Assembly: GCA_024635555.1 (NCBI GenBank)
Contig: JAGXIO010000147.1
Coordinates: forward strand, 1-44,127
DNA length: 44,127 nucleotides
From: Saccharicrinis sp.
Lineage (GTDB): Bacteria > Bacteroidota > Bacteroidia > Bacteroidales > Marinilabiliaceae
Direction of reading: 5' to 3'
Shown: piece after piece, positions 1 to 44,127 of the stretch
Layout: each line of letters opens with the position of its first letter
Numbering within the stretch: position 1 is the stretch's first letter
Program-made: the position numbers and the translations under genes
Notes under the pieces: model-generated
Databases searched by the model: none
Told to the model about the DNA's origin: nothing
Seen by the model: only the letters and a program-made list of their open reading frames with translations

Positions 1-163
1 GATGAAGAAGCTTTAAAAATGGTAGGGTGACACAGAAGGCCACCCTACGCAGGATAGTATTGGAAATACTTCCTTAAAAATATTAACAAAATTAATAAAA
101 ATAAGATTCTAATTTGGATTTGGACATAGAATCTTGATACTCAAATCTTGATACTATTTTAAA
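1..163. other. Leader region upstream of the dehydrogenase gene
   Basis: No complete gene is visible. Frame 1 could be the last nine codons of an upstream gene ending in TGA at 28-30, but this is too short to identify. Two perfect hairpins follow: GTAGGGTG (22-29) pairs with CACCCTAC (41-48), and AGTATT (56-61) pairs with AATACT (65-70). They could end upstream transcription, although neither is followed by a clear T run. Just before the first start codon the 12-mer AATCTTGATACT occurs twice, at 130-141 and 144-155, a 14-base period that could be an operator. No perfect TAnnTTTG promoter box was seen here. Confidence 0.4.
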
Positions 164-1378
164 ATGAAAAACATAACTGTATCTACCATTGGCCTTGGAT
201 ATATTGGTCTGCCAACAAGTGCTTTAGTTGCATCCCATAAGATTAAAGTAACGGGTATGGACATAAATTCCCAAGTGGTAGAAACCATCAACCGTGGTGA
301 AATTCATATTGTAGAACCCGATTTAAAATCTTATGTGGCCAATGCCGTAAAAGAGGGTTATTTAACGGCATCAACAACTGTAAAACCTGCCGATGTATAT
401 TTAGTCGTCGTGCCAACTCCTTTTAAGGGAAATCACGAACCCGATATATCATATGTAGAGGCCGCTACCAAAAATGTAATCCCTTTACTCAAAGAAGGCG
501 ACTTGTTCATCATCGAATCTACATCGCCTGTGGGGACTACCGAAAAAATGGAACGGCTGATATTTGCGGCACGGCCGGAGCTTAAAGATAAAATTTACCT
601 GGCGTACTGCCCCGAGCGTGTGCTGCCGGGTAATGTTATGTTCGAACTGGTGAACAACGACCGAGTTATTGGTGGTGTTAACGAGCAAAGCACCCAAAAA
701 GCTACGGAGTTTTATGCGGAATTTGTGCAAGGTAAATTGCATGCAACCAATGCCCGTACCGCCGAAATGTGTAAACTGACCGAAAACGCAAGCCGCGATG
801 TGCAAATTGCTTTTGCCAACGAGCTGTCGCTCATATGCGATAAAGCTGGCATCAATGTATGGGAGCTGATTCAGCTGGCCAATAAGCATCCACGGGTCAA
901 TATTTTGCAACCCGGCTGCGGTGTGGGTGGACACTGCATAGCGGTGGATCCTTATTTTATCGTGTCCGATTATCCGCGCGAGGCACAAATGATAGGTAAG
1001 GCACGCGAAACCAACAATTACAAATCGTTTTGGGTAGCCGAAAAGATTGAAGAGGCTAAGCAAGCGTTCGAACTCAAAAATGGCTCACCTGCATCAATCG
1101 CTATCATGGGATTGGCCTTTAAACCCAATATCGACGACCTTAGGGAATCGCCTGCCAAGTATATTGCACAACGAGTTCTGCAAGGTATAAACGATGAAGT
1201 GGTGTATTTTGTAGAACCCAATATCCGCGATCACCAGGTATTTAAATTAACCGATTACCGCGAGGCTATTAAAAACGCCGACATTATCGTTTTCCTAGTA
1301 GCACACCAAGAGTTTAAAGGACTTAGCATTGATAATAACAAAGTGGTACTGGATTTTTGTGGGATAACCAACAAATAA
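164..1378 (+). CDS. wecC: UDP-N-acetyl-D-mannosamine dehydrogenase (WecC-type)
   Basis: Cytoplasmic nucleotide-sugar dehydrogenase expected to oxidise UDP-ManNAc to UDP-ManNAcA with two NAD+. The 404-residue length is normal. The N-terminal Rossmann motif GLGYIG is at residues 10-15. The central domain has the MCKLTENA segment (Lys204), and the catalytic cysteine is Cys258 in GGHCIAVDP. That form, with VDP rather than the KD of UDP-glucose dehydrogenases, fits the WecC/WbpA group. The C-terminal UDP-binding domain has GLAFKPNIDDLRESP. It is the first gene of a plus-strand polysaccharide locus, and a WecG/TagA-family transferase that could use its product lies at 24107. No 2-epimerase making UDP-ManNAc is in the window. 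A UDP-GlcNAc or UDP-GalNAc dehydrogenase activity cannot be excluded. Confidence 0.9.
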   Translation: MKNITVSTIGLGYIGLPTSALVASHKIKVTGMDINSQVVETINRGEIHIVEPDLKSYVANAVKEGYLTASTTVKPADVYLVVVPTPFKGNHEPDISYVEAATKNVIPLLKEGDLFIIESTSPVGTTEKMERLIFAARPELKDKIYLAYCPERVLPGNVMFELVNNDRVIGGVNEQSTQKATEFYAEFVQGKLHATNARTAEMCKLTENASRDVQIAFANELSLICDKAGINVWELIQLANKHPRVNILQPGCGVGGHCIAVDPYFIVSDYPREAQMIGKARETNNYKSFWVAEKIEEAKQAFELKNGSPASIAIMGLAFKPNIDDLRESPAKYIAQRVLQGINDEVVYFVEPNIRDHQVFKLTDYREAIKNADIIVFLVAHQEFKGLSIDNNKVVLDFCGITNK

Positions 1379-1502
1379 CCAAGATAGGTATTTGGACGTA
1401 AATCTGTTGCTTGCTTAATATACTAAGGAGCTTTTATGTACGTTTTTAATTTCTAAACCTACTTTGCAAACTAATATCTTAATACAAAAAAATTTAGTTT
1501 TA

Positions 1503-3932
1503 ATGAAAGTAAAGTTTTGCATACTCACGATTATTATTTTTTCTTTTATTACGGTAAAACCATTTGCCCAAAACGTAGATCCTAAAAAAGTTGATGTTGG
1601 TGCACTTACAAATTCAGAAGTTGGACGCATTGTATCTGAAATGGATAAAAGGGGCATGACGGAGCAAGAAGCATTGGCTCTGGCACGTGCCCGCGGTATG
1701 TCGGAGTCGCAGATACGTGAGTTAAAACAAAAAATTGCCGATTATAAAATGAAGGGCGATGATCGTGCAAGTGATCGCGAAAAAGGAAAGGCTAATTCTA
1801 TATTAAACGAAGAAGATGACTTCTTTCTAAATACCTTGAGTACAAAAGCTATTGTAGATTCTGCAAAAGTTGAAAAACGCATATTTGGATTTTCTTTTTT
1901 CAATAATGAAAATCTCTCCTTCGAGCCAGGCATTAACAGCGCAGTGTCCCCATCTTATTTAATTGGTAGCGGTGATGAGATATCCGTAGATGTGTGGGGG
2001 GCATCGCAGCAAAGTTATCAATTGCCGGTGGATAGGAACGGAAATATAAATATCCCTAATGTTGGAATAATATCGGTCGGAGGTCTTACCCTGGAGGCAG
2101 CCACAAATAAAATAAAGAATAAACTGGTGCTTATCTACCGCGATTTAGAGTCCAGTACACCACGAACGTTTGCAAGTGTTAGTATAGGCGAGATTAAACC
2201 CATTAAGGTAAATGTGATAGGTGAAGTTTTCGCTCCCGGCACCTATACCCTTTCCGGTTCATCAACGATTTTTAATGCGCTGTACCTCGCAGGAGGGCCT
2301 AACCCATCAGGCTCTTTTAGAGAGATAAAATTACTTAGGGACGGTAAAGTTATATCGCAGTTGGATGTGTACGATTATCTGATAAATGGTAACTCGGCTG
2401 TTAATGTTTCTTTAAGAAATGCCGATGTTATTCTGGTTTCGCCCTATGTAAATAGGGTTATCTTGGAGGGTGAGTTTAAGCGTACCGGACTTTTTGAAGC
2501 CAAGGAGAATGAAACGGTGGATGATATGATAAAGTTTGCCGGAGGATTTACCGAAAATGCCTACACCCACCGACTGCAATTGTATAGAAAGACGGGTCGG
2601 GACATGTTGTTTAAAGATGTGTTGAATAGCGAAGCGAAAACAATAACCACTCAGAATGGGGATAGTATTTTTGTGGGCAAGATAATAAAGCGCTTTCAAA
2701 ATATGGCTACCATTAAGGGTGCTGTGTATCGTCCGGGTGATTATGAGGTAACAGAAGGACTACAACTGTCGGAATTAATAAAACGGGCCGATGGAATCAG
2801 GGAAGATGCAAGTTTGCATCGTGGAATTATTACCAGGGTAAAGGAGGATATGAGCTTACAAAGTATTGCCTTTGACGTGAGCGATGTGCTAAATGGTACA
2901 ACAGATTTAAAAGTGAAAAGAGATGATGAAATAAATATCTCTTCTATCCATGATTTAAGAGAATTCAGAACGGTGCGTATTTTTGGCGAAGTGCAAAATC
3001 CCGATCTTTATGACTTTAAAGAGGAGATGACAGTGGCTGATTTGATTTTTGAAGCAGGTGGTTTTTTACAATCGGCATCAGATGCCTACATTGAGGTGGC
3101 GCGTAAATTATCGGTAGAAGAAGGTTCGCAAGTAAATGAAATGCTAGCTCATGTTATCACAATAAAAGTTCCCCGTAACCTTCAACTGGAACAAACAGAA
3201 GCTTCCTTTGAATTGCAACCTTTCGATCAGGTATTTATCCGAAAATTACCGGGTTTTGCAGTACCTTCGATTGTTAAAATAGGAGGCGAAGTGGCTTATG
3301 CCGGTTCGTATTCCCTGGCTTCTACAAAAGAGCGTGTTTCGGATTTAATAAAAAGAGCTGGCGGCTTAACTCCCGATGCTTATCCCGAAGGGGCAATGCT
3401 AACTAGGCGTGTGCGGATAGGTGATAAACAAAAGCGACTGCGTGACGAGTTGCTGCAAAGGGACAGTACCTTGGTATTTACTGATCTCGATTTTGAAGTC
3501 GTAGGTATAAGTTTGCGAGAGGCAATAGAGTCTCCCAGCAGTCGTGACGATATATTTTTAAAAGATGGCGATGAGCTATCTGTACCAAAAAACATACAAA
3601 CAGTAAAAGTATCGGGGGAAGTACTAAATCCTATTTCATCGAATTATATACATGGCAAATCACTAAGAGCTTATATATGGGATGGCGGTGGCTTTGGCAT
3701 ACTGGCAAAAAAAGGGAAAGTATATGTGGTTTATCCCAATGGATCGGCTTCAGGAACCAAAGGTTTCTTGTTTTTCCGCAATTATCCAAAAGTAACCCCA
3801 GGTTCCGAGATCATTGTTCCCCTTAAACCCGAAAAGGAAGGTATGTCGGCACAAATGTGGATATCCATAGGAAGTGCGATGGCATCTATCGGACTTACCA
3901 TAGCAACCATAGCTAACATGAACCGTAACTAA
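1503..3932 (+). CDS. SLBB-domain polysaccharide export protein (Wza-like), copy 1
   Basis: Large periplasmic/outer-membrane polysaccharide exporter. I chose the ATG at 1503, giving 809 residues, because it places a typical signal peptide (MKVKFCILTIIIFSFITVK...FAQ) at the N-terminus; an in-frame TTG at 1464 is less likely. After the signal comes a helical segment with two similar helix pairs (EMDKRGMTEQEALALARARG). Next is a Poly_export domain (around YLIGSGDEISVDVWG), then several tandem SLBB beta-grasp repeats, each with a VKVxGEVxxPGxY-like core. A short hydrophobic C-terminal helix (WISIGSAMASIGLTIATIA) ends the protein. There is no lipobox cysteine, unlike E. coli Wza, and the protein is more than twice as long, as is common in Bacteroidota. 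It is followed by a paralogue. The role in export is from family knowledge. Confidence 0.88.
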   Translation: MKVKFCILTIIIFSFITVKPFAQNVDPKKVDVGALTNSEVGRIVSEMDKRGMTEQEALALARARGMSESQIRELKQKIADYKMKGDDRASDREKGKANSILNEEDDFFLNTLSTKAIVDSAKVEKRIFGFSFFNNENLSFEPGINSAVSPSYLIGSGDEISVDVWGASQQSYQLPVDRNGNINIPNVGIISVGGLTLEAATNKIKNKLVLIYRDLESSTPRTFASVSIGEIKPIKVNVIGEVFAPGTYTLSGSSTIFNALYLAGGPNPSGSFREIKLLRDGKVISQLDVYDYLINGNSAVNVSLRNADVILVSPYVNRVILEGEFKRTGLFEAKENETVDDMIKFAGGFTENAYTHRLQLYRKTGRDMLFKDVLNSEAKTITTQNGDSIFVGKIIKRFQNMATIKGAVYRPGDYEVTEGLQLSELIKRADGIREDASLHRGIITRVKEDMSLQSIAFDVSDVLNGTTDLKVKRDDEINISSIHDLREFRTVRIFGEVQNPDLYDFKEEMTVADLIFEAGGFLQSASDAYIEVARKLSVEEGSQVNEMLAHVITIKVPRNLQLEQTEASFELQPFDQVFIRKLPGFAVPSIVKIGGEVAYAGSYSLASTKERVSDLIKRAGGLTPDAYPEGAMLTRRVRIGDKQKRLRDELLQRDSTLVFTDLDFEVVGISLREAIESPSSRDDIFLKDGDELSVPKNIQTVKVSGEVLNPISSNYIHGKSLRAYIWDGGGFGILAKKGKVYVVYPNGSASGTKGFLFFRNYPKVTPGSEIIVPLKPEKEGMSAQMWISIGSAMASIGLTIATIANMNRN

Positions 3933-4033
3933 CCTTAGAGTTTTAATTTTTAGAATAGATTAGAGCAAAAGTTAAATTGCAAACGAAAATACTATTATAA
4001 AGTAAGAATACTATTTACATTAAGGATTTTTTT

Positions 4034-4041
4034 TACTTTTG
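4034..4041 (+). promoter_or_regulatory. Putative Bacteroidota -7 promoter box
   Basis: TACTTTTG matches the Bacteroidota -7 consensus TAnnTTTG exactly and lies about 95 bases before the second exporter gene. No good TTG -33 element is seen at the usual distance, so it is only a candidate. If real, the second exporter has its own start site and a long, AT-rich untranslated leader. Confidence 0.35.
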
Positions 4042-4136
4042 CGCCTCCAAAAATAGTAGTAGGTTAAGTCGCTCAGAAAAAGTTATTTTTTTATATAAAA
4101 GGGGACACATAAAACAAATATAAAAGTAAAGTTTAA

Positions 4137-6560
4137 ATGAGAATTTATTTGTCACTATTTTTTGTTGGCTACGTTTTATTCATGCCAATGAATAGCTATG
4201 CTCAGAATGTGAATGCCCGCGAAGTCAATGTAAAAGCACTTTCGGAGGATCAAATAAAAGAAGTTATAGCTGAGATTGAGAAAAGAGGCTTAAGCGAATC
4301 GGATGCTATGGCATTGGGTAAAGCCAAAGGATTAACTCAGGATCAAATTGATCAGCTAAAAGAAAGAATACGAGCTATTAAGAGTGGAAATTCGAATAGT
4401 GGCATATCGCGACGTGCCTCGGGCTTTAACGATAGCGAACTGGATACACAGACTATCGGTAACGGATTAAGTGAAAAGGTGGAGATTGAAAAGCAAAAAC
4501 TAGATACAAGGATATTTGGCGTGTCCTTGTTTAACAACAAGAATCTTACATTCGAACCAAGTATAAGTATGCCCGTGCCCGATTCTTATCTTTTAGGCCC
4601 GGGCGATCATTTACATGTGGATATATGGGGAAGCTCGCAACAGTCGTATCATTTAATTATTGATAGGAACGGGAGTGTTAATATTCCTTTGGTTGGTCCC
4701 ATTTATGTGGGAGGACTTAATCTGGATGTAGCCCAAAGTCAAATTCTTTCAAAACTTTCGAGCATATATTCCGATTTGAGGAGCAATGCACCAAAAACGT
4801 TCGCATCGGTTCGTACCGGACAGCTCAAAACGATAAAAGTTAATGTGGTTGGCGAGGTTTTTACACCGGGAACCTATACAATGCCCGGAACGGCTTCCTT
4901 ATTTAATGTTTTATATCTTTCAGGAGGCCCCAATAAATTGGGTTCATTCAGAGATGTTCAATTGATTAGAGGTGGGAGGATAATTGCGAATCTGGATGTG
5001 TACGATTTTTTAATAAACGGCAACGCAGCGGTTAATGTGGCATTGATGGATAATGACGTGGTAATGGTGCCCACTTATGCTAATCGTATAAAAATACAAG
5101 GTCAATTTAAACGAACTGGAATTTTTGAAGCCAAGAACAATGAAACAGTTTCCGATATGGTTCGTTTTGCCGGTGGATTTGAAGCCTTGGCCAATAAATC
5201 TCGGATTGAAATGTATCGGAGTGGCGAGATTGAAATGGAATATAGAAATATCCGTCAAGAAGAGTTGGCTTCGGTTAGCATAAAAAATGGCGACAGTTTG
5301 TTTGTGGGTAAAATACTGGAGAGGTACAGTAATAAGGTAAACATTGTGGGTGCTGTTTTTAATCCCGGGAATTATGAATATAGCGAGGGATTAACTTTGA
5401 GCAGCTTGATAAATAAAGCCAATGGTTTAAAGGAAAATGCCTTTTTGACGCGAGGAACTATATCGCGCTTAAAATCAAACTACACACCCGAAAATCTTTC
5501 CTTTAATGTGCTTAATGTCATCGAAGGTAGAGAAGATTATGATTTAAAGCCCAACGATGCGGTTTTTATTACCTCCATTGATGACATGAGTGAAAAACCA
5601 ACCGTAGCAATTTGGGGAGAGGTGCAAAATATGGGTGTCTTTCAATATGGCGAAAACATTACCTTGGGTGATTTGATACTGTTGGCCGGGGGGTTTTCAG
5701 AGGCCGGATCGCAGTCGTCTATTGAAGTGATGAGAAGGCTTACTTATGAGGATGCCGATAAAAGTGCCGAAAAAACGTCGCAATTGTTCCAGTTTAGCCT
5801 CGCTAGGGATCTTACCATTAGTGACGACGGAAGTGCTTTTGTTTTAAAACCGTTTGATGAGGTTTTCGTGCGCCGCATGCCGGGTTACAGAGAAAACAAT
5901 GTAGTTACCTTGATTGGGCAGGTCATGTATGCAGGTAACTATGGGCTGGCATCAAGAGTCGAAAGAATATCCGATGTCATCGCAAGAGCCGGAGGCCTTA
6001 CCTCCTATGCTTACCCCGAAGGAGCAAAACTGATACGGAAATACGAGTTGAGTGAAGAGGATAAGGCGATAAGAAATGAGTTGATGCTGAAAGATACCGC
6101 CCTGCGTTTTTCCAGTTTAAATTTTGAAACAGTCAGCATCGATTTGGAGAAAATACTGGATAGCCCCGGGTCAAGAGGAGATATATATATGGAGCATGGC
6201 GATGAGATTCGGATACCCGCTATGCTGCAAACGGTTAAAGTATCCGGTGAGGTATTAAATCCTTCCTCAACAGTTTTTACCCAAGGCTTAACTAGCAAGG
6301 ATTATATTCACAGAAGTGGTGGCTTCTCCATTAATGCAAAAAAGGGTAAAACTTATGTTCTTTATCCAAACGGATCATCGGCCATTACCAGAAGTTTTCT
6401 TTTATTCCGAAAATATCCTAACATTATTCCAGGTGCCGAGATTGTTGTTCCTCAGCGACCTGAAAGAGATAAATTGAGCACACAAGCATGGGTGGGCATT
6501 GCTGCGGTTATGACATCCATGTCGCTGACTATTGTTACAATAGCAAATAGTTTGAAGTAA
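4137..6560 (+). CDS. SLBB-domain polysaccharide export protein (Wza-like), copy 2
   Basis: Paralogue of the preceding gene with the same architecture over 807 residues. It has a signal peptide (residues 1 to about 22, ending SYAQ), a helical pair region (EIEKRGLSESDAMALGKAKG), and a Poly_export domain (YLLGPGDHLHVDIWG). Serial SLBB repeats with VxVxGEVxxPGxY-like cores follow, then a hydrophobic C-terminal helix (AWVGIAAVMTSMSLTIVTIA). The two proteins align end to end with many identical blocks, for example NGNINIPNVG versus NGSVNIPLVG and the near-identical KVSGEVLNP motif, so they arose by tandem duplication. The 204-base gap before it holds a candidate promoter box. It may form a hetero-oligomeric export channel with copy 1 or serve a different polymer; the sequence does not decide this. 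Confidence 0.88.
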   Translation: MRIYLSLFFVGYVLFMPMNSYAQNVNAREVNVKALSEDQIKEVIAEIEKRGLSESDAMALGKAKGLTQDQIDQLKERIRAIKSGNSNSGISRRASGFNDSELDTQTIGNGLSEKVEIEKQKLDTRIFGVSLFNNKNLTFEPSISMPVPDSYLLGPGDHLHVDIWGSSQQSYHLIIDRNGSVNIPLVGPIYVGGLNLDVAQSQILSKLSSIYSDLRSNAPKTFASVRTGQLKTIKVNVVGEVFTPGTYTMPGTASLFNVLYLSGGPNKLGSFRDVQLIRGGRIIANLDVYDFLINGNAAVNVALMDNDVVMVPTYANRIKIQGQFKRTGIFEAKNNETVSDMVRFAGGFEALANKSRIEMYRSGEIEMEYRNIRQEELASVSIKNGDSLFVGKILERYSNKVNIVGAVFNPGNYEYSEGLTLSSLINKANGLKENAFLTRGTISRLKSNYTPENLSFNVLNVIEGREDYDLKPNDAVFITSIDDMSEKPTVAIWGEVQNMGVFQYGENITLGDLILLAGGFSEAGSQSSIEVMRRLTYEDADKSAEKTSQLFQFSLARDLTISDDGSAFVLKPFDEVFVRRMPGYRENNVVTLIGQVMYAGNYGLASRVERISDVIARAGGLTSYAYPEGAKLIRKYELSEEDKAIRNELMLKDTALRFSSLNFETVSIDLEKILDSPGSRGDIYMEHGDEIRIPAMLQTVKVSGEVLNPSSTVFTQGLTSKDYIHRSGGFSINAKKGKTYVLYPNGSSAITRSFLLFRKYPNIIPGAEIVVPQRPERDKLSTQAWVGIAAVMTSMSLTIVTIANSLK

Positions 6561-6595
6561 ATACATAAGTAGGTGTTTGTAAAACCTAAATCACT

Positions 6596-6988
6596 ATGAA
6601 AGATATTCGATGGGAGCAACGTTTCAGTAATTTCAGGAAAGCACTGTTGCAGATGGAAAAGATTATCAACAAAGAGGAATTGAATGAAATTGAAGAGCAG
6701 GGATTGATAAAAGCATTTGAATATACCTATGAATTAGGCTGGAAGACCTTACAAGACTTGTTAAAAGAAAAGGGTTATCAGTCTATTGTTGGACCGCGTC
6801 CGGTTATTGAGCAAAGTTTTCAGGATGGTTATATAGTAGACGGAAGAAAATGGATGGAAATGCTTAAAAGTAGAAATCTAACTTCGCATACCTATAACGA
6901 GGAAACTGCAGCAGACGTGATTAACGATATAAAAAGTTCGTATTATAACTTATTTCTTGATTTAAAAGAGAAACTAGAGAATCTATAA
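6596..6988 (+). CDS. HEPN-domain toxin, HepT/HI0074 family
   Basis: All-helical 130-residue protein of the nucleotidyltransferase substrate-binding (HI0074/HepT) family. The diagnostic HEPN RNase motif R-X4-H-X-Y is intact as RNLTSHTY at residues 93-100, so catalytic Arg93 and His98 and the modifiable Tyr100 are all present. In characterised MNT/HEPN pairs the HEPN protein is an RNase toxin, and its partner silences it by adding AMP to the motif tyrosine. Its stop overlaps the next start (TAATG at 6986-6990), so the pair is translationally coupled. It sits 35 bases after the exporter gene, inside a polysaccharide operon. Toxicity here is inferred from family knowledge. Confidence 0.85.
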   Translation: MKDIRWEQRFSNFRKALLQMEKIINKEELNEIEEQGLIKAFEYTYELGWKTLQDLLKEKGYQSIVGPRPVIEQSFQDGYIVDGRKWMEMLKSRNLTSHTYNEETAADVINDIKSSYYNLFLDLKEKLENL

Positions 6989-7302
6989 TGGTAGCACCTA
7001 CTAAATTTGGTTTGATGGTGTCTGAAATTGAAAGCATCGTAGTTGTTTTTAAAGCAAATAGTAAAATTACAGAAGTGATTTTATTCGGAAGCAGAGCCAA
7101 AGGTAGCCATTCGAATGGATCGGATATAGATATAGCTATTAAAGGCGATAACTTATCCACAAAAGATATAACCGCTGCTCTTATTGAGATGGATGAACTA
7201 TTTCTCCCTCATAAGTTTGATGTTATCATTTACGAACGTATTAACGAGCCTGCGCTAAAAGAACATATCGACAGGGTAGGTAAAATATTATATTCCAAAT
7301 AA
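6988..7302 (+). CDS. MNT-type minimal nucleotidyltransferase antitoxin
   Basis: A 104-residue minimal nucleotidyltransferase of the MntA type. The polymerase-beta fold signature GSX10DXD is complete: Gly34-Ser35, ten residues, then Asp46-Ile-Asp48 (GSRAKGSHSNGSDID). These bind ATP and metal. In the known family it AMPylates the tyrosine of the partner HEPN toxin, and the coupled gene order (HEPN first, MNT second) is typical. The last 87 bases of this gene, together with downstream sequence, are repeated at 8778-8906 on the far side of the AlbA_2 gene, leaving a broken second copy of its 3' end there. Confidence 0.88.
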   Translation: MVAPTKFGLMVSEIESIVVVFKANSKITEVILFGSRAKGSHSNGSDIDIAIKGDNLSTKDITAALIEMDELFLPHKFDVIIYERINEPALKEHIDRVGKILYSK

Positions 7303-7347
7303 TTTGCGATAATTCGCCGACAAACATGAACCAAGATAAAGACAACA
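7216..7347 (+). repeat. Direct repeat, left copy, flanking the AlbA_2 gene
   Basis: These 132 bases match 8778-8906 with three substitutions and one 3-base gap (about 97 % by eye). This copy covers the end of the MNT gene, the spacer, and ATG 7326, which opens a 12-codon remnant of the Wzz start (MNQDKDNIKNNF then stop). The functional Wzz start is in the right copy. The arrangement shows that the MNT and Wzz genes were once adjacent and that the AlbA_2 segment was inserted between duplicated junctions. Confidence 0.92.
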
Positions 7348-7382
7348 TTAAAAACAATTTTTAATTTTACATCTTTTAATTG

Positions 7383-8744
7383 ATGACAGCACAACCTATT
7401 CTTGATATAATTGCTAAAGGTGAAGGTATTCATGTTGAATTTAAGTCTTCATTTAATGCGGAAGCAATTGTGTCATTGGTGGCATTTACGAATACCAAAG
7501 GCGGTAGTGTGTTGGTTGGCGTTACTGATAATGGTGAAATAACGGGAGTGCAGTTAGGGAAGGAGACCATCGTGAATTGGGTGAATGAAGTGAAGAATAA
7601 AACCGCACCTGTTCTTATCCCTGATGTTGAGGTTGTTTCTGTAGATAATAAAAACGTAGTGATTCTTACTTGCGATGAGTATCCTGTTAAGCCTGTGTCA
7701 ACCAAAGGTCGTTATTATAAGAGAGTAGAAAATTCCAATCATCCCTTGTTGGTATCTGAAGTGGTAGATTTGCATTTGAAGTCCATTAATATGAGTTGGG
7801 ATTCATTTCCCGACCCGTTGCATGTCATCGATGATATTTCACTTGAAAAAGTACAAAGGGCTATCGAGGTCATGAAGCAGAATCAGCTTTCTATATACGA
7901 AGATCCTGTGGCCTTTCTTATGAAGTATGATTTAATTAGGGATAATAAACTGACAAATGCTGCCTATTTATTATTTAAAGAAAAAGATTCGGTTAATACG
8001 ACCATTGAATTAGGTCGTTTTCAGGATGAGATAACTATTAAGGATTCAGTCCGCTCAAAATCGGATATTTTGACACAAATTGATGTTGTTATCGATTTTG
8101 TTAGGAAGCATATTAATAAAGAGGTGATTATAACTGGTGAAGCTAAAAATATCCAAATATGGCAATATCCCTTGGAAGCAATCCGGGAGGTTGTTATTAA
8201 CATGATACTGCATAGGGATTACCGGTCAAGTTCCGATTCGATTGTTAAAGTGTTTAACGACCGCATTGAATTCTATAATCCCGGTCGATTACCGGATACG
8301 ATATCGGTTGATGACTTGTTGAGTAATAATTACCGTTCAACACCACGGAATAAAGTATTGGCTGACTTTAGTAAGGATATGGGGCTGGTTGAAAAATATG
8401 GTTCCGGAATTAAGCGTATCCTTAATTATTTTACTGATGCTAACTTGCCTGTGCCGGAATTTAAGAATATATCCGACGGATTTATGGTGACGGTGTTTTC
8501 TGAAAATGTCACTGAAAATGTCACTGAAAATGTCACTGAAAATGTCACTGAAAATGTCACTAATGACAGGCATCGTTTAATTGTTGCTTATATTTCTAAG
8601 AATCCGGTAATTACAGTGGATGAATTGGCTGAAATCGGGGGTGTTACCCGTCGAACCATTCTTAGGGATCTTGAACAGCTAAGAAGCCAAAATGTAATAA
8701 AAAGGGTAGGGCCTGATAAAGGAGGAACTTGGGAAGTTTTTTAA
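7383..8744 (+). CDS. AlbA_2/Schlafen-type ATP-binding protein with C-terminal winged helix
   Basis: A 453-residue protein (ATG at 7383, one codon after an alternative TTG). The N-terminal AlbA_2 domain (about residues 12-130) carries EFKSSFNAEAIVSLVAFTNT and a GGxxxVGVxDxG strand. A GHKL-like HATPase_c_4 domain follows (about 255-345) with LEAIREVVINMILHRDY and an NPGRLP segment. Next is a linker of tandem Asn-Val-Thr-Glu units and a DeoR/HTH_11-like winged helix (about 395-453, VDELAEIGGVTRRTILRDLE). Such proteins are usually annotated as RecG-like transcriptional regulators; related AlbA_2 domains occur in defence genes, and no function is proven. It lies between 130-base direct repeats, so it is a later arrival in the operon. 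Confidence 0.85.
   Translation: MTAQPILDIIAKGEGIHVEFKSSFNAEAIVSLVAFTNTKGGSVLVGVTDNGEITGVQLGKETIVNWVNEVKNKTAPVLIPDVEVVSVDNKNVVILTCDEYPVKPVSTKGRYYKRVENSNHPLLVSEVVDLHLKSINMSWDSFPDPLHVIDDISLEKVQRAIEVMKQNQLSIYEDPVAFLMKYDLIRDNKLTNAAYLLFKEKDSVNTTIELGRFQDEITIKDSVRSKSDILTQIDVVIDFVRKHINKEVIITGEAKNIQIWQYPLEAIREVVINMILHRDYRSSSDSIVKVFNDRIEFYNPGRLPDTISVDDLLSNNYRSTPRNKVLADFSKDMGLVEKYGSGIKRILNYFTDANLPVPEFKNISDGFMVTVFSENVTENVTENVTENVTENVTNDRHRLIVAYISKNPVITVDELAEIGGVTRRTILRDLEQLRSQNVIKRVGPDKGGTWEVF
8501..8560 (+). repeat. Five 12-base tandem repeats in the AlbA_2 gene
   Basis: TGAAAATGTCAC occurs five times in perfect succession, encoding a (T)ENV linker between the ATPase-like and winged-helix domains. The unit is a multiple of three, so changes in copy number would alter linker length but not reading frame. 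Confidence 0.97.
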
Positions 8745-8765
8745 CCTGCCCTATTCAGGTTAAAA
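8739..8765 (+). terminator. Perfect hairpin overlapping the AlbA_2 stop codon
   Basis: TTTTAACCTG (8739-8748) pairs perfectly with CAGGTTAAAA (8756-8765) across a 7-base loop. The stop codon TAA at 8742-8744 lies in the stem. There is no T run after it on the plus strand, so termination efficiency is uncertain. It would separate the AlbA_2 gene from Wzz. Confidence 0.5.
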
Positions 8766-8777
8766 TAAAAGATATAA

Positions 8778-8906
8778 TTTGATATTATCATTTACGAACG
8801 TAACGAGCCTGCGCTAAAAGAACATATCGACAGGGTAGGTAAAATATTATATTCCAAATAATTTGAGATAATTCGCCGACAAACATGAACCAAGATAAAA
8901 ACAACA
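8778..8906 (+). repeat. Direct repeat, right copy, flanking the AlbA_2 gene
   Basis: Second copy of 7216-7347. It carries a decayed 3' end of the MNT gene with an in-frame 3-base deletion (TATTAACGAG becomes TAACGAG). It also contains the working Wzz start at 8885. The two copies differ at only three positions plus that deletion, so the duplication is recent or maintained by recombination. Confidence 0.92.
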
Positions 8907-10108
8907 CCCCAGAGCCAAAAAACGCTAACAGCGAAGCCGAAGAAATCTCCCAAGAGAAGGCCTCCAACTCCCCTTCCTTGGGAGGGGGCAGGGGGGAGGC
9001 TGTTCGGGGGGAGGCTTCCCCCATAATCAAAGACGATGAAATTGATCTGATAGCCTTGGTGAAAACTATTTGGGCCGGACGAAAAATCATCATTTACTCG
9101 GTTGTGGTTTGTGCATTTATTGGTTTGGTATATGCCTTCACTAGTCCGGCCAAATATACAGCCTCAGCCACACTACTTCCATCGGCAGAGAAAAAAGGAG
9201 GTAACCTTGGTGGCTTGGGCGCCTTGGCGGGAATGGCTGGCATAAATATCGGTTCCATGATGGGAGAGTCGTCGGGCATTCCTGCTGAAATTTATCCGCA
9301 AGTGGTGAATAGTTATCCTTTTTTGAATGAGTTTATACACCAAAAGTTTAACTTTGAAAAATATCCTCAGCCCATATCTATTTACGACTATGTATTGGCA
9401 GATACCATTGCATCCATAGGTTCCACAATTAAAAAATATACCATAGGCTTACCTTGGACATTAAAAAATGCCGTTTTTACTGCGAATCAAAAGGAGAAAG
9501 ATACGGTTAGAATAGATTATGGCGTATTGAGTATTTCTCAAAATGAGCTGAGGGCATTGGGAATGGTTCGAAATATCTTTAAAATAGAAGTGGACAAAAA
9601 AACGGATCTGGTTATGGTTACCGTAGAGGTAAGCGAACCCATACTTTCTGCACAGTTTGTACAAAAAGGGGTGGCGCTGCTACAACAATACATTATTAAT
9701 TATAAAACCCAACAGGCACGCGAAAATCTTGATTTTGTACAGCAACGTTACGACGAAAAGAAATCAGAATATGAAGAAGCCCAAACCGCATTCTTTGATT
9801 ATAAAGACAATCATCGGAACATTGTATCCGAAAGAGTAAATCTGGAGTTTCAAAGTTTAAGCGATAATTATGATATCGCATCCACCGTTTATAAAGGATT
9901 GGCTCAGCAGTTGGAACAAGCTAAAATAGCGGTAAAAGAGGAAACACCTGTGTTTACTGTTTTGGAGCCTGTCAAGGTGCCAAATGAGAAAAGTGCACCT
10001 CGGAAAGGAATTATTTTGGTGGTGAGTGTTTTTCTAGGAGGATTTTTGGGATTGGGGATAATCTTTGGAAGACTCATGTGGGTTAGTTTTAGGAAAAGTA
10101 AAAAATAA
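8885..10108 (+). CDS. Wzz-type chain-length determinant protein
   Basis: Inner-membrane polysaccharide co-polymerase expected to set polymer length with the Wzy polymerase. The protein has 407 residues. There is a cytoplasmic N-terminal extension (1 to about 66), TM1 about 68-86 (IIIYSVVVCAFIGLVYAF), and a Wzz periplasmic domain starting PAKYTASATLLPS. A long helical/coiled-coil region (about 275-350, YDEKKSEYEEAQTAF) follows, then a proline-rich VLEPVKVPNEKSAPRK segment, and TM2 near the C-terminus (IILVVSVFLGGFLGLGIIFG). There is no fused tyrosine kinase domain. Residues 27-46 are encoded by a G/C-rich 60-base insert unlike the rest of the gene. The start lies in the right copy of the 130-base repeat. 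Confidence 0.87.
   Translation: MNQDKNNTPEPKNANSEAEEISQEKASNSPSLGGGRGEAVRGEASPIIKDDEIDLIALVKTIWAGRKIIIYSVVVCAFIGLVYAFTSPAKYTASATLLPSAEKKGGNLGGLGALAGMAGINIGSMMGESSGIPAEIYPQVVNSYPFLNEFIHQKFNFEKYPQPISIYDYVLADTIASIGSTIKKYTIGLPWTLKNAVFTANQKEKDTVRIDYGVLSISQNELRALGMVRNIFKIEVDKKTDLVMVTVEVSEPILSAQFVQKGVALLQQYIINYKTQQARENLDFVQQRYDEKKSEYEEAQTAFFDYKDNHRNIVSERVNLEFQSLSDNYDIASTVYKGLAQQLEQAKIAVKEETPVFTVLEPVKVPNEKSAPRKGIILVVSVFLGGFLGLGIIFGRLMWVSFRKSKK
8963..9022 (+). repeat. G/C-rich REP-like insert in the Wzz reading frame
   Basis: A 60-base stretch of C-runs followed by G-runs lies in an otherwise AT-rich gene. It contains CTCCCC...GGGAGGGGG self-complementarity and a small stem GGGGGA (9007-9012) with TCCCCC (9017-9022). 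It encodes exactly 20 codons (SNSPSLGGGRGEAVRGEASP). Similar Gly/Pro-rich in-frame segments are familiar as a dispersed repeat in Bacteroidota genomes, which is from general knowledge. The insert is confined to the cytoplasmic tail. Confidence 0.65.
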
Positions 10109-10150
10109 GGAAAAACTAAAGGTTTATTTATAGTAAGAAAAATAGTATAT

Positions 10151-11464
10151 ATGAGTCAGGAGTTGCTTAGAAAAAAGATTTTGGAGTTGGTTGTAGAATA
10201 TTATCAAGAATCCCCCAAAGTTCAATTTGAATCAGGAAAGAGTAGTATTCCTTTTGCCGGTCGAATTTATGATGCCGAAGAAATGGTCAATCTCGTGGAT
10301 TCCTCACTTGATTTTTGGTTGACTACTGGTAGATATGCCGAAGAATTTGAAGCTAAATTTGCTGAAATTATGCAACAACGATATTGCATGTTGGTAAATT
10401 CAGGATCATCGGCCAACCTAATTGCGATTTCTAGTTTGTTTTCACCAATGCTTAAAACAAGACGTATTAAGCCAGGTGATGAAATAATTACTGTTGCCGC
10501 AGGTTTTCCTACTACTGTAACACCAATTATTCAGAACGGTGCTATACCAGTATTTGTTGATGTGGATATTGAAACCTTTAACATCCAAATTTCTTTAATT
10601 GAACAAGCAATTACACCTAAAACAAAAGCAATTGTACTAGCACATACCTTAGGTAACCCGTTTGATCTTAAAAGTATTCGTGCTATTTGCGATAAATACG
10701 GTTTGTTTTTGGTCGAGGATTGTTGCGATGCAGTTGGTTCTACTTTCGATGGTAAAATGGTTGGTACATTTGGAGATATTGCGACTACTAGTTTTTACCC
10801 TGCGCACCATATTACAATGGGTGAAGGAGGATCCGTATTAACTAGCAACCCTATTTTAAAAAGAATCGCTACTTCATTGCGTGACTGGGGACGTGATTGT
10901 TATTGCGACCCAGGTTGTGACAATACTTGTGGACGACGATTTAAGAGTCAATACGGTGATTTACCTCACGGATACGACCATAAGTATGTATATAGCCATT
11001 TGGGCTATAACCTAAAGGTCACAGATATGCAAGCTGCTGTGGGTGTTGCTCAGTTAAAAAAACTTCCTGAATTCATTCAAGCACGTAAGGATAACTTTAA
11101 AAAGCTAAGTGAAGGGTTAAAGTGTTTTGAAGAGTATCTTATCCTACCCAAACCTACTCCAAATTCTGAACCTTCTTGGTTTGGATTCCCCTTTACAGTG
11201 AAAGCTTCGGCACCTTTTAAGCGGAATGATTTGGCTAACTTTCTTGAGGATCATAAAATCCTCACACGGCAGCTTTTCGCTGGTAATATGACCCGTCAAC
11301 CAGCATTTAAGGATGTGAATTATCGAATTAGCGGTTCACTTGAAAATACGGATAAAATTATGAATGGAACTATCTTTATCGGTGTTTATCCAGGTATTGA
11401 TCAAGTTCGTATGGATTATATACTTGAAGTGTTCAATCAGTTTTTCACCAACTTATCTTATTGA
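10151..11464 (+). CDS. rfbH: CDP-4-keto-6-deoxy-D-glucose 3-dehydrase (E1)
   Basis: Pyridoxamine-phosphate and [2Fe-2S] enzyme that removes the C3 hydroxyl from CDP-4-keto-6-deoxyglucose, the key step to 3,6-dideoxyhexoses. The 437-residue length matches RfbH/AscC. It belongs to the DegT/DnrJ aminotransferase fold, but the PLP-anchoring lysine is replaced by His220 in SFYPAHHITMGEGG, the hallmark of this dehydrase. Cluster cysteines are visible as Cys192 and the group C250-x-C252-x3-C256-x3-C260 (RDCYCDPGCDNTC). It starts a block with a reductase, RfbF and RfbG. The stop lies 3 bases before the next ATG. Confidence 0.95.
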   Translation: MSQELLRKKILELVVEYYQESPKVQFESGKSSIPFAGRIYDAEEMVNLVDSSLDFWLTTGRYAEEFEAKFAEIMQQRYCMLVNSGSSANLIAISSLFSPMLKTRRIKPGDEIITVAAGFPTTVTPIIQNGAIPVFVDVDIETFNIQISLIEQAITPKTKAIVLAHTLGNPFDLKSIRAICDKYGLFLVEDCCDAVGSTFDGKMVGTFGDIATTSFYPAHHITMGEGGSVLTSNPILKRIATSLRDWGRDCYCDPGCDNTCGRRFKSQYGDLPHGYDHKYVYSHLGYNLKVTDMQAAVGVAQLKKLPEFIQARKDNFKKLSEGLKCFEEYLILPKPTPNSEPSWFGFPFTVKASAPFKRNDLANFLEDHKILTRQLFAGNMTRQPAFKDVNYRISGSLENTDKIMNGTIFIGVYPGIDQVRMDYILEVFNQFFTNLSY

Positions 11465-11466
11465 TT

Positions 11467-12159
11467 ATGGCAACTATTAGTAAAGCAGTTGTGAAGAGTA
11501 TAAAACAGTATGGTGAGGATGTAAGAGAATTTATTATCGAGCCTGAAAAATATAGTTTTTTCGATCCTGGAACATTTCTGCAGTTGGCACTTGAAGAACC
11601 AAAAGGTAACCGTTGGCCAGATTCTCGAAACTTTAGCATGGCTTCGTTTTTAAACGACGATAAAACCATACGACTTGTGATTCGTAAAATTGGTGTTTTT
11701 ACAACACGAATTTTCAACGAACTCAATGTTGGGAGTACTTGTTATTTAAAATATAGCTTTGGTGATTTTTTGCTTCCATTTTACGACAATGTCAATCCAA
11801 TTGTATGTATCGCAGGAGGAACTGGAATCGCACCTTTTTTATCGTTTGCAGAATATTTAAAAAGCATCAAAAAAGAATCTCGAATGTTTCTTTTTTATTC
11901 AGCAAAAAACATGGAGGAACTCATAGCTTTAAATGAAATTAAAAGGAGTATTGCTTCGGCGAATTTACATGTTTATCTGACGCGGGAAATTCATTCAGAT
12001 TGGCATAGTGGAAGAATTACCGTGGATAATGTTGTAGAATCGGTATCCTCTATTGTAAATGCTCATTTTTATATTTGTGGAGGAGAAGAATTCACTAGTA
12101 CCTTCAAAAAGCAACTTACTGCCTTGGGTGCTGAGAATATATATACTGACGAATGGTAA
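11467..12159 (+). CDS. FNR-type FAD/NAD(P)H reductase, probable RfbH partner lacking the ferredoxin domain
   Basis: Predicted flavin reductase that passes electrons from NAD(P)H to RfbH. The 230 residues (ATG 11467) hold an FAD-binding barrel with RNFSMASF (the R-x-F/Y-S flavin motif) and a nucleotide domain with GGTGIAPFLSF and CGGEEF. This equals only the C-terminal two thirds of AscD/E3 (CDP-6-deoxy-3,4-glucoseen reductase, about 330 residues). The N-terminal plant-type [2Fe-2S] domain with its CX4CX2C cysteines is absent, and there is no room for it between the RfbH stop and this start. A separate ferredoxin may bridge the two, or the flavin may reduce RfbH directly. Its position between rfbH and rfbF supports the assignment. 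Confidence 0.75.
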   Translation: MATISKAVVKSIKQYGEDVREFIIEPEKYSFFDPGTFLQLALEEPKGNRWPDSRNFSMASFLNDDKTIRLVIRKIGVFTTRIFNELNVGSTCYLKYSFGDFLLPFYDNVNPIVCIAGGTGIAPFLSFAEYLKSIKKESRMFLFYSAKNMEELIALNEIKRSIASANLHVYLTREIHSDWHSGRITVDNVVESVSSIVNAHFYICGGEEFTSTFKKQLTALGAENIYTDEW

Positions 12160-12187
12160 TTTTAACGATAATTCAAATAATTAAAGA

Positions 12188-12967
12188 ATGAAAGTAGTAT
12201 TACTGGCTGGTGGTTTTGGTACTAGATTGAGTGAAGAAACCAAAGCAATGCCAAAACCAATGGTGAAAATTGGTGATATGCCAATTATTTGGCATATCAT
12301 GAAAACCTATTCGCAATTTGGTTACAATGAATTTATTATTTGTTTGGGTTATAAGGGGTATGCATTGAAAGAATGGTTTTCAAATTACTTTATACATACC
12401 AGCGACATTACCATTGACCTCAAAAATAATAAATTAGAGGTGCATAATAGTGCGTCAGAGCCTTGGAAGGTTACCTTAGTTGAAACGGGTTTGCACACGA
12501 TGACAGGTGGACGCATTAAACGTGTACAAAAGTATATAGGGAATGAGCCGTTTATGTTAACTTATGGCGATGGTGTTGCGGATGTCAATATTGGAGATTT
12601 GGTAAAAACTCATAAGGAGAGTAATAAACTGCTCACAGTGACTGCTTATAAACCGCAAGGAAAGTTCGGTTCGTTAGAGATTGATAAGGATGGGTCAGTA
12701 ACTGCTTTTACTGAAAAACCGGCTGGAGATGGCATGTGGATTAATGCAGGTTTTTTTGTGTGTCAACCTGAGGTTTTTGAGTATATCACCGAGGGTGATG
12801 CCACCATCTTTGAGCGAAAGCCATTGGAAATGCTGGCCAAAAATGATCAAATGAATTCTTTTATACATCGAGGTTTTTGGAAACCAATGGATACACTTCG
12901 GGATAATACCGAATTGAATGAAATGTGGGAAAAAAATAAAGCTCCCTGGAAAATATGGAACAAATGA
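12188..12967 (+). CDS. rfbF: Glucose-1-phosphate cytidylyltransferase
   Basis: Makes CDP-D-glucose from CTP and glucose-1-phosphate, the first step of CDP-6-deoxy sugar synthesis. The 259-residue length is standard. The N-terminal nucleotide-binding signature is LLAGGFGTRLSEET (residues 5-18), followed by KPMVKIGDMPIIWHIM. The segment YGDGVADVNIGDL supplies the metal-binding aspartate, and FTEKPAGDGMWINAGFFV and GFWKPMDTLRD are typical of RfbF. It ends in ATGA overlapping the next gene's ATG at 12964, indicating translational coupling to the dehydratase that uses its product. Confidence 0.95.
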   Translation: MKVVLLAGGFGTRLSEETKAMPKPMVKIGDMPIIWHIMKTYSQFGYNEFIICLGYKGYALKEWFSNYFIHTSDITIDLKNNKLEVHNSASEPWKVTLVETGLHTMTGGRIKRVQKYIGNEPFMLTYGDGVADVNIGDLVKTHKESNKLLTVTAYKPQGKFGSLEIDKDGSVTAFTEKPAGDGMWINAGFFVCQPEVFEYITEGDATIFERKPLEMLAKNDQMNSFIHRGFWKPMDTLRDNTELNEMWEKNKAPWKIWNK

Positions 12968-14052
12968 ATAGCTCAGTAGATATTTACGATGGATTTTACA
13001 AAGATAAAATCGTATTGGTAACAGGTCATACGGGCTTTAAGGGAAGTTGGTTATGTATTTGGCTTCTCGAAATGGGTGCTAAAGTTATTGGTCTGGGTCT
13101 GGATCCTTATACGGAGCGGGATAATTTTGTTCTTGCTGGACTAAGCTCCAAAGTTACTGATATCAGAGGAGACATTAGAGATCAGGCCTTGGTTAAAAAA
13201 GTCATGAAGGATTATCAACCTGATATCGTTTTTCATTTGGCTGCACAGCCTTTAGTCCGCTTATCCTATGATATCCCAGTAGAGACGTATGAAGTTAATG
13301 TAATGGGAACTATTCATGTACTTGAAGCAATTCGGACTTGTGCCAGTGTTAAAGTAGGTGTAATGATTACAACCGATAAGTGTTACGAGAATAAAGAACA
13401 AATTTGGGGTTATCGCGAGAATGAAGCCATGGGAGGACATGATCCTTACTCTTCGTCAAAAGGTGCAGCAGAAATTGCTATTGCCTCTTGGCGCAATTCA
13501 TTCTTCAACCCTGCACATTATAAACAGCATGGTAAATCAATAGCCAGTGCCCGTGCAGGAAATGTGATCGGTGGTGGAGATTGGGCTAAAGATCGAATTA
13601 TACCAGATTGTATTAAGGCAATTGAAAGCGGACAAACCATTGAAATAAGAAGTCCAAAAGCTGTACGTCCATGGCAACATGTACTCGAACCATTATCAGG
13701 TTATTTGTTACTAGCCAGTAAGATGTGGCACGAACCAACCAAGTATTGTGAAGGTTGGAATTTTGGACCTAATGCAGATTCTATTGCAACCGTTTGGGAT
13801 GTTGCAACAGAGGTAGTTAAGTGTTATGGTAAGGGTGAACTAAAAGACACTTCAAATAAACATGATTTGCATGAAGCAAAGTTATTAATGCTCGATATTA
13901 GTAAGGCCAAATGGCAGCTGGGTTGGGATACTAAGTTCACTTTCAATCAAGCTATTGCAGAAACTGCAAAGTGGTATAGAAAATATACGGATACCAATGT
14001 GTTTGAATTAGTTAAGAGTAGTTTAATTGTTTTTCAAGAAATACGGTCTTAA
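12964..14052 (+). CDS. rfbG: CDP-glucose 4,6-dehydratase
   Basis: SDR enzyme that converts CDP-glucose to CDP-4-keto-6-deoxyglucose. Rossmann motif GHTGFKGSWL, catalytic YxxxK in DPYSSSKGAAE, and the conserved TTDKCYENKE and RPWQHVLEPLSGYL segments identify RfbG. Two starts are possible, ATG 12955 (13-base overlap) and ATG 12964 forming an ATGA overlap with the rfbF stop. I prefer the second because this junction style recurs at other overlaps in the operon. Length is about 362 residues, as usual. It supplies substrate to RfbH, encoded upstream. Confidence 0.95.
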   Translation: MNSSVDIYDGFYKDKIVLVTGHTGFKGSWLCIWLLEMGAKVIGLGLDPYTERDNFVLAGLSSKVTDIRGDIRDQALVKKVMKDYQPDIVFHLAAQPLVRLSYDIPVETYEVNVMGTIHVLEAIRTCASVKVGVMITTDKCYENKEQIWGYRENEAMGGHDPYSSSKGAAEIAIASWRNSFFNPAHYKQHGKSIASARAGNVIGGGDWAKDRIIPDCIKAIESGQTIEIRSPKAVRPWQHVLEPLSGYLLLASKMWHEPTKYCEGWNFGPNADSIATVWDVATEVVKCYGKGELKDTSNKHDLHEAKLLMLDISKAKWQLGWDTKFTFNQAIAETAKWYRKYTDTNVFELVKSSLIVFQEIRS

Positions 14053-14966
14053 TGAGGGTTTTCATTACTGGTGCTACAGGGTTTATTGGATCACACATTG
14101 GAGATAAGCTTCATGAAATGGGTTTGTCCATTATGGCACTAAAGAGAGCTAATTCTGATATGTCGAATACACTTGAGTTCAAAGATAATACGGTATGGCT
14201 TAATTCTGAAGTCCCGAATTGGAGAGAAGAAGTGATAACTTTTAAACCAGATATTATAATTCATTCAGCTTGGATTGGAGTTGATTCGGTAAGTAGAGAT
14301 AATTGGCAAGATCAGCTAACAAATATTACCTTTTTATATGATTTACTATATATTGCAAAAAAATGTAATGTTCAAAAATTTATAGCATTTGGATCACAAG
14401 CTGAATATGGAGTACTAAATAAAATTGCTTCCGAGGATCAACCTGAAAATCCTGTTTCAAGCTATGGAGCTGTCAAAGTTGCAACACACCAAATTGCGAA
14501 AACATTTTGTTGTCAGAATAATATTAAATTCTTTTGGTTAAAACTATTTTCTTTTTTTGGAGAACGTGAATCAAAGAAATGGCTCATTCCTTTAATGGTT
14601 AATAAAATTAAGAATAACATATCAATTGATTTAACGGAAGGGGAACAAAAATACAGTTATCTATATATAAAAGATTTTGCATCTAAAATTGGAGAACTTG
14701 TTTTGGCAAATATTGATTCAAATGATTTTATTATTTCGTCCAATTATTCAATTTCTATTCGAGAATTAGTAACAAAAATAAGGGACTTCGTTAACCCTGG
14801 ATGTCAATTGAATTTCGGAGCTATCCCAATGCGTACAAATCAATCATTGGTTATTCAAGGTAATTCTAGTAAATTTGAATCTTTATTTGGGCCATTGGTA
14901 ATGTCTGATTTTAATACCAAGTTAGAATTAACAATACGTTATTATTTAAGTTTAGAAGATAAATAG
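14052..14966 (+). CDS. SDR-family NAD(P)-dependent sugar reductase/epimerase
   Basis: A 304-residue extended SDR with Rossmann motif GATGFIG (7-13), Ser115 (FGSQAEYG) and catalytic Tyr138-x3-Lys142 (SYGAVKVA). Its start overlaps the RfbG stop (TAATG). Next to RfbF/G/H it probably performs the final 4-keto (or side-chain keto) reduction, like RfbJ/RfbS (abequose, paratose synthases) or YerF of the yersiniose pathway. The ThDP enzyme immediately downstream makes the YerF-like role attractive. Its own sequence does not fix the stereochemistry or substrate. Confidence 0.7.
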   Translation: MRVFITGATGFIGSHIGDKLHEMGLSIMALKRANSDMSNTLEFKDNTVWLNSEVPNWREEVITFKPDIIIHSAWIGVDSVSRDNWQDQLTNITFLYDLLYIAKKCNVQKFIAFGSQAEYGVLNKIASEDQPENPVSSYGAVKVATHQIAKTFCCQNNIKFFWLKLFSFFGERESKKWLIPLMVNKIKNNISIDLTEGEQKYSYLYIKDFASKIGELVLANIDSNDFIISSNYSISIRELVTKIRDFVNPGCQLNFGAIPMRTNQSLVIQGNSSKFESLFGPLVMSDFNTKLELTIRYYLSLEDK

Positions 14967-14974
14967 AGATAAGT

Positions 14975-16717
14975 ATGCGAAAAATATCGGATTATATAGT
15001 TGAGTTCTTTGTAAAAAAGAATGTTAAAGTGGTATTTGGTTATATAGGTGGTATGATTACACATTTAGTTGATTCAATTAACAAAAATGAAGAAATTAAT
15101 TATATCCAAGTCTATCATGAACAATCAGGAGCCATTGCAGCCGAAGGCTACGCAAGGATTACTGGGAATGTTGGGGTTGCAATTGCAACAAGTGGGCCTG
15201 GTGCAACTAATATGATTACGGGTATTGCAAATGCTTATTTTGATTCTATTCCGGTTATTTATATAACTGGTCAAGTTAACAGCTACGAATTTAAATATGA
15301 CAAACCAATAAGGCAACTGGGATTTCAAGAAACAGATATAATTTCAATGGTAAAAGGGATTACAAAATATGCTAAATTAGTTGACAATCCCGATGATATA
15401 CCTTATGAATTAGAGAAGGCTTTTTCTATTGCTAATGAAGGCAGAAAAGGCCCTGTTCTTCTGGATATACCAATGAATGTTCAACGTACGGATATTGAGC
15501 TTTCAAAATGTAAAACTTTTAAAGCAAGCGTTAAAAGACACCGCCATATTGACTGGAATATAATAATCGATGAGATTAAAAGTGCAAAACGGCCGATGAT
15601 ACTCGTTGGCGGTGGTGCTAATGATTCCAAATCAATAAATCAATTAGATTATTTAGCATCTTTAAATATACCGATAGTATGCTCATTAATGGGAAAGGGT
15701 ATTGTGGATGAGATGAAAAATAGTTTTGTAGGTATGATTGGTAGTTATGGTAATCGTTGTGCAAATATGGCTATTAATAATTGCGATATTCTGATAGCAC
15801 TAGGAACTAGACTAGATACCAGGCAAACCGGAGCCCAATATCAATCATTTCTTAAAAATGGTAAGATTCTTCACGTTGACGTGGATGAAAATGAATTAGA
15901 TTTTCATAGACTTGAAGAAAGAATTAGTATTCATAGTCCGGTTGGGGAGTTTCTAGATGAACTTGTAAAAAGAAATGTCACATTTAATAGAGATGATAAA
16001 TGGATGAATTTTATATCCTATTTGAAAGAAAAATATAATCAAAAAATGGAAATAGAGCGTTTTGTTGATAACAAGATTCCATATCAATTTATGGATTTAA
16101 TTAATTCACTTGCGCCAAGTAACGCTGTATTTACTGTTGATGTAGGACAAAATCAGATGTGGGCAGCTCAAACGTTAAAACTAACAAAGAATCAAAAATT
16201 CTTCACAAGTGGTGGACATGCTCCAATGGGATATGCTTTGCCTGCCGCGGTTGGTTGTGCTATGGGTAATTATGAAAAACGTATAATTGCAATTTGTGGA
16301 GATGGTGGATTTCATATTTCTACACAATCACTTTTGTTAATATCTCAATATAATTTACCAATTACTATTTTTGTTTTTAATAATAGCTCTTTGGGAATGA
16401 TTACCCAATTTCAAAGTTTATATTTTGAAAAGCGTTTAACCGGTACTACCTATTCTGGGGGTTATTTGGTACCTGACATCGAAAAAATGGCTGAGGCCTA
16501 TTCAATCAAATATAAACAATTTTCTGAAGAAGATATTTATGACAAATGTAAACAAAATGAGATCTTTTCCCATCGCCATATAATAGTTGAAATCCTAATT
16601 AAGGGTGAAACTACTGTCTCACCTAAACTTGAGTATAATAAGCCTATTGACGAGCTATATCCTTACTTAAACGAATCGGAATTCATGATTTATAAAGATT
16701 TTTTAAAATCAGAATAA
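14975..16717 (+). CDS. ThDP-dependent acetolactate-synthase-like enzyme, candidate YerE-type sugar acyltransferase
   Basis: A 580-residue three-domain ThDP enzyme of the acetolactate synthase family. The cofactor-activating Glu49 lies in YHEQSGAIAAEGYAR, the central domain has a GGGA segment, and the ThDP/Mg motif runs from GDG (442-444) to NN (469-470). It sits between CDP-dideoxysugar genes and the flippase, with no small regulatory subunit or valine-pathway genes. In Yersinia pseudotuberculosis O:VI the related YerE uses pyruvate to attach a two-carbon branch to C4 of a CDP-4-keto-3,6-dideoxyhexose. The same role here would give a yersiniose-like branched sugar. This is inference from context; another decarboxylative carboligation is possible. 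Confidence 0.72.
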   Translation: MRKISDYIVEFFVKKNVKVVFGYIGGMITHLVDSINKNEEINYIQVYHEQSGAIAAEGYARITGNVGVAIATSGPGATNMITGIANAYFDSIPVIYITGQVNSYEFKYDKPIRQLGFQETDIISMVKGITKYAKLVDNPDDIPYELEKAFSIANEGRKGPVLLDIPMNVQRTDIELSKCKTFKASVKRHRHIDWNIIIDEIKSAKRPMILVGGGANDSKSINQLDYLASLNIPIVCSLMGKGIVDEMKNSFVGMIGSYGNRCANMAINNCDILIALGTRLDTRQTGAQYQSFLKNGKILHVDVDENELDFHRLEERISIHSPVGEFLDELVKRNVTFNRDDKWMNFISYLKEKYNQKMEIERFVDNKIPYQFMDLINSLAPSNAVFTVDVGQNQMWAAQTLKLTKNQKFFTSGGHAPMGYALPAAVGCAMGNYEKRIIAICGDGGFHISTQSLLLISQYNLPITIFVFNNSSLGMITQFQSLYFEKRLTGTTYSGGYLVPDIEKMAEAYSIKYKQFSEEDIYDKCKQNEIFSHRHIIVEILIKGETTVSPKLEYNKPIDELYPYLNESEFMIYKDFLKSE

Positions 16718-18024
16718 TGATTCGCAAACTTTTTCAAAGTGAATTATTAAGGAAATCATCATTAGTCACTGCATCCTCGGCAATTTCTGCTTTTTCTCGT
16801 TTTCTTTTAGTTACGATTTTGGCAAGATACTTTAGTCCTGAAACTTATGGTGTATGGGTTTCCATTACTTCCGTAGCTGCTATAATGATGTTTGGTGATT
16901 TTGGTATTACCAATGCTTTAAGAAATAAGCTATCCTTATTAAGAACCTCGGATAATGAAACCGATGATATAGAGAGGGAATACTTTTTTACCACGTTTTA
17001 TTTCTTTATATTTTTTTCTGGATTACTGGTATTTGGTTTTCTTTGGTTGTCGGATTTTTTACCAATTGAAAAGCTCTATAATACAAGTGATATCTTATTA
17101 AAAAAACAAGGGGTTCAAATGTTTGTCTATGTTCAGGTAGTTTTTCTAATTGGAATACCTTTTGGAATAGCTATGGGGCTCTTTTTTTCGTATAACGAGA
17201 GCAATGTAGTGGCAATTATAAATATACTCAATAGTCTTGTTTCTCTAGGAGCAATATTATTTGCTGCTTTTATTTTTAACGTTGATATAGTTATTCTAGC
17301 TAAACTTTATTTCGCGCTTAATCTAGTATTTAGTGTGGTAGCCTTTGTGATATTTATTGTAAAACGAAAATGGTATAATTGTTTTTCAATAAGCTTAAAA
17401 TTTGCATTTTATCGAGTTATGGAAATGCTAGGAACCGGAATGATGTTCTTGGGCATTCAGATATCAACATCATATATTTCAAATGTACCTACTGTCTTTA
17501 TTGGTGCTGTTGGGGATTTATCAATGGCGGCTAGTTTTAATATATTACAGAAATTATATGTGTTTGTGATAAATATTTATCAAAGTGCATTTAATCCAAT
17601 TTGGTCAAAAATATCAGAACTTGTGGTATTAAAAAAATGGCAGCAAGTAAAAAGACTACATTTAAATGTAATTATTCTATCTATTTTACTTATTGGGGTG
17701 TTTACTTTTCTATTACTGATATTTTCAAACAGTATCATTCATTTGTTTGTAGGTAACGGATATATTGTATCAAAGAGTTTGGTCGCTCTAGTTGGAGCCT
17801 CATATACTCTATACATTGCTTTTGAGGCCTCCTCATTATTACAAAATGCATTAGGAAAAATAAAATTAAGGTTAAGTTTGCAGTTGGTATTGTTGTTTAT
17901 TTTAAATTTTTCATTATCAAAGGTCTATTCCATTTTAGGAATAAATGGAATTCCTGTTGTTTTGGGAGTATGTTGGTTAATTCTCTTTGTATCAATATAT
18001 ATTCAAGGTAGAAAAGTTATTTGA
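16717..18024 (+). CDS. Wzx-type polysaccharide flippase
   Basis: A 435-residue integral membrane protein of the MOP/polysaccharide transporter group with about 12 hydrophobic helices. It begins with SAISAFSRFLLVTILARYFSPETYGVW, a typical Wzx N-terminus where the first helix is followed by a conserved P-x-x-Y-G-x-W segment. It would move the undecaprenyl-linked repeat unit across the inner membrane. Its ATG overlaps the stop of the ThDP gene (TAATG). Codon use is strongly AT-rich, as for the following glycosyltransferases. Confidence 0.85.
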   Translation: MIRKLFQSELLRKSSLVTASSAISAFSRFLLVTILARYFSPETYGVWVSITSVAAIMMFGDFGITNALRNKLSLLRTSDNETDDIEREYFFTTFYFFIFFSGLLVFGFLWLSDFLPIEKLYNTSDILLKKQGVQMFVYVQVVFLIGIPFGIAMGLFFSYNESNVVAIINILNSLVSLGAILFAAFIFNVDIVILAKLYFALNLVFSVVAFVIFIVKRKWYNCFSISLKFAFYRVMEMLGTGMMFLGIQISTSYISNVPTVFIGAVGDLSMAASFNILQKLYVFVINIYQSAFNPIWSKISELVVLKKWQQVKRLHLNVIILSILLIGVFTFLLLIFSNSIIHLFVGNGYIVSKSLVALVGASYTLYIAFEASSLLQNALGKIKLRLSLQLVLLFILNFSLSKVYSILGINGIPVVLGVCWLILFVSIYIQGRKVI

Positions 18025-18025
18025 T

Positions 18026-19027
18026 ATGCAAGTGTTAAAGGATATAATTTACGGCATTTTATCAAGAAGAATTGTGAAAAACATGGACGTGAAACATATT
18101 GAAAATAGAAATATAGTTGTATATAGCTTAACGGGTAGAGGGTTATACTCCGAGTTGATAAATTTAGTATTGGCCTCAGTATATTGTGAGAAAAATTCCT
18201 TAGAGTTGGTTGTAAATACCTACAATTGGAATGCGAAGTATAAATTGGGGTGGAATGATTATTTTTCTTCATCTTTAAAAGTATCGGATAGTATATTTTC
18301 TTCCCAAATACATTTCCAAGGCTTTAAATATCAAATAACTATTAAGAGTTTTGTGAAAAATCCTATTCGTGAGATTAAGCACGTCATCCTATGTTTACTT
18401 AATATAGTATTTAAATTAAAAACAGGTAACTTCTTAACACATGACATAGTATCTTGCATGCGAGATCAAGAATTCGTCTTATCCTTGGGGACTTTAGAAA
18501 AATGGAAAGCAATATTTATAAATAAAATTAATGAAATTTACATTTTAAACACACAATTAAAAAATGAATTAGATGCTTGTATCTGTGAACTTGGACTAAA
18601 AAATTTAGACTATATTGGTATGCATATTAGACGAGGTGATAAAATTAAATCCAAAGAAATGGATCATTTTAGTCTAGATAGCTACGTTCGGGAAATTGTT
18701 AACTGTAAACACAAGACAAGGAATGTATATATAGCAACCGATGATATATCAATAATTGATAGCTTTAAAAGGAAATTGGGAAGCGAGTATAATGTGTTGT
18801 ATAATAAAGGTGCAAAGTCAAAAGGATTTAATGAAGCAAAATTCAATAAAAAATCTAGGAAAACACGTTTTTGGGATATGAAAATGACATTATTGGATGT
18901 TGAAATATTATCTGCTAGTTCATTTTTTATAGGCACCTACTCAAGTAATTTAAGTAGAATTGTACCATGTCTTCGAAACTTTGAAAATTGTAGATCTATG
19001 GATATTGAATGGTACCCAGTTTTTTAA
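18026..19027 (+). CDS. GT23-like fucosyltransferase (NodZ/FUT8-type motifs)
   Basis: A 333-residue putative GT-B fucosyltransferase. ATG 18026 is chosen over an upstream in-frame TTG at 17987 because the latter overlaps the flippase gene. Motifs include MHIRRGDK at about 199-206 (the GDP-fucose-binding HxRRxDK block), VYIATDD at about 234-240, and FFIGTYSSNLSRI near the C-terminus. All three are shared with the alpha-1,6-fucosyltransferase/NodZ superfamily. GDP-fucose would come from gmd/fcl at 27860-30137. Overall similarity to classical GT23 members looks low outside these motifs, so the linkage cannot be stated. Confidence 0.7.
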   Translation: MQVLKDIIYGILSRRIVKNMDVKHIENRNIVVYSLTGRGLYSELINLVLASVYCEKNSLELVVNTYNWNAKYKLGWNDYFSSSLKVSDSIFSSQIHFQGFKYQITIKSFVKNPIREIKHVILCLLNIVFKLKTGNFLTHDIVSCMRDQEFVLSLGTLEKWKAIFINKINEIYILNTQLKNELDACICELGLKNLDYIGMHIRRGDKIKSKEMDHFSLDSYVREIVNCKHKTRNVYIATDDISIIDSFKRKLGSEYNVLYNKGAKSKGFNEAKFNKKSRKTRFWDMKMTLLDVEILSASSFFIGTYSSNLSRIVPCLRNFENCRSMDIEWYPVF

Positions 19028-19037
19028 AATCCCAATA

Positions 19038-19946
19038 ATGATGCTTCAAGTATTTATTCTTACATATAATCGACCGAATACTTTAATTATAGCCCTAGAT
19101 TCGGTTTTAAAACAAAACTTTACAGAATATGAAATTATCATATCGGATAATTCAACCAATGATGAATCTAAGTCTTTGATAAGTAAAAGACTTTACAAGG
19201 AAAAGAACCTAACCTATATCAAAAGGGAACCAAGTCTACCAGCAATCGAGCATTTTAATAAAGTTTTAAGTGAAGTTTCTGAAGAATATTTTATGTTGTT
19301 TCATGATGATGACATCATGAAGCCAAGTATGATTCAAAATCTCTATGATCTAATTTCAAAGGATAAGGAAATTTCTGCAGTTGGTTGTAATGCTCAAAAA
19401 ATTAATCGCAAGAGAAGATCTGGATATTTTAGAAAGAATAATGAGAGAATTATTCGATATAATAATCGCTCTGAATTTATCCTATCATACTTAGGGACGG
19501 AAGGTTGTGCCGTTTTTCCGGGTTATATGTATAGAAGTCAATTAGTTAGAGGGCTTAAAATGGATTTTTCTATTGGGGGTAAGTACTCTGATGTTACATT
19601 TTTAATGTCAGTATGTGACAGGGGATCTATTTTGGTGACAAACAAAGCCTTAATGAATTATTACATACATAAAGGGCAAGATAGTATGATAAATGATTAC
19701 TTAAGTAAGAAATCATTTATCAGTCATATTGCTAACACTACTATATTTTATTTCCGACATCCATTGGTAAAATCTTATAGAATTGAAAATGTACTGAGTG
19801 AAATTTTAAGTTCTGTAATTTCAAATACAAAGCCAATTTCATTGAAAAAGTATGTCCTCGTAATGGTATTATCTTTAAAATATTCTAAAAAGCAATTTTT
19901 TAGATCCGTATACTACTTGCCAAAGTTTATTAAAAATAAGTTATGA
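19038..19946 (+). CDS. Family 2 glycosyltransferase
   Basis: GT-A fold transferase of about 302 residues starting at ATG 19038 (a second ATG follows directly). The family-2 signature is clear: LQVFILTYNRPNTLIIALDS at the N-terminus, then ISDNSTNDES, and the DxD-type metal site in FHDDDIMKP. A Gly-Cys/Trp-type acceptor region follows. It is cytoplasmic or membrane-associated and would add one sugar to the lipid-linked repeat unit; donor and linkage are unknown. It overlaps the next gene by 4 bases (ATGA). Confidence 0.85.
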   Translation: MMLQVFILTYNRPNTLIIALDSVLKQNFTEYEIIISDNSTNDESKSLISKRLYKEKNLTYIKREPSLPAIEHFNKVLSEVSEEYFMLFHDDDIMKPSMIQNLYDLISKDKEISAVGCNAQKINRKRRSGYFRKNNERIIRYNNRSEFILSYLGTEGCAVFPGYMYRSQLVRGLKMDFSIGGKYSDVTFLMSVCDRGSILVTNKALMNYYIHKGQDSMINDYLSKKSFISHIANTTIFYFRHPLVKSYRIENVLSEILSSVISNTKPISLKKYVLVMVLSLKYSKKQFFRSVYYLPKFIKNKL

Positions 19947-20920
19947 TCGTTGTAAAGATTTCAATTAATTCTAATTTTCCTATCGAAAGGCAATTGCCGT
20001 TAGAATTTGAGGATACTGAAGGGGTAAGATTTGTGATTAATAAAGAAATTGAGGAATGTGATTACTGGTTAGTATATGACAATCTATCAACTAAAGAGTC
20101 TGTAAGGTGTCCTATAGAGAACACCATTCTCATTACTGGAGAGCCTGCAACTGTTAGGTGCTATAATAAAGGATTCATTAATCAATTCAAAACTTTAATT
20201 ACTACGCAGAAAGGTCTAAAACATCCGAATAAAATATATATGCAACCAAGTTTGCCTTGGCTAGTAGGAGTTGAGTATGATAAAAATTTAAAAGAATTCA
20301 AAAACGATGTTTATTGGAAATATGAAGATTTTAGAGATAAAGATTTTTATAAAGACAAAACTCAATTGATTTCATTAATCTCTTCAAATAAAGGATTTAC
20401 AAAAGGACATCAACAAAGAGTTAAATTTATAAAAGTGCTAAAGGAGGTGTTAGGAGACCAATTAGATTTATACGGCAATGGATATTTGCCAATACCTGAT
20501 AAATTGGATTCATTAAAAAATTATAAGTATGCTATTGTAATCGAAAACTCTGAACTTCCTAATTACTGGACTGAAAAGCTTGCAGATGCGATGATATGCG
20601 AATGTATCCCAATTTATCATGGTTGCACCAACGTTGATCAATATTTTGGAAATAAAGGGATGGTTAGAATTAACATAAATAATCCAACGGTTGCAGTTGA
20701 AAAAATTTTAAAAACCATTAATAGCAATATGTTCTATGAGGAAAAACAAGAAATTTTGGTGAATAAATCTAAAATACTAAATAATTATAATTTGTTTAAT
20801 GTGATTAGCGCTATGGTGAGGAAAGATAATAAGGTATATTTAAAACAAAACGTCACTATTCTGCCAGAGCAATTTTCATTTTTCGATAAAGTGGAAACTT
20901 ACTTCAGAAGGTATAACTGA
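19943..20920 (+). CDS. GT10 alpha-1,3/1,4-fucosyltransferase-like protein
   Basis: A 325-residue protein with the GT10 donor-binding signature. YKYAIVIENS (194-203) is followed by NYWTEKLADA (207-216) and CIPIYHGC, where Glu201 and Lys212 correspond to the GDP-fucose-contacting residues of Helicobacter and animal alpha-1,3 fucosyltransferases. No membrane segment is seen. Together with the GT23-like gene and gmd/fcl it argues that fucose is added at two positions of the repeat unit. The start overlaps the preceding stop (ATGA). Confidence 0.88.
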   Translation: MIVVKISINSNFPIERQLPLEFEDTEGVRFVINKEIEECDYWLVYDNLSTKESVRCPIENTILITGEPATVRCYNKGFINQFKTLITTQKGLKHPNKIYMQPSLPWLVGVEYDKNLKEFKNDVYWKYEDFRDKDFYKDKTQLISLISSNKGFTKGHQQRVKFIKVLKEVLGDQLDLYGNGYLPIPDKLDSLKNYKYAIVIENSELPNYWTEKLADAMICECIPIYHGCTNVDQYFGNKGMVRININNPTVAVEKILKTINSNMFYEEKQEILVNKSKILNNYNLFNVISAMVRKDNKVYLKQNVTILPEQFSFFDKVETYFRRYN

Positions 20921-20921
20921 A

Positions 20922-22142
20922 ATGAAATTAAGTCTTCATAAAATTATGTATGTACTGATGATGGGTGCGCTTATCATTGATATGGCAACTGGAGTGATTA
21001 TGATTAATAATCCAGAAGCCAGCGTTACACCTGGATTGTTATACAAATTAGTCGTGATGGCAATATTACTTTATTTTGTGCCAAAATTAAATATTTTGGT
21101 TTTCGTTCTTAATGTAATTCTTATCACAACAACAATAATGGTGACCATAGTTGAACCTTATAGCTCAATAAGTTCAAATCTGATTGCAGTAATAAAAATT
21201 GGAATGTTCTGCAGTTTTTATTTTTATCTAATATATGGAATTGAAAAAGACAAAATAAACAAAAATACCATTTATAAGATTGCAAAATTTTCATTTCTAA
21301 CCATTTCGGTTAATCAATTTTTAGGTCTGCTTGGTTTTGGTAAGCCAACATATCTATTATATGGAGTTCCTGTTGGTACTTCTGGATTTTTTTTTGAGCA
21401 TAACGCCATCGGTATTGTTCTTTTAATAGTGGCTAGTATTATATATCTTCACATTCGTAGCAGTGCTAGCAGACTGAAATTACTGATGTTTTGTTTGATA
21501 ACGATGTTTTTAGGTTTTTCTTTTGCCACAAAAGTTGGAATTATTGGGGGCATCACCTTATTATTTATTTTGCTGTTTGAAAGATTTAAAAAGGCGGTTC
21601 CTGTCGTGCTTGTGTTATTTTCAATTATAGTTTTTGTGAATTGGGGGTTAATCCAGAAAACTGGACAAGTAGCAAAAGTAATTGATGATTATGAGAAAAA
21701 TAGTTCTGAGGGCTTGTTAAGCGGAAGGTATGATAGATTTGAAAAGGGTGTTTATACTTATTCGAATAAATTCAATTTACGGCAAAAAATTGTTGGAATC
21801 GGAGCATATGCAATGGTTAATGATCAAAAATTAGGAGAAACTGCAGAAATGGATTTTTTAGATATTTTGAGGACAAACGGCATTGTTGGTTTTTCACTAA
21901 TTTACGGAAGTTTTTTTTATATAATTATTTTGGTTTATAAGAACTATCAAAGAAGCAAAAATTCTGAGGTTTTAATTGTTTTGTTTTTGAACTTTCTTTT
22001 TTTAGTAGTTTCTTCATTGGCTGGACATTTATTCGGTTCGGGAACAGTCGGTTTTTTTTGGGCAATGCTGAACGCCTATGTTTTTGTAAAATATAATACT
22101 ACTATAAGTGAAGAAAAAAAAGATATTGTACTTATTAAGTGA
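20922..22142 (+). CDS. Wzy-type polymerase / O-antigen ligase family membrane protein
   Basis: A 406-residue polytopic membrane protein with about ten to twelve hydrophobic helices. It has a large extracytoplasmic loop in the second half (about residues 245-310, containing LLSGRYDRFEKGV and a GIGAYAM segment), as in Wzy/WaaL proteins. The SGRxxxF motif resembles that of O-antigen polymerases. It would join flipped repeat units, with the Wzz protein controlling length. It begins one base after the fucosyltransferase stop. Polymerase versus ligase cannot be told from sequence alone, and a second such protein lies at 24813. Confidence 0.8.
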   Translation: MKLSLHKIMYVLMMGALIIDMATGVIMINNPEASVTPGLLYKLVVMAILLYFVPKLNILVFVLNVILITTTIMVTIVEPYSSISSNLIAVIKIGMFCSFYFYLIYGIEKDKINKNTIYKIAKFSFLTISVNQFLGLLGFGKPTYLLYGVPVGTSGFFFEHNAIGIVLLIVASIIYLHIRSSASRLKLLMFCLITMFLGFSFATKVGIIGGITLLFILLFERFKKAVPVVLVLFSIIVFVNWGLIQKTGQVAKVIDDYEKNSSEGLLSGRYDRFEKGVYTYSNKFNLRQKIVGIGAYAMVNDQKLGETAEMDFLDILRTNGIVGFSLIYGSFFYIIILVYKNYQRSKNSEVLIVLFLNFLFLVVSSLAGHLFGSGTVGFFWAMLNAYVFVKYNTTISEEKKDIVLIK

Positions 22143-23214
22143 GAGAGATTTTGGGATTGGAACATTATTGCTTCAGCAAGCAATTGCATTTCGAAAAGCA
22201 ACCAAATTAGATTTCCTATTTGTAACGGGAGGAACGGAAAAGGAAATAGGTTTATTTAGAACCTTAGATGAAGAAAGGATTAGCTATGTGAAAATTGCTG
22301 GATTGGAATATCATAAGCAATTCTTCCAATTAGTAAAAGAACTTAAAATTGTTGTTGAAAATTACAAACCAGAATACATACATGTACAAACAAATTGGCA
22401 ACTTGCAATAGCGATCACCATTAAAACACTCTTATTTTCAAAAGTTAAATTGTTATATACGGTTCATGGTTTTCGAAACACTAATAAATACAAATCAATT
22501 TTATTTCGCACAATCATCAGTATTATTTTTATTTTTTTTGTAAAAAAAATTATTGTCTGTTCTGGATATGTAAAACAAAGTTTTTCAGTTTTGAAAAGTA
22601 AAACGTCCTTGTTGTTTCTTGGAGTTGATCCATCTTACTTAACGAAATCGTTAACCATACAAAAATCTGGTGATGATACGATTTATCTATACTACCCTGC
22701 TCTATTTCGTAAGGGCAAAAATCAAGACTTATTAATTAGAGCTTATGGTAGAGCTTTACGCAAAGTATCAACTTTACAAAAAATGAAACTTGTTTTACCT
22801 GGTGATGGAGAATTAAAAGAATATTGTCAGAATTTAGCAAAAGATATGGGTATCAGTGAATACGTAGATTTCCCTGGATTTCTTAACAAGGAAGAACTCT
22901 TGGTTGTTGTGAGGAAGAGTAGTATAGCGGTTATACCATCTTCTTCAGAAACGTTTGGTTTGTGTATCGCAGAACCCTTTGCAATGGGAAAATGTGTAAT
23001 CTCCAGAAGGGTTGGTATTGCAACTGATATAATTATGGACAAAGAAAATGGATTTTTGTTTGATACTGAAGATGAGTTGTATGAAGTATTTAAATCAATT
23101 TTTAGCGATTTGAGTTCCATTAAAAAATGTAGAATAAAAGCCTATGAGGATAAATATTTATTCGATTGGAATAAAATCGCGATGCAATATCAAAATATTT
23201 TGGAAGAAATTTAA
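22108..23214 (+). CDS. Family 4 glycosyltransferase (GTG start)
   Basis: GT-B retaining transferase of 368 residues. It begins with GTG at 22108, 35 bases inside the polymerase gene; the N-terminal strand KKKILYLLSERDFGIGTLLL is a proper GT4 beginning and the next ATG is far inside the fold, so the GTG is supported. The family-4 E-x7-E motif is present in SSSETFGLCIAEPFAMG, preceded by PGDGELKEYC and PSSSE. It is cytoplasmic and would add a sugar from a nucleotide donor. Donor identity is unknown. Confidence 0.85.
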   Translation: MKKKKILYLLSERDFGIGTLLLQQAIAFRKATKLDFLFVTGGTEKEIGLFRTLDEERISYVKIAGLEYHKQFFQLVKELKIVVENYKPEYIHVQTNWQLAIAITIKTLLFSKVKLLYTVHGFRNTNKYKSILFRTIISIIFIFFVKKIIVCSGYVKQSFSVLKSKTSLLFLGVDPSYLTKSLTIQKSGDDTIYLYYPALFRKGKNQDLLIRAYGRALRKVSTLQKMKLVLPGDGELKEYCQNLAKDMGISEYVDFPGFLNKEELLVVVRKSSIAVIPSSSETFGLCIAEPFAMGKCVISRRVGIATDIIMDKENGFLFDTEDELYEVFKSIFSDLSSIKKCRIKAYEDKYLFDWNKIAMQYQNILEEI

Positions 23215-23217
23215 GCG

Positions 23218-24105
23218 ATGTATACAGGTAAAAAAATTATTGAAGACGGGATCTCCGAGATGAACACTAAGGCAATTGCAATATGTTCGATCGTCAGGGA
23301 TTGTAATAAAAATTTAACAAGTAATATTCCTCAAATAGAGGAGTTAAGAAAGCTTTTTAAGAAATCATTTGTAATTATTTTTGAGAACGATAGTATTGAC
23401 GCTACAAAAGAAACTTTAAAGAATTGGAGTGAAAAGTCAGAAAATATTTATTGTGTTTGCGAAGACCAAAATGAAAAGACGATAGTCAAACAAAAAGGGG
23501 ACAGTTTTAATAGATATTTTGCGGAATATAGGATTTCCCGAATGGCCAACTATAGAAATAGGTATTTGCAAAAAATTGAGGACTTACAAATTGATGTAGA
23601 TTATGTTATGGTTATAGACTTGGATATCGAAAAAATGTATTTAAGTGGTATAATTCATTCATTTGGATTAAGTAAATATTGGGATGTTATTACAAGTGAT
23701 GGTTATTCTTTTAATCCGTTAGGAAGAAAGAGATACCATGACTCCTATGCTTGTGTTGAACTCGGTATGGAAAATGTAACTCAAACAGAAGAAAGTATTG
23801 TCTGTAATCAAAAAAAATTTAGAAATCTTAAAAGTAATTTTCCTCTCATCGCCATTTTTTCGGCGCACGGGGGCATGTCAATATATAAAAAGGAGGCTAT
23901 TATAAATAAACGTTATAAAGTATACCATAACGATGATACTCGTGTACAAGTTAAATGTGAACATTTTGCCTTGTGTAGCGATATAAGGGATAGCGGGTTC
24001 AATAGAATTTTTATAAATCCTGCCATGAAATTGCGATATCAATCTATTGATTTTAAAATGATTAAGAGTTTTTTTTTTAAAATACTATTCAAAATTAAAG
24101 ATTGA
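23218..24105 (+). CDS. GT-A glycosyltransferase resembling the GT69/CAP59 group
   Basis: A 295-residue protein (ATG 23218; ATG 23260 is a reasonable alternative, giving MNTKAIAICSIVRDC). It shows FENDSIDATKETLKNW and a metal-type VMVIDLDIEK, followed by a downstream SAHGGMSIYKK segment. The pattern resembles fungal alpha-mannosyltransferase CMT1/CAP59 (GT69) and bacterial relatives. Sugar and linkage are unknown. It lies 3 bases after the GT4 gene and 1 base before the WecG-like gene, so it belongs to the operon. Confidence 0.6.
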   Translation: MYTGKKIIEDGISEMNTKAIAICSIVRDCNKNLTSNIPQIEELRKLFKKSFVIIFENDSIDATKETLKNWSEKSENIYCVCEDQNEKTIVKQKGDSFNRYFAEYRISRMANYRNRYLQKIEDLQIDVDYVMVIDLDIEKMYLSGIIHSFGLSKYWDVITSDGYSFNPLGRKRYHDSYACVELGMENVTQTEESIVCNQKKFRNLKSNFPLIAIFSAHGGMSIYKKEAIINKRYKVYHNDDTRVQVKCEHFALCSDIRDSGFNRIFINPAMKLRYQSIDFKMIKSFFFKILFKIKD

Positions 24106-24106
24106 T

Positions 24107-24844
24107 ATGGAAGGAGCAATTGGTGAAAATGTAAGATGTTTAGGGTATTCTATATTTTATTGTGACGATATTTCCAAGTATAAATTTGGAAGTAATACAG
24201 TGATTAGCACTATCAATGCTTATTCATATGTTATTGCAGAAACAGATGATGAATTTAAAGAAGCTTTAAAGCAGTCGGATATTCTATTGCCAGATGGCTT
24301 TCCAATAGTATTTGCAACTAAATTTCTTCAGGGTAAAAAGATTAAGAAGATTGCTGGGGAGGATATCTTTAAGGTTTTGATTAGGAGAGCCGATTTGTTA
24401 TCTTTAAAAGTATTTTTTTTAGGGTCTTCAGAAAATACGTTGAATAGTATTTATTCCCGGTTTAAAAAGGAATACTCGAATGCCTCCATTTTCATTTACT
24501 CCCCTCCATTTAAAGACGCTTTTTCAAAAGAAGAAAATGATTTGATAATTGAATCTGTAAATACTGTTAAGCCAGATATTTTATTTGTAGGTATGACTGC
24601 GCCTAAACAAGAGAAATGGGTAGCGCAAAATAGAAGAGCATTGGAAGTAAATATTATTTGCTCAATCGGAGCTGTATTTGACTTTTATGCAGGGACTGTT
24701 AAAAGGCCTTCAAAGTTTTGGATTAATATGCGATTAGAATGGTTTATAAGATTCATTAAAGAACCGAAAAGACTTTGGAAAAGATATTTTATTTGTGCAC
24801 CACAATTTTTTCATGATGTTATTAGGGAAAAATATTTTAGATAG
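24107..24844 (+). CDS. WecG/TagA/CpsF-family glycosyltransferase (GT26)
   Basis: A 245-residue GT26 enzyme. Conserved features are the TINAYSYVIA segment (about 35-44), the general-base aspartate in LLPDGFPIV (Asp63), FVGMTAPKQEKW, GAVFDFYAGTVKRPSKFW and a basic amphipathic C-terminus (EWFIRFIKEPKRLWKRYF) for membrane contact. Known members transfer ManNAcA (WecG) or ManNAc (TagA) to GlcNAc-lipid. With the UDP-ManNAc dehydrogenase at 164 this suggests a ManNAcA-GlcNAc stem. It overlaps the next membrane-protein gene by 32 bases. Confidence 0.88.
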   Translation: MEGAIGENVRCLGYSIFYCDDISKYKFGSNTVISTINAYSYVIAETDDEFKEALKQSDILLPDGFPIVFATKFLQGKKIKKIAGEDIFKVLIRRADLLSLKVFFLGSSENTLNSIYSRFKKEYSNASIFIYSPPFKDAFSKEENDLIIESVNTVKPDILFVGMTAPKQEKWVAQNRRALEVNIICSIGAVFDFYAGTVKRPSKFWINMRLEWFIRFIKEPKRLWKRYFICAPQFFHDVIREKYFR

Positions 24845-25976
24845 TAAAAGAGTTCAATCAGGATTCATTGTTATTTCCGTCTACGTTTTTTTCATCCTGG
24901 AAATGCTAAATAATATATATTTCTTTATGTATCCTAGTCGAACTATAAGTATTTCAGTTTATCCAAAGATGATGTGGCAGTTTATTTTTGTTTTGCCTCT
25001 AATCTTGAGATATAATAAATTGCAAAAGATTGATAAGTGGTTTTTGTTATATGCTTTTGGGCTATTAATTTTGGGTGTCGTTAACTTTAGTTCCGATAGG
25101 ACACTGTTTTTTAGTGGGTTAAAGCATTATAATAAATTGATTCTTCCTTTTTTTGTTTATCTATTTATAGCAAGATTCAATATTAATATTCAAAAAGGAT
25201 TAAAAGCCTTGGATATTATTTTTTTGATAAATGCTATTGTTATTTTTGTTGGTTTTGTATTTGAAATCGAATATTTAAAATCGTATCCTTTTACAACTCG
25301 TTTTGGTTATAGTGGGATTTTTTCCAGATACGCGATAAATGATGTTTCGTTATTTTATTTAATTGGTAACTTTTATTTTTTTGCGAGATGGTATAATGGG
25401 GAGACTACTTTATTATTGTTTCTAGTTGTAGTTATGTCATCTTTTTTAGTAGGTACAAAAGCAATTTATTTGCAGAATATATTTCTCCTTTCCTATATTA
25501 TATTAAAAGAGCCTAGGTATCGCATTGTAGCCATTATCACTATAATACTTGCATCATTACTAATATTTACTTTCTATAACTTTGATTTCTGGGAGCAGTT
25601 GTATAGACATAAGGGAGTATTAGCTGTGTTAACTTCATTGCGAACCGAATTAATCATGGAACGTATTCCCTTAGCTTGGTGTCAGATTACTCTTAAGAAT
25701 TTTGTAATTGGATTTAATCAACCTTTTAAATATTTCGTGGAAATGGATTTGATTGATTTGATTTTAACTTTAGGGGTTGTTGGAGCTACGATTCTTATAA
25801 AATTCTATTTTAAAATTTTATTTAACTTTAAAAAGGAGAATCATTATGCAAGGTATTTTGTTGCTGTTTTTTTTATTATGATTTTAATTTCTGGAAGGTA
25901 TACGTATAGTGGATTAAATGCAGTTTATTTTCCACTTTTTGTGTACTATTTAAAAAATGGTAAAGAATATATTTAA
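24813..25976 (+). CDS. Second Wzy/WaaL-like membrane protein
   Basis: A protein of about 387 residues from ATG 24813 (or 24816), overlapping the WecG-like gene. It has about ten hydrophobic segments, with a long extracytoplasmic stretch around FDFWEQLYRHKGVLAVLTSLRTELIMERIPLAW, then more helices. The overall plan resembles O-antigen ligases/polymerases, but no strong signature is seen. It may be the ligase or a second polymerase alongside the protein at 20922. It is the last gene of the plus-strand assembly block, followed by insertion-sequence debris. Confidence 0.65.
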   Translation: MMLLGKNILDSKRVQSGFIVISVYVFFILEMLNNIYFFMYPSRTISISVYPKMMWQFIFVLPLILRYNKLQKIDKWFLLYAFGLLILGVVNFSSDRTLFFSGLKHYNKLILPFFVYLFIARFNINIQKGLKALDIIFLINAIVIFVGFVFEIEYLKSYPFTTRFGYSGIFSRYAINDVSLFYLIGNFYFFARWYNGETTLLLFLVVVMSSFLVGTKAIYLQNIFLLSYIILKEPRYRIVAIITIILASLLIFTFYNFDFWEQLYRHKGVLAVLTSLRTELIMERIPLAWCQITLKNFVIGFNQPFKYFVEMDLIDLILTLGVVGATILIKFYFKILFNFKKENHYARYFVAVFFIMILISGRYTYSGLNAVYFPLFVYYLKNGKEYI

Positions 25977-26117
25977 TTTTCATTTTAATCACTACAAAGC
26001 TCTTAAAAAAAAAAGGATTTGAAGCAAAATATATCCATAATCGCTTACCTTATCTGGTACTAAAATTTCAGTATACTTTTCGGTTACAAACTTAATAAAG
26101 CAAATCATATTTCTTTT

Positions 26118-26155
26118 TTTCTTTGCGATTTCTTTCATTTGCGCTCTTTGCGAGA
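26118..26155. repeat. CGCAAAG-type dispersed repeat, single (right-arm) copy
   Basis: CTTTGCGATTTCTTTCATTTGCGCTCTTTGCGAG-type sequence equals the right arm of the inverted repeats at 31119, 34078 and 36700. The left arm is missing here. It lies between the polysaccharide block and the IS debris. Confidence 0.7.
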
Positions 26156-26200
26156 ATTCTTCTCCACGCCTTGGCAATAAATTTTGTTAGAGGTCGGTAG

Positions 26201-26521
26201 CTAAGCACTTATCAGATCGTGTTGATACATTTTGTCTGCATCAATCATTCGTCTAATCAGATTATTGAAAATATTCTACTTCATTTGAGAGCGATTTTTG
26301 CGATAACAAAATTCACTGAACTACTTGTTGTCAATAAGGTATTAACTTACCCAAGAGTAAGTGGTTCTTATTCTTGATTTTACCTGGTGTATCATTGTGT
26401 GCATGGCTTTAAAGTTCATACCTCCCATGCTTTCAACCTGCTCTATGTTATAATCTTTCATTAATGGACGATAACCTCTCCAACAATCAGTTTTTACTCT
26501 GGCTTCTTCGGAGATATTAAG
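26201..26521 (-). pseudogene. IS1595-family transposase remnant (C-terminal part)
   Basis: Reading the minus strand from 26521 to 26201 gives 107 codons in one frame. It contains VKTDCWRGYRPLMKDYNIEQ, FKAMHTMIHQVKSRIRTTYS, FSEFCYRKNRSQMK and IFNNLIRRM, the characteristic C-terminus of IS1595-group transposases. Three in-frame stops interrupt it (after ..TYSWVS, after YLIDNK and after RSQMK) before the terminal stop at 26201-26203. The N-terminal half is missing; it is cut exactly where the IS630 fragment begins on the other strand. The element is dead. Confidence 0.85.
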
Positions 26522-27136
26522 ATGGCATCCGTTTTACATGTTTATAAAGAAGTTGCATTAATCAATGATGATAATTTATTCGCCAATAAGTATACAACTG
26601 TTTCTTTAAAAGGAAAACCAGGCATACAGGCTATAAAGAATATTGCACCTCAATTACAGCCTGTCCCAAATGTACACAGTACAATTGGCAGAGACTATGA
26701 GTACAAAAGACTTGGGGCAGTAAGTCTTCTGGCAGCCATAGACTTACACACCGGAAAGATAATACCTATAATACGAGATCGACATAGGAGTAATGAATTT
26801 ATTGAATTCTTACAAGAGTTAGACAATCAATATACTGACGATTGGAAAATAAGGGTTGTTTTAGACAATCATTCATCACATATTTCAAAAGAAACACGCG
26901 CTTTCTTAAATGCAAACCCTGAAAGGTTCGTGTTTGTATTTACACCCAAACCTGGCTCATGGCTAAATATGATTGAAATGTTCTTCAGCAAGATTACAAG
27001 AGGCTTTCTTAGACATATCAGAGTTAATACAAAAGAAGAATTAATTCAACGAATATATAAAGGCATCAAGGAAATTAATCGGGAACCTGTTGTTTTTAGA
27101 TGGAAATATAAAATGGAAGAAATATCGCTAAATTGA
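26522..27136 (+). pseudogene. IS630-family transposase remnant
   Basis: A 204-residue DDE transposase fragment. Family blocks are present: GKPGIQAIKNIAP, RDYEYKRLGAVSLLAAIDL, IRDRHRSNEFIEFL, VVLDNHSSHISKET (second catalytic Asp) and KPGSWLNMIEMFFSKITRG (catalytic Glu), ending INREPVVFRWKYKM. Compared with intact relatives of about 340-370 residues, the N-terminal helix-turn-helix is absent. The first catalytic aspartate, normally in a YDEKPG motif, is replaced (SLKGKPG), so it should be inactive. It abuts the IS1595 remnant tail-to-tail in opposite orientation. Confidence 0.85.
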
Positions 27137-27501
27137 AATGTTAATTTAAGAACGCACTACTAGAAATGGATTGTTGGGCACAACGGTTTGGGTTACTGTA
27201 TATGCTTAATTATACAAATTATTTTCGGTGATGTTAAGCCTCAAATAAGGATGAGCTCTTAACCAAGCACATTATTCTCTTTGTGACGTGACGTTCTTAA
27301 ATTACGTGCTTTGCGATGGCTTATTTGTGCTATTCCTTACTTTCTTTTTACACTAAAAAAATCACCTCAAACATTGCATTTGTATTCGTAAACATTATTT
27401 TTGACAAACGCTAAACCAGTAAGCAGAACTCTGACTTAATTCTATACTGTACAGATGGTTGACCCAAAACTTTAAACTTTCAACTCAAAACTCATAACCC
27501 C
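27137..27501. other. Non-coding spacer between IS debris and helicase 5' fragment
   Basis: No gene is seen. From about 27372 the sequence is recognisably similar to the region upstream of the intact helicase (from about 31267), becoming close to identical in the last 40 bases before the ATG (CTTTCAACT..CAAACTCATAA..CCCCATG). So the duplication includes the helicase leader. A degenerate CTTTGTGACG...CTTTGCGATGG stretch at about 27278-27320 may be another worn copy of the dispersed repeat. Confidence 0.5.
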
Positions 27502-27744
27502 ATGCAAAAACTCATCGATGCCATTGAAGGCAAGCTGGCCCAATTAAAGGACGAACTGGATAGGGAAGTGCTTGTTTACGGAACGTTTATCTTCAACAAC
27601 AACGAAAGTCAGATACTGTCGCAGTCGGCAGAAAGGGTTGAAGTGATTTTTAGCGATGACCATCAGGCGGATGAGGTGGCTATTTTATTTGAAGAGTTTG
27701 AAGATGAGTTAATGCTCTATTCCTTGTTATGTTTGCCTTGTTAG
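27502..27744 (+). pseudogene. Truncated duplicate of the SNF2 helicase 5' end
   Basis: Bases 27502-27710 align without gaps to 31418-31626, the first 209 bases of the intact helicase gene, with about 14 substitutions (about 93 % by eye). The reading frame is open and encodes the same N-terminal 70 residues (MQKLIDAIEGKLAQLKDELD...), then leaves homology and stops after ten unrelated residues (MLYSLLCLPC). No helicase motif is included, so a catalytic function is not possible. Several differences are synonymous, suggesting the copies diverged while under selection, for example in another strain. Confidence 0.9.
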
Positions 27745-27859
27745 TACAACAGAAAGAACAAGGAAATTTTGACTTAGCATAGTTTAAACTTGAGAAAATT
27801 TTATTCGGAAACGATCAAGTACCACCAATCAGCTTATTTAAAACCACACGAAAAATAAT

Positions 27860-28978
27860 ATGTCAAAAAAAACAGCACTCATCACTGGCGTTACCGGACA
27901 AGACGGAGCCTACCTAGCAGAATTTCTATTAAAAAAAGGATACATTGTTCATGGCCTAAAACGCCGAGCATCACTTTTCAATACGGATCGTATTGATCAT
28001 TTGTATCAAGATCCTCATGTGGAGAACCGCAATTTTGTCTTGCACTATGGCGACTTAACCGATTCAACCAATTTAATACGAATCATTCAGGAAATTCAAC
28101 CTGATGAAATCTATAATTTAGCGGCAATGAGTCATGTTAAGGTAAGCTTTGATACACCTGAGTATACTGCTAATGCCGATGGAATTGGTACATTGCGTCT
28201 TTTGGAAGCCATTCGTATTCTTGGTTTAACTAAAAAGACACGAATCTATCAAGCATCTACTTCAGAACTTTATGGTTTAGTTCAAGAAGTGCCACAGTCA
28301 GAAAAAACTCCTTTTTACCCAAGAAGCCCCTATGCAGTTGCCAAAATGTATGCATACTGGATTACTGTAAACTATCGTGAGGCATATGATATTTTTGCCT
28401 GCAACGGGATTCTATTTAATCATGAAAGTCCTTTGCGGGGAGAAACATTTGTTACAAGGAAAATTACAAGAGCTGTTGCTAAAATTGGTCTTGGAATGCA
28501 AGATTGTCTTTACTTAGGTAATATCGACTCAAAAAGGGACTGGGGTCATGCAAAAGATTATATCAAGGCCATGTGGTTAATTCTTCAGCAAGACAAAGCA
28601 GAGGATTACGTTATTGCAACAGGAGTTACAACAACAGTTCGTGATTTTGTAAAAATGTCTTTTAACGAATTAGGGGTTGAACTTGAATTCAAAGGTAAAG
28701 CAGAAAATGAAATTGCAAAAGTAAAATCATGCTCTAATCCAAACTTCAAAATTGAAATTGGTAAAACCGTATTGAAAATTGACCCTCGATACTACAGACC
28801 AACAGAAGTAGAGTTACTAATTGGTGATCCTACAAAATCAAATAAAAAGTTAGGATGGATACCTGAATATGATCTAGCCGCTTTGGTTAAAGACATGATG
28901 ACTTCAGATATAAAACTAATGCAAAAGGATAAGTATCTAAAAGATGGTGGATACCAAACGTTAAATTACTTTGAATAA
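27860..28978 (+). CDS. gmd: GDP-mannose 4,6-dehydratase
   Basis: Converts GDP-D-mannose to GDP-4-keto-6-deoxymannose, the first step to GDP-L-fucose. At 372 residues it is full length. Visible are the Rossmann motif [27 protein letters not shown], the active-site STSELYG and YxxxK in [29 protein letters not shown] and the C-terminal [12 protein letters not shown]. It lies downstream of the helicase fragment, away from the main operon, followed by a strong terminator and then fcl. It supplies the two fucosyltransferases at 18026 and 19943. Confidence 0.96.
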
Positions 28979-28998
28979 GCACTAAATACAAAAACTTT

Positions 28999-29044
28999 AA
29001 AGTTTCTTAAATTCAGTATGTTGAATTAAGAAACTTTTTTTATT
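28999..29044 (+). terminator. Intrinsic terminator between gmd and fcl
   Basis: AAAGTTTCTTAA plus ATTCA (28999-29015) pairs with TTGAATTAAGAAACTTT (from 29021), a stem of about 16 pairs with one bulged A. A run of seven T's follows (TTTTTTT to 29041). This is the strongest terminator in the window and would reduce read-through from gmd to fcl. Confidence 0.82.
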
Positions 29045-29054
29045 TCATATTGCC

Positions 29055-30137
29055 ATGGAAAAGAATTCGAAAATTTATATTGCAGGCCACTTAGGATTAG
29101 TAGGTAGTGCTATTCATAAAAATTTAATATCAAAAGGCTATTCAAACTTTATTTTTAAATCGTTTGAAGAACTTGATTTGAGAAATCAAAAAGAGGTATT
29201 AGATTTTTTCAGATCAGAAAAACCTGAATATGTTATATTAGCTGCCGCTAAAGTTGGAGGAATAGTTGCCAATAATAAATACCGAGCGGATTTTATTTAT
29301 GAAAATTTAATGATTCAAAATAACATCATTCACAGTTCATATTTAACAGCTGTAAAAAAATTACTCTTTTTAGGAAGTACATGTATTTACCCAAAAGAAT
29401 GCCCACAACCTATGCGTGAAGAATATTTGCTTACAGATATATTAGAATACACGAATGAGCCTTACGCTATTGCTAAAATTGCTGGAATTAAAATGGTTGA
29501 GTCATATAACCTCCAATATGGAACCAATTTCATTTCGGTAATGCCTACCAATTTATATGGACCTAACGACAACTTCGATTTAGAAAAATCTCATGTTCTC
29601 CCAGCCATGATCCGAAAAATTCACATTGGCAAATGCTTAGAACTAAATAATTGGGAACAAATTCGATTAGATTTAGAAAAACGTCCAATTGAAAAGGTAT
29701 CTGGAAATTCATCTAAAGATGAAATCATAATCATTCTTAATAGATACGGAATTAGTAGGATTGGAGATAACGTTCAAGTGGAAATATGGGGTTCAGGAAA
29801 ACCAATGAGGGAATTCCTATGGTCTGAGGACATGGCAGATGCTTGTGTTTTTCTAATGGAAAGGATAGATTTCAAAGATGTAACACCTACAAATTCCTCA
29901 GAAATTAGAAATACCCATATTAACATTGGCACAGGAAAGGAAATTTCAATTAAGGAATTGGCAATTACAATTCAGAATGCAATTGGTTTTAAAGGAGAAC
30001 TCTTTTTTAATAGTACAAAACCTGACGGCACTATGCGCAAATTAACGACTGTTAATAAGCTTAATTCCTTAGGTTGGAAGCACAGTGTAGAACTTGATGA
30101 AGGCATCTCTAAAATTTATAATTGGTATTTGAGTTGA
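29055..30137 (+). CDS. fcl: GDP-L-fucose synthase
   Basis: Epimerase/reductase that turns GDP-4-keto-6-deoxymannose into GDP-L-fucose. Motifs are [10 protein letters not shown] (Rossmann), [12 protein letters not shown], the GSTCIYP active site and YxxxK in [10 protein letters not shown], then [12 protein letters not shown]. The 360 residues exceed the E. coli enzyme by about 40 because of an insertion after the [10 protein letters not shown] segment, a form common in Bacteroidota. It begins 11 bases after the T run of the preceding terminator, so it may have its own promoter, although none was recognised. Confidence 0.95.
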
Positions 30138-30183
30138 GCAAAACATTACTTATTTTTTACACTTCCCCCTTTGTTATTTCCGA

Positions 30184-31071
30184 ATGATAGGGGGAATTGG
30201 TGTTAATGGTGCTAATTACGAGTTTGTAAAAGGAGATATCTGCAACAGAGATTTGATAGAGTATTTATTCTCGAAATATGATATTCGTGGAGTAATTCAT
30301 TTTGCAGCTGAGAGTCATGTAGATAATTCGATAAGTGGACCAGAGGTTTTTATTCAAACAAATGTTAATGGGACATTTACTCTTTTGGACGTAGCGCGCA
30401 AGTATTGGATGGACGCACCATTTACCTATAAGGAGGGTTATGAAGACTGTCGTTTTCACCATATCTCAACCGATGAAGTTTATGGAACTCTTGGTGCCAC
30501 GGGTTTATTTACGGAACTTACATCTTATGCTCCGAATAGTCCTTATTCATCATCCAAAGCAAGTTCCGATTTTTTGGTTCGTGCTTATTTTCATACCTAC
30601 GGGATGGATGTAACCACCAGTAACTGTAGTAACAACTATGGTCCAAAGCAGCATAATGAAAAATTAACACCAACCATTATACGGAAAGCATTGGCTGGTG
30701 AAGATATTCCGATTTATGGAGATGGAAAAAATATTAGAGATTGGTTGTATGTTTTGGATCATTGCACGGGGATTGATTTAGTCTATCATAAAGGTAGATC
30801 CGGTGAAACCTACAATATTGGTGGACGAAATGAAAGAGACAATCTGTTTATTGTAGATTATATCTGTCAAGTTTTAGATAAAAAGCAACCCCTGAAAAAT
30901 GGTTATTCCTATAAAAATCAAATCAAATTTGTAAAGGACAGAGCTGGTCATGATAGACGATATGCCATAGATGCCACAAAAATTGAAACCGAATTAGGCT
31001 GGAAAGCTAATGAAAATTTTGAAACAGGTATCGTAAAGACCATTGATTGGTATCTGGATAAAATCAATTAA
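30184..31071 (+). pseudogene. rmlB: dTDP-glucose 4,6-dehydratase lacking its NAD-binding N-terminus
   Basis: The protein aligns with RmlB only from NYEFVKGDICNRDL onward. The catalytic part is intact: HFAAESHVDNSI, STDEVYGTLG, YxxxK in SPYSSSKASSDF, NCSNNYGP and RDWLYVLDH. The first 50-60 residues, with the GGAGFIG Rossmann motif and first strands, are missing. The ORF instead opens with MIGGIGVNGA, which does not restore the fold. Without the dinucleotide loop it cannot bind NAD normally, so I call it a 5'-truncated pseudogene, although the rest is free of stops and the truncation is probably recent. No rmlA, C or D is present. Confidence 0.82.
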
Positions 31072-31417
31072 ACAAGTGATCCAGTCTCTAGACCGCAGCT
31101 AGCAGTCTTCAACTATTTATCGCAAAGACCGCAAAGGAAATTACGCAAAGACCGCTAAAAGTTTGGATTAGGATTTTGTTGGTTTTTTTATTTTTTGCGT
31201 CCTTTGCGATTCTTTTTTTTGCGCACTTAGCGAGGAAATATTTTTTGTCGAAAAAATTGTCCCAAGTATTGTATTTGCATTCCCAAGTATTTTTTTCACA
31301 AACATTAAGTAAGTATTCAGTCCAGATTTTTCAGTAAAACAGATTGTCCGGCAACTGTCATCTACCCGTCCGACAAACTTAAACTTCTAAACTTTCAACT
31401 TCAAACTCATAATCCCC
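31072..31417. other. Non-coding spacer before the SNF2 helicase gene
   Basis: No gene is seen. It holds an inverted-repeat element (31119-31236, listed separately) and, from about 31267, the helicase leader that is also duplicated at about 27372-27501. A short direct repeat CCCAAGTAT lies within it, around 31261 and 31283. Confidence 0.6.
31119..31236. repeat. CGCAAAG inverted-repeat element, copy between rmlB' and helicase
   Basis: The left arm is ATCGCAAAGACCGCAAAGG then ACGCAAAGACCGC (31119-31155). A T-rich centre is followed by the right arm TTTTGCGTCCTTTGCGATT...TTGCGCACTTAGCGAGG (31194-31236). The arms are imperfect reverse complements, each built from two CGCAAAG-like units. The element is wholly intergenic. 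Confidence 0.75.
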
Positions 31418-34051
31418 ATGCAAAAACTCATCGATGCCATTGAAAGCAAGCTTGCCCAATTAAAAAACGAATTGGATAGGGAAGAGCTTGTTTACGGAAC
31501 GTTCATTTTTAACAACAACGAATGTCAGATACTGTCGCAGTCGGCAGAAAGGGTGGAAGTGATTTTTAGCGATGACCATCAGGCGGATGAGGTGGCTATT
31601 TTATTTGAAGAGTTTGAAGGGGAGTTGCGTGTGCACAATACCTTGAAGGTATGGAACCGTTATAGCTACGCGGCTTTGCTATTGTTTGAGCACGAGCTGC
31701 ATATATTGGACGAGAAAGAACATCTGGAACATAAAAAGTATACGCGCGAAGGGATGATAAAACGGGTACTGGCCGAGCGAATGCAGAAAGCGGTGAATGC
31801 TGAGTACCGTATTGATTTTGCCGATAATATTTATGGCGACCATGTGGTGGTGAACGAGCGGGGTGTGCGCTACAAAGTATTTTTGCGCGACTTTGAAAAC
31901 GAAACCGGGTATAGTAACAGCAAGGATGCCGAGATAAATAAGCTGGGCACCACCAAGCATATTATGTATGTTTTTAACAAGCTGAAGGATAATAAAACCC
32001 TAAGAGATAGATTGAGCCATGAGTGCCCGTTCGTAGAGGTGTATCTGAATCCTCTGGACGATTATAAGATATCTTGGTTTTATCCCCGTCCCTTGCCTAA
32101 TGAAACCAAAACACTTATCGAAAAATATTTTGGCAAAGATAAATATATCGATGACGGGGCGGTTGAATCGTTTGTCGATTTTCTGGCGGAAGCGCAGCAG
32201 TTCAGCAATATCGTTGTACGTCCTGAGGTGGTCAAAAAAATTGAAAAGGTTTGGGAACAGAAGGCATTAGAAACGCTTAGTGGTAACTACACACCAGATT
32301 TTTCAAATATAAAAGCCACGCTCTACGATTATCAAAAGGAAGGTATTGTTTTTGGTGCTTGTAAACAAGGAGCTATTATAGCTGATGAAATGGGCTTGGG
32401 TAAAACCTTGCAGGCCATAGGTATAGCTATGCACAAAAAGGAGTTGTTTGGTTTCGAAAAGACCTTGGTGGTTTGTCCGGCTTCGTTAAAATCGCAATGG
32501 AAAAGCGAGATTGAGCGGTTTACAAATCAAAAAGCTGTTGTGGTTCAGGGCAATCCTGAGGAGCGGGAGCTAATGTACAAACATTCGGACGCCATGTTCC
32601 TGATCATCAACTACGAAGCGGTATTGCGCGATCAGGTGGCCATAGGAAAGGCCCAATTCGATTTTCTAATTCTGGACGAAGCGCAGCGTGTAAAAAATTT
32701 TGCCACACAAACGGCAGGAGCCGTCAAGAGAATACAGGCTAGGCATACGCTTATCATTACCGGAACACCTATTGAGAACAAACTGATAGACTTATTTTCT
32801 ATTGTCAGTATTTTGGATCCTGATATTCTTGGGCCTTTGTGGGAGTTTTCATATCAGCACTGTCTGTTCGATTCCTATAAAACAAATAAAATCAATGGTT
32901 ACTATAATCTTCAAGAACTAAAATCTCGCCTGTCGCATATTGTACTTCGTCGCGAAAAGCACAATGTGCTAAAGCAACTGCCCAATGTGCAACAGCACGA
33001 TGTAATGGTGGGAATGACAACCATGCAGCGCGATTATCATGCTTCGTATGCTAGCGGACTTGCTAAAATAGTACGCAAAAAGTTCCTTACCCCCTACGAC
33101 ATGAAGATGATGCAGTTGCTGTTGAGCAATATGCGTATGGTTTGCGATTCGACTTATTTAATTGATGATGCCACCAATGATTCGCCAAAGCTGGAGGAAC
33201 TGAAATATATTTTGTTGGAAAAGTTGGACATAAAAAACAGTCCTAAAAAAATTATCATCTTCTCCGAGTGGATAAAGATGCACAAGTTGATGGGTGCCAT
33301 GCTACGCGAAAACAACATTGGGTTTGCCGAGCTCAATGGCAAAGTGCCGGTGAGCAAACGGGGCGATTTGATACGTCGTTTTGAGACCAATGATTCGTGC
33401 AAGGTCTTTCTCTCTACCGAGGCGGGAGGTGCGGGACTTAACCTGCAAGTAGCTGATATTTTGATTAATTTTGAGCTTCCGTGGAACCCTGCCAAAAAGA
33501 ACCAGCGCATTGGCCGTATCGACAGGATAGGCCAAAAGAGTAGTCACCTCACTATTTTTAATTTGATTACCACCAACTCTATCGAAACCAGAATTTCGTT
33601 GGGCTTGCTGGTAAAGCAAACCTTGTTCGACGGCGTGCTTAACAAAGAAAATCAAACCAATTTTGTCGATTTCTCAGAAAAAGGCCGATCGCAGTTTCTG
33701 AATCAGGTAGCCGAGATGGTAGATGCCTTGGATCATGAAGAAGGAGAGCTTGAAGATAGGATAGATGACGAGGTTGAAAGTTCTGGAGTAAAGGATGAAA
33801 TGGATGCACTGGAGATAGAAATTCGGGATGAGGAGCAGGCAGATGCCAGTCCAATCACATCAGTAAGTCTATCGACCATGGAGAGGGAGGATAAGGCCAA
33901 AAAGATGGAGGAGGTGATGAGCAACGGAATCCAGTTTCTGGCGGGATTGATGGAAATGTCGTCGGGAACCAAAATTAATATCAAAGACCAAAAAATAGAA
34001 GTAAATCCCGACACCGGCGAAGTGACCATGAAATTTAAAATGCCAATGTAA
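31418..34051 (+). CDS. SNF2-family DNA helicase/translocase
   Basis: An 877-residue SF2 ATPase with all SNF2 motifs: Walker A ADEMGLGKT (322-330), motif II LDEAQ (419-423), motif III ITGTPIENK (447-455), motif V STEAGGAGLNLQ (about 666-677) and motif VI QRIGRIDRIGQ (696-706). The first 290 residues form a separate domain without a recognised motif. The C-terminus after about 735 is acidic and probably disordered (ALDHEEGELEDRIDDE), ending in a short beta-like tail. RapA/HepA-like proteins remodel protein-DNA or polymerase complexes; the actual substrate is unknown. Its first 209 bases are duplicated at 27502. No methylase or restriction partner is adjacent. Confidence 0.9.
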   Translation: MQKLIDAIESKLAQLKNELDREELVYGTFIFNNNECQILSQSAERVEVIFSDDHQADEVAILFEEFEGELRVHNTLKVWNRYSYAALLLFEHELHILDEKEHLEHKKYTREGMIKRVLAERMQKAVNAEYRIDFADNIYGDHVVVNERGVRYKVFLRDFENETGYSNSKDAEINKLGTTKHIMYVFNKLKDNKTLRDRLSHECPFVEVYLNPLDDYKISWFYPRPLPNETKTLIEKYFGKDKYIDDGAVESFVDFLAEAQQFSNIVVRPEVVKKIEKVWEQKALETLSGNYTPDFSNIKATLYDYQKEGIVFGACKQGAIIADEMGLGKTLQAIGIAMHKKELFGFEKTLVVCPASLKSQWKSEIERFTNQKAVVVQGNPEERELMYKHSDAMFLIINYEAVLRDQVAIGKAQFDFLILDEAQRVKNFATQTAGAVKRIQARHTLIITGTPIENKLIDLFSIVSILDPDILGPLWEFSYQHCLFDSYKTNKINGYYNLQELKSRLSHIVLRREKHNVLKQLPNVQQHDVMVGMTTMQRDYHASYASGLAKIVRKKFLTPYDMKMMQLLLSNMRMVCDSTYLIDDATNDSPKLEELKYILLEKLDIKNSPKKIIIFSEWIKMHKLMGAMLRENNIGFAELNGKVPVSKRGDLIRRFETNDSCKVFLSTEAGGAGLNLQVADILINFELPWNPAKKNQRIGRIDRIGQKSSHLTIFNLITTNSIETRISLGLLVKQTLFDGVLNKENQTNFVDFSEKGRSQFLNQVAEMVDALDHEEGELEDRIDDEVESSGVKDEMDALEIEIRDEEQADASPITSVSLSTMEREDKAKKMEEVMSNGIQFLAGLMEMSSGTKINIKDQKIEVNPDTGEVTMKFKMPM

Positions 34052-34077
34052 GTTTAGTACTTTTATGTGAATGGTTT

Positions 34078-34201
34078 CACGCAAAGACCGCAAAGGTTTT
34101 AACGCAAAGACTGCAAAGGAATTGTGTAGGGATTCAGTTTGATTTTTTATTTCTATTGTATTTCCACTCACACCAAATCCTTCTTTTGCGCCCTTTGCGA
34201 T
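34078..34201. repeat. CGCAAAG inverted-repeat element, copy between helicase and Uma2 genes
   Basis: The left arm is CACGCAAAGACCGCAAAGG followed by ACGCAAAGACTGCAAAGG (34078-34119). The right arm is CTTTTGCGCCCTTTGCGAT (about 34183-34202). Arms are imperfect reverse complements about 60 bases apart. It is the same family as at 31119 and 36700. Confidence 0.75.
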
Positions 34202-34281
34202 ATCCTCTTTTACACCTTACTAATATTTTTTGTATCTTGGTGGCTATACCGGTGATTGTTCACCTATTAATCTAAATTGCC

Positions 34282-34884
34282 ATGGTAACAGATATCAACA
34301 CAATAGATTTAAATAAAAAATTCACTTATTCCGATTATCTTACTTGGCAAATTAAAGAGCGATTGGAGCTGATTAGGGGTCGTGTTTTTAAGATGACACC
34401 AGCACCTGCCATGAAACATCAAAAGATATCAGCCAATATTTTTGCGGGATTGACTGCTTTTATCAGAAAACAAGATAAGTGTGAAGTCTTTTTTGCTCCT
34501 TTCGATGTGCGCCTTCCCATAAAAGGTAAAACACACGATAAGGATATTACAACCGTTGTTCAACCTGATATTTGTGTGGTTTGCGATCCTAAAAAACTTG
34601 ATGAAAAAGGCTGCTTGGGTGCTCCAGATATTATGGTGGAAATATTGTCGCCTTCCACATCTAAAAAAGACTTGAACGATAAATACCAACTATACGAAGA
34701 ATCGGGTGTACAAGAATATTGGGTTGTTTTTACTGGTGTAGATATGATGGAAGTATATGAGTTGCACGATGGAAAATACACTTCAGGGGTGCGCTATTTT
34801 AAAGGCGATACCTTACAAACACCCATAATGCCAGGTTTCATCTTAAATATAGACGATGTTTTTGTGATGCCTAAAGGGTTCTAA
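34282..34884 (+). CDS. Uma2-family (DUF820) restriction-endonuclease-like protein
   Basis: A 200-residue PD-(D/E)XK-fold protein of the Uma2 family. Family features are FTYSDYLTWQ, the glutamate in ERLELIRGRVFKM (near residue 29), the QPDICVV core (QPD 94-96), GAPDIMVEILSPST (117-126) followed by KKDLNDKYQLYEESGVQEYWV, and the C-terminal LQTPIMPGFIL. These supply the candidate metal-binding acidic residues of the nuclease fold. Uma2 proteins are widespread and often multi-copy; no biological role is established. It has its own leader after an inverted-repeat element and no obvious partner gene. Confidence 0.85.
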   Translation: MVTDINTIDLNKKFTYSDYLTWQIKERLELIRGRVFKMTPAPAMKHQKISANIFAGLTAFIRKQDKCEVFFAPFDVRLPIKGKTHDKDITTVVQPDICVVCDPKKLDEKGCLGAPDIMVEILSPSTSKKDLNDKYQLYEESGVQEYWVVFTGVDMMEVYELHDGKYTSGVRYFKGDTLQTPIMPGFILNIDDVFVMPKGF

Positions 34885-34997
34885 ATCTTTATTTATCTTC
34901 ATCTTAACCGATGAGATAAATAAAGATTGTACGTGCTGCACATGGGATTTTTCTTTGCAAGAATGCAAAATATTTTTCTCACAAATATTATTGAGCT

Positions 34998-35310
34998 CTA
35001 TCTCCTCTCAAAACCTTTACAAGCAGCTAAGATTCCCTCGAATAGCTCTTGTGCATCCGCAGCGGCTATGGCGGCAAAGGCAACCCGCAAAACGTTGTTA
35101 AGGTTAATGATACCGATACTGTATTTTTTAATCAGTATCTCTCGTATCGCTTCTCCATCCAATCCATCTTTTAGTTTAACACACATAAAGTAACCCGAGT
35201 TGTAAGGTAGTGCTGTAAAATAGGCAGCATACTTGTCATCTACCAATATATCTTTAATGGCTTGGTAAAGGGCTTGCATAATCATAAACTTCGATTTTTT
35301 TTGCTCCTTG
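34998..35310 (-). pseudogene. 3'-end fragment of the aminotransferase gene
   Basis: About 312 bases (34999-35310) match 36905-37216 in the same orientation with a constant offset of 1906 and roughly 90 % identity by eye. It encodes the last 100 or so residues of the aminotransferase (MIMQALYQAIKDILVDDKYA to the common ending ERR and stop). Upstream of 35310 the reading frame continues into unrelated residues to 35369. It lacks the PLP lysine and all N-terminal parts. It is a direct repeat of the resident gene's 3' end, with the HigB/HigA genes between the copies. Confidence 0.9.
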
Positions 35311-35724
35311 TTTATCTGGCAGGATGACCAACAGGGTAATCCGTTTGATACATTATTTGTCATTGCCAATCTGTGAGGCCAGTATAATACGGAGTATAAG
35401 CATACTGGTGTGGAACTTAGTTTCCAATGTTATTTGTGGAAGTTGACTTGGACGCCCATGAGGTCTACGATATATGGATGTTTTTTCGCGATTACAAAGA
35501 ACGGGATTATTGAAATAGCTTGTATTTGGGAGGCGTAACCAGTTAGAATCTTCTTTGCGAGCTTGGCGTAAACTTTAGCGGCTTTATGAGAAATGGAAAA
35601 GGTGTTTCATCACTCGCTGCCGCACGAATCCTTTCGTGTGTTTCTAATTAAAGTTGTACTATATTGGAAAATATTTGCATGCGTTTCCTTTTGTGAAACT
35701 ATATTAGTAACTTTGTCTTAGTAT
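35311..35724. other. Non-coding spacer upstream of higB
   Basis: No gene is seen. It contains a hairpin CCAGTAT (35379-35385) with ATACTGG (35402-35408), and a half copy of the dispersed repeat (TTCTTTGCGAGCTTGGCG at about 35550-35568). A second hairpin, CACGAA (35623-35628) with TTCGTG (35633-35638), follows, then the promoter box before higB. Confidence 0.5.
35708..35715 (+). promoter_or_regulatory. Putative -7 promoter box for the higBA pair
   Basis: TAACTTTG matches TAnnTTTG exactly and ends 9 bases before the higB ATG. Transcription starting a few bases downstream would give an almost leaderless mRNA. TTG triplets occur at 35675 and 35691, but neither is at the ideal spacing for a -33 element. 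Confidence 0.5.
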
Positions 35725-36063
35725 ATGAAAGTCCATTTAATCAAAAAGCAAACTATTGAAAATTATATCAAGAAAAATGCACGGAGTAAAGCGTCTTTTG
35801 AAATATGGTTTTCGATTATAAAGCGGGTAGAATGGAAAGAACCGAAAGCAATAATATCTACTTTCAGTAGTGCTGATATATTAGGCAAAAGTTCAGAACG
35901 TGTAGTATTCAATATTGGAGGGAACAATTATAGAATGATTTGCCGCTACCACTTTGGAGGCAGTAAAGTTCATTTGTTTGTAAAGTGGATAGGTACTCAT
36001 GCAGAATATACAAAACTATGTAATGAACAGAAGCAATATGAAGTAAGTTCTTTTAATCAGTAA
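35725..36063 (+). CDS. higB: HigB-family mRNA interferase toxin
   Basis: A 112-residue RelE-superfamily toxin of the HigB_toxin type. The N-terminal helix with KKQTIENYIKKNARSKASFEIWFSIIKR is followed by the strand block ERVVFNIGGNNYRMICRYHFGGSKVHLFVKWIGTHAEYTKL, characteristic of ribosome-dependent HigB. The basic and aromatic residues near the C-terminus (KWIGTHAEY) form the usual active-site region. It precedes its antitoxin by 10 bases, the reversed order typical of hig loci. Expected activity is cleavage of translated mRNA. Confidence 0.88.
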   Translation: MKVHLIKKQTIENYIKKNARSKASFEIWFSIIKRVEWKEPKAIISTFSSADILGKSSERVVFNIGGNNYRMICRYHFGGSKVHLFVKWIGTHAEYTKLCNEQKQYEVSSFNQ

Positions 36064-36073
36064 ACAGTAGAAA

Positions 36074-36523
36074 ATGAAAGCGTTAAAATATACAATCGTA
36101 AAGACTGGAGAACAATACAACGAGTACTGCGAGAGCTTGGAAGAATTGGTTTATGCGAGACACATGGAAGTGCAAGATGAAATTGAATTGTTAACACTAT
36201 TAATTGAAAAGTGGGATAATGAACATAGCTCACTGATGGATTTAAATCCTATTGAACTTCTTAAATCACTAATGACGGAGCATGGTTTAAAATCAAGAGA
36301 TTTGGCAGAAATACTGGGATTATCAAAAGGAACGGTATCTAAAATATTGAATTACCATAAAGGTTTATCAAAAGAAACTATTAGAAAGTTAGCGGACTAT
36401 TTCAAATTATCGCAAGAGGCATTCAATAGGTCGTATGGAATTGTTAATGAAGTGAATCGACATTTTGGAAATGCAAGCTTAATGAATACCAAGAAAAACA
36501 TGAAAAATTCAGTGGCTTTGTAA
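36074..36523 (+). CDS. higA: HigA-family antitoxin with HTH domain
   Basis: A 149-residue XRE-type antitoxin. The first about 70 residues are helical (toxin-binding or dimerising), followed by a helix-turn-helix around LKSRDLAEILGLSKGTVSKILN and KGLSKETIRKLADYFKLSQEAF. It should neutralise the upstream HigB protein and repress the shared promoter. The gene pair lies between a broken and an intact copy of the aminotransferase 3' end, evidence that the module was acquired as a unit. Confidence 0.88.
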   Translation: MKALKYTIVKTGEQYNEYCESLEELVYARHMEVQDEIELLTLLIEKWDNEHSSLMDLNPIELLKSLMTEHGLKSRDLAEILGLSKGTVSKILNYHKGLSKETIRKLADYFKLSQEAFNRSYGIVNEVNRHFGNASLMNTKKNMKNSVAL

Positions 36524-36903
36524 AAAAGTCAAAGTGATTGTTGAAGATAAGTCTGTTTTAGTTTTAGCTCCCATATTTTTTTCGCAGACTTTGACCTATT
36601 TGAGTCTTTCTGGAATAAAACTTGGTTTGTTAATAAATTTCAATGTGAAATATTTTAAAGATGGGGTTCATCGATTGGTGAACGGTTTGTAAAATATTAG
36701 CGCAAAGGACGAACATGTTTTTCACGCAAAGACCGCGAAGTTTAAAACGCAAAAAAGGCGCAAAGAAGTATTGGTTTGCAAAATATTTATTATTCGCTCA
36801 TCTACTTCCTCAGTCCAATGTATCATGCCCAACATTGTATCCAACTTATTTTTTGGTGCTCTTTGCGATTTTTGTAATTTGCGTTCTTTGCGAGAGATCT
36901 CTT
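36524..36903. other. Non-coding spacer between higA and the aminotransferase gene
   Basis: No gene is supported. Just after higA, GTCAAAGT (36528-36535) can pair with ACTTTGAC (36588-36595), and GTCTG with CAGAC lies inside, a possible weak terminator. The rest is filled by the third inverted-repeat element. Two plus-strand open frames here are products of the repeat and of the antisense aminotransferase sequence. Confidence 0.5.
36700..36896. repeat. CGCAAAG inverted-repeat element, copy between higA and aminotransferase
   Basis: The left arm has three CGCAAAG-type units (GCGCAAAGGAC, CACGCAAAGACCGCGAAG, ACGCAAAAAAGGCGCAAAGAAG; 36700-36767). The right arm is CTCTTTGCGATTTTTGTAATTTGCGTTCTTTGCGAGAG (about 36859-36896). 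This is the longest copy, and its right edge abuts the 3' end of the aminotransferase gene. Confidence 0.72.
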
Positions 36904-38196
36904 TTATCTCCTCTCAAAATCTTTACAAGCAGCTAGCATACCGTCAAATAACTCTTGTGCATCCGCAGCGGCCATGGCGGCAAAGGCAACCCGCAATACG
37001 TTGTTAAGGTTAATGATACCAATACTGTATTTTTTAATCAGTATCTCCCGTATTGCTTCTCCGTCCAATCCATCTTTTAGTTTAACACACATAAAGTAAC
37101 CCGAGTTGTAAGGTAAAGCCGTAAAATAAGCGGCGTACTTTTCATCTACCAATACATCTTTAATGGCTTGGTAACGGGCTTGCATAATCATAAACTTCGC
37201 TTTCTTTTCCTGCTTGTAATCAGGCGATTCAAAAGCCTGCAGTAAAAGTGATTGGCTCAGGTTGGATGAATTGGAGATATTACCTCTAACAGCGCCGGCT
37301 GTCTTCATTTCCATAGCTTGGTACATATCGGCATCCCCGCCCTTGATGGCATAGGTAATAAAGCCTACGCGGAAACCCCACACATAATCTTCTTTGGTTG
37401 CCCCGTCAATTTTTATAGCCAGCACGTTGGTGTGCAAATCGCTTAAATAGGCAAAAATTGATTCCTGGGCAATATTATCCTCGAACACCAATCCAAAATA
37501 GGCATCGTCAACAAGTACTACAATTTTTTTACCGGCTTCGGCAGCTTCTTTTATAGTGGCGGTAATAGCGTCCATCTCTTTGTAGGTAGGGGTATAGCCG
37601 CTGGGGTTGTTCGGAAAGTTTAGGATGAGTACTTTCTTATCGCCTTCCGTCATCAAGCTTTGGCGCATGGCTTCCACATCGAAACCACCATTTTTAAATA
37701 AGTTGAATTTGGTGAGATTGGCACCATAGGCGTTTCCCAGTCCCAAGTTATAATTACCCCAAAATAAACTGGGAACAATAACCTCCTGTCCTTCATCCAC
37801 AAACAAATAACCAGCCATGCTGATGCCGTGCGTTAGGGCACAAGTAACTACCGGAAGACTTAGGGTAATATCTTTTAGTCTGCTGTTTTTTTCATAAATC
37901 ATCTCTTTCCACTTGCTGCGCAAATCAGCACGACCAAAGCTTGGAGCATACGAAAAGGTAAGCGATGGATCCAAATCTATCTTTGAAGCGATAGACTCCA
38001 AGCGCATGGGTGTGCCGTCGTCCTCTATGGCAGCACCTATGGTGGCATTAATTCTGGTTCCTTTGGCCTCGGCGGTTTGACCCAATATTCCCTTTTTAGG
38101 GAAGAAAATATTTTTCCCCTTTTCGGAAAGTAACTCAAATATAACAGGATTATTGGCGAGGATTACCTCATTTAATTCTTGCGCTTGCGGGTTCAT
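36904..38196 (-). CDS. Class I/II PLP-dependent aminotransferase
   Basis: A 430-residue fold-type I aminotransferase. Visible are the substrate/PLP Asn block NFPNNPSG (193-200), the PLP-ring DDAYFGL (230-236) and the Schiff-base lysine in IDGATKEDYVWGFRVGF (Lys268). The phosphate-contacting arginine follows in GFRVGF, and the C-terminal carboxylate arginine is probably in NVLRVAFAA. Substrate is unknown; the family includes aspartate and aromatic aminotransferases. Its last 312 bases are duplicated at 34999-35310 beyond higBA. It is a single gene, with a 175-base gap to the Nudix gene. Confidence 0.88.
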   Translation of the reverse strand: MNPQAQELNEVILANNPVIFELLSEKGKNIFFPKKGILGQTAEAKGTRINATIGAAIEDDGTPMRLESIASKIDLDPSLTFSYAPSFGRADLRSKWKEMIYEKNSRLKDITLSLPVVTCALTHGISMAGYLFVDEGQEVIVPSLFWGNYNLGLGNAYGANLTKFNLFKNGGFDVEAMRQSLMTEGDKKVLILNFPNNPSGYTPTYKEMDAITATIKEAAEAGKKIVVLVDDAYFGLVFEDNIAQESIFAYLSDLHTNVLAIKIDGATKEDYVWGFRVGFITYAIKGGDADMYQAMEMKTAGAVRGNISNSSNLSQSLLLQAFESPDYKQEKKAKFMIMQARYQAIKDVLVDEKYAAYFTALPYNSGYFMCVKLKDGLDGEAIREILIKKYSIGIINLNNVLRVAFAAMAAADAQELFDGMLAACKDFERR

Positions 38197-38336
38197 CTTT
38201 ATGTTGATTTTGGTTTAATAATTGCTTTTTAGGATTCATTAATTTGCTTTTGCAAACTTGCCAAAAAAAGAGCATATTTTTATATAAAAGAATGGTAAAA
38301 ATTAGGAAAATGTTAAGAAAATACCAATTTCTTGTT

Positions 38337-38350
38337 TCGGTTAAAACCGA
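38337..38350. promoter_or_regulatory. Palindrome TCGGTTAAAACCGA between Nudix and aminotransferase genes
   Basis: A perfect 14-base palindrome-like sequence (TCGGTT, AA, AACCGA) lies 22 bases beyond the Nudix stop. The two-base loop is too small for a stable hairpin and no T run follows, so it resembles a protein-binding site more than a terminator. Confidence 0.3.
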
Positions 38351-38371
38351 TTAGCGTACGAATTAATGCTG

Positions 38372-38890
38372 CTATTTATTCCAATGTGTACGAATTATTT
38401 TTTTTATTGATTCTGCACCAATCTTCTCCCAATCCATGCTTTCTGGGCTTACAAATTTAACACCCGTAACATCGTCTTGTACCTGTAAATGTTCCCAACT
38501 GCTTACTTTGCAGCGGAAAGCTAGATCGCAAGTGTAAACGCTATATCCCGAAAATACATATTCATTAGGGAACGAAGCCAAGAATTTTACCTCCGTTACA
38601 TCCAAGTTTAGCTCTTCTTTTATTTCCCGGATCACTGCTTTTTCTGCCGATTCGTTAATATCCACAAAACCACCGGGTAAGTCCAACATTCCTTTGTGGG
38701 GTTCAAATGCCCTAACGCTCAGCAATAGCTGTCCCTTTTCGTTTTCGATTAAGGCGGCCACTGCGGCAGCTGAGTTCACAAAATAATGAAAACTGCAGAC
38801 TTGGCATAAAAAGGAATGTATGCCCTCAAAACTAAAATTGCTGGCACCGCATCGGGGGCAATATTTTAATACATCTTCCGGTTTTGTCAT
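38372..38890 (-). CDS. Nudix hydrolase with N-terminal zinc ribbon
   Basis: A 172-residue protein. A zinc ribbon is formed by Cys11-x2-Cys14 and Cys29-x2-Cys32, as in NudC-like and related proteins. It is followed by a Nudix domain with the box G74-x5-E80-x7-R88-E89-I-K-E92-E93 (GGFVDINESAEKAVIREIKEE). The metal-binding glutamates are intact; the box glycine before the last hydrophobic residue is Asn95. Probable nucleoside-diphosphate-derivative hydrolase, substrate unknown. It stands alone with its own upstream spacer. Confidence 0.88.
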   Translation of the reverse strand: MTKPEDVLKYCPRCGASNFSFEGIHSFLCQVCSFHYFVNSAAAVAALIENEKGQLLLSVRAFEPHKGMLDLPGGFVDINESAEKAVIREIKEELNLDVTEVKFLASFPNEYVFSGYSVYTCDLAFRCKVSSWEHLQVQDDVTGVKFVSPESMDWEKIGAESIKKIIRTHWNK

Positions 38891-39013
38891 TTTTTGAGTT
38901 TAAAAGTTTTATCGTTTATCATACACATAGTGCATGCATTTACTGTTTTCCCGTCAAAAATAAATTAAGTTAATGTGACGGGATGTCGCTTTGCTCCAAC
39001 TGCTAACTGTTTA

Positions 39014-39964
39014 CTATTTTTCACTGTTCACTGAATCATCATCTAGCGTAATTTCTTTTTGCTCTACCCTTACCGCATTGGAGTTGGGTTTAATGCCTAT
39101 GCCATAACGTTTGGCGTAAATAAAGGTAAACTCGGCACCAAAAAACAATATAAGGCACGAATAGGATACCCACAGGAGAATGAGTATCACCGATCCGGCC
39201 GCTCCATAGGTTGAGCCAGGGTCGGCTTTTCCGAAATAGAGACCCAGCAAAAATTTGCCTAAAACAAATAAACAAGCGGTTATAATAGCACCTTTCCAAA
39301 CGGTTTTCCATCGGATTTGGGCATCAGGGAGGTATTTGAACATCAGGGCAAATAATACCGAAATAATACCCACGGAGAGTATGATATCCGTAACAAATGA
39401 AAGGTAAACGAGTGCATCAGCCCATATGAAACTTATATAGTTGTTAAGAGCCGATATGGCCGTAGTGAGTATAAAACTTACCAACAATAAAAAACCAATA
39501 ACAAGTACAAAACCAAAACTACGGGCACGATCAAAAATTAATTTTTTGATGTTGGATTTGGGACGGACTTTTATATCCCATATTTGGTTGAGCGACAGTT
39601 GTAGATGATAAAATATACCTGTGGCACCAAAAAGTAGCGTGGCTATTCCTATGATGGTCGAAATAGTACTTTGGTTTCCTCCGCGCGTGTTGGCAATGAT
39701 GGACTGGATTGACTCCGCCGCATCATTTCCTAAGGCCGATGATATTTCGTCGGTAAGTTTGCCTTGCACAATATCTTCGCCCCAAACGGCTCCAACCGTG
39801 TTAATAATGATGATGAGCAGGGCAGGTAAAGAGAGGATGGCATAGTAGGCCACCACGGCACTTAACCTCCAGGGATCATCATCATTCCATGCCTTAAAAG
39901 TTTCTTTTAATAAGGAAGGTAAATCTCTAATTGCAAACCGATTAGAGCTGGCTGGCTTTTCCAT
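39014..39964 (-). CDS. YihY/BrkB-family inner-membrane protein
   Basis: A 316-residue protein with about six transmembrane helices. The family blocks FKAWNDDDPWRLSAVVAYYAILSLPALLIIIINTVG, GIATLLFGATGIFYHLQLSLNQIWD, YLPDAQIRWKTVWKGAIITA and YGAAGSVILILLWVSYSCLILFFGAEFT are all recognisable. It was once annotated as ribonuclease BN, which is incorrect for this family. Function is unknown, possibly transport. The C-terminal 30 residues are charged and cytoplasmic. Confidence 0.9.
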   Translation of the reverse strand: MEKPASSNRFAIRDLPSLLKETFKAWNDDDPWRLSAVVAYYAILSLPALLIIIINTVGAVWGEDIVQGKLTDEISSALGNDAAESIQSIIANTRGGNQSTISTIIGIATLLFGATGIFYHLQLSLNQIWDIKVRPKSNIKKLIFDRARSFGFVLVIGFLLLVSFILTTAISALNNYISFIWADALVYLSFVTDIILSVGIISVLFALMFKYLPDAQIRWKTVWKGAIITACLFVLGKFLLGLYFGKADPGSTYGAAGSVILILLWVSYSCLILFFGAEFTFIYAKRYGIGIKPNSNAVRVEQKEITLDDDSVNSEK

Positions 39965-40071
39965 ATTGTATGTTTTTATAAATTATTTTTATCAAAATCT
40001 GTTATAAGATATAATATAAATCAATGATTTTAATCTTTATGTTTTTGTAAAATCTTGCTGTTAACATTTTT

Positions 40072-41883
40072 TTATTGAAAAACTACCGTATTTGGCTTTC
40101 CAATGACAAAATAATTAAAACCAAAATCGGTGCTACGAAGCGAGTTAAACCTAAAAATATTATTTCCTTGGCCTGGCATGGATGGATAAAAAGCCAAGGA
40201 TATTTGAAAGGTGTTCAATACCAAATTTTCGTTTCGGATGAGCACGCCCAAGCCAAACTGCGTATAAAGTTTGCTATTTTTAAACCCATCTTCATCGTTG
40301 CCCAGTAATGCGCCCGACAGCGTAACATAAGGTCCGAAACGGAAACCTAAAAAATTGAAAGGGGCATACGATTGTGTTTGTAGCGTAATTACTGCGCGAC
40401 GAGTACCCCACAAGTTTGAGCTGCTAAATCCTGCTAATCCCACATCGCTGTTGATGGTTAAGCTATCTGTGGCAAAGGGGTTTATTCCGATGGTAAGATC
40501 GGACTTTATTAATTGTCGAAACCGCCATTTCCCCATTTGCTTTAGATGTGTAAAGTAGTTTATACCCATCGAAATGGCACCCTGCTCCGATTTTGATGAC
40601 TTAAAAAAAGACCCATACTCAAGCTGGCTACTCAAGTAACCCCAGGGATGATATTCTGCAAACGAAACACGTGCGCCCCAATACGTGCGCTCCCTATTGC
40701 CTTTAAGTTGATATCCCGTGGTTATATTGATAACCTTTCCGATGGGCAAATCTTCGGTTGTTCCAAATTTAAAGATATACTTTTCCTTCAAAAATTGTTG
40801 GGTTGAAATGCCCAAACTTCCCAGATAAAAATCTTCGCTGTCGAAAATGAATGCATCAACAGCATTAAACAAAGGCTTTATAGGGTATCGCACACGTAAG
40901 AGCCGAACCGCAGAAATAAGATTTGTGGAGCGCGAATATTCACTATTGCCCTTTATAAGTTGTATGGAACTCCCACCCCATAAATCCTGGGCATTTATGG
41001 CAAACTGTCGGGCGTCGGAGGGTGACGGGTTAATGCCCACGGTGTCGCTATGTGAGTCGAACGAAATACTTATCCCCCCGGCCCATTTGGTCAGAGGCGA
41101 AAAGAAACGGCGGTTGAAACTCAGCCTACGGTTAACATGACCGTGATGATCTACACCAAGTCCTACACCTCCACTAATATAACTTGAACCAATGTTGGAA
41201 ACCACGTAGTCGATGCCGTAATACTTATCCTGATTGTTAAAAGTGTGTTTAAACTGGTGTCCGAGTCCTAAAAAATTTCTATCAGTTAAAACAATATTAT
41301 TCCCAGGTCTTTGCGGTAAAATACTCCACATATCCAATACGCGAATATAGATATTCACTTGCTCTGGATTATCCTGTGCGGGCTCCACGCTAAAAAAAAG
41401 GTCGCGAACATAATCCTTTCCTCGGATTAATCTTTCCGACTCTTTGGCACGCAAAGGATCAAAAGGTGCACCCTCCTGCAAAAGCAATAAATTTTTAATG
41501 GTTTTTTGTTTGGATTTTAGGTGTAGGGTATTTCCTGTTTTTTGCAAAAAGTTTTCATCCGTCCTGGTTGTATCATCAACAGAGCTGGAAAATGGGTCGT
41601 ATGTTTTTATATAAACATGTCTGATTATCTTGCCCTTGTACTTATCGTAATTTACTTGACCTGATCTTTCTCTTCTGTTACTTACCGATTTTTTTTCTTC
41701 ATCATTTTTAATCAGCAGGTTTTGAAGCATTTTCACCGTTTTGTTTTGTTGGGCTAGGGAATCTATTTTATCATAAACCGACGAGCTGTCAATTTTTGTT
41801 GTAGGTACTTGTGCACTTGCCAATTGGAATGCGCACAAAGCCATCACAACAAAAATAGGGACAATCATTTTACGTAGGCTCAT
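40072..41883 (-). CDS. Omp85-like outer-membrane beta-barrel protein with POTRA-like domain
   Basis: A 603-residue protein with a signal peptide (residues 1 to about 25, ending LASAQ). A helical stretch and a POTRA-like domain follow (about 85-185; GKIIRHVYIKTYDPF, then LLLQEGAPFDPLRAKESERLIRGKDYVRDLFFSVEP). The rest is a long run of alternating beta strands ending in ...GKPNTVVFQ, consistent with a barrel and aromatic C-terminus. It may help insert or secrete outer-membrane components, or be a patatin/BamA-like orphan. The start codon overlaps the topoisomerase stop (TAATG on the minus strand), so they are translationally coupled. Confidence 0.75.
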   Translation of the reverse strand: MSLRKMIVPIFVVMALCAFQLASAQVPTTKIDSSSVYDKIDSLAQQNKTVKMLQNLLIKNDEEKKSVSNRRERSGQVNYDKYKGKIIRHVYIKTYDPFSSSVDDTTRTDENFLQKTGNTLHLKSKQKTIKNLLLLQEGAPFDPLRAKESERLIRGKDYVRDLFFSVEPAQDNPEQVNIYIRVLDMWSILPQRPGNNIVLTDRNFLGLGHQFKHTFNNQDKYYGIDYVVSNIGSSYISGGVGLGVDHHGHVNRRLSFNRRFFSPLTKWAGGISISFDSHSDTVGINPSPSDARQFAINAQDLWGGSSIQLIKGNSEYSRSTNLISAVRLLRVRYPIKPLFNAVDAFIFDSEDFYLGSLGISTQQFLKEKYIFKFGTTEDLPIGKVINITTGYQLKGNRERTYWGARVSFAEYHPWGYLSSQLEYGSFFKSSKSEQGAISMGINYFTHLKQMGKWRFRQLIKSDLTIGINPFATDSLTINSDVGLAGFSSSNLWGTRRAVITLQTQSYAPFNFLGFRFGPYVTLSGALLGNDEDGFKNSKLYTQFGLGVLIRNENLVLNTFQISLAFYPSMPGQGNNIFRFNSLRSTDFGFNYFVIGKPNTVVFQ

Positions 41884-42908
41884 TATTCCTTTTCTCTTTT
41901 TAATATCCCAATTACTTTAAGTTCCTCCTCGCTATACCATTTTTTGTTAAGCGACTTTTTAAGGGGTAACTGCATTTTATCCGTTTCGCCGTTTAGTACG
42001 GCTTGTAATACCCGTGGATGCACATAGTATTTACGGCAAACAGACACGGTGTTATTTAATTTATTAGCAATTAAACGCACCAAAGTTGTTTCCAGTTTTT
42101 TTCGAGGATTTTTTTCCACCGTTTCTCTGGCCAATGGCTCAAACTTCACTGCCAACACCGTTCCGCCCCATGTTCTAAAATCTTTTGCGGTAATATGCGA
42201 CGAAGAAGCCTTCCGAAGATATTCATTAACTTCGCGCGAATCAATAGTTACGTAATGTTTTCCGTTTTTATATCTAAACAACTCGTAACCTGGAAGCTCC
42301 GAACATTGTTTTAGCATCCTGCGCAAGGTGGGGTGGTTAACTGTTATTTGCCTTAGCTTTCCGCTTTTGGCCATGTATTTTAAGTGCAAGTGTTTTTTTT
42401 CTTCTTGCAGATGCTTTTTGCGTAAGGTGGTTAGACCAAAGGTGCCATTTTCGTCCTTATAAAATTTGTTACCCACGCGCAAAAACAACTCATCCATTAA
42501 TTTTATGGCCAATGCCAGAACTTTTTCCTTGCCCCATATTCTTCTACGAAGATCTTTTTGTACCTGCTGGCGAATTAAGGGCAGCTTTTGCGAAAACTTT
42601 AACAGATCGTTGTATTTTTGATAGTTCAGGTATTCGCTCCAAACCGCATGATACAGATATTGTTTCCTACCTTTAGCATCAATGCCTGTAGCCTGTATAT
42701 GGCCTTTAGGTTTGCTACAAATCCATACCTCGTTCCACATGGGTGGTATCACTATATTTTTAATTCGGGTGATGGTTTTTTCGTTTTCGATAGGTTTTCC
42801 TAAATAAGTCTGATAAATAAACTCATCGTCCTGTCTAACTCGTTTGTATCCCCTCAAAAAGTCGTTGATGTAAACTAAGGATGGCGGTATGGTTTTACCA
42901 TTGGTCAT
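41883..42908 (-). CDS. DNA topoisomerase IB, poxvirus-type
   Basis: A 341-residue type IB topoisomerase. The N-terminal beta domain has IKNIVIPPMWNEVWICSKPKGHIQATGIDAKGRKQYLYH. The catalytic domain shows RVGNKFYKDENGTFGLTTLRKKH (catalytic Arg), the Lys region, KDFRTWGGTV (second Arg) and the nucleophile in VCRKYYVHP (Tyr295). This matches the deinococcal/viral family that relaxes supercoils through a 3'-phosphotyrosine. It is followed by the barrel protein with overlapping stop/start. Confidence 0.93.
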   Translation of the reverse strand: MTNGKTIPPSLVYINDFLRGYKRVRQDDEFIYQTYLGKPIENEKTITRIKNIVIPPMWNEVWICSKPKGHIQATGIDAKGRKQYLYHAVWSEYLNYQKYNDLLKFSQKLPLIRQQVQKDLRRRIWGKEKVLALAIKLMDELFLRVGNKFYKDENGTFGLTTLRKKHLQEEKKHLHLKYMAKSGKLRQITVNHPTLRRMLKQCSELPGYELFRYKNGKHYVTIDSREVNEYLRKASSSHITAKDFRTWGGTVLAVKFEPLARETVEKNPRKKLETTLVRLIANKLNNTVSVCRKYYVHPRVLQAVLNGETDKMQLPLKKSLNKKWYSEEELKVIGILKREKE

Positions 42909-42987
42909 AAATTTAAATAAATAACTGTTTCATCGTAAGATAGCTATCTTTAAATGATAAGTAATATCTCTGTTTGTGACAACCTAG

Positions 42988-43011
42988 CCCAAACTCCATC
43001 CGTGAGTTGGG
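42988..43011 (-). terminator. Possible terminator hairpin after the small SAP-like gene
   Basis: CCCAAACTC (42988-42996) pairs with GAGTTGGG (43004-43011), with one bulged A and a 7-base loop. It lies downstream of the minus-strand gene ending at 43042. No clear T run follows, so confidence is low. Confidence 0.35.
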
Positions 43012-43041
43012 TTGATTATCACATGTAGAGTTTCGCTCTAT

Positions 43042-43293
43042 TTAATTGTTTCTTAGTGCGTGAATCAATTCATCTTTACTCATTTTGCTGAGTCCATCAA
43101 TGCCTACCTGCTTAACTTTTTCGTACAGCTCCTTTTTTGTCCACTGCTCATACGGTTTACTATGTCCGCCTTTGGTTCCTGAATCTGGTGTATTGGCTAT
43201 GCGCGCCGATTTCTCCTTGCTATATCCTTTGTCGCGCAAAGCTTCGTATTGCTCCGGATTTTTTATCCGCGAATCTGTTGATTTGTTTGGCAT
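43042..43293 (-). CDS. Small protein with SAP/Rho N-terminal-like C-terminus
   Basis: An 83-residue basic protein. The N-terminal half (RIKNPEQYEALRDKGYSKEKSARIANT) resembles a small family (DUF7218-like) found in many bacteria. The C-terminal half (YEQWTKKELYEKVKQVGIDGLSKMSKDELIHALRNN) is a SAP/Rho-N-like helix-extended-loop-helix that may bind DNA or RNA. It belongs to a minus-strand stress-type cluster with the PfpI and DUF2383 genes. Function is not established. Confidence 0.75.
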   Translation of the reverse strand: MPNKSTDSRIKNPEQYEALRDKGYSKEKSARIANTPDSGTKGGHSKPYEQWTKKELYEKVKQVGIDGLSKMSKDELIHALRNN

Positions 43294-43304
43294 GACTTTA
43301 AAAT

Positions 43305-43841
43305 TTAATCTGCAACTATTTCAATTATTTTATTGCTAAAAGCTTCTAGATCGTTAGGATTTCGTGAGGTAATCAATCCCTTGTCTACCACTACCTCCTG
43401 ATTAACCCAGATGGCACCTGCATTTTGCAAATCTGTTTTGATGGAGAAAAAGGAGGTCATTTTCCTTCCTTTAACCTCTTCTGCTTCAATTAGCAGTTGG
43501 GGTCCATGACAAATAGCGGCAACTGGCTTGTTGTTTGTAAAAAAGCTCTTTACAAATTCTACAGCTTTCTTTTCGCGTCGAAGCTTGTCGGGGTTAATTA
43601 CCCCACCCGGAATAACCAACGCATCATAATCTTGTTGCTTTGCTTTATCCAATGTTACATCAACGGCAATGGTTTTACTCCATTCTCCATGTTTCCATGC
43701 TTTAATAACACCACTTTCCAAACTCACAATATCAATATGGGCACCGCTATTTTCAAGTGCTTTTTTGGGTTCGAAAAGTTCCGATTCTTCAAAACCATCC
43801 GTTGAAATTATGGCTATTTTTTTACCTTTTAAATTTTTCAT
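43305..43841 (-). CDS. DJ-1/PfpI-family protein
   Basis: A 178-residue type 1 glutamine-amidotransferase-like protein. The conserved FEESE N-terminal acidic residue (Glu19) and the nucleophile elbow AICHGPQLL (Cys111-His112) are intact, with VIPGG upstream. The family includes YhbO/YajL/PfpI enzymes reported as chaperones, proteases or protein deglycases; the exact activity is disputed. It lies 11 bases upstream of the small SAP-like gene and 17 bases after the DUF2383 gene, so the three are probably an operon linked to stress response. Confidence 0.9.
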   Translation of the reverse strand: MKNLKGKKIAIISTDGFEESELFEPKKALENSGAHIDIVSLESGVIKAWKHGEWSKTIAVDVTLDKAKQQDYDALVIPGGVINPDKLRREKKAVEFVKSFFTNNKPVAAICHGPQLLIEAEEVKGRKMTSFFSIKTDLQNAGAIWVNQEVVVDKGLITSRNPNDLEAFSNKIIEIVAD

Positions 43842-43858
43842 TGTTGTGTTGATTTTGA

Positions 43859-44127
43859 TTAGACTTCTTTTTTTAATCCGTTGAGCTGTTGTATGGCTAC
43901 CTTAACCAACCGTTGTTGTTCTTCAAGCCTTTCCTTTAAAAATGCAGGTATTTCATGATCAGCCAATACTTTGTTATACACATCCGCGGCTGCTTTTTCG
44001 CCATACATACTTTCCTCAAGTACTTTTTCGCTGGTGTCACTGCTAAAGGTAGATTTTGTGGCCAGCCAGGTGCGGTGAAAAAATCCTTTTACGGTTCCAG
44101 AGGAATCAAGTTCAATACCCATGCTTA
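43859..44127 (-). CDS. DUF2383/PA2169-family four-helix protein, incomplete at window edge
   Basis: The C-terminal about 88 residues of a ferritin-like four-helix protein run off the right edge. The Met at 44122 is internal, since the frame remains open beyond the window and the family is about 150 residues. Recognisable features are GFFHRTWLATKSTFS, VLEESMYGEKAAADVYNKVL and a final helix EEQQRLVKVAIQQLN. The family is of unknown function and often occurs near stress genes, consistent with the adjacent PfpI gene. The N-terminal half cannot be seen. Confidence 0.75.
   Translation of the reverse strand, partial: SMGIELDSSGTVKGFFHRTWLATKSTFSSDTSEKVLEESMYGEKAAADVYNKVLADHEIPAFLKERLEEQQRLVKVAIQQLNGLKKEV

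Follow-up and report, generated by a model that had tools for sequence, protein, structure and literature searches.

Yersiniose-type sugars have been reported from Proteobacteria, with Yersinia, Burkholderia, Budvicia and Pseudomonas named as sources in an account that described the reduction of the branch as uncharacterised in 2016 (PMC4753412). In Yersinia pseudotuberculosis O:VI, which makes yersiniose A with YerE and YerF, and in the Pseudomonas equivalents of this pathway (PpYerE and the ddhA-D, yerE and yerF genes of WCS417), RfbF, RfbG and RfbH are encoded together with a YerE-like ThDP enzyme and an SDR in one polysaccharide cluster. One review counts more than 200 predicted YerE-like enzymes (PMC12247030). 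Our literature search, conducted at the level of listings, led us to recognise no report of a yersiniose-type pathway in Bacteroidota among the matches listed.

The same combination of genes is found in the window, by which we refer to the whole analysed stretch of 44,127 nucleotides from Saccharicrinis sp., a member of the Bacteroidota. An open reading frame and profile check of positions 10151-16717 found six intact frames on the + strand, encoding RfbH, a reductase, RfbF, RfbG, an SDR and a ThDP enzyme in precisely the order given in a preliminary description (Table 1). The cassette had also been placed directly before a flippase, and the next gene is indeed Wzx-like, with a Pfam score slightly under the curated cut-off. 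Of the overlaps proposed for the genes, TAATG is confirmed at 14052 (RfbG/SDR) and 16717 (ThDP/Wzx). The RfbH/reductase junction reads TTGA with a TTG start and not ATGA. The called TTG start of the reductase has a possible alternative in an ATG at 11467, and an ATGA overlap appears at 12964 if the second ATG is the start of RfbG. An Rfam scan of the window gave no match, and a repeat search of 8700-10200 returned only a single 15-nt pair. Further downstream, a second dehydratase (30184-31071) was considered as a duplicate of that at 27860-28978 and rejected, the two being 22% identical over just 204 residues.

Table 1. Genes of the cassette and its immediate neighbours, with positions in the window and the basis of each assignment.
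Feature	Position	Strand	Basis
Wzz chain-length determinant, directly upstream of cassette	8885..10108	+	PF02706, 57.7 bits
RfbH/DdhC-type CDP-4-keto-6-deoxyglucose 3-dehydrase (E1)	10151..11464	+	NF011936, 720 bits (cut-off 423)
Short flavin/NAD reductase, presumed RfbH electron donor (E3 function)	11461..12159	+	NAD_binding_1, NAD_binding_6; without Fer2
RfbF, glucose-1-phosphate cytidylyltransferase	12188..12967	+	TIGR02623, 396 bits (cut-off 300)
RfbG, CDP-glucose 4,6-dehydratase	12955..14052	+	TIGR02622, 490 bits (cut-off 278)
Extended SDR, proposed C-4 acyl branch reductase	14052..14966	+	Epimerase domain; neighbourhood
YerE-like ThDP-dependent carboligase (putative ketone-accepting branch transferase)	14975..16717	+	Three TPP-enzyme Pfam domains; PDB 5ahk match; trees
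Wzx-type flippase, overlapping the ThDP stop codon	16717..18024	+	PF01943 (Polysacc_synt), 26.6 bits (under cut-off 28.2)

Judged from its sequence, the cassette very probably encodes a branched-sugar pathway for a surface polysaccharide. As an explanation of the locus as a whole we consider it likely that a CDP-activated 4-C-branched 3,6-dideoxyhexose is supplied to the surrounding polysaccharide genes. In the proposed pathway, RfbF would generate CDP-glucose, which RfbG would convert to CDP-4-keto-6-deoxyglucose, and RfbH together with the short reductase would remove the 3-hydroxyl to yield CDP-4-keto-3,6-dideoxyglucose. The ThDP enzyme is predicted to decarboxylate an α-keto acid, most likely pyruvate, and to transfer the acyl anion onto the ketone at C-4, which would turn this carbon into a tertiary alcohol with an acetyl branch. 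Reduction of this branch at its carbonyl by the non-YerF SDR would then produce a 1-hydroxyethyl group. The resulting yersiniose-type sugar may be attached to the repeat unit by a local glycosyltransferase prior to export by Wzx. For the product itself we favour, with less assurance, a reduced two-carbon (yersiniose-type) branch, as in CDP-3,6-dideoxy-4-C-(1-hydroxyethyl)hexose. We infer the pyruvate donor, the acceptor, the reduction step, the stereochemistry and the incorporation into the polysaccharide.

The assignment of RfbH to the RfbH/DdhC (E1) class is based on a score above the model cut-off, a histidine in place of lysine and its cysteines. The best PDB match of the protein is 3bcx, a CDP-6-deoxy-L-threo-D-glycero-4-hexulose-3-dehydrase (599 bits), and C192, C250, C252, C260 and H219-H220 of the PAHHIT motif are invariant in all 52 distinct RfbH rows; we take the histidine to be the replacement of the lysine and the cysteines to be cluster ligands. 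The adjacent reductase differs from DdhD/AscD (E3) proteins, where a 2Fe-2S ferredoxin is fused to the flavin/NAD domains. A Pfam domain scan, which detected Fer2 in a Salmonella control protein, found no such 2Fe-2S ferredoxin domain in the short reductase. Homologues of this short protein are encoded near RfbH in six loci (L019, L139, L165, L166, L167 and L168).

The ThDP enzyme contains Glu49 and the GDG...NN motif noted in the preliminary description, with GDG at Asp443 and the asparagines at 469 and 470, and at the positions of the Asp and Trp conserved in AHAS it carries Thr282 and Phe479. In our alignment the Asp (282) is found in 66/66 AHAS rows and the Trp (479) in 61 of the 66, whereas both are absent from all 26 YerE rows; these two presumably correspond to D376 and W574, herbicide-site residues in the AHAS of plants. 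The best NCBIfam model for the enzyme is the AHAS large subunit TIGR00118, whose score of 473.7 bits falls below the cut-off of 538.35, and the same genome encodes a separate true AHAS (L010) with AHAS I as best PDB match (6lpi, 467 bits). The preliminary description had named a clear grouping with anabolic acetolactate synthases as an outcome that would refute its reading; this grouping did not occur, and the placement with AHAS was rejected in an AU test (p 5.2e-8). By its position in the tree, this test, the missing Asp and Trp and the sub-cut-off NCBIfam score, the enzyme is ruled out as an AHAS. As had been claimed, a regulatory subunit is lacking in the vicinity, with no ACT domain reported in the 20 scanned proteins of 8885-31071. 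A search of a plasmid collection with the ThDP protein (E<=1e-90) returned three records of 34-37% identity, two of them annotated as acetolactate synthase and one lacking an annotated feature.

Among structures, the enzyme matches 5ahk best (416 bits, 41% identity), compared to 286 bits for the best AHAS and 235 bits for 8rph (JanthE). By our own reckoning, 5ahk is identified as PpYerE, the YerE of P. protegens, because a Val at native position 479, assuming a 20-residue tag, fits the V479 given for PpYerE (PMC12247030), and because 5ahk groups with a Pseudomonas enzyme from an RfbF-RfbG-RfbH-ThDP-SDR cluster. In the tree, the window enzyme forms one group with YerE-like and JanthE-type rows (support 100/100), within which its own clade consists of five Bacteroidota rows, the four relatives being 53-57% identical to it, and does not nest with the YerE clade of the Proteobacteria. 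Joining the two into one YerE clade was not rejected (AU p 0.58). The same branching chemistry could also proceed with an alternative donor, a keto acid that is longer or functionalised, resulting in a longer branch of the erwiniose or caryophyllose type. YerE-like enzymes with long donors exist, as described for ErwE and JanthE (PMC12247030), and the separate branch of the window clade would be compatible with such a donor. Against it, placement with the JanthE type is rejected (AU p 3.6e-33), which together with the difference in bits to 8rph and 5ahk rules out a JanthE-type identity. Furthermore, some JanthE-type Bacteroidota loci contain candidates for donor supply, namely HpcH/HpaI aldolases (L142, L145) or NeuB with a cupin (L148, L158), while neither an HpcH/HpaI nor a NeuB domain was reported in the scanned proteins of the window. 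We thus regard a longer branch as unlikely.

The association of genes across genomes points in the same direction as the phylogeny. In one ThDP-first scan, strong matches to RfbF, RfbG or RfbH were found in 15 of the 20 YerE-group loci and in none of the 60 AHAS-group loci (Fisher 2e-12), with stretches shorter than 8 kb accounting for 1/20 and 9/60, respectively. The five YerE-group loci without a strong match (L014, L018, L020, L024 and L031) include a 4.8 kb contig (L020), two loci with one weak family-level match each (L024 and L031) and L014, which falls into the ThDP clade of the window itself. What we regard as demonstrated in this reading is the identity of the genes, their phylogeny, the diagnostic residues and the association that is conserved across loci. 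Of 30 RfbH loci from a sample of 395 Bacteroidota genomes, 19 encode a ThDP system of one of three kinds with a putative role in sugar branching. We tentatively put forward, at somewhat less than even chances, that the CDP-4-keto-3,6-dideoxyglucose of the RfbH pathway commonly undergoes C-branching in Bacteroidota, and that this branching has been put together repeatedly from exchangeable parts. Several SDR lineages would be combined with ThDP systems of three types, namely YerE-like, JanthE-type (whose donors would derive from an aldolase or NeuB) and split transketolase. The window would then be an instance of such an exchange, in which an SDR other than YerF reduces the branch and RfbH is supplied by a reductase that lacks the ferredoxin domain.

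The role of the SDR as branch reductase is proposed from its gene neighbourhood. Its residues S115, Y138 and K142 are invariant in the four aligned rows. Compared to YerF, here the SDR following yerE in Y. aleksiciae, the protein is 20% identical over 235 residues (E 0.007), and YerF forms a clade without it in both SDR trees (100/100). A joint clade of the two, in which the SDR has a long branch, was not rejected (AU p 0.143); similarity does not support orthology to YerF. The reading of the locus as a yersiniose-type pathway is supported by the tree, the residues and the RfbF/G/H context of its YerE-like enzyme, whereas the statement that it does exactly what YerE and YerF do in Yersinia is too strong because the SDR is not recognisably YerF. 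The five-row clade of the window SDR has a support of 100/98 in one tree and of 73/96 in a smaller one. With groups taken from the tree before adjacency was counted, a carboligase lies next to the SDR in 16 of 17 cases from the YerF, window-type, sister and delta groups and in 0/15 of those associated with Abe/Prt or RmlC; of the remaining 19 rows of the same tree, which are outside this count, 3 have such a neighbour. In a query of the 395 Bacteroidota genomes with the SDR only, all three matches at E<=1e-45 adjoin a YerE-like gene.

An assignment from context leaves room for an acetyl branch that stays unreduced, with the SDR acting in C-3 or C-5 epimerisation or on a different sugar, and in L014 the gene for a closely related ThDP enzyme has no counterpart of the reference SDRs next to it. 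We consider this rather improbable, as window-type SDRs lie next to the ThDP gene in 5/5 loci. In G140/L139, with a ThDP enzyme 55% identical to that of the window, this position is taken by an SDR of the YerF family. It is very improbable that the SDR is a C-4 reductase resembling abequose or paratose synthases that makes an unbranched CDP-3,6-dideoxyhexose beside an unrelated acetolactate synthase placed there by chance: although paratose synthase resembles it more closely (23%, E 1.5e-12) than YerF does and the ThDP enzyme matches AHAS models, placement of the SDR within the Salmonella Abe/Prt clade (AU p 2e-107) and within Abe/Prt plus RmlC-type SDRs (p 8e-4) is rejected, none of the 15 counted SDRs of these types is next to a carboligase, the AHAS placement of the ThDP enzyme is rejected, and the genome has its own AHAS. 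In L015, the SDR beside the ThDP gene is separate from an Abe-like SDR that this locus encodes together with a tyvelose-type epimerase.

Our preferred reading of the cassette, a pathway to a reduced, branched dideoxysugar, carries the prediction of branched dideoxysugars in Bacteroidota glycans, which is open to direct search. A strongly supported YerE-like cassette with a different reductase in this phylum offers a test case for the mechanism of branch reduction and the determinants of its stereochemistry, and its ThDP enzyme points to one more lineage of carboligases that putatively accept ketones and are of interest for biocatalysis.

The type of pathway is already known, and the cassette is a variant of it with a different kind of reductase. 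With the YerE pathway it shares the diagnostic active-site substitutions of the ThDP enzyme, which is 37-41% identical to the rows from Yersinia (Y. aleksiciae and Y. vastinensis, standing in for O:VI), Pseudomonas and Aeromonas and forms a separate branch, but it differs in gene order, in its upstream SDR and in the ferredoxin-less reductase. The JanthE/ErwE type, for which sequences were compared to JanthE (PDB 8rph), belongs to the same YerE-like superclade and has relatives that also reside beside RfbH; it is set apart by the lower score of the window enzyme, near which no aldolase or NeuB donor gene was found. AHAS large subunits have the fold family, the ThDP motifs, Glu49 and Arg283 in common with the enzyme, which conversely lacks their Asp and Trp and an adjacent regulatory subunit and lies outside their clade. 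Finally, the CDP-abequose and CDP-paratose synthases of Salmonella are likewise extended SDRs in an RfbF/G/H cluster and are 21-23% identical to the SDR of the window, but the latter is found outside their clade, and the two Salmonella loci do not contain a branching ThDP enzyme.

The preliminary description had proposed a yersiniose-type pathway to a branched 3,6-dideoxyhexose in the window, and the coordinates and order of its six open reading frames are borne out, all of them being intact and close-packed. RfbH, RfbF and RfbG each score above the curated NCBIfam cut-offs. The closest solved relative of RfbH is the CDP-6-deoxy-L-threo-D-glycero-4-hexulose-3-dehydrase 3bcx (599 bits), and residues C192, H219, H220, C250, C252 and C260 are invariant in all 52 distinct RfbH rows. 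The surrounding gene run also holds the two Wza-like exporters of the table, several glycosyltransferases and an O-antigen-ligase-like membrane protein. Fucosyltransferase-like proteins and a GDP-mannose dehydratase with an epimerase-family protein suggest that the polysaccharide also contains fucose. At position 14052, the G+C content falls from 38.9% in RfbG to 30.5% in the SDR and stays at 27–33% across the glycosyltransferase genes. In composition, the branching genes thus resemble the variable part of the locus and differ from RfbH, RfbF and RfbG.

Positions of features in the window and in homologous loci of other genomes
Feature	Locus	Positions	Remark
Two Wza-like exporters with SLBB domains	window	1464-6560	part of the same gene run
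Nucleotidyltransferase pair	window	6596-7302	adjoins AlbA_2/HATPase gene
AlbA_2/HATPase protein	window	7380-8744	between exporter genes and Wzz; linker with five tandem ENVT tetrapeptides
Wzz	window	8885-10108	upstream side of cassette
Six-gene cassette	window	10151-16717	+ strand
RfbH reductase	window	11461-12159	
SDR	window	14052-14966	
ThDP enzyme	window	14975-16717	
Wzx-like flippase	window	16717-18024	downstream side of cassette
Fucosyltransferase-like proteins (FUT8/GT11-like and GT10); GDP-mannose dehydratase and epimerase-family protein	window	17987-20920 and 27860-30137	
HigB-like toxin and helix-turn-helix antitoxin pair	window	35725-36523	PADLOC PD-Lambda-2 models match too
ThDP homologue	L014	9995-11728	53% identical to window enzyme
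RfbH reductase	L160	13081-14109	
RfbH reductase	L164	12402-13433	
RfbF/G/H near split transketolase	L150	3280-9700	
RfbF/G/H near split transketolase	L132	5107-11103	

Phylogeny sets the ThDP enzyme apart from the acetolactate synthases (AHAS). In a careful tree of 34 rows, it belongs to a five-member Bacteroidota clade (support 100/100) within a superclade of the sugar-branching enzymes YerE and JanthE (100/100). Its placement with AHAS is rejected (AU p = 5.2e-8), as is its grouping with the JanthE type (AU p = 3.6e-33), and a single clade of all YerE rows is not rejected (AU p = 0.58). A larger tree of 104 rows (66 AHAS, 26 YerE, 10 third-class and 2 outgroup) requires three class changes, the minimum possible. 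The distinction is manifested in two positions, with Asp at window position 282 in 66/66 and Trp at 479 in 61/66 AHAS rows, both absent from all 26 YerE rows. In a phmmer search of the PDB, the top match is 5ahk (416 bits, 41% identity), followed at a distance by the best AHAS (286 bits) and by 8rph (235 bits), which is JanthE according to PMC12188165. We take 5ahk, deposited as acetolactate synthase II, to be YerE of P. protegens on two grounds. Subtraction of an assumed 20-residue tag turns its Val499 into V479, the residue named for PpYerE in PMC12247030, and the protein clusters with the enzyme of a Pseudomonas canadensis locus of the order E3-RfbF-RfbG-RfbH-ThDP-YerF-like (L021). The window genome encodes a separate normal AHAS, which is 35% identical to the cassette enzyme and finds AHAS I (6lpi) as top PDB match.

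Gene context follows the same division. The best 80 loci from a profile search of genome contigs with a two-row alignment as query comprise 20 YerE-group and 60 AHAS-group loci, assigned by identity rank and context and afterwards checked against the tree. Strong RfbF, RfbG or RfbH matches were found in 15/20 of the former vs 0/60 of the latter (Fisher test), with fetched stretches below 8 kb in 1/20 and 9/60 loci, respectively. The YerE-group loci with no such match in the fetched stretch are L014, L018, L020, L024 and L031.

The proposal that the final steps proceed as in Yersinia is supported for the ThDP enzyme; the SDR matches YerF poorly (20%, E = 0.007). The SDR is also only weakly similar to the Salmonella synthases of paratose (23%) and abequose (21%), and its closest relative among the reference proteins compared (29%, E = 3e-53) originates from a Methylovirgula locus of the order RfbF-RfbG-SDR-RfbH-split transketolase. 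Placement within the abequose/paratose synthase (Abe/Prt) clade is rejected (AU p = 2e-107), as is placement within Abe/Prt plus RmlC (AU p = 8e-4); a common clade with YerF is not rejected (AU p = 0.143). The window SDR groups with those of L012, L160, L164 and L019 (support 100/98 in a tree of 51 rows, 73/96 in one of 31), and a YerE-like ThDP gene adjoins all five. With groups taken from the 51-row tree, a carboligase adjoins 16/17 SDRs of the YerF (7/7), window-type (5/5), sister (1/2) and delta (3/3) groups and 0/15 of the Abe/Prt and RmlC groups; among the 19 rows outside this count (six of a mixed JanthE-type clade, L133_7001, L140 and eleven others), it adjoins three. In G140 (L139), the second genome of the window's order with a ThDP hit, the ThDP gene, whose product is 55% identical to that of the window, is followed by a YerF-family SDR (34% identical to Yersinia YerF). 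We read these relationships as two SDR lineages holding the same post beside a YerE-like ThDP gene.

RfbH reductases display three layouts, with the ferredoxin (Fer2) domain N-terminal, C-terminal or absent. Among four long reductases tested, it resides at the N-terminus in Salmonella L138 and L152 and at the C-terminus in L160 and L164, and none was detected in the window reductase or in five other short ones (224–228 residues). Since short reductases occur also at Abe/Prt-type loci (L166–L168), this form is not specific to branching.

With the best four or five candidates per genome scored, giving lower bounds, RfbH (E ≤ 1e-150) is found in at least 29 of 395 sampled Bacteroidota genomes, at 30 or more loci, the SDR (E ≤ 1e-45) in at least 3/395, all three copies adjoining a YerE-like gene, and the ThDP enzyme (E ≤ 1e-120) in at least 2/295 genomes of the window's own order, its own included. 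Fourteen of the 29 RfbH genomes belong to one family and are not independent. Classes of the 30 loci were read from gene maps: four carry a YerE-like gene (window, L141, L160, L164), five a split, two-gene transketolase (L143, L144, L149, L150, L155), five RmlC and an SDR, four Abe/Prt-type SDRs, and two were placed in no class (L154, which runs to the contig end, and L159). The remaining ten (L142, L145, L147, L148, L156, L157, L158, L162, L163, L165) carry a JanthE-type ThDP gene, as assigned from the matches of L145 (471 bits) and L158 (393 bits) to 8rph and from the ThDP trees. A putative C-branching ThDP system is thereby present in 19/30 loci. In the four of these ten loci that were scanned for such genes, HpcH/HpaI aldolase genes (L142, L145) or a NeuB-plus-cupin gene (L148, L158) lie nearby, whose products are candidates for making long keto-acid donors. 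The five split-transketolase loci and L132 have RfbF/G/H near this enzyme in place of a YerE-like one. The transketolase of L150 is followed by a YerF-family SDR (50%), and branched dideoxysugars may thus also be made by this second route.

The kind of pathway is known, since its elements have already been reported. A review (PMC12247030) describes YerE-like lyases as the decarboxylase subclass using isolated ketones and relates more than 200 predicted members from Krug 2024; PMC4753412 places yersiniose A in Yersinia, Burkholderia, Budvicia and Pseudomonas, and PMC4509608 recognises a ddhA-D/yerE/yerF set in Pseudomonas WCS417. To these systems the window adds a cassette from Bacteroidota, of putative branching chemistry, in which the ThDP enzyme forms a branch of its own, the SDR is not recognisably YerF and the reductase lacks the ferredoxin domain.
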